The notes under the pieces are model-generated. The model made no database searches, was not told where the DNA came from, and saw only the letters and a program-made list of their open reading frames with translations. The position numbers and the translations under genes are program-made. Shown one piece after another: positions 1-64,000 of a stretch of DNA of 64,000 nucleotides (its first letter is position 1; every line of letters starts with the position of its first letter). The DNA comes from Pythium myriotylum (taxonomy: Eukaryota; Oomycota; Peronosporomycetes; Pythiales; Pythiaceae), in assembly GCA_023091665.1 (NCBI GenBank), contig JALJCQ010000012.1, positions 2,728,001 to 2,792,000 of the forward strand, in the 5' to 3' direction.

Positions 1-1291
1 CCCTTGCTTTTCGGTTTGGCCACAGGTGATGTTGTGGGTGACACGTTAATGCCGGCTAAATGCGCCGGTGCGGGTTTTGAGTACCATTCTTGGAATGCCT
101 GAAACGAAAGTTTGTCCGTCTGGTCCACACCGGCCTCCCGAAAGCACTGTTGCGCTGTGACAGTTCCCAGCTCCAACGGATCAACACTAACAAGACAATG
201 TCGTCAGAACGGCCACAGAGATCATCCAATGAAATCAACATACTTTTTTTGCTGGAATAGCTCTGGCGAGGTCTCAGCGATCACGATGAAGACAGCCGTA
301 AGGTACTTGGTCATTTCCTGTAACGTGATACGGCCGTCGTGGTCGCTATCGTAAAGATCGAATGTCACCCGAATCTTGTCATCGCGCTCGCCGCTCGCAA
401 ACACGGACACGCCACCCAAGAACTCAGCTACGTCCACGACGCCTTCGTTGTCGGCGTCAAAGATCGCAAAGAGACGGTCGAACATAGTGCGGGCGAGTGG
501 GTCATAGCGGCCCGTCTATGAGTTGCAGTCAAATAGCAAGCAAGTAAGGATGAGGTCTTTCTCAGATCACCACAGTAAACCTGCAAGCATCATACCTGCG
601 ATAGAATCTTCTCCAGACAGGCATCAAACACCGCACGATCCATCTCGCCGCGAGGGCACGCTTGCGTGAACACATGGACAAGCTGGGGCAGCTCAAAGTC
701 GGTCAGATCGAGCTCGCGCAGTAGTTCGTCTTCGTCCTCGAGGTCGTCGTCGTCGTCGTCGTCGCCGCGCTCGACGACCATGTCGCTCTGGCGCCGCACG
801 GCTCCGTTCTCGTGGGCGTCGTCGTCGCTCTCGGCCGCGGGACGGCCGCCGCGCGGCAGCAAGTCGTACGCGTCCACGAATTCGGGGCGTCCAACGACGT
901 GGGTTTCCTGGTGGGGTCGTCGGCCGCGGCTGTGGCTGCGGTGGCGGCGCTTGCTGCGTTTCGTGGACGGCGTCGCGGGCGTCGACTCGCCTTCGGTCTC
1001 GGCGTCGGCGTCGGCCGCGGGCGAGAGCGAGGACGCGAAGACGACCTCGAAGACGCCGTGCTCGAAGCGCCGCGGCGCGCGCGGCAGCAGCGAGAGCGGG
1101 AAGACGACGCCCGAGGCGACCTGGCGCAGCGCCACGGGCTCGTCGGGCGCGCCGAGCGCCGCGCGCAGACAGGCCGCGATCTCGTCGAGCGCGAGCGCCG
1201 GCGAGAGCAGCAGCTGCTGGCCGCCGGCGAGCTGCACGGCGAAGGCGGAGGGCTGCGCGGCGCCGTTGGGTCGCGCGCGTGGGGAGCTCAT
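1..1291 (-). CDS. EF-hand calcium-binding protein, 3' end beyond window
   Basis: Minus-strand gene starting at the ATG at 1291 and still open at the left edge. I read three exons: 1291-597, 515-244 and 186-<1. They are separated by GT-AG introns of 80 bp (595/596 to 516) and 57 bp (243 to 187); both joins keep frame. The first 230 residues are not a known domain to me: a hydrophobic N-terminal module, a Ser/Arg/His-rich stretch and a run of seven aspartates. Exon 2 holds two canonical EF-hand loops (D-x-D-x-E-G and D-x-D-x-D-G, each ending in Glu at position 12), and exon 3 a degenerate third hand. Such proteins act as intracellular Ca2+ sensors of the calcineurin-B/NCS type; the partner is unknown. 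The ATG is divergent from the reductase gene to its right, so the two may share a promoter. Confidence 0.8.
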
Positions 1292-1511
1292 GGGCGACGC
1301 GACCCCCTCGCGAGCAGCGTTTCTTTGGGAGGGAGCTTTGGATGCGGGGAAGCGCCCGGGGCGGAACGAGTACTAGGGGCGCGCGGCAAAGTACGAATTG
1401 AGGCTGCGAAACGACCCACTTCAAGAAGCCGATCGCGTACTTAGTCGAGTCTCAACACTACGCGACCGTGCGGTCTCCTTGAGCAGCTCCGCAGACACGC
1501 ACGACACCAGC
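1292..1511. promoter_or_regulatory. Shared divergent 5' region of EF-hand gene and reductase gene
   Basis: Only 220 bp separate the two start codons, which point away from each other, so both promoters must lie here or overlap the genes. The sequence is GC-rich near the EF-hand start and has no obvious TATA box. A weak pyrimidine-CAATTC block on the minus strand near 1400 is only loosely like the oomycete initiator, so I do not assign a transcription start. Confidence 0.4.
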
Positions 1512-2426
1512 ATGACGCGGGCCGTGCTCGTCACCGGAGGCACCTCCGGCGTCGGGCTCGCGTGCTGCCAGGCGCTCGTGGCCGACGCCAGCGCGCCCGT
1601 GCACGTGCTGCTCGTGGGCCGCGACGACGAGCGCGTGCAGCGCGCCGTCGACCTCGTGAACGCCGTCGCGGCGCCCGGCTCCTCCGTCGAAGGCCGCCTC
1701 GCGGATCTCGCGAGCCTCGAATCGGTTCGCGCGCTCGTGAACCGCATCATCGAGCAGCGAGTCAAGCTCTTCGCTGTGGTCTGCAATGCAGCCGTGGAGT
1801 CGCCCGAGAAGGAAAAGTCCCCAGAGGGCTTCGAGACGACGTTCGCGACGAACCACCTCGGCCATTTCCTGCTGGTCACGTCGTTGTACCACAGCGGTAT
1901 GTTCCTCGCTAGCACCGACAAACCGAGAGTCGTGATCCTGTCATCCTCGCTGCACAACCCGGAGCGCGAAGGGCCGCGAACACCGGACGTGAGTGACTGG
2001 CAACGCGTCGCGTATGGTGGCCCCGGTTGGAACAGCATGAAAGCCTATTCGACGAGCAAACTCTGCAATCTCTTCTTTGGCTATGAACTCCAGCGTCGCC
2101 ACGGGAATGACTTGCTTGTGTACATGTACACACCGGGTTTCGTACCCGATACTGGGCTATTCCGCAATCACTCAACTGTAGGGTGGTGGGTCGTCAAGTC
2201 GCTGATCAAGCTCGTAGCATTTTGGCGCGCGAGCCTGCAGGAGAGCCTCAGCACGCCTGAGCGATCTGGCGCTTTCCTTGCCCGACTAGCGAGTGACTCT
2301 GAGCTTCCCTGGGACAGCGGCTCCTACTTCTCCATTGACCACCTGTATCACTCAAGCGACCTCAGTAAGGACCCTGAGCTCGGCCAACAGCTCTGGCAAC
2401 TCTCCCAGCAGTTCGTGGACAAGTAA
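1512..2426 (+). CDS. Short-chain dehydrogenase/reductase (retinol dehydrogenase/protochlorophyllide-reductase-like)
   Basis: A 304-residue NAD(P)-dependent oxidoreductase of the classical SDR family. The N-terminus carries the dinucleotide-binding glycine motif TGGTSGVG. A CNAA block stands in for the usual NNAG, followed by the conserved N-H-L-G-H stretch. The catalytic serine lies in an ILSSS strand, and the active-site Y-x3-K reads YSTSK. The order and spacing match the family, and the overall pattern (N-H-L-G-H plus a long C-terminal substrate region) is closest to WW-oxidoreductase, retinol dehydrogenase and protochlorophyllide-reductase-like members. The substrate cannot be told from sequence. 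The frame is open 38 codons further upstream, but the ATG at 1512 directly precedes the Rossmann beta strand, so I chose it. No intron is needed. Confidence 0.88.
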   Translation: MTRAVLVTGGTSGVGLACCQALVADASAPVHVLLVGRDDERVQRAVDLVNAVAAPGSSVEGRLADLASLESVRALVNRIIEQRVKLFAVVCNAAVESPEKEKSPEGFETTFATNHLGHFLLVTSLYHSGMFLASTDKPRVVILSSSLHNPEREGPRTPDVSDWQRVAYGGPGWNSMKAYSTSKLCNLFFGYELQRRHGNDLLVYMYTPGFVPDTGLFRNHSTVGWWVVKSLIKLVAFWRASLQESLSTPERSGAFLARLASDSELPWDSGSYFSIDHLYHSSDLSKDPELGQQLWQLSQQFVDK

Positions 2427-2528
2427 CGGTGTGAGGCGAGGCTTTTTATACTTGGGTTTTGCACTTGCAAGATATAGCTCAGTTTCCCTCTACTCTGATT
2501 CGCCATGGACGAAACTTGTTGCGTTCGA

Positions 2529-2882
2529 TTACTTGGGAGTAGCAATAGTGACAAAACTCGGTGTGTCTCCACTCTTGGGTCCATCATGGACGTAGCTCTT
2601 GTCCATCTCGCTCAGTGGTATGTTGTTGCGGTAAGCAACCTTCAGCGCCAACAGCGCGATGGCGCCAAGCAGTTCGAGAGTGGATGGGATGTAGATCGGC
2701 CAAAGCGACTCACCGATCCCGTAAACCGCCAAGCACGACAGACCCGTGATGTACATACACACGAAGTGGTAGCTGATGTCGTTGGCGCTCTTGGTGCGGT
2801 AGACTTTGGTAAGCTGCGGGATCAGCGCAGCCGAAATGATGAACGAGCCGATGAGGCCGACGATGTCGTATGCGGTAGTCAT
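2529..2882 (-). CDS. SemiSWEET-like MtN3/PQ-loop transporter A
   Basis: A 117-residue membrane protein with three predicted helices: residues about 5-22, 38-57 and 63-84. Between helices 1 and 2 it has the signature P-Q followed by basic residues and TKSANDIS, the hallmark of the MtN3/SWEET and PQ-loop superfamily. One triple-helix bundle makes it a half-transporter. Bacterial SemiSWEETs of this size dimerise to move sugars, whereas most eukaryotic SWEETs carry two bundles. The cytosolic tail is short and polar. The frame is open upstream for 66 codons, but the ATG at 2882 matches the start of the neighbouring paralogue. By eye the two are about 70% identical over the first 85 residues and diverge in the tail, so they look like a tandem inverted duplication. 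The substrate is inferred from the family only. Confidence 0.82.
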   Translation of the reverse strand: MTTAYDIVGLIGSFIISAALIPQLTKVYRTKSANDISYHFVCMYITGLSCLAVYGIGESLWPIYIPSTLELLGAIALLALKVAYRNNIPLSEMDKSYVHDGPKSGDTPSFVTIATPK

Positions 2883-3472
2883 CGCGTATGGAAGTCTGGT
2901 CGCGACGTCGAAAGGGAGAAGGCTGCTTGAGTGACCGGGCGAATGTTGAGTGACCGGGCGAATGTAAGCAAGTGAGCTTGGCGAGGTTGAAGGACTTGGT
3001 AAGGTTGAAGGACTCGTACTAAGGTGATTCGTCTGGGATGAGTTCCGAACCAGACATACCTTTCTAAGGCAATATAGATACAAATATCTCTTTCAAACGA
3101 GATGGGATGGCAACTGGAGTCGCGGCGGATACCCTCCTGCTCCACCCAACGCAAGGTCTTCGCTGTGAGGTCTCCCGACGACGAGCACGGATTCCCCATG
3201 CTGGGAAACCGCAGGGAAGCGGCGGCAAGCCCACTCGCGCGAAGTCCTGGCGCGAGATGAATCGGGATGGCTGGTCTGATTTGCAGGAGCATCGGTGTCC
3301 GTGGATGGTCTTAGTTTCCACTTGACAGCCGTTAACAATAGTTGATCATGCTGCGGTTGCTAAATAAGGGTGCTAGCTCTGCGACTCCCGAGACACGAGG
3401 AGGTCCCACGCAACCTTCCGAGCTCCTTCCGATCACACACAATACGAACAGCCTCGGCAAGAGCATCGACCC
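2883..3472. promoter_or_regulatory. Divergent intergenic region of the SemiSWEET pair
   Basis: These 590 bp lie between two outward-facing paralogues and must hold both 5' regions. An imperfect short tandem duplication occurs at about 2930-3010 (GTGACCGGGCGAATGT-like and GGTTGAAGGACT-like pairs). I see no gene, TATA box or other landmark. Confidence 0.4.
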
Positions 3473-3829
3473 ATGACTGCCGCGTACGACATCATCGGCC
3501 TCATCGGTTCCTTCATCATCTCCGTCGGCCTTGTGCCGCAGGTCTCCAAGGTCTACCGCACCAAGAGCGCGAACGACATCAGCTACTCGTTCTTGGCCAT
3601 GTACAACACGGGTCTCGCGCTTATTGTAATCTACGGCGTCGGCGAGTCGCTGTGGCCGATCTACATCCCATGCTCGCTCGAGCTACTCGGCGCTCTTGCT
3701 CTTTTGGTCATGAAGCTTATCTACTCGTCACGAGAGAAGAGCATCGACGTCGAAGCAGGCAAACTTGGCGTTGAGTTGCAGCTCACGCCGACGAAGAGCG
3801 GCTACGCACCTGTGCAAACGCCGAATTAA
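3473..3829 (+). CDS. SemiSWEET-like MtN3/PQ-loop transporter B
   Basis: A 118-residue paralogue of the gene at 2529-2882, on the opposite strand. It has the same three-helix layout, the same P-Q turn followed by KVYRTKSANDIS, and the same GESLWPIYIP block between helices 2 and 3. Its C-terminal tail differs and is rich in Glu, Val and Pro. The ATG at 3473 follows an in-frame region without other good starts and aligns with the paralogue's start. It is predicted to be a homodimeric or heterodimeric sugar-type carrier in a cellular membrane. Which substrate it carries, and whether the two paralogues pair, cannot be read here. Confidence 0.83.
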   Translation: MTAAYDIIGLIGSFIISVGLVPQVSKVYRTKSANDISYSFLAMYNTGLALIVIYGVGESLWPIYIPCSLELLGALALLVMKLIYSSREKSIDVEAGKLGVELQLTPTKSGYAPVQTPN

Positions 3830-4869
3830 GTAACACTGGCTGGCAATAGAGGTGACTCCCTCTTTCTTATTCTCTCGCTGAAGCTCTGTAGAACATGATA
3901 GCTATATCACCCGTACCCCTCTGTACGCTGCCATCCAACAAGGGCGGAAACTGTGCTTCAAGCGCGCGGTGAAATCGACAACGTTGTGCATGCGACGGAC
4001 ACAGCTGTCGGAAAAAAAGTGACAATAGATGTACACGGCATGGTTATTCCAAAGAACACTTACATCCCTTGAGCGGGCGTACGTACGGTATTCTTGTTTC
4101 ACAGGCGATCAGCAACCAGACGGGTTTTGTAAGTCGGTCGGTCGGTTGGAAAACTTTGTTTATGTGTAAAATATTTTTTCCTACGGAAACAAAAATTTGA
4201 GGATCAGCTTGCCCAATCACGTTCAAATGATAGCAGAGCGAAGAGAGCGCATTGGCCGAAACTCGCTAAAGCTGCGCAAAAGCAGAATTAGAAGGGATGT
4301 CATAAACACGAACTATTGTCGTTTTCACCAAAATTTGTGGAACTGGCACTGAAATCCAAATCGATATAGATTTGGTTTTAGGCCAATCAGAGAAGGCAAA
4401 GCGATACTTGTCTGTCCGCGGCGTGAATAAAAATGGGAAAGTGGTTAGGTCTTCTGAAATTCGAAGCTCTGGTTGGCTGAATATCGATCTAATGGATTTG
4501 AAAATGAGTGCCCAATTGGGGCCTTCCTCACAAATTCGAATGCAAACTCTTTTATTTGCACATCACTTGTGATTTGCAGTTAATACAAATCACAAGTACC
4601 AATTTTTGGTATTCTACGAAATATATTATCGCAATAAAGAGATTGGTTTTGAAACAGACCGAGCGATCTGATAATCTTGGCTCTTCTATTTATGTATTTG
4701 TGCTAACAAGGCGAAGGAACACAACAAGGGAAGATGAAGTGTTAGCGCACACTTTCGTTGCGGTCACCCTCAGTGGTTCTAGGTAATACGACTAATACAG
4801 TAGATCAAACGAAGAGTGATGGTCACTTTTACTTGTCTAAGTGTAAAAGTGAAATGGAAGGGATGTAAC
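3830..4869. other. Gene-free AT-rich spacer before Gypsy-1
   Basis: About 1 kb with no open frame I believe, clearly more AT-rich than the host genes. It contains a short GTCG micro-repeat near 4130 and poly-A/T patches, but no recognisable element end. It marks the border between the host gene island and the transposon field. Confidence 0.6.
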
Positions 4870-5205
4870 TGTAACGGGGTGTGCCCGTTACATGGTACGG
4901 ACCCATGTCAATGGTGTCCGATAGGAACGTCGTGAACCCATCTGGTTGCGATGTCTCCTGATTGGATAATATCCCACGATATTTTCCCGATTTCCCACCA
5001 ATCACGCTAGGGTCTTGTGATTGAGTGGATGGCAGAAATCCGAGGGCGGATCTGCGAGGTTTTATATACAAAGAGTAGGTTTTTCTAGGTTTCCTAATCC
5101 ATAAATTCAGTTTCCCATTTGCCCGATTCAACACAAGTCTCTGTGTTGCGCGCTTCCTACACTGCTCCACAGTGTACGTGACGTAACGAGGTCAGCCTCG
5201 TTACA
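4870..5205 (+). repeat. Gypsy-1 5' LTR
   Basis: 336 bp bounded by the inverted ends TGTAACG and CGTTACA. Positions 4870-5194 match the 3' LTR at 12434-12758; the last 11 bp (5195-5205) have no partner there. A TTTATATA block at about 5070 is a candidate TATA element. The LTR should provide the promoter and polyadenylation signals of the element. Confidence 0.9.
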
Positions 5206-5207
5206 CC

Positions 5208-5220
5208 TGGTAGCACTTCG
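5208..5220 (+). other. Gypsy-1 primer-binding site
   Basis: TGGTAGCACTTCG starts two bases after the 5' LTR. The leading TGG is expected for pairing with the CCA end of a tRNA primer. I did not identify the tRNA species. Confidence 0.6.
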
Positions 5221-5237
5221 TAGTCCGCCCAGCGACT

Positions 5238-6353
5238 ATGAATCCCCCTGCGCCGGAAACCCCTGGCGCGCAGGGTCGCCACGCCTCGCGTGAGAACTTC
5301 CTCCACTTGAGTGAGCTCGAGTGGCAGGCTGTTCAGCGCATGGCCGCGACGGTGGGCGAAGCCGCCGTCGGCGCCATGCTCCTCTCGCTCTCGCGTGATG
5401 AACAGCACGCGAGCATCGCTCAGTTCATCCAGCATGAGCTGAACGAAGCGAGAGGGAGTCTTGCAGCTCTGCGCGAGCAGAGCGCTCAACAAGCAGCGTT
5501 GTTGAGACAGCAGCAGTCTGCTGCTGTGGCGGCAGAGCGGCCTCGACGCGTCGAGCCGTTGAAGATCGAGATCTCCAAGTACAAGGCTGACGGTGACAGC
5601 CTGTTGCGTTGGTTCGTCGAACTCGACGATTCCATTGAAGCCCGTCGCATCGATGACGATGCGATGCGAGTGACCTACGCCATATCCAACTTGGCAGGTC
5701 GTGCCAAGGTGTGGGCACTCGGTCTCAAGTTGCACGATCCGTATTGCTTCGGATCGTATGAAGAGTTCAAGGTCAAGACCAAACAAGCGTTTGAGCCGCC
5801 TCGAGCCGAGTTCAGGGCTCGCGCTGAGTTCCTGGATCTCAGGCAAGGTAAGCGTGATATTCACGCTTACGCCCAGCACGCACGATACCTCGTGAGTTGC
5901 ATCGTGGAGAATCCCATCGATGATCAAACGCAGGTTGCTGCGTTTATCAAGGGGCTCGAGGATGGGCCGATCAAGACCCAGATGTTCCGCCTCGAGTTTG
6001 ATAAACTCGAGGACGCGATCTCGGCTGCTCGCCAAGAGGACTTCAGCCTGCGACAGGCTTATGTCCATTCTGCTGCTTATCGTCCGTCCAGACGACAAGA
6101 CTCAAGTGATCCAGAGGCCATGGATCTTTCCTACGCCGAGAGCGAGCAGCGCCCTCGCGTCGACAAACGATTGCAGAAATGCAATCGATGCCAGAAGACC
6201 GGGCATTACGCTTATGAGTGCAATGCTGCGCGCCCAGTGCCTCGCGGCAATGGACGCGGTCGCCACGTGGACAAGAAGGTCCAGTGGTCGGATCAACACG
6301 CTGCGAAGAAACTGCAGCGTGATGATCAACAAAAAAACGGTCAGGGTCAGTAG
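5238..6353 (+). CDS. gag: Gypsy-1 Gag (capsid and nucleocapsid)
   Basis: An intact 371-residue Gag. The N-terminal half is helical with a Gln/Ala-rich coiled-coil stretch at about residues 65-100. The central part has the retrotransposon capsid pattern (ISKYKADGDSLLRWFVELD onward). The C-terminal nucleocapsid carries one CCHC zinc knuckle, C-x2-C-x4-H-x4-C, near 6175-6220, flanked by basic residues. Gag packages the element RNA into virus-like particles in the cytoplasm. The ATG at 5238 is the first in-frame start after the primer site. The ORF ends in TAG at 6351-6353, inside a predicted stem-loop that also serves the frameshift into pol. Confidence 0.93.
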   Translation: MNPPAPETPGAQGRHASRENFLHLSELEWQAVQRMAATVGEAAVGAMLLSLSRDEQHASIAQFIQHELNEARGSLAALREQSAQQAALLRQQQSAAVAAERPRRVEPLKIEISKYKADGDSLLRWFVELDDSIEARRIDDDAMRVTYAISNLAGRAKVWALGLKLHDPYCFGSYEEFKVKTKQAFEPPRAEFRARAEFLDLRQGKRDIHAYAQHARYLVSCIVENPIDDQTQVAAFIKGLEDGPIKTQMFRLEFDKLEDAISAARQEDFSLRQAYVHSAAYRPSRRQDSSDPEAMDLSYAESEQRPRVDKRLQKCNRCQKTGHYAYECNAARPVPRGNGRGRHVDKKVQWSDQHAAKKLQRDDQQKNGQGQ

Positions 6354-6371
6354 GGGCGGAGCGCCCTACTG
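6332..6371 (+). promoter_or_regulatory. -1 programmed ribosomal frameshift signal, gag to pol
   Basis: The heptamer A AAA AAC at 6332-6338 lies in exactly the slippery phase of the gag frame. After a 9-nt spacer (6339-6347) comes a stem of eight perfect base pairs, CAGTAGGG (6348-6355) with CCCTACTG (6364-6371), closing an 8-nt loop. Shifting back one base enters the pol frame, which is open from the slip site through the protease and into reverse transcriptase. Slip site, spacer length and stem all match the canonical retroviral -1 signal. Confidence 0.85.
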
Positions 6372-9300
6372 ATCCAGTCACGTCAAGAGAGTTTGTGGGA
6401 CTCTTGACGAAGGCTGCTCCCAAAGCACAGTCTCTGTGCTTCGCCACACCTGGTGATGATGAGGCCCTCATCACCTTGGAGCTCGAAGTCGAAGGAGCTT
6501 CGTCTTCGCTTCGTGCCCTCGTAGACTGTGGGGCGTCGAATAACTTCGTTCGACGACAGTCTATCGAGTCTTTGGGGCTCGACGTAGTCGAGCGAGACAT
6601 TCCTCCGACGAGGATGACGGTGCGCCTTGCAACTGGAGCAACGGTGAAGGTTATGAAACGCGTAGTGGGCCTCCACTACACACTTGAAGGCAATGAGTAC
6701 GACGACGACTTTGTCGTACTCGACCTAGATGACAAGTTCGACGTCATCCTAGGCCTGCCATGGCTTCGTTCACACGAGCGATGGATCAGCTGGCGGCATC
6801 GATCCGTTACGATGCCCGCCGCTCGGTCATCAGGTGGCCACCTGATGTCGGTCCTGGAGCGTCCAGATGCACGTGGACGTGTGGAAGATGAGTGTGATGG
6901 CCTCATCAGTCACTCGGTCGTTAGTACGACTGTCCAAGACTACGACAAAGAGTCGACCTTTGTCGTCGAGCCAGCTGCCGGGGTCTGCGTAGAGTCGCAG
7001 ACAGCGCCGAAGACTTCTCGTGCGAGTGAGTCGCACGAGTCAAGTAAGGAAGATCCTCGTGCGAATAAGTCGCACGAGCCAAGAAGACAGTGCTTGCCAC
7101 AGGGGCAGCACTATGAGAGAAAGGCTTTGACGTCTGCCGCAAGGAGGCAACGTCGACTCTCCGCCTCGACTAGAACGTCGAGCGATGGAGATCTCGCTGC
7201 AGTTGCGCAACTGCAGCTCGAGGAGTCTGCGCGCATAAGGCCGCAGGAAGAGACTGAGACGATCAACGTCTTAGTCAATGACGGCACGAGAGTGGGTGCA
7301 TCCACTCTCGAGGTCGTTGCGCCTCCGAAGTCAACTTCGGAGATCACCGCACTGCCTACGCTCGAACTCAAGCGGTTCTTGCGAGATCTGCACCAAGGAA
7401 AGATCGCGCAGATCTGTATTCTCGTCGCGGAGGACGAATGTGTGACCGATATCCGGTCGGCAGTGGTGTTTGCTGAGAAGGAACGGCTTCTCAGCAGCTC
7501 ATCGATGGACGAGAGCGTCCTCGATGAGAAGACTCGGATTGAGCGGTACTCGGCTCAATCCTGGGAGTCGCTCAAGGGAAATCCTCTCTACGAGGATTTG
7601 GTCGAATTCGCGGATGTGTTCCCCGAATCCGTGCCGTGCGAATTGCCGAAGGACAAATGCATTCGGCACGAGATCGACCTGAAGCCAGGTTCGAAGTACT
7701 GTGTCATGAAGCAGTGGCCACTGCCTCGTGAACAGGTCGAAGCGATCGACAAGTTCTTCGCAGAACGTCTCGCTGCTGGCCATGTGAGGGAGTCTACCTC
7801 CCCTCACAGCTCTCCGACCTTCTGTGTGCGCAAGGCAACAGGAGGGTGGCGGATTGTACACGCGTTCAACAAGTTGAACGCGGCGACGATACCGGCGCAG
7901 ACGCCGATACCGAGGAAGGACGTCATCATCGACGGGATGGCGTAGAGCACCATCTTCTCGTCGATGGATCTGATGGACGGATTCTATCAGATCTTGATGC
8001 GTGAACGGGATATTCCGTTCACGGCCGTCAGCACTCCAAGCGGAATGCTCTGGGAGTGGTTGGTGATGCCTCAGGGCCTCAGCAACGCACCAGCCACATT
8101 CAATAGATGCGTCTCGCATCTATTGCGCCCAGTGCGAGCCTTCGCACCAAGCTACTTCGACGATGTCTTCGTTCATAGCCGAGCTATGGACGGGAAGACT
8201 GATCTGGAGGTTCACAGACTCCACATCAGAGAGGTTCTCACACTTATGCGAGAGCATAAGCTGTACGCGAACCTGAAGAAGTGTATCTTCGCGGCCAGCG
8301 AGATACCCGTTCTTGGGTGTATAGTCGGCAAGAACGGCGTGCGCCCTGATCCCGAGAAGATCAGAGCGATTAAGGAGTGGCCGACGCCACTCGAAGTCAA
8401 GGGACTGCGCAAGTTCCTTGGCCTCGCGGCGTACTTGCACAAGTACTCGCGCAACTACGCCGAGATGACTGTCCCTCTTTCTCGATTACTCAAGAAAGAC
8501 ACCAAGTGGACTTGGAACGCTGAGTGTCAGCGTTCCTTCGAAGGTATCAAGCAAAGCTTGATTGAATCGCCAGTTCTGGCGATCGCGGACCAGGACGAAC
8601 CATTTCACGTGGTTTGTGACGCAAGCGACTTTGCCATCGGCGCAGCGCTGATGCAGTTCGACGACGACGGCGCTGAGCGCGTCGTCTGTTACCAGTCGCG
8701 TCAGCTGCAACCAGCTGAGCGTAATTATCCAGTGCATGACAAGGAGCTCCTTGCCATGAAGTATGCACTGGCCAAGTTCCGCGTCTATCTGCTTGGAGAT
8801 AGACCGTTCAAGGTCTTCACAGACCATGCGTCCTTGCGCACGGCTGTGAACAGCCCACACCTCTCGCAGCGCATGGCGAGGTGGCTGTCTTTCTTCGCGG
8901 AGTATAACTTCTCCGTCGAGTACAAGCCCGGACGACTCAACGTCGTCGCGGATGCTCTGTCCCGTCGGCCAGACTTTGAGCCGACGGTCGTCGCCCAAGA
9001 TTCCCTGAACGCAGCGAGTGCGTTCAGCTCCAGTGTTCCGTCGTCGACCCTGCTCGACGACATTCGTGCTGCAAATGCACACGACCCCGAGGTCGTGCGC
9101 TTGATGGCCTACCTTGCGGAGCCATCGCCGCAAGCGTTGAAGGGCTTGCCGGCTTCGTATCGACCGGAGGTTCATCGATACACGCAGCGGAACGGCCTGC
9201 TGTTCTACAGCGCCGTTGCCGACGACACTCCACGTGTCGTCGTGCCAGGAGATCATGATCTGCGCCTGCGGATCATGTACGAGTACCACGATGCTCCAGT

Positions 9301-11151
9301 GAGTGGACATCGTGGACGTGAGAAGACATATCTCACGTTGAGTCGCGACTTTTATTGGCCTCGCCAATTTAAGTTCGTGCGCAAGTACGTCCGTGCTTGC
9401 GAGGTTGCCAGCGAGTGAAGTCGGGACCTTCACTTCGCGCGCCGCTACAGTCTCTGCCTGTACCAACTGAGTCCTGGGAGTCCGTCTCCATGGACTTCAT
9501 CTTCGGGTTTCCCGAAGATGAACAAAAGAACAACGGGATACTCGTGTTCGTGGATCGTTTCAGCAAGATGGTGCATCTTGCTGCAGTTCCAGAGACGATC
9601 ACAGCCGAAGGCTGCGCTCGCGTCTCCGTCGACACGGTGTTTCGACACCATGGACTGCCACGAGAGCTCGTGTCAGATCGAGACCCACGGTTTACCGCGG
9701 AATTCTGGCGCGCCGTGTTCCGTTCCCTCGGAACACGAATCAAGATGTCGACCTCTGACCATCCTGAGACCGATGGTCAGACAGAGCGCGCGAACCGCGT
9801 GATCGAAGAGATTCTTCGAGGCTACGTCCACTCGTTCTCGAGTTGGAGTGAGTTTTTGCCGATGGTCGAATTCGCCATCAACAACTCTGTGCATGCGTCG
9901 ACGACGCATACACCGTTCTACGTGAATGGCCTCCGCCATCCACGTATTCCAACCCTTTTGGAGAGTGAGTCTCCTTCAGGGGAGGGAGGGACTCGCTCGA
10001 GCGAGCTCCCGGACCGCTCTCGCTCCTCGGAGATCGACGTAATGGTCGATCCTCCCACCGATGACGCTCCAGTCATCGGTCGCGCTCGTGAGAACGACGA
10101 CGACGACGACGACGATGAAGCCGACGACGCGCTCGAAGTCGATGATGACGACTTCGACGGCGACGAGAGCGATGGCGCTCTCGTCGAAGAAGAGATGGAC
10201 GTCTCAGCAGCGCGCACGTCGCGCGCTGCTGCCAAGCAAACAGAGTCAGCAGAGGACTTCTTGCTGAAGCGCCAAGCGGTTGTCCGCTTTGTACAGGATT
10301 AGATCGCCCACGCGGTCGATCGACAGAAGATGAACGCAGACAAGAATGGAAGAGGTAACACTCTTTCATTTAATGAAGGTGACTTAGTGTTGTTATCAAC
10401 GACTACACTACCTACACATGCAGTTACCAACGTCGGTAGCAACAAGTTGCTACCGAAATTCATCGGTACGTTCCGCGTGCTCCGCCGCATGGGGCACGCG
10501 TATACGCTTGAGCTTCCTCGTAGGATGCGGACGCATCCTACGTTCTACTTTGGTCGCCTTCGTCCGTACCATCAGTACGACGGCGCTTCCGAGCAATCGG
10601 AATCCCCGAGCGCTCGAGAGTCCCGAGGAGAAGCTTGTACTCCCGGACAAGCGTGTTCAACTCCGCTTGAACACGGTCGTGCGAGCCCCGCAGCGTCGCC
10701 AGCTGCGCCTCCAGCCGCACTCGCTGCGACCGCTCCTCCGCAAGGTCTGCGCGGAGACGCTCCTGCGCAAGCTGGAGCCGAAGATCGTCCGAGTCGTCGC
10801 GACGAGCCGAGTACGACTCGTCGCGTTGAGGATACGTCGGCGCGGCCGGTGGATAATGTCTTCCCATCGCCGCCACCCCCACTGGTTGACTCCAGTGGTG
10901 CTGAGCGCTGGATCGTTGAGCGCTTGCTGAATCATAGGGATCAGCAGGGCGGTAATCGAACGAAGTATCTCGTTCGATGGCGCGGCTATCCGCCATCTGC
11001 GGATAGCTGGGAGCCGCGCGAGGCTCTCCTCGAAGATGTTCCGGGTCTCGTCGCTCAGTACGACGAGATCCACCCGCTGCGTAAGGCAGCGAGGAAGCAG
11101 CACGCTCCTCGCTCGCGCGGCGGCGCTCGTAGATTTGCTCGAGGCCTGTAA
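6335..11151 (+). pseudogene. pol: Gypsy-1 Pol polyprotein, broken
   Basis: Read in the -1 frame from gag. The aspartic protease has a D-C-G-A active site near 6525. A long linker follows, then reverse transcriptase with YFDD at 8153-8164 and RNase H with its D-E-D acidic residues (about 8590-8960). The integrase has a His/Cys zinc finger (about 9290-9410) and a D-D-E core (about 9490-9810). A low-complexity linker leads to a C-terminal chromodomain (10905-11050) that in relatives steers integration to modified chromatin. Breaks: an in-frame TAG at 7943-7945 inside RT; a one-base deletion near 9405 that changes frame at the zinc finger; and TAG at 10300-10302 after the integrase core. All catalytic residues survive, so the breaks look recent. 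Alternatives are suppressed stops or sequence errors. Confidence 0.88.
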
Positions 11152-11677
11152 TGGCCTCGAGGAGGTCGGCAGGGATCCGACCTCTCCACCCTTCGCTGAG
11201 GTATTCCTCGCGAGTGACGCGATCAGCGTCAGGTGGACAGTGTGGGCAGGCTCCTCCCCACACGAAACAAGGCAAGCCATTACGGCGCGAGCGCCGGTGG
11301 ACGCGCATTCGTCCACCAGTTTCGGAGAACCCTTCGAACTTCTCTCGTTGCGACTTGAGCGCAACGAGCCAGGTCTTCATGCCTCCCTTGACTTTGACGT
11401 TGTCAAGGAACTGATTCCATCCCTGGATCAACGCAGGGAGGTCGCGATCAGTTGGTCTATCGTTGTGACGATAGAAACGCCGTTCGAAAAAGCATTCGAT
11501 TAAAAATCGACGGCGCATCTCGCGGTCGCGATAGTGGCGCGCGACGTACGGATCGTCTTCGAGCCAACCGCAGTCGAAGAGATCGCACGTCCGCAAGGGA
11601 TCGTGCGCACCACTCCATCGGCTGATGTCGTAAGCCGATGGAAGCCAGGGTGTGACTTCTGGCGCCGAGGATCTCAA
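10538..11677 (-). CDS. Gypsy-1 antisense ORF b
   Basis: A 380-residue open frame on the strand opposite the element; it is actually stop-free from about 11715. I do not recognise a family. The N-terminal half looks like a folded, aromatic and basic domain with a W-G-G-A-C-P-H-C-P-P cysteine/histidine patch. The C-terminal 80 residues form a convincing Leu/Glu/Arg heptad coiled coil ending in a basic KRRR stretch, a possible nuclear signal. The last 600 bp lie antisense to the integrase-chromodomain linker and the chromodomain itself, so both strands are coding there. No ATG is seen near its 5' end. It probably joins antisense ORF a by a frameshift or short intron. Confidence 0.55.
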   Translation of the reverse strand: MRSSAPEVTPWLPSAYDISRWSGAHDPLRTCDLFDCGWLEDDPYVARHYRDREMRRRFLIECFFERRFYRHNDRPTDRDLPALIQGWNQFLDNVKVKGGMKTWLVALKSQREKFEGFSETGGRMRVHRRSRRNGLPCFVWGGACPHCPPDADRVTREEYLSEGWRGRIPADLLEAITGLEQIYERRRASEERAASSLPYAAGGSRRTERRDPEHLRGEPRAAPSYPQMADSRAIERDTSFDYRPADPYDSASAQRSSAQHHWSQPVGVAAMGRHYPPAAPTYPQRDESYSARRDDSDDLRLQLAQERLRADLAEERSQRVRLEAQLATLRGSHDRVQAELNTLVREYKLLLGTLERSGIPIARKRRRTDGTDEGDQSRT

Positions 11678-12291
11678 GGCTCGATCCTCGGACTCTTGGT
11701 CGCGTTGGTGATGACCACCTCACGATCATTTCGATCGTGAGGGCTGGGATCTTCCGCGACCTCCCCATCCTCCTTCATCTGCTCGTCCGCCTCGCTGTAC
11801 GGCGCCGAGTAGCTGTTCGGCGACCGCTCGGACGACGAGCAGCTGAACAATGGCGATTCTTCGAAAGGACCGCGCGCGGCACGGTCCTCCGACTTGGCTT
11901 CTTCCTCGCCGTCGCTCTCGTCGTAATCGACGAGCTCCGACAGCGTCGGCGATCGCTCTGGAGGCGCGGCTCTGCGTGCTGCGACGATCAACGTCGCAGC
12001 GCTCGCCGGCGCCTTCATCTCTTCGTCGCCGTCGGCCTCGACGTCGCAGCGCATCTCGGCGTCGGCCGACGGGTCTTCAGTCGTCTTGGACGACGGTGGA
12101 TGGCCACCGTCGTTATTCGCGGTGTCTTCAAGTGGCTCGGTCGAGGTGGCGCCCTCGCCGGCCGTCGAGTTGCCTTCGACCGCTGCGCTGGTACGCGCAG
12201 CGGCATCCTCGCTCGCCTGAGTCGCGCTCATGGCGCGCACTGCCATTGCAGCGCGGTAGTCGGCGACGCTGATGGTCTTCTTCGCGTCCAT
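11674..12291 (-). CDS. Gypsy-1 antisense ORF a
   Basis: A 205-residue open frame on the minus strand starting at the ATG at 12291; the frame is open upstream to 12405. It begins with MDAKKTISVADYRAAM, then becomes Ala/Thr/Ser-rich and strongly acidic, with no domain I know. It ends four bases past the start of the open frame of ORF b, in a different phase. It sits in the space between the end of pol (11151) and the polypurine tract (12420), which has no sense-strand gene. Position and polarity suggest an accessory gene expressed from the 3' LTR side; a chance open frame in GC-rich DNA is the alternative. Confidence 0.5.
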   Translation of the reverse strand: MDAKKTISVADYRAAMAVRAMSATQASEDAAARTSAAVEGNSTAGEGATSTEPLEDTANNDGGHPPSSKTTEDPSADAEMRCDVEADGDEEMKAPASAATLIVAARRAAPPERSPTLSELVDYDESDGEEEAKSEDRAARGPFEESPLFSCSSSERSPNSYSAPYSEADEQMKEDGEVAEDPSPHDRNDREVVITNATKSPRIEP

Positions 12292-12419
12292 TCTCCGAAT
12301 GGACCGCGACATTGAAGGCGTTGATCGGTGACGATCAACGCCGCGGCTCGCGACTCGCCGTTGGACCAACTGACCAACAAGTGCTCCCTGTCGCAAGTCG
12401 TTCAATGCGACTTTCGTCT

Positions 12420-12433
12420 TGAGGGGAGGGTGA
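12420..12433 (+). other. Gypsy-1 polypurine tract
   Basis: TGAGGGGAGGGTGA abuts the 3' LTR directly and is almost all purine, as expected for the plus-strand DNA priming site. Confidence 0.75.
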
Positions 12434-12758
12434 TGTAACGGGGTGTGCCCGTTACATGGTACGGACCCATGTCAATGCTGTCCGATAGGAACGTCGTGAA
12501 CCCATCTGGTTGCGATGTCTCCTGATTGGATAATATCCCACGATATTTTCCCGATTTCCCACCAATCACGCTAGGGTCTTGTGATTGAGCGGATGGCAGA
12601 AATCCGAGGGCGGATCTGCGAGGTTTTATATACAAAGAGTAGGTTTTTCTAGGTTTCCTAATCCATAAATTCAGTTTCCCATTTGCCCGATTCAACACAA
12701 GTCTCTGTGTTGCGCGCTTCCTACACTGCTCCACAGTGTACGTGACGTAACGAGGTCA
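12434..12758 (+). repeat. Gypsy-1 3' LTR, 11 bp short
   Basis: Matches 4870-5194 with two differences. The final 11 bp of the LTR, including the inverted end CGTTACA, are missing and replaced by unrelated sequence, so the right end was trimmed after insertion. Confidence 0.9.
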
Positions 12759-12908
12759 ACGGTCTAGTTGACTTGCGGGTCGCGAGTCAAAATGAATACG
12801 CACTGGAAGACTGAAGGTGTGCTTGGATTCAGTTGTCTCGTGTCGGAAGTCCAGCTCTCTATAGGAAAGCAAGGAGCCACTGATCAAGTTGATGAAAATC
12901 CACAGGAG

Positions 12909-12941
<33 letters not shown>

Positions 12942-13807
12942 ATGGCGTTGCAATCTAGCTGCAAGTAATTTATTTATCTTTGATGTCGACACCAACGCGA
13001 CCCCAATCCTCAATTAAGTGCTGTTTTCTGTAATCAATTTGAGTCAATAGGAATGTCAAAAAGTGCCTCATTTTTGTCGTTACTGACTATACCTTGTGTT
13101 CCAAAAAAACAACAAGGTTACACCTCCAGGGCTTGTCCCAGTTTGACCAGAGAAACGATTGACTGGTTTCAACTAAATACGGATTTGGTCAGTGTGTTCA
13201 CTCTCAGACCAGACTGGTCGGAAAGGGGGTATCGTCTGGTTTTATTTCCGGTATTTCCGGTTTCACCCGATATTTTGGTCATCAGACACCTCATTATTTG
13301 TCGCCGCTCCTTGAAGGTTGCCAATGAAATGGTACACATACATTAGACCATCCTCATTTCGTTGAAGTTTCTGCGAGTTGTAATCGTGAGGACTCTGCGT
13401 GAACAGAAGTCGATCAACATTGAACCATGGGTTCTCTAACAGTGCGTTCTAATCTTACGCGACTTATCTTACTGTTGAGAGCATTAAGGGCACTGGCGAC
13501 GTTTCGCTTGCCACACCGTGAGACGAAAGATACACTTTGCCTTGCGCTCGGTTTGGAGCTCGCCAATACACTTCCTGGTTTCGTCAAATGCTGGTAGCAA
13601 GCATTTGTCTTGAAGCACCCGGTGATATCCCTCGGAGAACAGATGAATGCTCGCGATGCACAGATCGATCGCTATGGAGAGAGATTCGTCTGGTTGTTAA
13701 ACGATCAGCAATGTTGTCCATCGTTTTGCATACTGGCATTTGGTCGCGCTCGAGACGCTGGTCAACGATTTCCGCTCGTATGTCACGGAACGGCATTACC
13801 GTCGAGT
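12759..13807. other. Spacer between Gypsy-1 and Gypsy-2
   Basis: About 1 kb with no gene I can support. It contains a CT-rich microsatellite at about 12908-12942 and several short open frames without recognisable domains. The Gypsy-2 target site lies at its right end. Confidence 0.55.
12908..12942. repeat. CT microsatellite
   Basis: A run of CT dinucleotides with two small interruptions. Confidence 0.85.
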
Positions 13808-13900
13808 ACTCTGTGGTATAGCGCCCCGATTCCGCGGGCATGAGTTTCTGCAAGCGCTAGGTGACCGGTCAGGCGAAGGTGTCCACGACCAAGTCCCAAG

Positions 13901-13959
13901 GAAGTGATCAGTCTGGCGTACCCTTAGTACCCAAGCCAAAACGAAGTGAACAGTCTGGC
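13901..13959 (+). promoter_or_regulatory. Dispersed motif pair 1 (LTR)
   Basis: GAAGTGATCAGTCTGGC at 13901 and GAAGTGAACAGTCTGGC at 13943, spaced 42 bp start to start. The first has TGATCA and the second TGAACA at the centre, the most common order in the element. Confidence 0.85.
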
Positions 13960-14244
13960 GCCCAAGTCAAGATTCCGTATTCCAGACTCGGCGGTACAAG
14001 TTATCGTATTTCTCTTTATTTAGAAACCTCACATAAAAACAGTAGGAGTAGGAACCTTATATTTGACAGATTTCAGTAGGTAGGAACGGGTGCTTGCCAC
14101 CCAATAACCCACGGAAAAGGGGGCGATTCTCCGCCGCTAATTCCGTGGGAGTCAGTCCACAAATTTTCCTCCTTCTCGCAGAAGCCCCCTGATTCCCCCT
14201 CAACAGTAGCCCGTCAGTATCTCGAGGAAGTTACTAAGAGTTTC

Positions 14245-14313
14245 GAAGTGATCAGTCTGGTCGATCGGCCGCCTATTTTGGGTACTGTCGCGATCCGAAG
14301 TGATCAGTCTGGC
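14245..14313 (+). promoter_or_regulatory. Dispersed motif pair 2 (LTR)
   Basis: Two TGATCA-type copies at 14245 and 14297, 52 bp apart, close to five helical turns. Confidence 0.82.
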
Positions 14314-14610
14314 CGAGAGCCGGGAGGTTTTGCCTGCGCTTCCTGCCAAGTTCCCCGTAGGAGTTCTCCAAGAGCTCCATCGTCTCCAAGCCGTTCTTTC
14401 TCGCTGCCTCTAGACTTGTGAGGGTCTAGTTGTAGTGTCGTGTCAGAGTTCCGGGTCTCCGCTTCAAAGAAGTTGTGATATCCGGGTCTGAAGCGAGTGT
14501 TCGAAGCACGCAAGATCCACCCCGTTTCCTGAGAATATTGTTGCCGTCGGCGACTCAAGAGCGAGCCTACATACGCCAGGTGCCCGTTTTTGATTCTGCC
14601 ACACGACAAC

Positions 14611-14623
14611 TGGTGCGTATGCC
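14611..14623 (+). other. Gypsy-2 primer-binding site
   Basis: TGGTGCGTATGCC begins two bases after the LTR. It contains the ATG (14619) that is the best gag start, so primer pairing and translation start overlap. Confidence 0.55.
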
Positions 14624-16505
14624 AGGAGCGGAGCCGTTAGCTGTTACGATACACGGTGAGAAGATGGAAGAGAAGGCAGAGATGCGGCAAGGTCAAGTCA
14701 CAGACCCGAAGAATGTTTCGATCCGCCTCGTTGTTCAAAGCGCAGTCCATGACACAACTCGGGTGTACCGACTGTCAGAAGCGAACGAAATCGGCCTTCG
14801 GTACCAACGACAGGTGCTGAAAATGCCGTCCGCCTCAGAATGCTGGTTTTCCCTGTATGAAATTACGAAAGTAGGGCCCACGACATTCTTTGCCGGTTCG
14901 CGACTGAGGGCGTCCACCTACGACTTCGCGACGATTGACGAAGCGATCGATTTTGTGGAGAAGATGTTGACGTCATGTGGTTACAATTTGTATCGGAGAA
15001 GCAATTACCAAGATGCAGTCTACCTGAATCCAGAACGGATGGCGCAGGACATGGGCTACATGATGTCAGTTCTGCTTGCCGAGTATGAATGGGAGACTAG
15101 CGTTATCCAATATCGGGAGGAGGACACAACGTTCGATCCGAAGTACATGGTCGTTGCTGACGTAGCTCACACTCCGCAGACCAAGCCGGCGAAGCCACGC
15201 TCGATGAAACGCTTTGATGAAGAATCCAGTTCAGATGAAGAAATTCAACTCGAGAGTCCGATCAGGAAGAAGCTGGAGTTTGCCAGTGATGAAGGATCCT
15301 TCTCCTCCCCCACGGACAAGATCAAGCGAAAGAATAACCCGCTGGCGACGAAGCTGATGGCGCTGACGGCCGGAGGGATGTTGTCGATGGATGAGTTATC
15401 AGAAGTGATACAAGCGCTGAGCCCAGATACCGCGAAGCGAGTTGCGGCCACGCGAGCCCCGGCGAAACAGACTCGAAGCACTAAGAAAGGATTCGCGCGT
15501 CTAGAAGATTCCGAGTCTGACGACGATGAACAGGACGAATCGTCTGATGAAGAGACTCTTAAACGCGTCAAGAAGTCTGTCAAGAAGCCGAAGAAGCCAG
15601 TCAAGCGCAGCGCTCGCCATTCAGATATGGAAGATGAGCTCGGTCTCTCAATGTATGAAGATTCTGACTCGGATGTGTCTGGACCTCGACGACGTGATCG
15701 ACATGTGACAACGGTCATCCAGAATGTCAATGTGAAGTCATTCAGTGGTGCCAAGGTTTTCCCGGAAGAAGCCAAGGCATGGCTCTCGAAGTTTCTTCAC
15801 ATCGCTGATCTGTCCAACTGGTCCAATCGTCAACGTCTCGGTTCGTTCGTAGACGCTCTCACGGGTCCGGCGAGGTATTGGCAGAAGCAGCTCCCTTCGT
15901 CAACAAGGAAGAAGTGGAAGCTCACGATGAAGGCCTTTTATCGAAAGTATTGCACTGAGAGCACGCCATCCACGCTCACGTATTACCGGCTAACTCAGAA
16001 GCCTGACGAGTCAGCCTTGGATTACTTCTATCGGTTTAATGCGGCAGGCCTTCGCGCTCGCATCGATTTCCGTGTAGATGATGACGATGACGAAGATCGT
16101 ATCCCGGCCGATTTGAAGGACCACATTCAGCAGTTCTTTGACACGCTACATGATAAAGCTGTTCAGTCCCAATTCCGTTACAGCAAGTACAAGTCGATTG
16201 ACAAGCTCGAGGAGAAGCTCGAGATGTACGAGAACTCCCAAGCGAAGCCAACGCCCAAGAAGCAGGCCAAGAAGCAACCGGAGGAGAGCAATGACCCACC
16301 TCCTGCAGTCAATAAGGTCAACGCAGGTCAGAGGCAGCAAAGCTCTAATGGTGGAAGTCAAGCTCATCAGACTAGCGGAAACGGTAATGAGGTCCGCTGT
16401 GAACATTGTGGCAAGTCCGGACATACCAAGGAAAGCTGCTTTCAACTTCATGAGTATGAGTTTTGCGGAGTGACTGGTCACACGATTCAAGTCTGTCGAA
16501 GATGA
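14619..16505 (+). CDS. gag: Gypsy-2 Gag
   Basis: A 628-residue Gag, much longer than usual. The N-terminal 250 residues are unfamiliar. A long acidic and Lys-rich low-complexity region follows (about 15210-15710), then a capsid-like domain from about 15730 (GAKVFPEEAKAWLSKFLHI and onward, the typical retrotransposon Gag helix pattern). A Gln/Lys-rich linker leads to a CCHC knuckle C-x2-C-x4-H-x4-C near 16400 and a second, degenerate knuckle lacking one cysteine spacing. The frame is open upstream into the LTR, but 14619 is the first ATG; the ORF ends at TGA 16503-16505. A 24-codon ORF starts with an overlapping ATGA. Pol is in another frame from 16552, so I cannot see how pol is reached in this copy. 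Confidence 0.88.
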   Translation: MPGAEPLAVTIHGEKMEEKAEMRQGQVTDPKNVSIRLVVQSAVHDTTRVYRLSEANEIGLRYQRQVLKMPSASECWFSLYEITKVGPTTFFAGSRLRASTYDFATIDEAIDFVEKMLTSCGYNLYRRSNYQDAVYLNPERMAQDMGYMMSVLLAEYEWETSVIQYREEDTTFDPKYMVVADVAHTPQTKPAKPRSMKRFDEESSSDEEIQLESPIRKKLEFASDEGSFSSPTDKIKRKNNPLATKLMALTAGGMLSMDELSEVIQALSPDTAKRVAATRAPAKQTRSTKKGFARLEDSESDDDEQDESSDEETLKRVKKSVKKPKKPVKRSARHSDMEDELGLSMYEDSDSDVSGPRRRDRHVTTVIQNVNVKSFSGAKVFPEEAKAWLSKFLHIADLSNWSNRQRLGSFVDALTGPARYWQKQLPSSTRKKWKLTMKAFYRKYCTESTPSTLTYYRLTQKPDESALDYFYRFNAAGLRARIDFRVDDDDDEDRIPADLKDHIQQFFDTLHDKAVQSQFRYSKYKSIDKLEEKLEMYENSQAKPTPKKQAKKQPEESNDPPPAVNKVNAGQRQQSSNGGSQAHQTSGNGNEVRCEHCGKSGHTKESCFQLHEYEFCGVTGHTIQVCRR

Positions 16506-17691
16506 AGATGCTCAGCCCAAAGCTCAAGACCGGCGAGATTACTGTGGATGATCTCGTTCGGCAGTTAAACCGCTAGCCCCGCAGCACTCTGCCAGTGATG
16601 TACGTGACGGGGACGTCGCGGCGACTTTGCATGTGAAGAAGATCCGGCGCAAATCGAAGAAATACCAGAAACAAAAGGCGCCTTACATTGATGGAGAAAG
16701 TGTTCACGTGGAAAATGGAGCGAAGAAACATGAAGAAACAAGTTATGATGACACTGTGCATGAAGAACTGAATGTATATGAAGATGCAGTCAAGGATGTC
16801 GCGCTACCTGCGGTGTTTGAATCGGTAGTGTCGACTGTGGATGAGAAACAAGAAGAAACAAGTGATGGAAACTGTGTATGTGAAGATGTATATATGAGAG
16901 AAGCTGTTGGTGATGAAGATGAAGAGCTGCATGTGCTATTATGCCCAATTGAGCCAATTGAAGAAGGTGACGAGGGCGCTTACGACGAAGATGCTGATGG
17001 AGGAGATATGAAGATGCCAAATGGTGCTCGAGATATATCTCTGCAAAGAAAGGTAACTCACATTCGTCTCGTTGGTGATGAACGACGAGGGTGGTGGAAG
17101 AACCACGAATTGTCAACGAACGAAAAGATACAAGCCTTCGTGCATGGTGCTGTTGAAGGACTCGAGATTCCGTTGATGCTGGATTCGGGAGCGAACATCA
17201 GTCTGTTACACACCAACTTGGCACGTAAGTTGGGGTTGAGAGTGCGGGCGTTCGAGGACTCGAGTGAATTCTTCGGTGTGAGCGAGGAACCGATGCAAGC
17301 GCACGGAAAGGTCATGGTGAAGATCCGGCTGGGAGAGTTCGTGGTGTACGAAGTCGAGATGTGGGTGGCTGAGTTTGAAGCTCACTCGTTGATTATTCTC
17401 GGCACCGACTTCATGATGTGCGCCGGGCTGAAGATCGACTTGGGCAAGAAGCGGTGTGAAGTGCCTGACGAAGATGCGTTGCCGCTGCTGAGTTATGGCG
17501 ATCTGCGCTGTGAGGTGTATGCGGCTTCGTATGACGCGGTGCGCTTGGCCGTGAGGATGCCACTCCTGCGTGGCAGCGACGTTGCTGTGCTGGTTGCTGG
17601 GGAGACCCGCCTCGAAGCGATCGGTCTGGAGTTGAGCAAGGGAGAGGCCACTAAAGAGGCGATTACGGAGCCGAATAGAAGCGCGGTCACC

Positions 17692-17789
17692 GAAGTGATC
17701 AGTCTGGCGGAATGTCTCAACCATGAAGAGGCCGAAGTGATCAGTCTGGTCCAGGGCAGAGCGGGAGCAACTGAAGTGAACCGTCTGGC
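17692..17789 (+). promoter_or_regulatory. Dispersed motif triplet 3 (inside pol)
   Basis: Copies at 17692, 17734 and 17773 (spacings 42 and 39) lie in the protease-RT linker. Here the motif is translated as E-V-I-S-L twice and E-V-N-R-L once. The third copy has CCG for CAG. Confidence 0.82.
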
Positions 17790-19243
17790 GGATGAGCGAG
17801 CGTTTTCACAGGTTTGCATGCTGGACGGACCTCTCCCTGAAGATCTGGATCAGTCGAAGTTTGCAAGGGAAGTCTACGTCCATGAAGGGGTAGAGATGTC
17901 AGTTGAGAGCATGAGAGAGCAGCTCGCGTTGCTACCTGAGTTTGACGAGGCCCCGCTGGTGGAAGTCGACATGAGTGAAGCCGACATCGGCGACGAAGAG
18001 ACGACGGCCGAGGAGATTGAAATGATCAGGGAAACGTTGGAAGCAAGGTCCGCTAGCTTTATTAGCTCCGGGAACGCTCTACCACCGCCAGCGAAAGGGG
18101 TCGTGTGTGACGTGGACGTCGGGGACGCGAAGCCGATCGCTCAAGCCGCGAGACGAGTGCCGCCGCACCTGCTGGGAAGATTGTATGAGTTGCTGCGCGG
18201 CCTCCTCCGACAAGGTTTGATAAGATATTCGAACTCACCGTGGGCATCACCGATCGTCATTGTGCTGAAGAAGAACGGGAAAGACATCCGTCTTTGCATT
18301 GACTATCGCCTTGTGAATGGACTGACGAAGCTGATGGTATACGCGATGCCACTGATAGATGACCTGCTCGACAACTTTGAAGGGATCATGTGGTTTTGCT
18401 CTTTGGATAATGCGAGCGGATTCTGGGCTGTACCTTTAACGGTCCGCGCGCGGCTGGTGACTGCTTTTATCTGCCCGCTCGGACACTTCGAATGGACGAG
18501 GATGCCTCAAGGTTTGAAGAATGCCCCACAGATTTACCAGCGCATGATTGATAACGCCGCCGGTTTGATGGCAGTGTTGGCAGCATCGATAACACCTGCA
18601 GAACAAATGGATGCAATACTCGAAGACATCGCGCCGATGAAGACAATTAAAGATATACCAGTCATTCGTCCCTTCCCTGATCTACGAAGAAATGCAGACG
18701 GATACGTGCTCACGTTCGATGGGGCAGTCAAGTTGAAGGGTACCCGGCCTGGCACGTTTGGTATGATCCTATGGAAACTGCCTGAGTGGAAGGTGGTTGC
18801 CGCGGAATATGATGTGAAGGAAGGGCTTACCGTGAACGACAGTGAATATCACGGCCTGCTCGGCGCACTCGAACTGGCAACGACGCGGGGTATCAAGGAG
18901 GTGCTCGTGTGTGGCGACTCCCGCCTGGTGATCGGGCAGATAAACGGTGATCTTCGGTGGAATCAAGCGTCGCTACAAGTCTGGCTGAATCGAGCGAAAG
19001 AGCAGCTCACCTTGTTCGACAGTGTGAGTTTCATTCACATCGCGCGCAAGTACAACCAGGCGGCAGACTTCCTCACCAGAGAGGCCATGCGATCCCAGTC
19101 GAGAGGTTCGGTCACTGATGATGCGCGCTTGCACGACTTGGAGCTTTTGAACACTCTCCCGGAGCTGTTGTACCGCGTGGACGATGAACACGTGTGCGAA
19201 GGAAAGCCGGAGGCGGAACCGGGGGCCACTATAATGGTAAGGC

Positions 19244-19341
19244 GAGTTGATCAGTCTGGCCACGAGGTCGAGCCAAATTCAGATCAACTGATCAGTCTGG
19301 AGCCGACTACCACCCGTGCAGAGCCAAGTGAACAGTCTGGT
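19244..19341 (+). promoter_or_regulatory. Dispersed motif triplet 4 (inside pol, different frames)
   Basis: Copies at 19244, 19285 and 19325 (spacings 41 and 40). They are read in two different phases, as V-D-Q-S-G, L-I-S-L and S-E-Q-S-G. The conserved part is therefore the nucleotide string, not a peptide. Confidence 0.82.
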
Positions 19342-21008
19342 GAAGAATCGCAGTCAACGTTGGAAGAGAAGAGCGAACTCGCGCCAGTCAAAGTGGCGAG
19401 CGGGCGCCAGGTGGCGGGATTGCATGACGGTCCAAGCTACGAAGTGTTTGTTGTCGACACGAGGAAGCGGACGAGGTCGAAGAAGGAGAGCCACACGAAG
19501 AAGCAAAAAGAAGGGTCGAACGCAGCTGACATTGGGACATTCGAGGATGATGGATCGAAGCCGGCCAGAGAATGGACACCATTGCATGTGAGTGGGGAGA
19601 TGCTAAGTCAAGCTCAGGTGGAGAGGTTCCGACGCGTGGCGGCAGCGCAACGCCGAGATGAATGGTGCAAGCAGGTAATCGCGTATCTCGAGGGCAGTGA
19701 GGAAGAGTTCTCTTCGTCGACCGCGCTCAAACGGGTAGCGCGGATTGCTGTTCTATATGTGCTCGACTCAGATGGGGTGTTGTACTACTCCCCTCAAGGA
19801 GGGAAATCGGAAGCTTTGAAGATGCGATTGGTAGTGCCGGACATTCTGCAGAAAGATTTATTATGCGCCTATCATGAAGAACTCGGGGCTGGTGCGCACC
19901 AAGGTGTGGGGGCGTGTGTTCGAGCGAATGCGCCGTCTATACTACTGGAGAGGCATGTATGCGGATGTAGAATGGTATGTTGCCTCGTGTGAAGACTGCG
20001 CCACTGCGAAGGGCAAGCCCCGATACAAAGGTCGATCCGGTGGCAATATTGTCGCGACCAGACCATTTCAGGTGCTCGCTATGGATTTCGCGATTCCCCT
20101 CCCCAAGACGTACAACGGAAATGAAGCCATGCTCTGTTGCATCTGCCTCTTCTCAGGTTTTGTGATTCTCATTCCGATGGCCGACACGACAGCGCAATCC
20201 GTTGCAGAGGCGTATTTGAGTGGGGTGTTCAAGCGATTTGGGGCCCAAGAAATGATTCGACACGACCGCGACCCGCGCTTCATGAGTTCTGTGTTCAAGC
20301 GATTCAACCGCATGATGAATCAGAAGCAGCGCCCTACACTAGCTTATCGACCGCAAGCGAATGGAAAACAGGAACGTTCTGTGCAGACTGTGGTGAGGGC
20401 GATCAAGTGCTATATTGCTGATGCGGAGCAGAAGGACTGGGATGAATATGTTCAGCAGCTTGAGTTGGCCCTCAACACGTCAGTGAGTCTACAGCACAAA
20501 CAGACTAGTTTTTACCTGGTGCATGGCTGGGATGCACGAACGCAACTGGAAGCAGCGATTCCCCCCAAAGATGCACGCTCAAGGAACGAAGTGCACTTGA
20601 ATGGCGACAGAAAATTGCAAAGCAGCATGAACAAGCTCAAGCGCACGCCGAATTTATTCAGCAGAAATTAATGGAAGAACGTGCGAGGAAGAACAACGAG
20701 CAGGCCGACGAGAATCTGCAGTCGACGGTGAGAACGGAGTATCAGCCAGGTGAGCTTGTGTGGCTGTATCACGTTTTGGTCAAGGAAGGGCTCGTGAGGA
20801 AGCTATCGCACCTGTGGCATGGTCCATATCAGATAGAAGAGCGTGTCAGTGAGTCGGTGTACAAGCTAAAGTTCGATCGGAGCGAGAGTCAAGCCATGCC
20901 GATGATCCATATCTCCCGGCTCAAGCCATTCGTCTCAAGGATGCGGAGGCCACGTGAAAAGATTGAGAGCATTCAGGACCTCGAGTTGGACGAAGCTCTA
21001 TTGCCTGA

Positions 21009-21114
21009 GGTGTTGATGACGAATATGAGGTCGAGAAGGTAATCGACTGCCGATATAAGAAGGTGTTGATGACGAATATGAGGTCGAGAAGGTAATCGAC
21101 TGCCGATATAAGAA
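21009..21114 (+). repeat. 53-bp tandem duplication in the chromodomain region
   Basis: 21009-21061 is repeated without change at 21062-21114. Fifty-three is not a multiple of three, so the duplication shifts frame and brings an early stop just before the chromodomain. The second unit restores the reading that leads into the chromodomain. Confidence 0.93.
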
Positions 21115-21332
21115 GCGGACGAGGAACGGTAGACGAATGCGCGAGTACTTGATCAAATGGGTCGGTCACGAGGAGCCTAAATGGGAGCCGGAAGAGAATC
21201 TACGTTGCAACGCTCTGTTGTACGAGTTCGACGCAAGACGGGCATGGGAGAATCGCAAGGAAGCTGCCCAGACTACTCATGAGGAAGAGGTTGATGAGAG
21301 TGATTCGAGTGACGAGTAGAGAGTGACCTGGT

Positions 21333-21391
21333 GAAGTGATCAGTCTGGTGTGAGAAGGTGCTCGGCGAGGAAACCAAGTGAACAGTCTGGT
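21333..21391 (+). promoter_or_regulatory. Dispersed motif pair 5 (untranslated)
   Basis: TGATCA-type at 21333 and TGAACA-type at 21375, exactly 42 bp apart, just past the pol stop codon. Confidence 0.85.
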
Positions 21392-21592
21392 CGGAGCGAG
21401 GTCACAAGAGTGAGGGGACGAGTCTAAAGGTGGACGGCGAAATGATGCGGAGCGCCGTGACCGAAGGAGAGACGCTGAGGAAGGAAAGACGATGAGGAGA
21501 AGGAGAGGAAGAAAGAGCTGAATCGAAGTACAGCTCTATAGCGACCTGACGCGGATCGAATACGTGGTAAGGTCAAGTTCTGGGGTTGAAAG

Positions 21593-22182
21593 GTGGATCG
21601 AACCCACTGTACAGCCCTGCGATGGAATCCGGCGCCGGGGGCCCAAGTTGGCTGCGGAATGCTGAGGTGCGGACCCGAGTTGGTTGCACAAGAAATCGCG
21701 AAGTTGACATGTGATGAACACGTTTCAAGGAGCTACGTTTTGTGGTGATCGCGTTCTGTCGTGGAGTATGCGGCGAATGGACCAAGTTTGAATATTGTAT
21801 TGTTGACATGGAAGCTACAAGCCTTAGGCGGTGCCAGTGCACTGGGTTGACCGAAAGGGGCTACGTCTTGACACGGAGACTGTCCGGCGAGACGACAATT
21901 GAGGTGATGTGGCGGGCGAGGTGGCGAGTGAAGCGCATGTTCGGAATCCGGCTGTCTGATCAACTACCGGTCGAAGAACAGAAGCGAGCACACGCACGTG
22001 TCAGCGAAAGTGGTGATCTGCTGTTGAGCCTGATCGGCGAAACAGTTTGGGAAGCGCGGACGTTGACCACCCCTGTCGTAGAAGCCTGAGAAGGAAATGA
22101 GAGAGTTAGGCGGACTCGGAGCGGATCGAACCCGCCGAGAGAAACGAGCGAGTTGAGATGGCTTGACGCGGACTGAACCCGC
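21593..22182. repeat. Three T-arm-like mini-hairpins
   Basis: 21593-21607, 22121-22135 and 22168-22182 each read as a 4-bp stem (GTGG/CCAC or GCGG/CCGC) around a 7-nt loop ATCGAAC or ACTGAAC. A fourth, imperfect one is at 21551-21565. On the minus strand they resemble the tRNA B-box (GGTTCGATCC). No complete tRNA surrounds any of them. Confidence 0.45.
21808..22089 (+). CDS. Small unidentified ORF in Gypsy-2
   Basis: 93 codons from the ATG at 21808; the frame is open from about 21720. The product is basic with scattered cysteines and no domain I know. It may be a remnant exon or a chance frame. Its only support is length and plausible composition. Confidence 0.25.
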   Translation: MEATSLRRCQCTGLTERGYVLTRRLSGETTIEVMWRARWRVKRMFGIRLSDQLPVEEQKRAHARVSESGDLLLSLIGETVWEARTLTTPVVEA

Positions 22183-22555
22183 TAAGAAGCCGCGGCGTTG
22201 TCGAACTGAAGGGCTCATTCGAGTAGATCAGTCTTGATGCGCCGGTTGAGAAGGATGAGGTAACGCAAAAAAAAAAAGCGTTAGCAGGCGTCAACAAATT
22301 GATGTTCTTCGCCGACGATAATTACCTTGGACGACGTCGAGAGACGGTGTGGGCTCGGAGTAGCAAGCAGGAGTGATCCTGGAAGGAGATGGCAGCGCGG
22401 GCGGAGGTTGAGAACGAGTGGCGGGCTTGGCGCACCAAGGCGCGTCGAGAAGCTTCAGGCTCGATCAAGAAATGGGAGAGGCCGGCCTTCCAATCATCCC
22501 AGCCAGAGGAACAAGTACACAACGGAGGGGTTACGCGAACCTAACGGTCCCAGGC

Positions 22556-22614
22556 GAAGTGATCAGTCTGGCGGACGAGGTGGAGGTCCCTAGAACGGAA
22601 GTGAACAGTATGGT
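22556..22614 (+). promoter_or_regulatory. Dispersed motif pair 6 (upstream of helicase gene)
   Basis: TGATCA-type at 22556 and TGAACA-type at 22598 (one mismatch, CAGTATGG), 42 bp apart, about 200 bp before the helicase start codon. Confidence 0.83.
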
Positions 22615-22720
22615 TGGCGAAGACCCAGCCCCGACGTCTAAGAACGTATAAGAACGTGTAAGAAGGGGAGAGCTCAATTGGGGCGTCAAGAAACTTTCAC
22701 TACGAGCGAGAAAATCGAGT

Positions 22721-22780
22721 GAGCTGAACAGTCTGGCGGAGATACCCTATCGAGGCCGGCGCGAAGTGATCAGGTCTGGC
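22721..22780 (+). promoter_or_regulatory. Dispersed motif pair 7 (just upstream of helicase start)
   Basis: TGAACA-type at 22721 and TGATCA-type with a one-base insertion (CAGGTCTGG) at 22763, again 42 bp apart. The ATG of the helicase gene follows 11 bp later. The order of the two sub-types is reversed compared with the other pairs. Confidence 0.82.
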
Positions 22781-24571
22781 GAACGGAACAATGGCAGCTG
22801 GCTTGAAGCGCAAGCGCGGGACTGACAAGGGCCAGGTGGAGGGCGCAGACGAAGGGCGGCAAGACGCAATCGAGACGCCGCCTGGAATTGAAGGAGGAGC
22901 CACGCGGCAAGGTACGCACCAAGAAACGCCGCTGCCCTCGACCTTCGCTCGACACACGACTCAAGATGAAGGAGATACTTCTGTCAACTCGCCAAGAGAG
23001 CTCGCTCGTGCTGGAAGCCAAGCTGAAGCCCCTGCTCGATCGGCTTTGAAGAAGAGTGCTGGCTCGCATTGGCCGGAAGGGCAGCTCAAGACGTTACGCG
23101 TCTGTACGAGCTGAAGGACCGCAACAAGTGGACGTGGGACCGGTTCGCTGAAGAATTCAACAAGATCAACGAAGTTACCGGACACCCATTGCGTGATGCT
23201 AATGCCTGCCGAGCTCGCTGCCAACGAGATCCAGAGTTGAGGAAGAATACAGAGCCCAAGCTCACCAAGTGGACGCCTGAGCAGGAAGCGTTTCTGACTG
23301 CAGAGAAGAAGGCGAAGACCTCGAACCGAGACATATATGCGAAGTATCTTGATAAGGTTCAGGCTCACGGGTGGGCACCTCGAGAGTACAAGACAGTGAT
23401 AACCAAGCTTTCCAGAATCTCAGAGCGGGATTCGAGTCGCAAGAGCAACCGTTCAAGCGACCAGGGGACGGCCACTGACCGACAAATGCTGACTATGGCG
23501 CGCCGAGTATGGCATCCCGACGAAGACGCCGTATTGATGAAGGCTCTACACGCGCATAAGGACGAGGGCGCAGCTATATGTCACGAAGCGATACAGAGCG
23601 AGCTCCTGGCCCTCGGAGAACGAGACGGAGTACCCATTGGTGACCGCACCATTGTGGCCATCAATAAACGACTGAACACCTTACGTGATGGGAAGCCCGA
23701 AGCGACGAAGCTGCCCAGACGGTGGACGGACAAGGACGATCAGCAGATCCGTCAAGCTATGAAGCAAGAGAAGCGGAAGCGCGGACAAGCAATTAAAGAA
23801 CTCTCGGCAGCGTTGGAAGTCTCCGAGTTTGCTGTGCGTCGTCGTTGGAAAGAGCTGAAAGTTATCGATGAGGAAGTCGGTGGTTCGACGGAAGAGAAGG
23901 AAGCCAGTCCAGGCCAAGGAATTCTCATCGAGCCGTTTGCGTGTGAGTCCAACCAAGGTGGTGCTACTCAGCCAGGGAAGACCGTTGCCCACTCGGAATA
24001 CACGATGCCAAGCGCCGTATTGGCTGAGACGCTGCTGGCCCTGCGATCTGACAGTGCGGAAGTCGAGAGCGTCGTCGAGAGTGGAGACGAGATCTTGTTC
24101 GAGGGCGTGAATGAAGAGTCAGATGATGACGCACCAACGAATGACCCAGCCAGACCTGATAAAGAAGACGTCGACCTTGCCGTGGCACAAGCTCTTGGCG
24201 ACGTGACGGCCATCGTAGAATACTGCAGCCAGCCAGCTAATGAAGAGTCGAAGCAGGACACGGACCATGGGATGAGCGGACAAGCAGGGAATCTGTCGAC
24301 GGTCTTGGAGCAAGAAGACGGTGTCAGAGCGACGGATGCGGGCGAGAGCCTTGAGGACAGCGCTAGGGTGATCGCAGGAACTACTGGAGAAACTCCAGCG
24401 CCCAGAGAGACTGAGACCCACGAACTGCAGGCTCCCGGAGGAGGCGTATGCGAAGGTGCCACGGACGAAACACCTTCAATTCCGGTGAATGAAGGCGTGC
24501 CAGCAGATACAGCCGACGTTCCGATTGCTCAAGCTTCGTCCAAGGCTGACGAAGTTTCCGACCACGCACCC

Positions 24572-24672
24572 GAAGTGATCAGTCTGGCTACCTCATTAGT
24601 GGACGGTGAAGACGAAGTGAACAGTCTGGAGGGTATACCAGAGGCCACACAAGCTGGAGTGAACGGTCTGGC
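24572..24672 (+). promoter_or_regulatory. Dispersed motif triplet 8 (inside helicase gene)
   Basis: Copies at 24572, 24614 and 24656, both spacings exactly 42 bp, in the acidic linker. They are translated as E-V-I-S-L, E-V-N-S-L and G-V-N-G-L. Confidence 0.85.
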
Positions 24673-24724
24673 GGAGGTAGCGAAGGCAACTAACTTGGTC
24701 GACCTTTTAGTGGACCCTCCATCT

Positions 24725-24783
24725 GAAGTGATCAGTCTGGCCAAGGAACCAGTCACCAGTCGAAGTGTAGTGAACAGTCTGGC
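24725..24783 (+). promoter_or_regulatory. Dispersed motif pair 9 (inside helicase gene)
   Basis: TGATCA-type at 24725 and TGAACA-type at 24767, 42 bp apart and 69 bp after the previous copy. Confidence 0.84.
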
Positions 24784-27590
24784 CCCTTCCGGGGGGCACG
24801 CTCCCTCCAGCTTGGAAGACCATGCCGCAGAGAGCATCAAAGGCAGATCCCACGAGATCCGAGGACCTCAAGACCCACCACACGCCGGGCCGATGATAGA
24901 AGAGGACGAAGTAGTTTGGCGAAATGCACACGATGGTGCACCACAATACATCACCGTCCGAATTGCTCCAGACCAATCAAGGAAAGTTCTCTCAGCCGAC
25001 ACATGTGATCGTTTGAGAGCAAGTGACCTCGCACCAGACTCCAAGTTGAGGATGTTCTACAAGGACAGTGAGCAGCGCGTGCAAGATATGATTGAAGGCG
25101 GCCTAGACAAAATGCGTCTTCTCGACGGTCCGGCACCCCCTGTCGACAAGTGTTTGCTGAGGGAACTAATGCTGGCCGGAACAATCCTCTCGCGCGGCGA
25201 AGAATCGCGCGCAATATTCTTGCGGGAGATGTGGACAGACAAGTACGGAGAGTGCCGGGACAAAGACTGCTGCTTGGCGTACGATGTGAACCGCCCGCAA
25301 TTCCAGTACGAAGGCGAGTGTAGACACTGGCGATATTTCAAGATGCGACGGGTCAACTTCGACTATTTCACGAGCGTGAGAGACTATCTGCTGGCGGGTG
25401 CGCTTGCGACGCATCTCGAGATGCTCTACGCTACTCAAGGCCCCGACTTGCCACCCATCAAGCGAGATGCGCAGTGTGTCCGGTTGAGGCTCTCAGGGGG
25501 ATCGATGACTAATCAGATGTCAGAAGAGTGGCCTGGCGGTGGAAGCGAAGGTGACGAACAAGGGAGCAATGGTGCAAGATCGGTGATCCATCTCCAGCCG
25601 TTGTTGTGCTCGATGACCACATTATACCTCTCTCTGGACATGACTACGGATCAGCAAGTCTGCGAAGCGCAGCTCTCGCCATGGGATTACGGTGCGGTAG
25701 TGGCAGGCGAGAGATACTTGCACGAACGTCAGGTACTGGGTCGCGGGGTGTTGATGAGATCTGGATCCCGGTGGTTTATAGTCACGAACGCGAGTATCAC
25801 GTCAGCCCAACCAAGCAGACTCGATTTAATGTGGGTTCCGAGGACAAGTCTATTGAACTACGTGCGACGTTTCCTGGCGATAGACCAAGCGGCATCGCGA
25901 CCTACGCCGCTCGTCACAGCGCTTGCCATGCGGGACATGCATCAGAAGGAACGCCCGCGACCTCAACAGACCCGAGCGAAGAGAGTGAGGATGTGGACGA
26001 AGTCGCTATTCCTGAGACCAAGTCAAATGAGAGTGGTCGAGGAATTTGTTACGAAGACTGGCATCATGCTAGTGCGCGGCCCGTTTGGCTGCGGCAAGAC
26101 GACGACATTGACGCGCGCGATATCTGTCCACCGTGAGGCGTACCCCAAGGAAGTGATTGCAGTCGTGTCTGAAACGAACGCCGCGATTGATGAGGACCTC
26201 CGACGGCTCCGGCAGAAGAACCTAGTGCCCGAAGATGAAATATTGAGGCTCGGGAAGTGTGATGCTCACATGCAAGAGTTTGCAGGGATCTACCTCGACG
26301 AACTCATGAAGAAAAGACGGGTATGAATAGAACGGATATACCCTGACCGGCCCGACATGATGGCACCCGAAATGAAGAAGTACGAAGACCATTTGCTAGC
26401 TCGAGCGAAGGTCCTTGTCGCCACATTAGCGACAATGGGGAGTGCGAAATTTCAGCATCTAGCGAATCACGTGGTGATCATCGACGAAGGCGCGCAGGTT
26501 GCAGAAGCCGCGGTGATCCAAGCTCTTCGCGAAGATACGCACACGCTGCTACTAGCAGGGGACCCCAATCAGCTGCGGGGGTACATCTCGCTGCCGACAA
26601 ATTTCGCTGAGAGGTTCCCCGGCGATGAGAGACGGCACAAGCTCAATTGGTCTGTGTTCCACACGTTCGAGCATTGTTACGCGTCTTACGGCATGAAGTT
26701 CCCGGGGCTAACGACGGAGGACATTTTTCGGTGTGGACCAGATTTGGTGACACTATTGCAACCCTTTTACGACTACCCGCTGCGCTCCGCTATCAGCAAC
26801 ACTCCAGGATATCTAGTTGGGATGCTGCTACCGCCTCTGCAGGATGACGCAAGTTGGTCTAGGGATGGAATCGAGAACGGACCGCCCCTGCCTCGAGGAC
26901 CGTCTGCAATATGGCTCGACTCGGGCAACGAAGGTTTTCACCCTGACAGGCGACGGAAATCTGCGAGCGAGGAGAACTTTGTGAACGTGATCGAACAAGC
27001 GCTGGTGATGGAACTGATCATGCGGATCAAGGCGCAACTCAAACTGCAATCCAAGATGACGCACAGAGTGTGGCGCAAGAGTATCCTAGTTATCTCCCCT
27101 TACGCGGAGCAGGTCAAGAGATTAAAGGAAGATGCTCTACAGTGGAAAAATCTCTACGAGAATTTCCTAGACGTAGAAGTGAAGACTGTGGACTCGAGCC
27201 AGGGGTGCGAAGCTGACATTACGATCACCTCGATGGTGCGTCACGTGAAAATGGGATTCTTGAAGAGTAACCCCTCGCAATTGCTGGTATCCCTGAGTCG
27301 TGCCAAGGAGTACATGTTCGTTCTCGCAGATGACCAGACTCTCGCTCAAGACAGCACGTGGGCGAAATTCCGCCAACAAGCGATTGACATGAGGATCACG
27401 TACGGGAGGTCGAGATGGACGCCAGAGGAAGCCGGCGCTGTGTTGAAAGACAAGGACCACATGAGGAAGCTGGCCAGCGCTAACGACTCGAGAGTCATTG
27501 GCGACGCCCAAAACGCAGTGCTGCTGTAAAGACGGGTGATCCAGGTGTGCTCGCTCTTCTTCGCGGTGCTGGAGCTTCGCAGGGGACGAC

Positions 27591-28387
27591 TGTGGTATAG
27601 CGCCCCGATTCCGCGGGCATGAGTTTCTGCAAGCGCTAGGTGACCGGTCAGGCGAAGGTGTCCACGACCAAGTCCCAAGGAAGTGATCAGTCTGGCGTAC
27701 CCTTAGTACCCAAGCCAAAACGAAGTGAACAGTCTGGCGCCCAAGTCAAGATTCCGTATTCCAGACTCGGCGGTACAAGTTATCGTATTTCTCTTTATTT
27801 AGAAACCTCACATAAAAACAGTAGGAGTAGGAACCTTATATTTGACAGATTTCAGTAGGTAGGAACGGGTGCTTGCCACCCAATAACCCACGGAAAAGGG
27901 GGCGATTCTCCGCCGCTAATTCCGTGGGAGTCAGTCCACAAATTTTCCTCCTTCTCGCAGAAGCCCCCTGATTCCCCCTCAACAGTAGCCCGTCAGTATC
28001 TCGAGGAAGTTACTAAGAGTTTCGAAGTGATCAGTCTGGTCGATCGGCCGCCTATTTTGGGTACTGTCGCGATCCGAAGTGATCAGTCTGGCCGAGAGCC
28101 GGGAGGTTTTGCCTGCGCTTCCTGCCAAGTTCCCCGTAGGAGTTCTCCAAGAGCTCCATCGTCTCCAAGCCGTTCTTTCTCGCTGCCTCTAGACTTGTGA
28201 GGGTCTAGTTGTAGTGTCGTGTCAGAGTTCCGGGTCTCCGCTTCAAAGAAGTTGTGATATCCGGGTCTGAAGCGAGTGTTCGAAGCACGCAAGATCCACC
28301 CCGTTTCCTGAGAATATTGTTGCCGTCGGCGACTCAAGAGCGAGCCTACATACGCCAGGTGCCCGTTTTTGATTCTGCCACACGACA
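27591..28387 (+). repeat. Gypsy-2 3' LTR
   Basis: 797 bp, shifted 13,779 bp from the 5' LTR with no difference I could find by eye. It carries motif copies at 27680, 27722, 28024 and 28076. A short purine run (GCAGGGGACGA) precedes it as a weak polypurine tract. ACTC follows at 28388-28391. Confidence 0.95.
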
Positions 28388-28391
28388 ACTC

Positions 28392-28597
28392 CACGGATGG
28401 CTTTTGAGTACGCAGCCAAAAAGATGACTATCGAGTGCAAATACCGCATGTTAGATGAAATGAGAGTACTTAGCTGACATTCGAGTACGCACGGATAGCA
28501 ACACTCAACGAGCTTGACTGTGCAACATCAGCACCGCAACGTCCGCATTACATACAAGACCAGTCACATGCATGTAAGGTATCCTTCATATTCGAGC
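28392..28597. other. Right flank of the Gypsy-2 insertion
   Basis: Sequence that was continuous with 13811 before insertion. No gene is recognised. Confidence 0.5.
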
Positions 28598-29080
28598 TCA
28601 CTGAATAACGTTGAGACCGAGCGAGTGGCTCATGGCCACCGGTGCCACCAGTGACTCGACGTCTTCAAATTCGACAGGTCCGTGACTGTACTTCACCTTC
28701 CACTTGTATCGACCGGCATTCTGGATCCAATTCTCGATAGTACCAAGGAAGCTTTCTTGCGTCGCTTGGCCACGACCAATTTTCACTTTGAACTCTTGAT
28801 GACTCGCCACTGCATCGGACAGCCCAGACTCTCCATGAACAGTGCCTCCAAGTGAGATGAGCTGAGAAAACGAGCGTCGCTTTGATTGTATCTCGCCCGT
28901 GCTGGTCGTCGTGTTGCCGACCGCCTGGTCGCTTTCGTACTAAGAGTACCGACAACAGTTCCTCCATCTTGACTTTGTTGAGAATGGCCATTGTGGCGAT
29001 GATATGGGCACACACCCAGCCCGTTTGGCGTACATCGACACAGTCGCACCGGTAACGTCTACGAACCGTATCAATATAAG
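28598..29080 (-). pseudogene. Mutator-like (MULE) transposase C-terminal remnant
   Basis: Minus-strand remains of a MULE-type transposase. A SWIM-like zinc-finger end, with the pattern T-G-W-V-C-A-H followed by the I-A-T-M-A-I-L helix, lies near 28960-29040. It is followed by a basic hook-like stretch, a frame change near 28940, and then a 110-residue tail ending at 28598 with a chromo-like W-x-V-K-Y-S block. The C-x-C half of the SWIM finger is in another frame just upstream. The family call rests on the SWIM pattern and its position before the tail; the catalytic core is not seen. Confidence 0.5.
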
Positions 29081-29840
29081 AACACGTATCAATATCACCC
29101 TACAAATGCCAAGCGACGACATCACCACGTCAACGCACCTCTTCAGCACCCCACCTCGCTGTGATTTTGAACCGATCGTGCGTGCTGTCAACGACTCAAA
29201 CGAGGTGGATAGATTGATCGAGTAGCTTTGCATCAACAAGCGGCTTATTGAGCAGTGAGCCAGTGAGCGAATCGATATAGCTACACACAGCAAAAGATTA
29301 GAGAATCGGTGTCGCACTTGGCGGACTCAACATCCAGTACTGTACCGCTTAATTCTTCCATCCGCCAGGTTCACTCCGCTCGTTTTGTTTGCAACACAAA
29401 GAGTGCAGTCCGGTGCATTGTGGCAACCGCCGCAACCTGCGGGGAATGACGCGTGGTTCGCTGAGCGCTACCATCACCTCGAGGCAGTTTTGCGTAGTTG
29501 GCGTTGTTGTTGATCAAGTCATACGCACGCTCTACGTGTGAAGTGATGAATGGACCTGCATATACAGACAATAACGTAAGGACTCACACCCAGTACCATC
29601 GAGAAATGCAATGATTCAAGAACCTTCACGTCGTGGCTAAACAGTCATGTCGTCCGATGAGGATTTCACAGCATTGGTGAATTCCCCACCACCCCCGCCA
29701 AAGAACTATCGTGGCGACTTACACATCCTTGAGCTAGCCCACCCCAACAGAGCGGCTGGTGACCGAATGTCCCATCCATCTATGAATATGCATTCGCAAG
29801 TCAGAGACAGCTACACAACACAACAGCAAATGAAACTTAC

Positions 29841-30323
29841 CCGCCATGCTTTTGCGCAGGAACGCTTTGTTATTCTTGAGTTGGATCTCTCGGGGATGAA
29901 GCGATGCTTGACATTCCCCTCCGTGTATTGGCTCTCTAGAATTTTCAAACACTTTTTGGGGCCATTACCAATCAGAAGCGAGTCTACCTCACTCTTCATG
30001 CAATGCGCAACAACGGGCTTGTCTGTCGATGAGGGATTACCGCGGTGTCCTCTTTCTATTTGGTTGTAAGCAACCCCTTCGTCCACGACAATCTCCGTGA
30101 TGCGCATTTGCTTTGGGCCTGCGTTGTGCGCGACAGACGTGTACAGCGCTGAATGACCCCACGGTCCGTGATTGAACTGGAAACTGTAGCGATAACCCTC
30201 CTGCAGTTCCATGGCGATATGCGCCTCGTCTGTCGACACATGCATCGATAACAGAGTTAAATCGTTCCCCTCAAAGCGTGACACCCATTGGTCACCTTCC
30301 TCAATCACTTCGTACTGGTCCAT
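29841..30323 (-). CDS. Unidentified exon, possibly the N-terminus of the same decayed element
   Basis: A 161-codon open frame from the ATG at 30323, ending at a strong GTAAGT splice donor (29840). A candidate acceptor lies 61 bp downstream, at about 29780. The product begins MDQYEVIEEGDQWVSRF and is acidic at the start, turning basic. I do not recognise it. It lies upstream of the MULE remnant on the same strand, so it may be its first exon. Confidence 0.35.
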
Positions 30324-30613
30324 TGTTCGTCTTCTTGTCGTGTTGATGGCTCATCTGCGACGGTCGAATGCTGTACAAAGCCAGAAATTGTTATTTCAGA
30401 CTGAAAATATCGAACACAGACCATGGAATTCAAAGAACGCGTGTGAGCCAGTCAAACTTGACCTTGTGGCAGTTAACGTGATGTGTACCACACTATTTAC
30501 GTGCATGATGTTACAAATACTATTCTCGGGTCATTGTACTCGAACATCATGTGCCGTACTTGACGCCCATCCTCCATATGGATTTTTCGACCAGGAGTTG
30601 GTGCTGGTTTGTT

Positions 30614-31330
30614 TCAAGCCGCAGAGTTTTTTGTCCACGCGCAGGGCCAGCCTTCGTGCAAGACACACCGAGCTCCTCTAGCTCCGCTCCTGTAAAACTC
30701 CATCCCATCGGGAATCAGCAGCAGGATTTCGACTCTGTCCTCGCTGTTCGCGCGCGGATACACACTCGGCACATCGAAATTCCCCACCAGGCACCTTCCA
30801 CTTGGTGCCCATTCCGATGATGTACTTTCCGCTCGTCGTTTCCAACACCGCAGCAAATGTCAGTACATTCTCAACCTGCTCGTTTCCACACGCAACAAGA
30901 CGTGACTTGTACCGCTCCACCTCAGAATCTTTGATTGTGTTCGTCTTGTTAACCCACTTCGTATGCAAGTAGTGCCTGCCGCTCTCATGCTTGATTTACG
31001 CCCAGGTCTGGCTGAGCCACAGTGCGCCAAGGTCTTCCTTGCGTGCTCGCGCCCACATTTGGACGTCCGGACTGCGGACGGTTCACGAAAATTCTTCAGG
31101 TCCGGCAGTCCCGCGTACTCCGGCTTGATGCCGTCCAGTGAGGCTAGCGCGAGGTGCGCCGTGTCACCCTGACGACTCACCTTTGTTTTGTTTTCGCGTT
31201 GGGCGCCTCGGCCTCCGCACTCCTCCCTCATAACCCACGGTCGGTGCTGTTGGTCGTCTTCGTTCCTTTTTGCCTTGTCTACTGAATTTACTCCAATTGC
31301 GAACCCGGATTTAGTCCTCAGTAAGCCCTC
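30614..31330 (-). pseudogene. Copia polyprotein fragment (linker and start of reverse transcriptase)
   Basis: Decayed minus-strand fragment. From about 31150 to 31020 there is a Copia integrase-RT linker pattern. From about 30960 to 30870 comes the start of RT, with the K-W-V-x-K and E-R-Y-K-S-R-L-V-A-C-G-N-E-Q blocks. From about 30780 to 30690 there is a P-x-G-M-E-F block. These are spread over at least three frames. No LTR or ends are visible. Confidence 0.7.
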
Positions 31331-31395
31331 CACGAACAAATGTACTATTTTCAGGGGGCGTACTATTTTGGGGAGGGTTTTGTAACCTCATGCGG

Positions 31396-31466
31396 TTGCT
31401 GGTCGGCTGAGTGGTTGGCGTCCCAGTTCTCATGGAAGAGGCCGGAGGTTCGATCCCCACCCTAAA
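31396..31466 (+). repeat. tRNA-derived SINE-like head
   Basis: Contains an A-box-like TCGGCTGAGTGGTTGG (31402 onward) and a perfect B-box GGTTCGATCCC (31447-31457) at tRNA-like spacing, closest in style to Ser/Leu tRNAs. Acceptor and T stems do not pair fully, so it is not a working tRNA gene. Oomycetes are known to carry tRNA-derived SINEs; no poly-A tail or duplication was found to fix its end. Confidence 0.45.
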
Positions 31467-32367
31467 CCCTACCGTTCCTTTCAAAGCGAATCCACTCAAG
31501 TGGAAGTGCCTGGTTTGGGGTTCCAGGTTGAACGTCCCCAGAAAGGAGAATTTTATCGTCCACGAACTCAATCATATCCTCTTCTTCATCGACATCGCCT
31601 ACAATCTGAGCCATATCGCGTGCTTCATTGACGGCTGCGTCACACACCCAAAGTGAGGAACACCCTCGTCCCTACTTTAGGAGTAGTCGTGTCCTAAATA
31701 AGAAGCACGAGCCTATTCCAGTATGGAGTTTTCGGATGTGCAACAGAGTCGTCGGCGGATTTCAACACATTGACAGCGAGGTCGGGGCCCCACAGCTTCA
31801 GAGCGAGCTTGGCCCCGTCATATTCCTGATCCTCCAGCTCAAGTCGACCGACCAAGGCGTCATGCGCTTGCGATAATCGCAAATGGTGTTTTGGGTGTCT
31901 GTGTGGCGCTTTGCAGCCTACTCACCCAGGTATTGATTCGAGTTCAAGCTTTGGTGGAATAAGGGTAGATCTCGACATATAAGTATTATCAATGCGCCAG
32001 CCTCTTTTCCTGTTGACACTTCAACTTAGCGTTGCATCGTGCTTGTACCATGCATGGTTTGTGTTTTAGAAGCATTTCACCCGGTGCTCGTTCAAGGAAC
32101 CCTAACGGAGAAAATGGCAACACACTGGTTGAGACGAGTCTGAAGCCCGTATCAGATTTGTTCCGAAGCGAACAACGAAAGCGCTGCGAGATTCAGAACG
32201 GTGATATGGAGTTTGATTTTCTCGGGTACCCATCTCTAGAGAAAGGTATAGAGCGTGCCGTCGGCAGTGCAAAGTGCCAAGATTGTGACAACCTGGAGAC
32301 AGCGCGGAATGTGCAATTGACTGATCAAGTCGGATTGGCGGATTGGCGCGCCGTGGGGGAGGGGGTG
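31467..32367. other. No recognised gene
   Basis: Short open frames on both strands, including an acidic 61-codon minus-strand frame at 31462-31647 and a 62-codon one at 31694-31882. None has a domain I can name. The region ends where the first 459-bp unit begins. Confidence 0.5.
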
Positions 32368-33285
32368 CTCAAGCCAGGTTTTAACCCCAAAATACCGTCA
32401 AAATATCGTTTGATTGATTTCAGAAGTCGTTCAATGATGCCGTAGATACCACCATGTAGGAGTACTGTGGCGTTTCAATTACAAGCCGGATATCCCGTCA
32501 CAGCCAGCAAGCCCGAGGACAGGCGGTTTGAGCCGTGCGGAAAGCGTCTAAAGTATTACGCTTTCCGCACGCACCTCAAGGTCCAGCACCTCCAGCCCGA
32601 GGGTGTTGAGTACGACAAGTCGATGATCCGACAGTACAGTCGGGTCGTCGACGACTCGTCCACCCTAGAGGATATCGTCCAGCGTCTGACTGCGATTGAA
32701 GCCGTGCTGTGCGCAATCGCCGACCACTTCGAGATTTTGGATTTGGGCCGCGACGCGGACAGCACGACCTCAAGCGCGCGTAAGGGAGAGGGGTCCAGGG
32801 GAGAGAGCAAGGAGGGCAAGGAGGAGCTCAAGCCAGGTTTTAACCCCAAAATACCGTCAAAATATCGTTTGATTGATTTCAGAAGTCGTTCAATGATGCC
32901 GTAGATACCACCATGTAGGAGTACTGTGGCGTTTCAATTACAAGCCGGATATCCCGTCACAGCCAGCAAGCCCGAGGACAGGCGGTTTGAGCCGTGCGGA
33001 AAGCGTCTAAAGTATTACGCTTTCCGCACGCACCTCAAGGTCCAGCACCTCCAGCCCGAGGGTGTTGAGTACGACAAGTCGATGATCCGACAGTACAGTC
33101 GGGTCGTCGACGACTCGTCCACCCTAGAGGATATCGTCCAGCGTCTGACTGCGATTGAAGCCGTGCTGTGCGCAATCGCCGACCACTTCGAGATTTTGGA
33201 TTTGGGCCGTGACGCGGACAGCACGACCTCAAGCGCGCGTAAGGGAGAGGGGTCCAGGGGAGAGAGCAAGGAGGGTAAGGAGGAG
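32368..33285 (+). repeat. Two copies of the 459-bp unit
   Basis: Units 32368-32826 and 32827-33285, in plus orientation, differ at only a couple of bases (for example near 33210 and 33276). They are the inverted counterpart of the long array at 49265 onward. Confidence 0.95.
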
Positions 33286-33417
33286 GGGAGCGTGGATGGA
33301 AACGCTCGAGTAGAATGCGACGCCGACGCCGAAGTCGACTTTGGCACTGACTCGAGCGGCGACAAAGTCGTCCGGCTCCTCCCTTCGAAGCCGGACCGCC
33401 ACACAGACGAAGAGTAA
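32926..33417 (+). CDS. Unidentified ORF spanning the last 459-bp unit and its unique tail
   Basis: A 163-codon open frame in phase with the repeat, ending at TAA 33415-33417. It has no ATG at the start (the first in-frame ATG is about 50 codons in). It shows a C-G-K...H-x4-H half of a possible zinc finger, a leucine-rich helical stretch, and a Ser/Gly/Glu-rich acidic end. It looks like the 3' exon of a gene from which the repeat unit was copied. The inverted twin is 49133-49624. I do not recognise a family. Confidence 0.4.
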   Translation: MAFQLQAGYPVTASKPEDRRFEPCGKRLKYYAFRTHLKVQHLQPEGVEYDKSMIRQYSRVVDDSSTLEDIVQRLTAIEAVLCAIADHFEILDLGRDADSTTSSARKGEGSRGESKEGKEEGSVDGNARVECDADAEVDFGTDSSGDKVVRLLPSKPDRHTDEE

Positions 33418-33418
33418 G

Positions 33419-33442
33419 CCCCCCCCCCCCCCCCCCCCCCCC
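33419..33442. repeat. Poly-C tract
   Basis: 24 consecutive C. The inverted copy near 49112 is shorter and interrupted by one A. Confidence 0.95.
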
Positions 33443-33644
33443 TGTTGTGTGGCCGTCAGTTTCGCGAGTGGCCATGCGCGACTCGTGCCTGAAACGGCCG
33501 AGCGCACGCTAGGTGGTCACTCCTCCTCATCCATCGGCAAACCTGTGGCTGGGAGCCACCCTGTAGGATTGGGATCTGGTTAATTTTTAATTTTAACCAA
33601 TAGTAGGCTTCCTATATTACCTCCAAATACTGCCACCTGGAACA

Positions 33645-33694
33645 CCCCCCCCCCCCCCCCACACACACACACACACACACGCACACACACACAC
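33645..33694. repeat. Poly-C plus CA microsatellite
   Basis: A C16 run followed by an interrupted CA dinucleotide repeat. The twin at about 48861-48910 differs slightly in length. Confidence 0.95.
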
Positions 33695-34041
33695 CCCGAC
33701 CACCGAGAAGCCGAAGACGATGTCGAGGAAGACAGCGAACGCGTCGACCGAAGAGCAGCCCCTTCCTCGCCGCACGAATCGTATGCGCGTGGCAAACTAG
33801 CGAGGCAAACTAACGATGCTTTAAAAAAAATAATAACTCCGTTTCTCTTTCCACTTTATCCCACGCTTTCACACTTCTTAACCAGAGACGAAATTAAAAA
33901 TCTACCCCTGCATGATGATGTGTTGCACAATCGGATCACGCTGAACATTCCATTTTGTATCGTGACCGGGGGTTGTGACCCGGTCCAAAAAACTATAGAC
34001 ACAAGCTCTGTGTCGATCTACTTTGGACAAGAGCGTACAGA

Positions 34042-34431
34042 TCATGTCGGATTCGGGCACAGACGATTGCGCTGACGTTGAAGTACGGCATCCAGACAGA
34101 CGGCGTGATACCTGTGGGGACACCCAAAAGATGGTCGCCAGTGTCTTGTTCGTCTTCCACAGAGCGAGCATGACGACTCTGGCAAGTTGCTTGGTGTGAT
34201 GAATTGACGGCAAAGTGGGCAACCGATATCAACTCTTATTGGATGCCGTGCGTACCACCTTTCGAGGCAAATATGCCCGCAGGATAAAGTCGGTGGGTTC
34301 AGAACCGGCTCGACATAACAGACACAATCTGTTCGCCTCACGCTTCTTGGTACAATAGCGTTGTTGATGTTTGGCAAGCCAATAATAATAATAATAATAA
34401 TAATACCACGAACTGCAGTATATTGAGTCAT
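34042..34431 (-). CDS. Double RING-like zinc-finger ORF, left copy
   Basis: A 129-codon ORF starting at the ATG at 34431. A run of eight isoleucines coded by an ATT microsatellite follows the first residues. Two cysteine/histidine clusters come next. The first has the C-G-H...C-P-L-C pattern of a RING but lacks some ligands. The second has C-x2-C, then C-x-H-x2-H-x2-C and C-P, the RING-H2 pattern without its last cysteine. RING proteins are E3 ubiquitin ligases in general; with ligands missing, activity is doubtful. The sequence is identical to 48125-48514 in the other arm. Confidence 0.55.
   Translation of the reverse strand: MTQYTAVRGIIIIIIIIGLPNINNAIVPRSVRRTDCVCYVEPVLNPPTLSCGHICLERWYARHPIRVDIGCPLCRQFITPSNLPESSCSLCGRRTRHWRPSFGCPHRYHAVCLDAVLQRQRNRLCPNPT
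34381..34404. repeat. AAT microsatellite
   Basis: Eight AAT units; read on the minus strand they code the isoleucine run of the RING-like ORF. Confidence 0.95.
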
Positions 34432-34451
34432 GACATCATGAGTGGAGTGGC

Positions 34452-37250
34452 ACCGTGCTGCTGTAGGATGCCCTTAATACTAGATTCTTGGTGCACCACG
34501 ATGCCCTGTTCGGATTGCTCCAGAGGGAGTCCAAGGCAGTTAGAGGGGTGGCCCATGTCTTTTACTTGGAACTGTTCATGCTGGCTCACCACCACAATAT
34601 CGTCGACGTAAAGGCCAAGGGGGGTCATGGAGCCGTCGTGCGTGCGTCGGAAGTAGAGGCAAGGGTGGAGGCTGCTCCTCCTGAAACCGCACTCGAGTAG
34701 GTAGAGATGCATGTTTTCGTTCCAGAGTCGGCCGCTCTGCTTGAAGCCGTACAGACTTTTCTTTAGCAAGAGTCCTTTCCCCTTCGGGAGATCCATGCCA
34801 GGTGGCGCGCGCATATAGATCGGCTTGTCGAGATCTGCGCGTACGTACGCGTTCGATACATCCCCTTGGCGAACAACAGAGTGCCACAATACGACCAGAG
34901 CTGTGAGAAAGCGCAAGCTGGTCGTCTTGAGTACAGGGCAAATGTTTCATCATAGTCAATTCCGAACACTTGTGTAAGACCGCGGGCCACCAGATGCGCT
35001 TTGAATCGTTCAAGATCCCCGCGATTATCAAATTTTAGTTTGAAGACCCACTTTCCGCTGATCATGTTTGCACCCGCTGGAATGTGCCGCTGGGTGTTGC
35101 ACGACCGGCTGATCGGCAGCGGTGCTCGACTGCCCACTACCTAGTGCGTCAATGAATCTCCCCACCGGGGGCTTGTCAATTCGATCAAGGTTCTTCACAC
35201 TATCACTCAAAATCACTTTCTTGGTGCGTGGGATATAGACTTTGTAGGCCTTCTTCACGCGGTCAATCCCCAGGGTAATGCCCTTCTCTGCTCGTTTACG
35301 TACGCTCGCGTGTTTCTTGTGGGCAATATGCACCGTGCACGGTGAACCAAACTTAGAGAAATGTGACACCTCAGGGACCTTCTCGGTCAGGACCTGGATC
35401 GGGGACTGATGGCACTCGTTGGATCTGGTCTGCACGTGGTTGGGGATTTCCGTCGCGTACAGGATTGCATCGCCGAGAAATTTATGCCCGAGTCCTGATG
35501 CCCAGAGTATAGCGCGAGTCGAGTCCATCAGCGTGCGGATGAACCGTTCCGCTTTCCCGTTGGAGGCCTGGCATCGTCTCTGGGTGGCGGATGCCACGGT
35601 TTGCAAGGAAACGCTTGAGTCGGGCGCTCACGAACTCGCCACCACCGTCGGTGAGCACACATTTGACCTTCACCCCAAATTGTGTTTCAAACTCTGAGAT
35701 GAAATCCTCAATGAAAATCTCTGCCTCGTCTTTTCTGCGCAGGAGATGAACTCGGTTAAAGCGACTGGCGTGCTCAATGATCGTAAGAATATGCTTATAT
35801 CCTCGGCGGTCTGGTGGGAGGTCGACCTTGAGGTCAATGCACAACGTGGCACCAATCTCGTCGGTTGGCGCCGACGTGGGTGTGTCCTGTGTCGGTTGGG
35901 GGCGGCGAGTCTGCTTGGCCTCTGCACAGCTTAGGCAGAATCGGCAGTGCGGTTCGAAAGCTTCATGCCTGACGCTCTTTGTCAACCATACGCAGTAGGT
36001 CTTGATAGTTTAGGTGGCCGAGACGTTCGTGCCACTTCCTAAGCGTCGCGATGGGCATGTGGACAAAGTTAGCTGATGCCGTCACTTCCGAACGCAGGCT
36101 CCATAGATCATCACCAACGAATGGCGTTCCCTGAGCCAAGATCTTGCCATCCCGAGTGGAGATGTTGCAGTCGTCATCTACGAATGCCACCGAGTAGCCA
36201 CTCTTGCAAAGTGTCCTTACAGAGATCAGGTTGCGCTTTAGTCCGTCCGAGTAGTATACGTTCTCAAGCAGAATTGATCGGGTCTTGCCCGTAGCGGTCG
36301 CAGTCACAACAGCAGATCCCTTTTCCGTAGCGTAGATGTAATGGCCATTTGCAACCTTAACCCTTTCGCGAACGCGAGCTGAACAATAGAAACTGTATCA
36401 ATACAAATTTCAAGTGTAGTGAATGCCAATCGTACAAAAAATGCCCGTTTGACCTTCCCGCTGATCTGATTACGCACTTTCCATAACACACAACTCACCC
36501 ACTTTTGGCGAGATATATCACAAAATTGGCGAAATACGATGCATTTATTGAATAGAAATACTACCCTAAAATGCCAATCGTACAAAAAATGCTCGTTCGA
36601 GAGGTGCTTTCTCACCTGGTTTTGTAAACAACTAAGAAACGGGCAAAATTTGTACGGTCGTTCGCGAAAGGGTTAATCCGCAAATGGGTCTTCTCGATCC
36701 CGAAAAGCAGTTCACGGTTCCCGCACATGTGGTGCGACGCACCAGAATCAATAAGCCACGACGAGTTACAGGTTGGTTCCTTGGTCGCGGACACGGTTGC
36801 CCAGATGTGGGCTACACCATCACTGTCACCATCATCTTCATCACTCGAGGCGTCGACGTGTGCGGCGTTCGCGGTGCCTGCCTTCTTTAGTTTGCGGGCT
36901 TCCTTCACTAAAGGACAGTCTTCGGCTCTGTGGTTTGCTGCTTGGCACACGTAGCACTTTCCGCGTCCGCTCGTGACCGCGTTAGTCTCGCCATCTATAC
37001 TGTGAGAATCGTTGCTCGTGCCTTGATCGCTCTGGGATCCATTAGACTCTCTCGCGTCGGCCCGCTTGTTGCGATTCCACCTTTTATTATTGCGGTTCTT
37101 ACCCTTGTTTGCGTTTTTGTTGCCTCCATTCTGCTTCACCTCTTGTTGCGTTTCGTTAGGCTTGTTGGCGTTGCCAATCTTGCGCTGGCTTTTTCGAGCC
37201 GAATAGTTCCGAATAGTTCCTGCGCATCGCTCTCGTCGTCGCCGCCCCAC
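34452..37250 (-). pseudogene. Copia-1: truncated Copia polyprotein
   Basis: Minus-strand Copia order from right to left: Gag tail with one CCHC knuckle (C-x2-C-x4-H-x4-C near 36950), protease D-S-G-A-S-H-H-M near 36740, GAG-pre-integrase, integrase core with D-G-G-G-E-F near 35630, and RT ending with Y-V-D-D near 34610. At least four frame changes and a 10-bp duplication (about 37195-37214) break it. A MITE splits the protease/pre-integrase part at 36357-36676. The left end is cut by the inverted-repeat arm in mid-RT, so RNase H and the 3' LTR are missing. Confidence 0.85.
36361..36672. mobile_element. PiggyBac-type MITE in Copia-1
   Basis: 312 bp with perfect 14-bp inverted ends CCCTTTCGCGAACG (36361-36374 and 36659-36672), flanked on both sides by TTAA (36357-36360 and 36673-36676). 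The TTAA duplication and CCCTTT ends are diagnostic for the piggyBac superfamily. It has no coding capacity. An internal 22-bp direct repeat occurs at 36423-36444 and 36571-36592. Confidence 0.92.
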
Positions 37251-38029
37251 GGCAGACTAGGTAGCACTTGTTGTTGACCGCCACCCGGTGACTGGTCTCG
37301 CGTATCTTGAGGTTAAGGCCACTTGAGTTATAACCTGTTGCACGGTGCCTCGCTGTGCTGGGACTTATCGGGAAAAATGGAGAGTGTATTAGATGGGTAT
37401 GGCTATTTATTGGTGGTTTCATGCATTTGAGCTTGGGCCACGGCCCGGCGCAGCCGTGGTCGTTATTTGGAACCGCCGGAGGGCGGTTTCCAACAGTCTC
37501 GAGTAGCCGGAGAAGTAAGTAGGGGGTTTTACCCTCACCGAGTGCATACGCACCGGGGAGTTTTTCCCAGGCGATAGATAAAGTTGTAACCTTGGCTATG
37601 AGCGACACGCCGGGAGGGAGTGAGACGGTTCTGTCCCCAATAGCCATAAGTGGGGCCCGTAAAGCCGCAGCGTCGGCAGCCGCTGCTGCCAGTCCACTGT
37701 AATTGGGGGGGGGGGAGGTTGAAGGCGCACCTTCAACCTTCATCACCCAAAAACCTATTTGTCCCTGTCGCCACGTTTGCGACATCGGATTGATAGAAGG
37801 ACTGTTCTGATTGGTTAGAATCGATCAGGGCGGATTCTGATTGACCAAATCAATTTGAGGTTTTTAGGTTGAGCAGGTGGTTGGCCAAGCGCCGTTGGAC
37901 AGTTGGGGACAGGGCATACAGCGTTTCCCAGAGACCAAGGAAACAACACAAATACATTCTCATTCGGCAATTCGCCTCCTACCCAACACTCGGCCTACCT
38001 CATTGACGGTATTTTAGGCGTTATTGGGG
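37251..38029. other. Region between Copia-1 and the piggyBac element
   Basis: No gene I can support. It contains a G10 run and a 9-bp-stem hairpin (GGTTGAAGG / CCTTCAACC, 37717-37738). Part of it may be remains of a Copia-1 LTR, but I found no second copy. Confidence 0.45.
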
Positions 38030-38063
38030 TTAACCCTTTGTTGACGGCACTCTGGGAAAGGGT

Positions 38064-38086
38064 TTATGCTGTTCTGAACAGCATAA
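38064..38086. repeat. Subterminal palindrome, left
   Basis: 11-bp arms (TTATGCTGTTC and its complement) around a single T. The same 23 bp recurs at 47525-47547 in the same orientation. Confidence 0.85.
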
Positions 38087-38306
38087 AATGACTTGGATAA
38101 AGTACAGACGAAAATACGCAAAACACATGTCTGTGACACGACATTCAGCACTTCATTCTGATTGGCTGGATTTGATCAATCCAAGCGGCTCTTCGTTTGA
38201 ACACTTTTCACAATTTTGTGAACTTCGTGTTTTGTAGACATTTTTGAAAGAGTGGCGGAGAGAGGGTGACGCCAAATTTTCTCCCCCTCAGAGAGAAAAG
38301 AAAACC

Positions 38307-38623
38307 ATGAGCTTTGTAGCAGTGTGGCGCGTTTTGCGGAAGGAGGCTTGGACAGTTCAGCCAGCGCGGGGTCTCGCTGACGGGTACGGCATAAGATCCT
38401 CTTGTTGTTTATCTCTACGATCTAACGTTGGTTTTCTATTAGTTTCGACTAAGTCAAACCTGGCCGATCGCGAAAAGACGGTGTGGATGGTGTCGACTTT
38501 TCCATGGGGAGAAAGCTCTTCTCGATTACGTGGCCAGTGATGCAGCGCTGACTGCGCGTGTGAAGGCTGCCGGTGTTACGCTTGCGAGTGCTCCTTGTCT
38601 CGAAACAACAAGCCTTCCATCCA
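38307..38623 (+). pseudogene. PiggyBac transposase gene, 5' exons
   Basis: The ATG at 38307 in a good context opens a short exon beginning MSFVAVWRVLRKEAW. An intron of about 60 bp ends at TAG near 38442. A second exon codes an F-H-G-E-K-A-L-L-D-Y block, after a likely one-base loss in a T run near 38500. It ends at the splice donor GTAAGTG (38624). The intron that starts here contains the whole of Copia-2. Confidence 0.6.
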
Positions 38624-38678
38624 GTAAGTGATTGTTCTCTCATAGTCACGGTAGATTCGACGGGACTAACCCAAACAC

Positions 38679-38972
38679 TGTTGGGTCTCAATTCCTTTTC
38701 AATCCACCTGAACACGGGAGTGCGTTTCCAGTTATGTCCATTATCTACCTGCTACGTTCAGTCGCGCAGAGTTCTCCCAGGGGCCCAGGGGCCCCGGGGC
38801 CTCAAGCGCATCAGTCAGCTGCGCTCCTCGCACGCGCTGCGGGCGTGCGGGGTACCTCCAGACGAGGAGAGCGGCCTCGGGAAGCTCATCCACCCAAGGG
38901 GAGCGCTGAACCCCTGCGGGCTCCACTGCGGGGAGCTGCCGATTGACCACGGACCGGGCAGACGCGCCAACA
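38679..38972 (-). repeat. Copia-2 3' LTR
   Basis: 294 bp, TG...CA, same as 43903-44196; downstream LTR in the element's own orientation. Confidence 0.95.
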
Positions 38973-38980
38973 CCTCCCCC

Positions 38981-41900
38981 TCAATCGGCAGCTTCTGAGT
39001 CGTCACCCAGATCTGCGCTTTCGAGGCCACACAGGCCTCGCTTGTGGTGGAGTTCGTGTCGGGCGAGTGCCTTGGTCATGAGATCGACCGGGTTCTCGCT
39101 CGTGGGCACGTATTCTAGTGCCATCCGCTCGCATCTCCACGCGTCCTTCAGAGCGTGGAATCGCACGTCGATTGCCTTCTGTGCATGGCTGTTACCCTCT
39201 TTCTTGATCCGATGAATCGTCGACTGGTTGTCGACCAGCAGCGTCAGCTCGGGTCAGCTGTGGCCCAGAATCTCGTCGAGGACTGTCTGGATCCATTCAG
39301 CCTGCTGGAGGCCGTCATTCGCCGCGATGAATTCCGCCGTGGTGCTCGACAGAGCCACCACTGTCTGTTTCGTCGACCCCCAATGGATGGGGCACACATA
39401 CAGGAAGGCCACGAACCCAGATACTGACTCCCGATCTCGCTTATCGTTCGCCCAGTCGGCGTCGGTCGCCACCCGGAACGCCTCGTCGGTCGGCTTGAGT
39501 ACCAGCTCCAGGTCCTTCGTCTTTTTTAGGTAGCGCAGTAGGTGCCTCACCGAGTTCCACGCCTCCAGGTGTGGCGTCGCGCAGTGGCGAGCGAGCTGGT
39601 TCACTGCGAAAGCGATGTCGGGCCTGGACACTCGCGCGAGGTACAGTAGGCTCCCCACGGCTTGACGAATAATGCTTGTGTCTCAGCGCCTCTCGCTCGG
39701 CGGCTTCTGGCTCCCCGTCTATCGCGTCCAGTCGGGTCTTGGGGACCATCGGCGTCATCTCCGGCCTCGCCTCGTCCATGCCGAATCGGTGTAGAGTTTC
39801 TTCGATGTACACACGCTGCGACAGTCGGATCTGGTCGTCGCTCCATCGGATTCTCATGCCGAGGAAGCTGCTAGGTACACCGAGGCACTTCACATCGTAC
39901 TTCGCGCTGAGCGCGGCCATCATGCGCTCGACCTCTGCCTCCTCCTGGTGGGCCACAAGGATGTCGTCGACGTACAGACACACCAGGAGGAGACCGCCGC
40001 CGACTTGCGCGTAGTAGAGGCACTCGTCCGCCAGTGTCGACTTGAGTCCGTAGCCCTTGAGGAACTGGTCAATCTCCTTGTTCCATTGACGTCCGGCTTG
40101 TTTCAGTCCGTACAATGCCTTTTTCAGTTTCCACACTTTGGTCTCGTGTCCTGGTTCCTCCAAGCCCTTGACCTGCTTGACGTACACCGTTTCGTTGAGG
40201 TCGACCTTCAAATACGCCGCGGGCACGTCCCCTTGTTCAATGTGCATCTTCTTCTTTGCCACCAACGCGAGGAAAATCTTGACACACTCGAGGTCGACTA
40301 CTGGTGCGCGCATTTCTACGTAGTCCATAAGGTACACCTGTGCACCTTGTACTTTTCTATGGACCCATCGGCGGCCACCTTGATCCGGAGTTGCACCGTG
40401 TTGTCCAGCGCGTGCGCTCCAGCCGGCAGGTCCACAAGCTCGTACGTGTCATTGTCTGCCAGCGCCTTGATCTCCTCCCACGTGGCTTTCTCCCATTCCG
40501 GCCACTGGGGTGATCGACGTGCCTCGCTAAGATTGAGCGGCTCCCTGATGACCTCGGCCAGACACAAGAAGTCGGCGTTCGCGCGTCGAGCTGCGATCCG
40601 CTCCGAGCGGCGCAGTGCGGTCCTTGAGAACCCATCCACTGTCTCTCCCTCGTGCACTGGTGGTCGACTTGGCTGCCTTGGTCGGTCAATTGACCGCATT
40701 GCCTTAGCTGCCTGCTCCATCTTGATTGGGTCTCGAGGGCCGGTGTCGGCGAGGCTCGCCGGGAGCTCGAACGAGGCGTCGATCTCGTCGTCGTCCACGG
40801 AGTCATCGTCGTTGTCTGTCTCGCTGTCCGGATCGCTTGGCGGCTCGTCGTCGTCGGCTGGCAGCACCACTTCGTTGTAGAGCATGCGGTCGAGCCCATC
40901 ACTCCCGCCGTCTCTCTGATGCGTCCCCGCTCGCCTGGTACGTAGACTCGGTAGCCACGGATGGATTCGGAGAAGCCAACGAATGCCCCTAGCTGTCCGC
41001 GACCGTCGAACCGGAATCTCTTTCTTCGCACTGGTTTTGGCACACGTATCACCACGGACTGTCCGAACATGGGGATCTTGCGGAGGTTCTGCCTCGTGCC
41101 GTGGATTTTCTCGTGCGGGGTAACTCGCTCACCTCGTCGCGGTACTCTGTTCCGTACGTACGCTGCGTGCGTGAGGGCGTCTTCCCACATGTAGTGAGGG
41201 AGCCTGCTTTCCAGGAGCATCGCGCAGGCCATCTCCGTGACTGTCCGGATCATCCGCTCCGCAACGCCGTTCTGGCTGCTCCTGTACGGCACCGTGTGCT
41301 GGTGCCGTAGCCCTTGTGCAGCGACGAGCTCGCGAAAATTCTCTGTCTTGAACTCGCCGCCGCCGTCGGTGCGCACGGTCTTGAGCTCTTCGAGTGGCAC
41401 ACTTGCTTGTCGCGCGATGTATTTCAGAAACTCTCGAATTCGTGCACCAGCTTGGTCCTTCGTCCGCAGTCCGTACACGCGTACGTAGTCTCTCCACACC
41501 GCCACGAGGTAGTACCTCGAGCCGTGGTACGACGGGTGCACTGGGCCTGCCAGATCGATGTGGCAGACTCGATCTGCCGCCGATTGGTAACTCGATCTCT
41601 CGCGTGGCGTAGGGGCCTCCGTCACCTTGGCTCTGGCGCACGCCGTACAGGGCGGCGGTCTCGGTCGGCTCAGGATCTTGATGCCGTCTACCGCTACCCC
41701 AGACGCGAGACGCCGACAGGCTACGTAGTTGAGGTGCCCCAGCCTTCGGTGGACCATTTCCAAGGTTTCTGGCTCCACCTCCGTCAGTTTCTTCGTATTC
41801 TTCTTCACCGCTAGAGCTGCCGCTACGTCTCTCGCGCACGACTCTCCGGTCACGACAGCGTAGACTCCATTGACCGGTAGCGCTTGTAGGATCGGCTGCC

Positions 41901-42210
41901 GCGTTCTTCCGCGCGTGACTCGCCACTCGTTGTCGGCGAAGGTGACGTGGTCGCCGCTCTGCACCAGTCGGAATACTGAGAGCAGAGTGAATGAAAGACT
42001 TGGTACATAGAACACGTTCGGTATGACCTAGTCGTAGCCATACCAGCGCCCTTTGTCCTTGACCATTGTGTGAATGTGCAGGTCCCCAACTAGAGCGATG
42101 TCCACCGTGCGGCCGTCAGCAACTTGGAAGCGCTTGGGCGACGAGATGGCCCGAGTGTTCTTCAAGTGTTGACCTTGGCCCGTCAGGTGGTATGAAGCAC
42201 CAGAGTCCAT
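38981..42210 (-). pseudogene. pol: Copia-2 Pol, broken
   Basis: From right to left: protease D-S-G-A-S-Y-H-L (about 42205), pre-integrase H-R-R-L-G-H-L-N-Y (about 41745), integrase core with D-G-G-G-E-F (about 41355), a long acidic linker, RT with Y-V-D-D (about 39970), and RNase H with D-A-D-W-A-N and the final E-N-P-V-D-L-M-T-K-A block (about 39090). Breaks: in-frame TAG at 42028-42030, a frame change near 40880, further changes near 40330 and 39650, and one near 39240. The catalytic motifs themselves are intact. Confidence 0.85.
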
Positions 42211-42240
42211 CAGGACCTGCCCCCACCTGACGCCATCCCT

Positions 42241-43737
42241 TCATTCAGAGTCCTCTTCGATCGCCTGCAGTGCGGTTTCCATCAGTGGTGTCCTGCGCTT
42301 GCCGAAGTTAGGGCACTCTGGGTCTCTCGACACGTGTCCCTTCCCGTGACACGAGTAGCACTTGGTCTCTTCCGTCACCCACTCTGGTTTGACATATTCG
42401 GTGTCGCTTGCGAACGTCACTTTCTTCTTCGACGGCTTCCGCTTGCGCTTGGTGACCACCGCCATCGCGACTCCCTTCGCCTTAGCTTTGCCATCCTTTA
42501 TTTTTGGCCTTCTTGTTCGGATGGCCTTTCACTCCGACCAGCTTCGGTTTGGCTGCGATGGTAATACCGTTCGACCGATCGAGGAGCGAGATGAACTCCA
42601 CCATGTCGTGCAGCGCCTCGCGCGCTGGTGTCTTGTTGCGTTGCGCCAGGGTCCACTGAACGTTGAGTTGCGCCGCTTGCGCTGGGCAAGCCGTGCGCGC
42701 GAAGGCGGCCAGTGCCGCGGCCGCGTTCGTCTCGGTCTCGATGTCTCCTGGCATGGCGTTCGCCATCGTCATGAGCCGCTGTGCGTAGGACTCATACGGC
42801 TCGGTCGGCTTGCGAGTCGCCTGGCGAATCCGGTCGCGGATCGCGTCTTCTCCTATCTTGGTTGCATACTTCTCCCGCAGCTGCTCGGTGGCTCTCTTCA
42901 CCGTGAGTCCTTCGGTAATGGCCCACAGTCTGTAGAACCAGACCGCCGGCTCTTCTGCCAGACAGTGTTCTGCATGATACTCAGCTTGGCTTGCTCTCCC
43001 CAGCGGTGCCCATCCCTGAGTTGCGCGCCGAGCAGCTGGCTCTCCAGCTCCAAGCACCAGAGCCCCACGCCGCTGTCGAAGTCGCCGGGTTTGACCCGAC
43101 CGGTGAACTGGCGCAGAGTCAGGCTCTTTGGGTTGGGTTTCCCGCCGAGGGGCAGACGAGACAAGATGGTCAGTCGGTGGTCCACTTGTGGCTCGCGTCG
43201 CCGGAGATGCGCGTCGCCTGGATCCTCGTCGAATTCGCCGTCAGGCCCGCCGTCGGGTTCGCCGTCGTCGTCTCCGCCGTCGCCGTCTCCGCCTCCGCCC
43301 TGACCGGCTCTTGTGTGGGCATGTTCCTCGTCGCCTCTGCTCTCTCCGTCGTCTCCGTCGCCGGCTCCGGCAGCATCGTTGTCGCTGGGTCCATCGTCTG
43401 CGTCGGACTGCGGTTCGCAAGGCGCTATCGTCGCGCGCCTTGCCGTGGTGGCGGCCTTGGCCTTGGCCTTGGTTCCCTTTCTCGTCGCCCTGGCCGGGGC
43501 GCGTCGCGATCCTGCCGCGCGACGTGCCGGGGCCGCTCTTTCAGTCGCCGCGCGGAGCCGCGTGGGCGCCGGCTTGGTTCTCGAGCTTACTAAGGCCGTC
43601 GTCACTTGAACTGTCCTTGGCTGGTCCGCGTTCGCCGAGTGAACTCGTGGCGATGTCGTCACGATCCGGCGCGCCGCGCTACTCGCGCTTGGCTGGTTGC
43701 GTTGCGGCATCACGGGGGCTGGCGTGCTCAACGGCAC
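42241..43737 (-). pseudogene. gag: Copia-2 Gag, broken
   Basis: N-terminal Ala/Arg-rich and Asp/Gly-rich low-complexity region (43737-43150). A Copia Gag core follows (about 43100-42500, L-x-R-L-W-A-I-T-E-G onward) after a frame change near 42960. Another frame change precedes a CCHC knuckle, C-x2-C-x4-H-x5-C, near 42350. It ends at 42241. Confidence 0.8.
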
Positions 43738-43902
43738 GTTCGCTACCTTCGACCGGGTCGTGGGTCCTGGTGACTCGTCGGCGTGCTCAACGGCACGTTC
43801 GCTACCTTCGACCGGGTCGTGGGTCCTGGTGACTCGTAGTCACCAGGACGCTTGTCTCGTAGTCATGCTCATATTCTCGAGAGCGTCGTGTGGCTGTTAA
43901 CC

Positions 43903-44196
43903 TGTTGGGTCTCAATTCCTTTTCAATCCACCTGAACACGGGAGTGCGTTTCCAGTTATGTCCATTATCTACCTGCTACGTTCAGTCGCGCAGAGTTCTC
44001 CCAGGGGCCCAGGGGCCCCGGGGCCTCAAGCGCATCAGTCAGCTGCGCTCCTCGCACGCGCTGCGGGCGTGCGGGGTACCTCCAGACGAGGAGAGCGGCC
44101 TCGGGAAGCTCATCCACCCAAGGGGAGCGCTGAACCCCTGCGGGCTCCACTGCGGGGAGCTGCCGATTGACCACGGACCGGGCAGACGCGCCAACA
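43903..44196 (-). repeat. Copia-2 5' LTR
   Basis: 294 bp matching the left LTR. Its outer edge abuts the AACAC target duplication at 44197-44201. Confidence 0.95.
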
Positions 44197-44215
44197 AACA
44201 CACACAACGCAACAG

Positions 44216-47131
44216 GTCAAAACCAACTCGATTCCAAGCCGAAGAACCAACTGCAAAGCGTTCAAAGCCAAGTGCGAAGTCTGATGGGGCAAACGATGGT
44301 ATGTGGCATGTGAAAGATCTTTGCATTCTACTTCTAATCTGCATGACGATGCTACAGATGCGAATGCACCTGTACCGCTTACCGAGCCGGTCAAACAACG
44401 AGCTGCACGCTCCAAAACTAAACCCCAGGCCAATCCTCCATCGACAGTTGCTTCCTCACCCATCCACGATGACGCCGTCGGCATAACAGGCGGAAATAAT
44501 GCTGACTCGCCATCATCCGCTGACACTGTCAGCATACGCCCCACCACCGACGCTGACATTGTCGGCATAAGCCCCATTACCAACGCTGACACTGTCGGCA
44601 TGAGCTCCATCACCGACGCTGACACCATCGGCATAGAGTCGCGCGCTCGCCGCACTAATCGAATGTCAGCGAATCGTCCGAGTAGGGATGATGAGTTGAA
44701 TAGATTGTTGGATCTAGGCGACGATCCAGACGACGATGCTGACAAAGACAACTCAGCCGCTAGCGACTACGACGGTGAAGACGATGAGGAAGACACCGAC
44801 GACGGTGACGACGACGGCGCGAAGGAAGATGACAACGATGTCGACGATCCAGAGCCCACATCAGTGAGAGAAATACAAGCGAGGCAGACTCTCACGACTG
44901 CAATCGACTTTGATGGGGTGCCTTCGGATGATATCCTAACCTGAACACTGACGGTGGGGATGTGCTGACATCGGACACTGAAGGCGATGACCCATTTGAA
45001 GACGAAGAAAATGTTGAGGATGCTCTTGATCGTGCTGAGGAGGGCAGCGACGACTCCGACACTGAGGTTGACAAGGAGCTGGAGGCAGCCGTCGCTGGTG
45101 AGATTTCTTTCTAAATTCCTATGGTGACAGAGTCAGTCTGACTGTGGATGCTTATGCTGACAGGATCGTCCAAACCCTAGACAACAAAGCACTTTGTATA
45201 ATGGCAGCATCCGGTTGGACCCTGTTGGCACCAAACACAGTCGCACCAATCGTGGATGACCCTGTTATCGACAAGATGTATGATGGATTATGTGGCCCGT
45301 CACCAGACACTGTTCGTGCTGTAAAATCGCCAATTGAATTGTTCTACTTCTTCCTTCTCAAGGCGTTTTGGCTCCATGTAGCCAGTGAATCGAACCGCTA
45401 TTGGAGCCAAACGCTTGACAAGCGTGTTGATGATGCCTACGAGAAACAAACTGGCAGAGAGAATCCGCGCTCAAAGGAACAAATCCGCGCGAGGCTGTCC
45501 AAAGAAAAGAAAATTCTCCCACATGAGCTGGTGCAGTGGATGGGGCTGCTCGTTGCCCGAGTTCTGAATCCACGCAAACACTTGTCAATGCATTGGTCGA
45601 CTCAGACAAAAGGCGTATTGACCCCTGGAACGTTCGGCTCCGTGATGTCGAGGGATCGCTTCAAGTTCATCTCGGCATATTTGCACTTCTCAGACAATCA
45701 ACACGCTCAAGCGAAGAAAGATCGCGCGTGGAAAATCCGTCCGATCCTTCAAACGCTAGAGAAGACGTTTATGGTAGGATATACGTTGGGGGCACACATT
45801 GCTATTGATGAGGGGATGCCTCCGCCCCGTAGTCGTCGAAACCCCACCAGGACGTAGATGAAGGACAAGCCGCACAAGTGGGGCTCGAAGTGTGTGGTGG
45901 TTTGCTGCGCAGATACTGGGAATTGCAAGAGGTAAGATGATATGCTGACACTGACAGCTTTTGCGTAAATTTTTATGCTGACATGATACTCATACTTCCG
46001 AGTGGAGCTCGACGTCGGAAAAACGGCTCACCTCGATGACGGCAAGGCATCTGACACCAAGAGTGGGCCAGCAGCCGTCATTAGAAACCTTGACATCATC
46101 TACCGTGGCACAAAGTTCAAGGGTTGACGTCTTGTTGTGGCAGATCGTTTCTACTCGTCCATCCCTCTCGCTCAACAGCTTCGCACAATGGGGTTCAACT
46201 TATGTGGGACAATCCAAAAGAACAGACTCGGCTGGTGTAAAGGTGTTGAGTTTGCGTCTAAAACGCGCAAGAAAGGTATGCCCCGTGGTGAGTTCAAAAT
46301 GGCCGTTGCTACGAGCAATCCTGGCCTTGTTGCCTTGGGGTGGATGGATAACAGACCAGTCTACTTCATTGCGTCCCAAGTCGCAACTGACATAACTACA
46401 ATCCAGCGTCGCGAGAAAAATGGCGACGTTACCACCGTCCCTTGCCCAGGACTCGTTCGAGCGTATCAGACCCATATGGGCGGTGTGGACAAGCAAGATC
46501 AGCTTCGTCTTCAATCATACTCACTTCAATTGAGCAATCGGTATGGAGATTTCTTATGCTGTTCGGGATGGTTTATCAACTGACAATTATGCTGTTCAGG
46601 TTCGTAAAATACTACAAGTCTCTCTTTCTTGGCTTCATGGACATGGCTCTTGTCAACTGCTACATTGTACAATCGTGGGTTCGTGACAAACAGAAACTCA
46701 AGCGGCAGACACACTTCGACTTCCTCTCCGACCTCCACGCTGCTCTCGTCGGCCAAACGGAGGGCGACTTCGCCCGAAGCACCCCACAAGACACATCAAG
46801 CGAAATCGCTACGACAGTACCAGCCATCCCAGCAAGCACAGATCACGTGCTCATCCAAACGACAGACACGAGGGTGAACAATGGCATCTCAAGATTGCGG
46901 CAGCGGCAGTGCAAAGTCTGCTCACGCCTCGAAGGCGACAAGAAAAGAGGTGGTACGACGACGTACTATTGCCCTACCTGCTCACAAGGCAAGAAAGGGA
47001 TCGTGAGTTTGTGCAGAACGATTCGCAACCACCCGACCAACCCTGGACCTACATGCTCTCAAATCTACCACTATGTGGCAAAACGGCGAGTTTCCGCCTT
47101 CAGATACAACATGCCGCGACAGAGCTCTTAG
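44216..47131 (+). pseudogene. PiggyBac transposase gene, main part (DDE_Tnp_1_7)
   Basis: Starts after the acceptor AACAG at 44215. A Ser/Thr/Asp-rich N-terminal region is followed by the transposase core from about 45165. All three catalytic aspartates of piggyBac are recognisable: I-D-E-G-M near 45805, V-A-D-R-F-Y near 46140, and G-G-V-D-K-Q-D near 46485. The C-terminal cysteine-rich domain (C-x2-C ... C-x2-C ... C, 46910-47070) that binds the element ends is present. Short introns are visible: about 45097-45164, about 45932-46002, and 46544 to about 46601. Lesions: TAG at 45855-45857, TGA near 46123, and a frame change near 44938. The enzyme excises and inserts at TTAA in relatives; this copy looks inactive. 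Confidence 0.82.
44518..44638 (+). repeat. Four 33-bp tandem repeats in the transposase N-terminus
   Basis: Units start at 44518, 44551, 44584 and 44617. Each codes an 11-residue block of the form A-D-T-V-G-I-x-P-I-T-D. The reading frame is preserved. Confidence 0.85.
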
Positions 47132-47524
47132 GATGACAGAGTAAAATATCAGAGTTCATTCGCTCTTACCATTTGTGTGGTGATGATCAGCGCGGGTGTC
47201 TGTGCAGGTGTCTGTACTCGTACTCTTGGATACCAGAAGCGCTGCGGAGAAGATTTTCCCCATTTATTGTTTGGCATCATAGCATCCTGATAAATGGGGA
47301 AAAATCTCGTCCGCCGTGTGAGTGGCCTCCGTCCGTTGGCGGGTCATTCGTTTTCGCGCCCAAAGTTTGGTGTTTCGTTCGGCTCGCTCCTTTCGCTCTG
47401 ATTGGCGGGATTTTGGTTGCCAACACCATATGGTATTTATTGGGGGTCAAGTCCGCTACATTGTGGAAAAAACAGCCATATTTATACTTGAACAAAGTAT
47501 AAATAGTGAAATAAAGTATCAATT

Positions 47525-47547
47525 TTATGCTGTTCTGAACAGCATAA
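47525..47547. repeat. Subterminal palindrome, right
   Basis: Same 23 bp as 38064-38086, 9,461 bp away. Confidence 0.85.
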
Positions 47548-47622
47548 GAGATATTGACTTCAAGTTCGAAAAGTCTTTTGCGGGCGTCAATCCATGCGGC
47601 CGTAGGATGGATTGTAATGTAG

Positions 47623-47690
47623 CTCATCTCTGTGAAATTTAAACTTCCACAACAGCTCCATCTCTGTGAAATTTAAACTTCCACAACTGC
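47623..47690. repeat. 34-bp tandem duplication
   Basis: A CATCTCTGTGAAATTTAAAC-containing unit occurs twice in a row with small differences. Confidence 0.85.
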
Positions 47691-48104
47691 TCAATCTCCC
47701 TCACGGAATGACTTGAAGATACAAATCAATTACACTCAGCAAAAGTATCCCTCTGTCCACTCTCAGGTGCTCAACAAATAGTTCATCTCGTCACCCTCCC
47801 GCACTAGCACCTCCACGTTTGTGAGAGAGGGGTGGGGTGCATCAGCCATCCTTTCTCAAAGAGCGACGTGAGGCGCGGTCCAATGTCTCAACATGAAGCA
47901 ACGTCTCTCTGCACCTCAAAGCACCTGTATGTTGGCTACAAGCTAATCTCCTTTCACGTGAGGAGCTAATTCTCACTGTTCTGTCATTGGAAGATCTTAA
48001 CTTCAACTATCAAAACTCTATGAGCCTGTTCGTGTTTGAGCAGCTCATGTTTCTCAAGGTCAACAGAGACCTCTGGACTGCAGGGACACTGATGCCTTAA
48101 TGCC
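47691..48104. other. No recognised gene
   Basis: About 400 bp before the right inverted-repeat arm, with no open frame or element end that I recognise. Confidence 0.5.
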
Positions 48105-48124
48105 GCCACTCCACTCATGATGTC

Positions 48125-48514
48125 ATGACTCAATATACTGCAGTTCGTGGTATTATTATTATTATTATTATTATTGGCTTGCCAAACATCAACAACGCTA
48201 TTGTACCAAGAAGCGTGAGGCGAACAGATTGTGTCTGTTATGTCGAGCCGGTTCTGAACCCACCGACTTTATCCTGCGGGCATATTTGCCTCGAAAGGTG
48301 GTACGCACGGCATCCAATAAGAGTTGATATCGGTTGCCCACTTTGCCGTCAATTCATCACACCAAGCAACTTGCCAGAGTCGTCATGCTCGCTCTGTGGA
48401 AGACGAACAAGACACTGGCGACCATCTTTTGGGTGTCCCCACAGGTATCACGCCGTCTGTCTGGATGCCGTACTTCAACGTCAGCGCAATCGTCTGTGCC
48501 CGAATCCGACATGA
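48125..48514 (+). CDS. Double RING-like zinc-finger ORF, right copy
   Basis: Same 129-codon product as 34042-34431, on the opposite strand, including the isoleucine run and the missing ligands. Exact conservation of both copies shows that the inversion is recent or kept uniform by gene conversion. Confidence 0.55.
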   Translation: MTQYTAVRGIIIIIIIIGLPNINNAIVPRSVRRTDCVCYVEPVLNPPTLSCGHICLERWYARHPIRVDIGCPLCRQFITPSNLPESSCSLCGRRTRHWRPSFGCPHRYHAVCLDAVLQRQRNRLCPNPT

Positions 48515-49132
48515 TCTGTACGCTCTTGTCCAAAGTAGATCGACACAGAGCTTGTGTCTATAGTTTTTTGGACCGGGTCACAACCCCCGGTCACGATACA
48601 AAATGGAATGTTCAGCGTGATCCGATTGTGCAACACATCATCATGCAGGGGTAGATTTTTAATTTCGTCTCTGGTTAAGAAGTGTGAAAGCGTGGGATAA
48701 AGTGGAAAGAGAAACGGAGTTATTATTTTTTTTAAAGCATCGTTAGTTTGCCTCGCTAGTTTGCCACGCGCATACGATTCGTGCGGCGAGGAAGGGGCTG
48801 CTCTTCGGTCGACGCGTTCGCTGTCTTCCTCGACATCGTCTTCGGCTTCTCGGTGGTCGGGGTGTGTGTGTGTGCGTGTGTGTGTGTGTGTGTGTGGGGG
48901 GGGGGGGGGGTGTTCCAGGTGGCAGTATTTGGAGGTAATATAGGAAGCCTACTATTGGTTAAAATTAAAAATTAACCAGATCCCAATCCTACAGGGTGGC
49001 TCCCAGCCACAGGTTTGCCGATGGATGAGGAGGAGTGACCACCTAGCGTGCGCTCGGCCGTTTCAGGCACGAGTCGCGCATGGCCACTCGCGAAACTGAC
49101 GGCCACACAACAGGGGGGGGGGGGGGAGGGGC

Positions 49133-49624
49133 TTACTCTTCGTCTGTGTGGCGGTCCGGCTTCGAAGGGAGGAGCCGGACGACTTTGTCGCCGCTCGAGT
49201 CAGTGCCAAAGTCGACTTCGGCGTCGGCGTCGCATTCTACTCGAGCGTTTCCATCCACGCTCCCCTCCTCCTTACCCTCCTTGCTCTCTCCCCTGGACCC
49301 CTCTCCCTTACGCGCGCTTGAGGTCGTGCTGTCCGCGTCGCGGCCCAAATCCAAAATCTCGAAGTGGTCGGCGATTGCGCACAGCACGGCTTCAATCGCA
49401 GTCAGACGCTGGACGATATCCTCTAGGGTGGACGAGTCGTCGACGACCCGACTGTACTGTCGGATCATCGACTTGTCGTACTCAACACCCTCGGGCTGGA
49501 GGTGCTGGACCTTGAGGTGCGTGCGGAAAGCGTAATACTTTAGACGCTTTCCGCACGGCTCAAACCGCCTGTCCTCGGGCTTGCTGGCTGTGACGGGATA
49601 TCCGGCTTGTAATTGAAACGCCAC
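49133..49624 (-). CDS. Unidentified ORF over the first array unit, right copy
   Basis: Inverted twin of 32926-33417 with the same 163 residues. Every further array unit repeats its first 121 residues and replaces the acidic tail by a 24-residue end (L-K-P-G-F-N-P-K-I-P...) that stops at TAG. Confidence 0.4.
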   Translation of the reverse strand: MAFQLQAGYPVTASKPEDRRFEPCGKRLKYYAFRTHLKVQHLQPEGVEYDKSMIRQYSRVVDDSSTLEDIVQRLTAIEAVLCAIADHFEILDLGRDADSTTSSARKGEGSRGESKEGKEEGSVDGNARVECDADAEVDFGTDSSGDKVVRLLPSKPDRHTDEE

Positions 49625-52600
49625 AGTACTCCTACATGGTGGTATCTACGGCATCATTGAACGACTTCTGAAATCAATCAAACGATATTTTGACGGTATT
49701 TTGGGGTTAAAACCTGGCTTGAGCTCCTCCTTGCCCTCCTTGCTCTCTCCCCTGGACCCCTCTCCCTTACGCGCGCTTGAGGTCGTGCTGTCCGCGTCGC
49801 GGCCCAAATCCAAAATCTCGAAGTGGTCGGCGATTGCGCACAGCACGGCTTCAATCGCAGTCAGACGCTGGACGATATCCTCTAGGGTGGACGAGTCGTC
49901 GACGACCCGACTGTACTGTCGGATCATCGACTTGTCGTACTCAACACCCTCGGGCTGGAGGTGCTGGACCTTGAGGTGCGTGCGGAAAGCGTAATACTTT
50001 AGACGCTTTCCGCACGGCTCAAACCGCCTGTCCTCGGGCTTGCTGGCTGTGACGGGATATCCGGCTTGTAATTGAAACGCCACAGTACTCCTACATGGTG
50101 GTATCTACGGCATCATTGAACGACTTCTGAAATCAATCAAACGATATTTTGACGGTATTTTGGGGTTAAAACCTGGCTTGAGCTCCTCCTTGCCCTCCTT
50201 GCTCTCTCCCCTGGACCCCTCTCCCTTACGCGCGCTTGAGGTCGTGCTGTCCGCGTCGCGGCCCAAATCCAAAATCTCGAAGTGGTCGGCGATTGCGCAC
50301 AGCACGGCTTCAATCGCAGTCAGACGCTGGACGATATCCTCTAGGGTGGACGAGTCGTCGACGACCCGACTGTACTGTCGGATCATCGACTTGTCGTACT
50401 CAACACCCTCGGGCTGGAGGTGCTGGACCTTGAGGTGCGTGCGGAAAGCGTAATACTTTAGACGCTTTCCGCACGGCTCAAACCGCCTGTCCTCGGGCTT
50501 GCTGGCTGTGACGGGATATCCGGCTTGTAATTGAAACGCCACAGTACTCCTACATGGTGGTATCTACGGCATCATTGAACGACTTCTGAAATCAATCAAA
50601 CGATATTTTGACGGTATTTTGGGGTTAAAACCTGGCTTGAGCTCCTCCTTGCCCTCCTTGCTCTCTCCCCTGGACCCCTCTCCCTTACGCGCGCTTGAGG
50701 TCGTGCTGTCCGCGTCGCGGCCCAAATCCAAAATCTCGAAGTGGTCGGCGATTGCGCACAGCACGGCTTCAATCGCAGTCAGACGCTGGACGATATCCTC
50801 TAGGGTGGACGAGTCGTCGACGACCCGACTGTACTGTCGGATCATCGACTTGTCGTACTCAACACCCTCGGGCTGGAGGTGCTGGACCTTGAGGTGCGTG
50901 CGGAAAGCGTAATACTTTAGACGCTTTCCGCACGGCTCAAACCGCCTGTCCTCGGGCTTGCTGGCTGTGACGGGATATCCGGCTTGTAATTGAAACGCCA
51001 CAGTACTCCTACATGGTGGTATCTACGGCATCATTGAACGACTTCTGAAATCAATCAAACGATATTTTGACGGTATTTTGGGGTTAAAACCTGGCTTGAG
51101 CTCCTCCTTGCCCTCCTTGCTCTCTCCCCTGGACCCCTCTCCCTTACGCGCGCTTGAGGTCGTGCTGTCCGCGTCGCGGCCCAAATCCAAAATCTCGAAG
51201 TGGTCGGCGATTGCGCACAGCACGGCTTCAATCGCAGTCAGACGCTGGACGATATCCTCTAGGGTGGACGAGTCGTCGACGACCCGACTGTACTGTCGGA
51301 TCATCGACTTGTCGTACTCAACACCCTCGGGCTGGAGGTGCTGGACCTTGAGGTGCGTGCGGAAAGCGTAATACTTTAGACGCTTTCCGCACGGCTCAAA
51401 CCGCCTGTCCTCGGGCTTGCTGGCTGTGACGGGATATCCGGCTTGTAATTGAAACGCCACAGTACTCCTACATGGTGGTATCTACGGCATCATTGAACGA
51501 CTTCTGAAATCAATCAAACGATATTTTGACGGTATTTTGGGGTTAAAACCTGGCTTGAGCTCCTCCTTGCCCTCCTTGCTCTCTCCCCTGGACCCCTCTC
51601 CCTTACGCGCGCTTGAGGTCGTGCTGTCCGCGTCGCGGCCCAAATCCAAAATCTCGAAGTGGTCGGCGATTGCGCACAGCACGGCTTCAATCGCAGTCAG
51701 ACGCTGGACGATATCCTCTAGGGTGGACGAGTCGTCGACGACCCGACTGTACTGTCGGATCATCGACTTGTCGTACTCAACACCCTCGGGCTGGAGGTGC
51801 TGGACCTTGAGGTGCGTGCGGAAAGCGTAATACTTTAGACGCTTTCCGCACGGCTCAAACCGCCTGTCCTCGGGCTTGCTGGCTGTGACGGGATATCCGG
51901 CTTGTAATTGAAACGCCACAGTACTCCTACATGGTGGTATCTACGGCATCATTGAACGACTTCTGAAATCAATCAAACGATATTTTGACGGTATTTTGGG
52001 GTTAAAACCTGGCTTGAGCTCCTCCTTGCCCTCCTTGCTCTCTCCCCTGGACCCCTCTCCCTTACGCGCGCTTGAGGTCGTGCTGTCCGCGTCGCGGCCC
52101 AAATCCAAAATCTCGAAGTGGTCGGCGATTGCGCACAGCACGGCTTCAATCGCAGTCAGACGCTGGACGATATCCTCTAGGGTGGACGAGTCGTCGACGA
52201 CCCGACTGTACTGTCGGATCATCGACTTGTCGTACTCAACACCCTCGGGCTGGAGGTGCTGGACCTTGAGGTGCGTGCGGAAAGCGTAATACTTTAGACG
52301 CTTTCCGCACGGCTCAAACCGCCTGTCCTCGGGCTTGCTGGCTGTGACGGGATATCCGGCTTGTAATTGAAACGCCACAGTACTCCTACATGGTGGTATC
52401 TACGGCATCATTGAACGACTTCTGAAATCAATCAAACGATATTTTGACGGTATTTTGGGGTTAAAACCTGGCTTGAGCTCCTCCTTGCCCTCCTTGCTCT
52501 CTCCCCTGGACCCCTCTCCCTTACGCGCGCTTGAGGTCGTGCTGTCCGCGTCGCGGCCCAAATCCAAAATCTCGAAGTGGTCGGCGATTGCGCACAGCAC

Positions 52601-55600
52601 GGCTTCAATCGCAGTCAGACGCTGGACGATATCCTCTAGGGTGGACGAGTCGTCGACGACCCGACTGTACTGTCGGATCATCGACTTGTCGTACTCAACA
52701 CCCTCGGGCTGGAGGTGCTGGACCTTGAGGTGCGTGCGGAAAGCGTAATACTTTAGACGCTTTCCGCACGGCTCAAACCGCCTGTCCTCGGGCTTGCTGG
52801 CTGTGACGGGATATCCGGCTTGTAATTGAAACGCCACAGTACTCCTACATGGTGGTATCTACGGCATCATTGAACGACTTCTGAAATCAATCAAACGATA
52901 TTTTGACGGTATTTTGGGGTTAAAACCTGGCTTGAGCTCCTCCTTGCCCTCCTTGCTCTCTCCCCTGGACCCCTCTCCCTTACGCGCGCTTGAGGTCGTG
53001 CTGTCCGCGTCGCGGCCCAAATCCAAAATCTCGAAGTGGTCGGCGATTGCGCACAGCACGGCTTCAATCGCAGTCAGACGCTGGACGATATCCTCTAGGG
53101 TGGACGAGTCGTCGACGACCCGACTGTACTGTCGGATCATCGACTTGTCGTACTCAACACCCTCGGGCTGGAGGTGCTGGACCTTGAGGTGCGTGCGGAA
53201 AGCGTAATACTTTAGACGCTTTCCGCACGGCTCAAACCGCCTGTCCTCGGGCTTGCTGGCTGTGACGGGATATCCGGCTTGTAATTGAAACGCCACAGTA
53301 CTCCTACATGGTGGTATCTACGGCATCATTGAACGACTTCTGAAATCAATCAAACGATATTTTGACGGTATTTTGGGGTTAAAACCTGGCTTGAGCTCCT
53401 CCTTGCCCTCCTTGCTCTCTCCCCTGGACCCCTCTCCCTTACGCGCGCTTGAGGTCGTGCTGTCCGCGTCGCGGCCCAAATCCAAAATCTCGAAGTGGTC
53501 GGCGATTGCGCACAGCACGGCTTCAATCGCAGTCAGACGCTGGACGATATCCTCTAGGGTGGACGAGTCGTCGACGACCCGACTGTACTGTCGGATCATC
53601 GACTTGTCGTACTCAACACCCTCGGGCTGGAGGTGCTGGACCTTGAGGTGCGTGCGGAAAGCGTAATACTTTAGACGCTTTCCGCACGGCTCAAACCGCC
53701 TGTCCTCGGGCTTGCTGGCTGTGACGGGATATCCGGCTTGTAATTGAAACGCCACAGTACTCCTACATGGTGGTATCTACGGCATCATTGAACGACTTCT
53801 GAAATCAATCAAACGATATTTTGACGGTATTTTGGGGTTAAAACCTGGCTTGAGCTCCTCCTTGCCCTCCTTGCTCTCTCCCCTGGACCCCTCTCCCTTA
53901 CGCGCGCTTGAGGTCGTGCTGTCCGCGTCGCGGCCCAAATCCAAAATCTCGAAGTGGTCGGCGATTGCGCACAGCACGGCTTCAATCGCAGTCAGACGCT
54001 GGACGATATCCTCTAGGGTGGACGAGTCGTCGACGACCCGACTGTACTGTCGGATCATCGACTTGTCGTACTCAACACCCTCGGGCTGGAGGTGCTGGAC
54101 CTTGAGGTGCGTGCGGAAAGCGTAATACTTTAGACGCTTTCCGCACGGCTCAAACCGCCTGTCCTCGGGCTTGCTGGCTGTGACGGGATATCCGGCTTGT
54201 AATTGAAACGCCACAGTACTCCTACATGGTGGTATCTACGGCATCATTGAACGACTTCTGAAATCAATCAAACGATATTTTGACGGTATTTTGGGGTTAA
54301 AACCTGGCTTGAGCTCCTCCTTGCCCTCCTTGCTCTCTCCCCTGGACCCCTCTCCCTTACGCGCGCTTGAGGTCGTGCTGTCCGCGTCGCGGCCCAAATC
54401 CAAAATCTCGAAGTGGTCGGCGATTGCGCACAGCACGGCTTCAATCGCAGTCAGACGCTGGACGATATCCTCTAGGGTGGACGAGTCGTCGACGACCCGA
54501 CTGTACTGTCGGATCATCGACTTGTCGTACTCAACACCCTCGGGCTGGAGGTGCTGGACCTTGAGGTGCGTGCGGAAAGCGTAATACTTTAGACGCTTTC
54601 CGCACGGCTCAAACCGCCTGTCCTCGGGCTTGCTGGCTGTGACGGGATATCCGGCTTGTAATTGAAACGCCACAGTACTCCTACATGGTGGTATCTACGG
54701 CATCATTGAACGACTTCTGAAATCAATCAAACGATATTTTGACGGTATTTTGGGGTTAAAACCTGGCTTGAGCTCCTCCTTGCCCTCCTTGCTCTCTCCC
54801 CTGGACCCCTCTCCCTTACGCGCGCTTGAGGTCGTGCTGTCCGCGTCGCGGCCCAAATCCAAAATCTCGAAGTGGTCGGCGATTGCGCACAGCACGGCTT
54901 CAATCGCAGTCAGACGCTGGACGATATCCTCTAGGGTGGACGAGTCGTCGACGACCCGACTGTACTGTCGGATCATCGACTTGTCGTACTCAACACCCTC
55001 GGGCTGGAGGTGCTGGACCTTGAGGTGCGTGCGGAAAGCGTAATACTTTAGACGCTTTCCGCACGGCTCAAACCGCCTGTCCTCGGGCTTGCTGGCTGTG
55101 ACGGGATATCCGGCTTGTAATTGAAACGCCACAGTACTCCTACATGGTGGTATCTACGGCATCATTGAACGACTTCTGAAATCAATCAAACGATATTTTG
55201 ACGGTATTTTGGGGTTAAAACCTGGCTTGAGCTCCTCCTTGCCCTCCTTGCTCTCTCCCCTGGACCCCTCTCCCTTACGCGCGCTTGAGGTCGTGCTGTC
55301 CGCGTCGCGGCCCAAATCCAAAATCTCGAAGTGGTCGGCGATTGCGCACAGCACGGCTTCAATCGCAGTCAGACGCTGGACGATATCCTCTAGGGTGGAC
55401 GAGTCGTCGACGACCCGACTGTACTGTCGGATCATCGACTTGTCGTACTCAACACCCTCGGGCTGGAGGTGCTGGACCTTGAGGTGCGTGCGGAAAGCGT
55501 AATACTTTAGACGCTTTCCGCACGGCTCAAACCGCCTGTCCTCGGGCTTGCTGGCTGTGACGGGATATCCGGCTTGTAATTGAAACGCCACAGTACTCCT

Positions 55601-58600
55601 ACATGGTGGTATCTACGGCATCATTGAACGACTTCTGAAATCAATCAAACGATATTTTGACGGTATTTTGGGGTTAAAACCTGGCTTGAGCTCCTCCTTG
55701 CCCTCCTTGCTCTCTCCCCTGGACCCCTCTCCCTTACGCGCGCTTGAGGTCGTGCTGTCCGCGTCGCGGCCCAAATCCAAAATCTCGAAGTGGTCGGCGA
55801 TTGCGCACAGCACGGCTTCAATCGCAGTCAGACGCTGGACGATATCCTCTAGGGTGGACGAGTCGTCGACGACCCGACTGTACTGTCGGATCATCGACTT
55901 GTCGTACTCAACACCCTCGGGCTGGAGGTGCTGGACCTTGAGGTGCGTGCGGAAAGCGTAATACTTTAGACGCTTTCCGCACGGCTCAAACCGCCTGTCC
56001 TCGGGCTTGCTGGCTGTGACGGGATATCCGGCTTGTAATTGAAACGCCACAGTACTCCTACATGGTGGTATCTACGGCATCATTGAACGACTTCTGAAAT
56101 CAATCAAACGATATTTTGACGGTATTTTGGGGTTAAAACCTGGCTTGAGCTCCTCCTTGCCCTCCTTGCTCTCTCCCCTGGACCCCTCTCCCTTACGCGC
56201 GCTTGAGGTCGTGCTGTCCGCGTCGCGGCCCAAATCCAAAATCTCGAAGTGGTCGGCGATTGCGCACAGCACGGCTTCAATCGCAGTCAGACGCTGGACG
56301 ATATCCTCTAGGGTGGACGAGTCGTCGACGACCCGACTGTACTGTCGGATCATCGACTTGTCGTACTCAACACCCTCGGGCTGGAGGTGCTGGACCTTGA
56401 GGTGCGTGCGGAAAGCGTAATACTTTAGACGCTTTCCGCACGGCTCAAACCACCTGTCCTCGGGCTTGCTGGCTGTGACGGGATATCCGGCTTGTAATTG
56501 AAACGCCACAGTACTCCTACATGGTGGTATCTACGGCATCATTGAACGACTTCTGAAATCAATCAAACGATATTTTGACGGTATTTTGGGGTTAAAACCT
56601 GGCTTGAGCTCCTCCTTGCCCTCCTTGCTCTCTCCCCTGGACCCCTCTCCCTTACGCGCGCTTGAGGTCGTGCTGTCCGCGTCGCGGCCCAAATCCAAAA
56701 TCTCGAAGTGGTCGGCGATTGCGCACAGCACGGCTTCAATCGCAGTCAGACGCTGGACGATATCCTCTAGGGTGGACGAGTCGTCGACGACCCGACTGTA
56801 CTGTCGGATCATCGACTTGTCGTACTCAACACCCTCGGGCTGGAGGTGCTGGACCTTGAGGTGCGTGCGGAAAGCGTAATACTTTAGACGCTTTCCGCAC
56901 GGCTCAAACCGCCTGTCCTCGGGCTTGCTGGCTGTGACGGGATATCCGGCTTGTAATTGAAACGCCACAGTACTCCTACATGGTGGTATCTACGGCATCA
57001 TTGAACGACTTCTGAAATCAATCAAACGATATTTTGACGGTATTTTGGGGTTAAAACCTGGCTTGAGCTCCTCCTTGCCCTCCTTGCTCTCTCCCCTGGA
57101 CCCCTCTCCCTTACGCGCGCTTGAGGTCGTGCTGTCCGCGTCGCGGCCCAAATCCAAAATCTCGAAGTGGTCGGCGATTGCGCACAGCACGGCTTCAATC
57201 GCAGTCAGACGCTGGACGATATCCTCTAGGGTGGACGAGTCGTCGACGACCCGACTGTACTGTCGGATCATCGACTTGTCGTACTCAACACCCTCGGGCT
57301 GGAGGTGCTGGACCTTGAGGTGCGTGCGGAAAGCGTAATACTTTAGACGCTTTCCGCACGGCTCAAACCGCCTGTCCTCGGGCTTGCTGGCTGTGACGGG
57401 ATATCCGGCTTGTAATTGAAACGCCACAGTACTCCTACATGGTGGTATCTACGGCATCATTGAACGACTTCTGAAATCAATCAAACGATATTTTGACGGT
57501 ATTTTGGGGTTAAAACCTGGCTTGAGCTCCTCCTTGCCCTCCTTGCTCTCTCCCCTGGACCCCTCTCCCTTACGCGCGCTTGAGGTCGTGCTGTCCGCGT
57601 CGCGGCCCAAATCCAAAATCTCGAAGTGGTCGGCGATTGCGCACAGCACGGCTTCAATCGCAGTCAGACGCTGGACGATATCCTCTAGGGTGGACGAGTC
57701 GTCGACGACCCGACTGTACTGTCGGATCATCGACTTGTCGTACTCAACACCCTCGGGCTGGAGGTGCTGGACCTTGAGGTGCGTGCGGAAAGCGTAATAC
57801 TTTAGACGCTTTCCGCACGGCTCAAACCGCCTGTCCTCGGGCTTGCTGGCTGTGACGGGATATCCGGCTTGTAATTGAAACGCCACAGTACTCCTACATG
57901 GTGGTATCTACGGCATCATTGAACGACTTCTGAAATCAATCAAACGATATTTTGACGGTATTTTGGGGTTAAAACCTGGCTTGAGCTCCTCCTTGCCCTC
58001 CTTGCTCTCTCCCCTGGACCCCTCTCCCTTACGCGCGCTTGAGGTCGTGCTGTCCGCGTCGCGGCCCAAATCCAAAATCTCGAAGTGGTCGGCGATTGCG
58101 CACAGCACGGCTTCAATCGCAGTCAGACGCTGGACGATATCCTCTAGGGTGGACGAGTCGTCGACGACCCGACTGTACTGTCGGATCATCGACTTGTCGT
58201 ACTCAACACCCTCGGGCTGGAGGTGCTGGACCTTGAGGTGCGTGCGGAAAGCGTAATACTTTAGACGCTTTCCGCACGGCTCAAACCGCCTGTCCTCGGG
58301 CTTGCTGGCTGTGACGGGATATCCGGCTTGTAATTGAAACGCCACAGTACTCCTACATGGTGGTATCTACGGCATCATTGAACGACTTCTGAAATCAATC
58401 AAACGATATTTTGACGGTATTTTGGGGTTAAAACCTGGCTTGAGCTCCTCCTTGCCCTCCTTGCTCTCTCCCCTGGACCCCTCTCCCTTACGCGCGCTTG
58501 AGGTCGTGCTGTCCGCGTCGCGGCCCAAATCCAAAATCTCGAAGTGGTCGGCGATTGCGCACAGCACGGCTTCAATCGCAGTCAGACGCTGGACGATATC

Positions 58601-61600
58601 CTCTAGGGTGGACGAGTCGTCGACGACCCGACTGTACTGTCGGATCATCGACTTGTCGTACTCAACACCCTCGGGCTGGAGGTGCTGGACCTTGAGGTGC
58701 GTGCGGAAAGCGTAATACTTTAGACGCTTTCCGCACGGCTCAAACCGCCTGTCCTCGGGCTTGCTGGCTGTGACGGGATATCCGGCTTGTAATTGAAACG
58801 CCACAGTACTCCTACATGGTGGTATCTACGGCATCATTGAACGACTTCTGAAATCAATCAAACGATATTTTGACGGTATTTTGGGGTTAAAACCTGGCTT
58901 GAGCTCCTCCTTGCCCTCCTTGCTCTCTCCCCTGGACCCCTCTCCCTTACGCGCGCTTGAGGTCGTGCTGTCCGCGTCGCGGCCCAAATCCAAAATCTCG
59001 AAGTGGTCGGCGATTGCGCACAGCACGGCTTCAATCGCAGTCAGACGCTGGACGATATCCTCTAGGGTGGACGAGTCGTCGACGACCCGACTGTACTGTC
59101 GGATCATCGACTTGTCGTACTCAACACCCTCGGGCTGGAGGTGCTGGACCTTGAGGTGCGTGCGGAAAGCGTAATACTTTAGACGCTTTCCGCACGGCTC
59201 AAACCGCCTGTCCTCGGGCTTGCTGGCTGTGACGGGATATCCGGCTTGTAATTGAAACGCCACAGTACTCCTACATGGTGGTATCTACGGCATCATTGAA
59301 CGACTTCTGAAATCAATCAAACGATATTTTGACGGTATTTTGGGGTTAAAACCTGGCTTGAGCTCCTCCTTGCCCTCCTTGCTCTCTCCCCTGGACCCCT
59401 CTCCCTTACGCGCGCTTGAGGTCGTGCTGTCCGCGTCGCGGCCCAAATCCAAAATCTCGAAGTGGTCGGCGATTGCGCACAGCACGGCTTCAATCGCAGT
59501 CAGACGCTGGACGATATCCTCTAGGGTGGACGAGTCGTCGACGACCCGACTGTACTGTCGGATCATCGACTTGTCGTACTCAACACCCTCGGGCTGGAGG
59601 TGCTGGACCTTGAGGTGCGTGCGGAAAGCGTAATACTTTAGACGCTTTCCGCACGGCTCAAACCGCCTGTCCTCGGGCTTGCTGGCTGTGACGGGATATC
59701 CGGCTTGTAATTGAAACGCCACAGTACTCCTACATGGTGGTATCTACGGCATCATTGAACGACTTCTGAAATCAATCAAACGATATTTTGACGGTATTTT
59801 GGGGTTAAAACCTGGCTTGAGCTCCTCCTTGCCCTCCTTGCTCTCTCCCCTGGACCCCTCTCCCTTACGCGCGCTTGAGGTCGTGCTGTCCGCGTCGCGG
59901 CCCAAATCCAAAATCTCGAAGTGGTCGGCGATTGCGCACAGCACGGCTTCAATCGCAGTCAGACGCTGGACGATATCCTCTAGGGTGGACGAGTCGTCGA
60001 CGACCCGACTGTACTGTCGGATCATCGACTTGTCGTACTCAACACCCTCGGGCTGGAGGTGCTGGACCTTGAGGTGCGTGCGGAAAGCGTAATACTTTAG
60101 ACGCTTTCCGCACGGCTCAAACCGCCTGTCCTCGGGCTTGCTGGCTGTGACGGGATATCCGGCTTGTAATTGAAACGCCACAGTACTCCTACATGGTGGT
60201 ATCTACGGCATCATTGAACGACTTCTGAAATCAATCAAACGATATTTTGACGGTATTTTGGGGTTAAAACCTGGCTTGAGCTCCTCCTTGCCCTCCTTGC
60301 TCTCTCCCCTGGACCCCTCTCCCTTACGCGCGCTTGAGGTCGTGCTGTCCGCGTCGCGGCCCAAATCCAAAATCTCGAAGTGGTCGGCGATTGCGCACAG
60401 CACGGCTTCAATCGCAGTCAGACGCTGGACGATATCCTCTAGGGTGGACGAGTCGTCGACGACCCGACTGTACTGTCGGATCATCGACTTGTCGTACTCA
60501 ACACCCTCGGGCTGGAGGTGCTGGACCTTGAGGTGCGTGCGGAAAGCGTAATACTTTAGACGCTTTCCGCACGGCTCAAACCGCCTGTCCTCGGGCTTGC
60601 TGGCTGTGACGGGATATCCGGCTTGTAATTGAAACGCCACAGTACTCCTACATGGTGGTATCTACGGCATCATTGAACGACTTCTGAAATCAATCAAACG
60701 ATATTTTGACGGTATTTTGGGGTTAAAACCTGGCTTGAGCTCCTCCTTGCCCTCCTTGCTCTCTCCCCTGGACCCCTCTCCCTTACGCGCGCTTGAGGTC
60801 GTGCTGTCCGCGTCGCGGCCCAAATCCAAAATCTCGAAGTGGTCGGCGATTGCGCACAGCACGGCTTCAATCGCAGTCAGACGCTGGACGATATCCTCTA
60901 GGGTGGACGAGTCGTCGACGACCCGACTGTACTGTCGGATCATCGACTTGTCGTACTCAACACCCTCGGGCTGGAGGTGCTGGACCTTGAGGTGCGTGCG
61001 GAAAGCGTAATACTTTAGACGCTTTCCGCACGGCTCAAACCGCCTGTCCTCGGGCTTGCTGGCTGTGACGGGATATCCGGCTTGTAATTGAAACGCCACA
61101 GTACTCCTACATGGTGGTATCTACGGCATCATTGAACGACTTCTGAAATCAATCAAACGATATTTTGACGGTATTTTGGGGTTAAAACCTGGCTTGAGCT
61201 CCTCCTTGCCCTCCTTGCTCTCTCCCCTGGACCCCTCTCCCTTACGCGCGCTTGAGGTCGTGCTGTCCGCGTCGCGGCCCAAATCCAAAATCTCGAAGTG
61301 GTCGGCGATTGCGCACAGCACGGCTTCAATCGCAGTCAGACGCTGGACGATATCCTCTAGGGTGGACGAGTCGTCGACGACCCGACTGTACTGTCGGATC
61401 ATCGACTTGTCGTACTCAACACCCTCGGGCTGGAGGTGCTGGACCTTGAGGTGCGTGCGGAAAGCGTAATACTTTAGACGCTTTCCGCACGGCTCAAACC
61501 GCCTGTCCTCGGGCTTGCTGGCTGTGACGGGATATCCGGCTTGTAATTGAAACGCCACAGTACTCCTACATGGTGGTATCTACGGCATCATTGAACGACT

Positions 61601-64000
61601 TCTGAAATCAATCAAACGATATTTTGACGGTATTTTGGGGTTAAAACCTGGCTTGAGCTCCTCCTTGCCCTCCTTGCTCTCTCCCCTGGACCCCTCTCCC
61701 TTACGCGCGCTTGAGGTCGTGCTGTCCGCGTCGCGGCCCAAATCCAAAATCTCGAAGTGGTCGGCGATTGCGCACAGCACGGCTTCAATCGCAGTCAGAC
61801 GCTGGACGATATCCTCTAGGGTGGACGAGTCGTCGACGACCCGACTGTACTGTCGGATCATCGACTTGTCGTACTCAACACCCTCGGGCTGGAGGTGCTG
61901 GACCTTGAGGTGCGTGCGGAAAGCGTAATACTTTAGACGCTTTCCGCACGGCTCAAACCGCCTGTCCTCGGGCTTGCTGGCTGTGACGGGATATCCGGCT
62001 TGTAATTGAAACGCCACAGTACTCCTACATGGTGGTATCTACGGCATCATTGAACGACTTCTGAAATCAATCAAACGATATTTTGACGGTATTTTGGGGT
62101 TAAAACCTGGCTTGAGCTCCTCCTTGCCCTCCTTGCTCTCTCCCCTGGACCCCTCTCCCTTACGCGCGCTTGAGGTCGTGCTGTCCGCGTCGCGGCCCAA
62201 ATCCAAAATCTCGAAGTGGTCGGCGATTGCGCACAGCACGGCTTCAATCGCAGTCAGACGCTGGACGATATCCTCTAGGGTGGACGAGTCGTCGACGACC
62301 CGACTGTACTGTCGGATCATCGACTTGTCGTACTCAACACCCTCGGGCTGGAGGTGCTGGACCTTGAGGTGCGTGCGGAAAGCGTAATACTTTAGACGCT
62401 TTCCGCACGGCTCAAACCGCCTGTCCTCGGGCTTGCTGGCTGTGACGGGATATCCGGCTTGTAATTGAAACGCCACAGTACTCCTACATGGTGGTATCTA
62501 CGGCATCATTGAACGACTTCTGAAATCAATCAAACGATATTTTGACGGTATTTTGGGGTTAAAACCTGGCTTGAGCTCCTCCTTGCCCTCCTTGCTCTCT
62601 CCCCTGGACCCCTCTCCCTTACGCGCGCTTGAGGTCGTGCTGTCCGCGTCGCGGCCCAAATCCAAAATCTCGAAGTGGTCGGCGATTGCGCACAGCACGG
62701 CTTCAATCGCAGTCAGACGCTGGACGATATCCTCTAGGGTGGACGAGTCGTCGACGACCCGACTGTACTGTCGGATCATCGACTTGTCGTACTCAACACC
62801 CTCGGGCTGGAGGTGCTGGACCTTGAGGTGCGTGCGGAAAGCGTAATACTTTAGACGCTTTCCGCACGGCTCAAACCGCCTGTCCTCGGGCTTGCTGGCT
62901 GTGACGGGATATCCGGCTTGTAATTGAAACGCCACAGTACTCCTACATGGTGGTATCTACGGCATCATTGAACGACTTCTGAAATCAATCAAACGATATT
63001 TTGACGGTATTTTGGGGTTAAAACCTGGCTTGAGCTCCTCCTTGCCCTCCTTGCTCTCTCCCCTGGACCCCTCTCCCTTACGCGCGCTTGAGGTCGTGCT
63101 GTCCGCGTCGCGGCCCAAATCCAAAATCTCGAAGTGGTCGGCGATTGCGCACAGCACGGCTTCAATCGCAGTCAGACGCTGGACGATATCCTCTAGGGTG
63201 GACGAGTCGTCGACGACCCGACTGTACTGTCGGATCATCGACTTGTCGTACTCAACACCCTCGGGCTGGAGGTGCTGGACCTTGAGGTGCGTGCGGAAAG
63301 CGTAATACTTTAGACGCTTTCCGCACGGCTCAAACCGCCTGTCCTCGGGCTTGCTGGCTGTGACGGGATATCCGGCTTGTAATTGAAACGCCACAGTACT
63401 CCTACATGGTGGTATCTACGGCATCATTGAACGACTTCTGAAATCAATCAAACGATATTTTGACGGTATTTTGGGGTTAAAACCTGGCTTGAGCTCCTCC
63501 TTGCCCTCCTTGCTCTCTCCCCTGGACCCCTCTCCCTTACGCGCGCTTGAGGTCGTGCTGTCCGCGTCGCGGCCCAAATCCAAAATCTCGAAGTGGTCGG
63601 CGATTGCGCACAGCACGGCTTCAATCGCAGTCAGACGCTGGACGATATCCTCTAGGGTGGACGAGTCGTCGACGACCCGACTGTACTGTCGGATCATCGA
63701 CTTGTCGTACTCAACACCCTCGGGCTGGAGGTGCTGGACCTTGAGGTGCGTGCGGAAAGCGTAATACTTTAGACGCTTTCCGCACGGCTCAAACCGCCTG
63801 TCCTCGGGCTTGCTGGCTGTGACGGGATATCCGGCTTGTAATTGAAACGCCACAGTACTCCTACATGGTGGTATCTACGGCATCATTGAACGACTTCTGA
63901 AATCAATCAAACGATATTTTGACGGTATTTTGGGGTTAAAACCTGGCTTGAGCTCCTCCTTGCCCTCCTTGCTCTCTCCCCTGGACCCCTCTCCCTTACG
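49265..64000 (-). repeat. Tandem array of a 459-bp unit, 32 full copies plus 48 bp
   Basis: Unit boundaries fall at 49265 + 459k to the window end. All units appear identical except the first, which has a T/C-type change near 49274, and one single-base change at 56452 (Arg to Trp in the frame). Each unit holds a 145-codon frame on the minus strand, closed by one TAG and then open again, because 459 is a multiple of three. Each also has a perfect 13-bp-stem hairpin. The array is not a CRISPR: the units are contiguous with no variable spacers. It continues beyond the window. Confidence 0.97.
49521..49556. repeat. 13-bp-stem hairpin, present once per array unit
   Basis: Arms GTGCGGAAAGCGT and ACGCTTTCCGCAC around a 10-nt loop. 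The copies in the left arm are 32535-32570 and 32994-33029. It recurs every 459 bp to the window end, giving 32 hairpins in 14.7 kb. Confidence 0.93.

What the first reader, a model, noticed from the sequence alone, without database searches (positions are those of the whole stretch)
13901..28092. A 16-17 bp motif repeated 25 times through Gypsy-2, phased at 42 bp
GAAGTGAtCAGTCTGG or GAAGTGAaCAGTCTGG occurs at 13901, 13943, 14245, 14297, 17692, 17734, 17773, 19244, 19285, 19325, 21333, 21375, 22556, 22598, 22721, 22763, 24572, 24614, 24656, 24725 and 24767, and at the four matching sites in the right LTR. All copies are on the plus strand. Within clusters the start-to-start distances are 42, 52, 42, 39, 41, 40, 42, 42, 42, 42, 42 and 42. 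Forty-two bp is four turns of B-DNA, so bound proteins would sit on one face. In most clusters a TGATCA copy comes first and a TGAACA copy next. I found no full copy outside the element. This looks like a designed array of protein-binding sites that no standard feature type explains.
Basis: seen in the sequence. Interest (0 to 1): 0.94.

Follow-up and report, generated by a model that had tools for sequence, protein, structure and literature searches.

The report
Paired DNA motifs through a retrotransposon
A jumping gene in an oomycete-like genome carries the same short DNA word in evenly spaced pairs along its whole length, and two related jumping genes carry different words in similar pairs, which suggests that each one marks its own DNA for a protein that it makes itself.

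Summary
The array is real. The genome holds 352 exact copies, reversed control 0. In aligned sister copies 24 of 352 motif columns vary against 342 of 1543 flank columns; at third codon positions 1 of 60 against 59 of 242. Two reading frames occur, so nucleic acid, not protein, is constrained.

Two related families with a like helicase ORF have other motifs: B, GAAGTTARCACTCTGR (13 of 13 pattern pairs at 42 bp); C, TRCGATCACTGTCA (5 of 5 pattern pairs at 51 bp; both strands, which argues against RNA recognition). Three Gypsy stretches without the helicase show no comparable array. A and B pol are 72.5% identical, their Myb-like regions 21.6%.

Best reading: each family marks its own DNA with paired sites for its own fast-evolving Myb-like helicase, countering silencing or driving transcription, functionally like Arabidopsis VANC/VANDAL but unrelated. 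Binding and function are inferred; the Myb fold was not confirmed.

The parts
13811..14611 (+). left LTR, 801 bp, two motif pairs
   Evidence: 100% identical to 27590-28390
27590..28390 (+). right LTR
13901..13958 (+). motif pair LTR-a, spacing 42 bp
   Evidence: 14 aligned LTR rows: 1 of 32 motif columns varies against 46 of 167 flank columns
14245..14312 (+). motif pair LTR-b, spacing 52 bp
   Evidence: 14 rows: 1 of 32 motif columns varies against 30 of 177 flank columns
17614..17788 (+). motif cluster in the protease-RT linker of pol (17614 weak, 17692, 17734, 17773); the last three are read as EVISL, EVISL, EVNRL
19244..19340 (+). motif triplet in the RNaseH-integrase linker (19244, 19285, 19325), read in two frames as VDQSG, QLISL, SEQSG
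21333..21390 (+). motif pair after the integrase ORFs, spacing 42 bp
22556..22613 (+). motif pair upstream of the Myb-helicase ORF, spacing 42 bp
22721..22779 (+). motif pair; the second copy has one inserted base
24572..24671 (+). motif triplet in the Myb-helicase linker, spacing 42 and 42 bp
24725..24782 (+). motif pair in the Myb-helicase linker, spacing 42 bp
27680..27737 (+). motif pair LTR-a, right LTR
28024..28091 (+). motif pair LTR-b, right LTR
14475..16505 (+). gag ORF
   Evidence: PF03732 E 1.3e-5
16552..19992 (+). protease-RT-RNaseH ORF; this copy lacks about 0.95 kb found in sister copies
   Evidence: PF13650, PF00078, PF13456; last PR-RT site to first RH-IN site 1471 bp against 2417-2434 bp in four copies (C30, C12, C15b, C9a)
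19835..21042 (+). integrase ORFs (H2C2, rve, SH3-like)
23027..26326 (+). Myb-like repeats (weak) and start of an SF1 helicase
   Evidence: PF13086 E 4.1e-10; PF13921 E 0.0038, below cut-off
26327..27529 (+). rest of the SF1 (Sen1-like) helicase, same frame after a premature stop; a 1586-aa open frame exists in sister copies
   Evidence: PF13087 E 5.3e-21

Best explanation
A self-recognition array. The element is a Ty3/Gypsy-type LTR retrotransposon with an extra gene for a protein of Myb-like repeats fused to a Sen1-like SF1 helicase. Its DNA carries nine clusters of a 16-bp site (two of them repeated in the right LTR), mostly ordered pairs 42 bp apart, in the LTRs, in linkers between protein domains and between genes. 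The sites are conserved at the nucleic-acid level (shown). Two related families with diverged Myb-helicases have diverged motifs in similar pairs (shown). Inferred: the Myb-like part of each family's protein, as a dimer or multimer, binds that family's paired sites; the tethered helicase then keeps the element's chromatin open or clears RNA:DNA hybrids or small-RNA-guided silencing, and promotes transcription from the LTR. Different motifs in different families would confine the effect to the element's own copies.
For: Constraint: motif columns vary in 24 of 352 against 342 of 1543 flank columns, mean diversity 0.0225 against 0.080, circular-shift p <= 5e-5; third codon positions 1 of 60 against 59 of 242 (6-14 rows per cluster). 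Two reading frames in the RNaseH-integrase triplet. Spacing mostly kept in sister copies; of the 100 pairs listed of 189 found (spacings 23-53 bp searched), counted by eye, 61 are at 42 bp, 26 at 52, 6 at 39, 4 at 41 and one each at 51, 53, 32; these are copies of few sites, not independent. Family B: 7 sites, one strand, top count above 60 of 60 shuffles; 13 of 13 pattern pairs at 42 bp where 25-53 was allowed, control 0, three distinct pairs. Family C: 22 sites in C26, both strands, five 51-52 bp pairs; 5 of 5 pattern pairs at 51 bp where 42-72 was allowed, control 0. A-B pol 72.5% over 1336 aa, Myb-like part 21.6% over 287 aa. No comparable array in 3 of 3 Gypsy stretches without the helicase. 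Walker A and motif II are present in the helicases of A, B and C; named solved relatives include SEN1.
Against: No binding or expression data. The Myb fold is weak: PF13921 E 0.0038-0.013 in A and B, below the cut-off, none in C; a single-sequence model of the whole region is poor (pLDDT 47.8) and one of the best repeat is a single long helix, not a three-helix Myb (pLDDT 87.4). Only three families, A and B closely related. Fast divergence is not special to the Myb part: gag A-B is 35.9% over 117 aa in the one fragment compared. Two helicase-relic loci (C13, C9:2.28 Mb) and a Myb-relic locus (C12:2.98 Mb) showed no such array. Family B by count alone does not stand out: C29 without helicase also reaches 7 on both strands with a near-palindromic word (6 places), and window controls reach 9 and 12 with repetitive or simple words; the 42-bp pairs of B do not exceed shuffles over all spacings (at 42 bp alone 11 of 1000 shuffles reach 3). 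C26 against C30: 1 of 252 motif against 111 of 8663 other differences, p 0.38. Patterns for helicase motifs V and VI matched in A only (V also in B).
Confidence: 0.57

Rival explanations
1. The sites bind a host protein (transcription factor, insulator or architectural protein), as Su(Hw) does in Drosophila gypsy (recalled), and the element has gathered them for its own expression.
For: Paired, spaced, conserved DNA sites in LTR and body would look the same; no binder is known.
Against: Families A, B and C in one genome have different motifs, the sites of a family sharing one motif; a single host protein would hold them alike. Among the loci read, arrays were found only with a readable Myb-helicase (3 families; 3 control stretches without).
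Confidence: 0.21
2. The motif acts in RNA (packaging, export, stability or a Gag or helicase landing site).
For: In families A and B the copies found are on the sense strand.
Against: Family C has the motif on both strands (11 plus and 11 minus in C26), including antisense pairs in the Myb-helicase ORF. A fixed spacing with dissimilar spacers fits double-stranded DNA better.
Confidence: 0.1
3. The motif encodes a protein repeat (EVISL/EVNSL) or is a decayed minisatellite.
For: Ten of the twelve sites in the two ORFs are read in one frame of their ORF, and 42 is a multiple of three; spacers are slightly more alike than shuffles.
Against: Sites lie in both LTRs and between ORFs at 42 bp; frames differ at 19244-19325; third codon positions vary in 1 of 60 columns; no two spacers are more than 42% alike and Tandem Repeats Finder reports no array of the motif.
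Confidence: 0.03
4. The paired sites serve replication, integration targeting or recombination of the element rather than its expression.
For: Sites are spread along the whole element and the protein has a helicase; family A LTR hits recur at 21.4-kb steps on C22.
Against: Nothing here ties sites to insertion points or break points; not tested.
Confidence: 0.12

Closest known systems
VANDAL DNA transposons and their VANC anti-silencing proteins (Arabidopsis; PMC5735166, passages seen; PMC10398659, abstract and outline seen)
   Same: A TE-encoded protein recognises a short motif repeated through its own element; motifs differ between related families; the protein has highly variable regions.
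   Different: VANDALs are DNA transposons; the VANC21 motif has 9 bases and VANC targets form tandem repeats in non-coding DNA. Here: an LTR retrotransposon, 14-16 bp sites, pairs at a fixed 42 or 51 bp with dissimilar spacers, sites also inside coding linkers, and a Myb-like/Sen1-like helicase. Binding is not shown here.
Drosophila gypsy and its Su(Hw) insulator sites (recalled)
   Same: A run of binding sites in a Gypsy-type element.
   Different: Su(Hw) is a host protein and its sites form one compact cluster; here sites run through the whole element and differ by family.
Foamy virus Tas transactivator (starts of abstracts of PMC8670036 and PMC4929722 seen in the listing)
   Same: A retroelement-encoded factor acts on the LTR promoter and an internal promoter.
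   Different: No paired, evenly spaced 16-bp array and no helicase; unrelated protein (recalled).
SEN1/senataxin and UPF1-type SF1 helicases
   Same: Solved relatives of the helicase part: an entry named 5'-3' RNA helicase-like protein (8ftm), then Helicase SEN1, NFX1-type zinc finger-containing protein 1 and NAM7/UPF1; one protein hit is named senataxin.
   Different: Host helicases without an N-terminal Myb-like part (recalled).

Membership tests
Ty3/Gypsy LTR retrotransposon | LTRs plus gag and pol in the order PR-RT-RH-INT | tested here: met
   Identical 801-bp LTRs; Pfam domains in that order; this copy lacks part of RT
VANC/VANDAL anti-silencing system | Host element is a VANDAL (Mutator-like) DNA transposon | tested here: not met
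   The element is an LTR retrotransposon
VANC/VANDAL anti-silencing system | Short motif repeated through the element, different in related families | tested here: met
   Families A, B and C
[quoted passage not shown]
   Dissimilar spacers, no TRF array of the motif, many sites in coding sequence
VANC/VANDAL anti-silencing system | Element-encoded protein binds the motif and removes silent marks | not testable with these tools
   Needs binding and chromatin data
Myb/SANT DNA-binding protein | Myb repeats above the curated Pfam cut-off or a three-helix fold | tested here: inconclusive
   PF13921 E 0.0038, below cut-off; tryptophans at similar places in A, B and C; no solved relative at E below 0.39; models poor or a single helix
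Sen1/UPF1-like SF1 helicase | AAA_11 and AAA_12 domains with Walker A and motif II | tested here: met
Su(Hw)-type insulator | Sites bound by a host zinc-finger protein | not testable with these tools
   No binder known; motif change between families speaks against one host factor

The most novel reading that the evidence does not exclude
A superfamily of oomycete-type LTR retrotransposons carries a family-specific address code: paired, spaced DNA sites written into LTRs and into coding linkers without regard to reading frame, read by the element's own fast-evolving Myb-like/Sen1-like helicase, which works as a self-directed anti-silencing or activating factor. Protein and code diverge together, so each family activates only itself.
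Probability: 0.48. Interest if true: 0.87.

Novelty: new variant of a known kind. Interest (0 to 1): 0.78.

Why it matters
Sequence-specific self-recognition by a transposon-encoded protein is described for a plant DNA-transposon system. The same logic in LTR retrotransposons of a distant eukaryotic group would make it a convergent strategy, and three related families in one genome would let protein-motif co-evolution be tested directly. It would also explain why an LTR element keeps a large helicase gene, and it would be a clean case of regulatory DNA kept inside coding sequence.

Tried and rejected
Protein-repeat and minisatellite readings were rejected. An early idea that the C3 Myb-helicase belonged to a Helitron was dropped: it is a copy of family B beside other elements (98.9% over 4854 bp to the C22 copy; one search shows the Helitron-like ORFs). 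Scan of viral contigs for motif pairs: 0; phage collection: no match. Of 24 related pol proteins I compared two (P0001, P0002, unnamed sources): both lack much of the protease-RT linker that carries motif sites here, and P0001 also part of the RNaseH-integrase linker (P0002 ends before it); their DNA could not be read. No paired peptide trace of the motif was found in the 24 proteins, only isolated single hits in 4. A search with the N-terminal words of the whole Myb-helicase gave 2 helicase hits, with the helicase part 9. A weak paired candidate in C3 and C13 (GTAAAATTTACACG, 61 bp) was not followed. With 10-base words C29 gave 18 copies of one word and the second window Gypsy 16 of a simple CGA-rich one, little above their next words (15 and 12). 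The helical-period test was inconclusive. Lone motif copies (such as C1:330412, C13:2261590) could not be examined.
Full report
What is there. The window lies in a 58.7-Mb genome in 55 contigs. The best-scoring relatives of the element's pol that carry a species name are Phytophthora proteins (P0004, P0006, P0009; the three best hits are unnamed), so the host is taken to be a Phytophthora-like oomycete; the species is not known here. The element spans 13811-28390, with 801-bp identical LTRs, gag, protease-RT-RNaseH and integrase, and an extra ORF with weak Myb-like repeats and an SF1 helicase. The window copy is defective: a premature stop splits the Myb-helicase, and about 0.95 kb of pol is absent compared with four sister copies; open frames of 1586 aa exist in sister copies.

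The array. Exact GAAGTGAWCAGTCTGG occurs 15 times in the window, all on the plus strand, against 0 in 100 shuffles. Clusters sit in both LTRs, in the protease-RT linker, the RNaseH-integrase linker, after integrase, before the Myb-helicase ORF and in the Myb-helicase linker. Genome-wide there are 352 exact copies and 189 pairs at the searched spacings of 23-53 bp; of the 100 pairs listed, counted by eye, 61 are at 42 bp, 26 at 52 bp, 6 at 39 bp, 4 at 41 bp and one each at 51, 53 and 32 bp. Many of these are copies of the same few sites.

Constraint. Eight cluster regions were aligned across the copies fetched (14 rows for the two LTR clusters, 6-8 for the others). Motif columns vary in 24 of 352 cases and flank columns in 342 of 1543; mean diversity is 0.0225 against 0.080; none of 20000 circular shifts of the mask reached the observed value. 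In the three coding clusters third codon positions vary in 1 of 60 motif columns and 59 of 242 flank columns (Fisher 8e-6; columns are not fully independent). In the diverged C1 copy the upstream LTR flank has changed heavily while both LTR-a sites are intact. The RNaseH-integrase triplet is read in two frames. The constraint is thus on nucleic acid rather than protein. Sites were chosen from matches in the window copy, which could lower motif diversity slightly. Not every copy keeps every site: C1 lacks most of the protease-RT cluster and two copies have C in place of W after integrase.

Sister families. A search with the helicase part found 51 matches in the genome; outside family A I read the surroundings of six of these places (C22:815, C3:1.13, C30:472, C26:1.719, C13:2.47, C9:2.28 Mb). 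Family B (C22, C3) has GAAGTTARCACTCTGR-type sites: in C22 seven within 2 mismatches, one strand only, three pairs at 42 bp. The count of seven exceeds all 60 shuffles (maximum 5). A genome pattern search that allowed 25-53 bp found 13 pairs, all at 42 bp, control 0; they are three distinct pairs in 9, 2 and 2 copies. Family C (C26, C30) has TRCGATCACTGTCA: 22 sites in C26 within 2 mismatches, 11 on each strand, with same-strand spacings 51, 80, 61, 48, 51, 102, 51, 51, 52. A pattern search that allowed 42-72 bp found 5 pairs, all at 51 bp, control 0. In C30 two pairs lie between the helicase end and a gag start, which is the LTR position; LTR status in C is inferred. C13 and C9 hold helicase relics with stops and showed no such array; nor did a Myb-relic locus, C12:2.98 Mb. 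Three Gypsy stretches without the helicase (window 5.0-11.5 kb, the C3 nested element, C29) show none: one-strand top counts 4, 4 and 5, against 24 for A and 11 for C. On both strands C29 reaches 7 with a near-palindromic word at 6 places and without fixed spacing, so family B rests on its spacing, strand bias and likeness to the A motif more than on its count. In A the first copy usually carries T and the last A (7 of 9 clusters); in B the first carries G and the second A at the same position in 2 of 3 pairs, so the pair is ordered.

Co-variation. Between A and B pol is 72.5% identical over 1336 aa, the linker-and-helicase stretch 30% over 1031 aa and the Myb-like part 21.6% over 287 aa; the last 400 aa of the helicase are 37% identical. 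The gag fragment compared is 35.9% over 117 aa, so the extra gene is not alone in its speed. All family B sites share one changed motif. This is what one expects if a family-specific trans-acting factor reads the sites, and not what one expects of one host factor. Family C, with sites on both strands, argues against recognition in RNA.

Mechanism. Shown: constraint on nucleic acid, pairing, family-specific motifs, and association with the Myb-helicase ORF in the few families read. Inferred: that this protein binds them, and that the helicase then counters silencing or activates transcription. Its nearest solved relatives are an entry named 5'-3' RNA helicase-like protein and SEN1. Heterochromatin marks H3K9me3 and H3K27me3 on transposon-rich centromeric regions are described in P. 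sojae (PMC7082073, passages seen). The Myb identity is the weakest link: Pfam matches are below cut-off, a model of the whole region is poor, and a model of the best repeat is one long helix rather than three; single-sequence models are weak evidence either way.

Comparison. VANC proteins of Arabidopsis VANDAL transposons bind short motifs in their own elements, and motif and protein vary between families (PMC5735166, passages; PMC10398659, abstract). The logic is alike; the element class, the protein and the layout (fixed-distance pairs with dissimilar spacers, also inside coding sequence) differ, so this is not a member of that system. Seven searches gave no title or abstract start that reports such an array or a Myb-helicase in an oomycete LTR element (listings only, open-licence papers only).

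Limits.

Noticed in passing
window 49265-64000 and 32355-33437: A 459-bp satellite in 32 nearly identical copies, with about two copies in inverted orientation 16 kb away.
   Followed up: no
G000:C22:650-812 kb: Family A LTR hits recur at 21.4-kb steps and change strand near 745 kb, as if a 21.4-kb unit holding the element were tandemly repeated and inverted.
   Followed up: no
G000:C9:2279001-2286500 (L037): About five tandem units of 1.46-1.48 kb beside a helicase relic.
   Followed up: no
L009/L010 (C3) and L035/L036 (C13): A near-palindromic motif GTAAAATTTACACG in a 61-bp pair in two places; possibly another family's paired site.
   Followed up: no
window 21008-21115: A perfect 53-bp tandem duplication that overlaps the start of a short ORF that looks like a chromodomain (recalled).
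   Followed up: no
window 5238-10302: A second Gypsy-type element, no helicase match in it and no comparable motif array.
   Followed up: partly
unnamed contigs of 22,028 bases (P0002, P0027): Pol and helicase relatives of family C lie on contigs of the same length, so probably on one element in another genome.
   Followed up: partly
C12:2981001-2990900 (L011): A 15-16 bp word in short tandem runs, in two copies 4.6 kb apart, as in the LTRs of another element.
   Followed up: no
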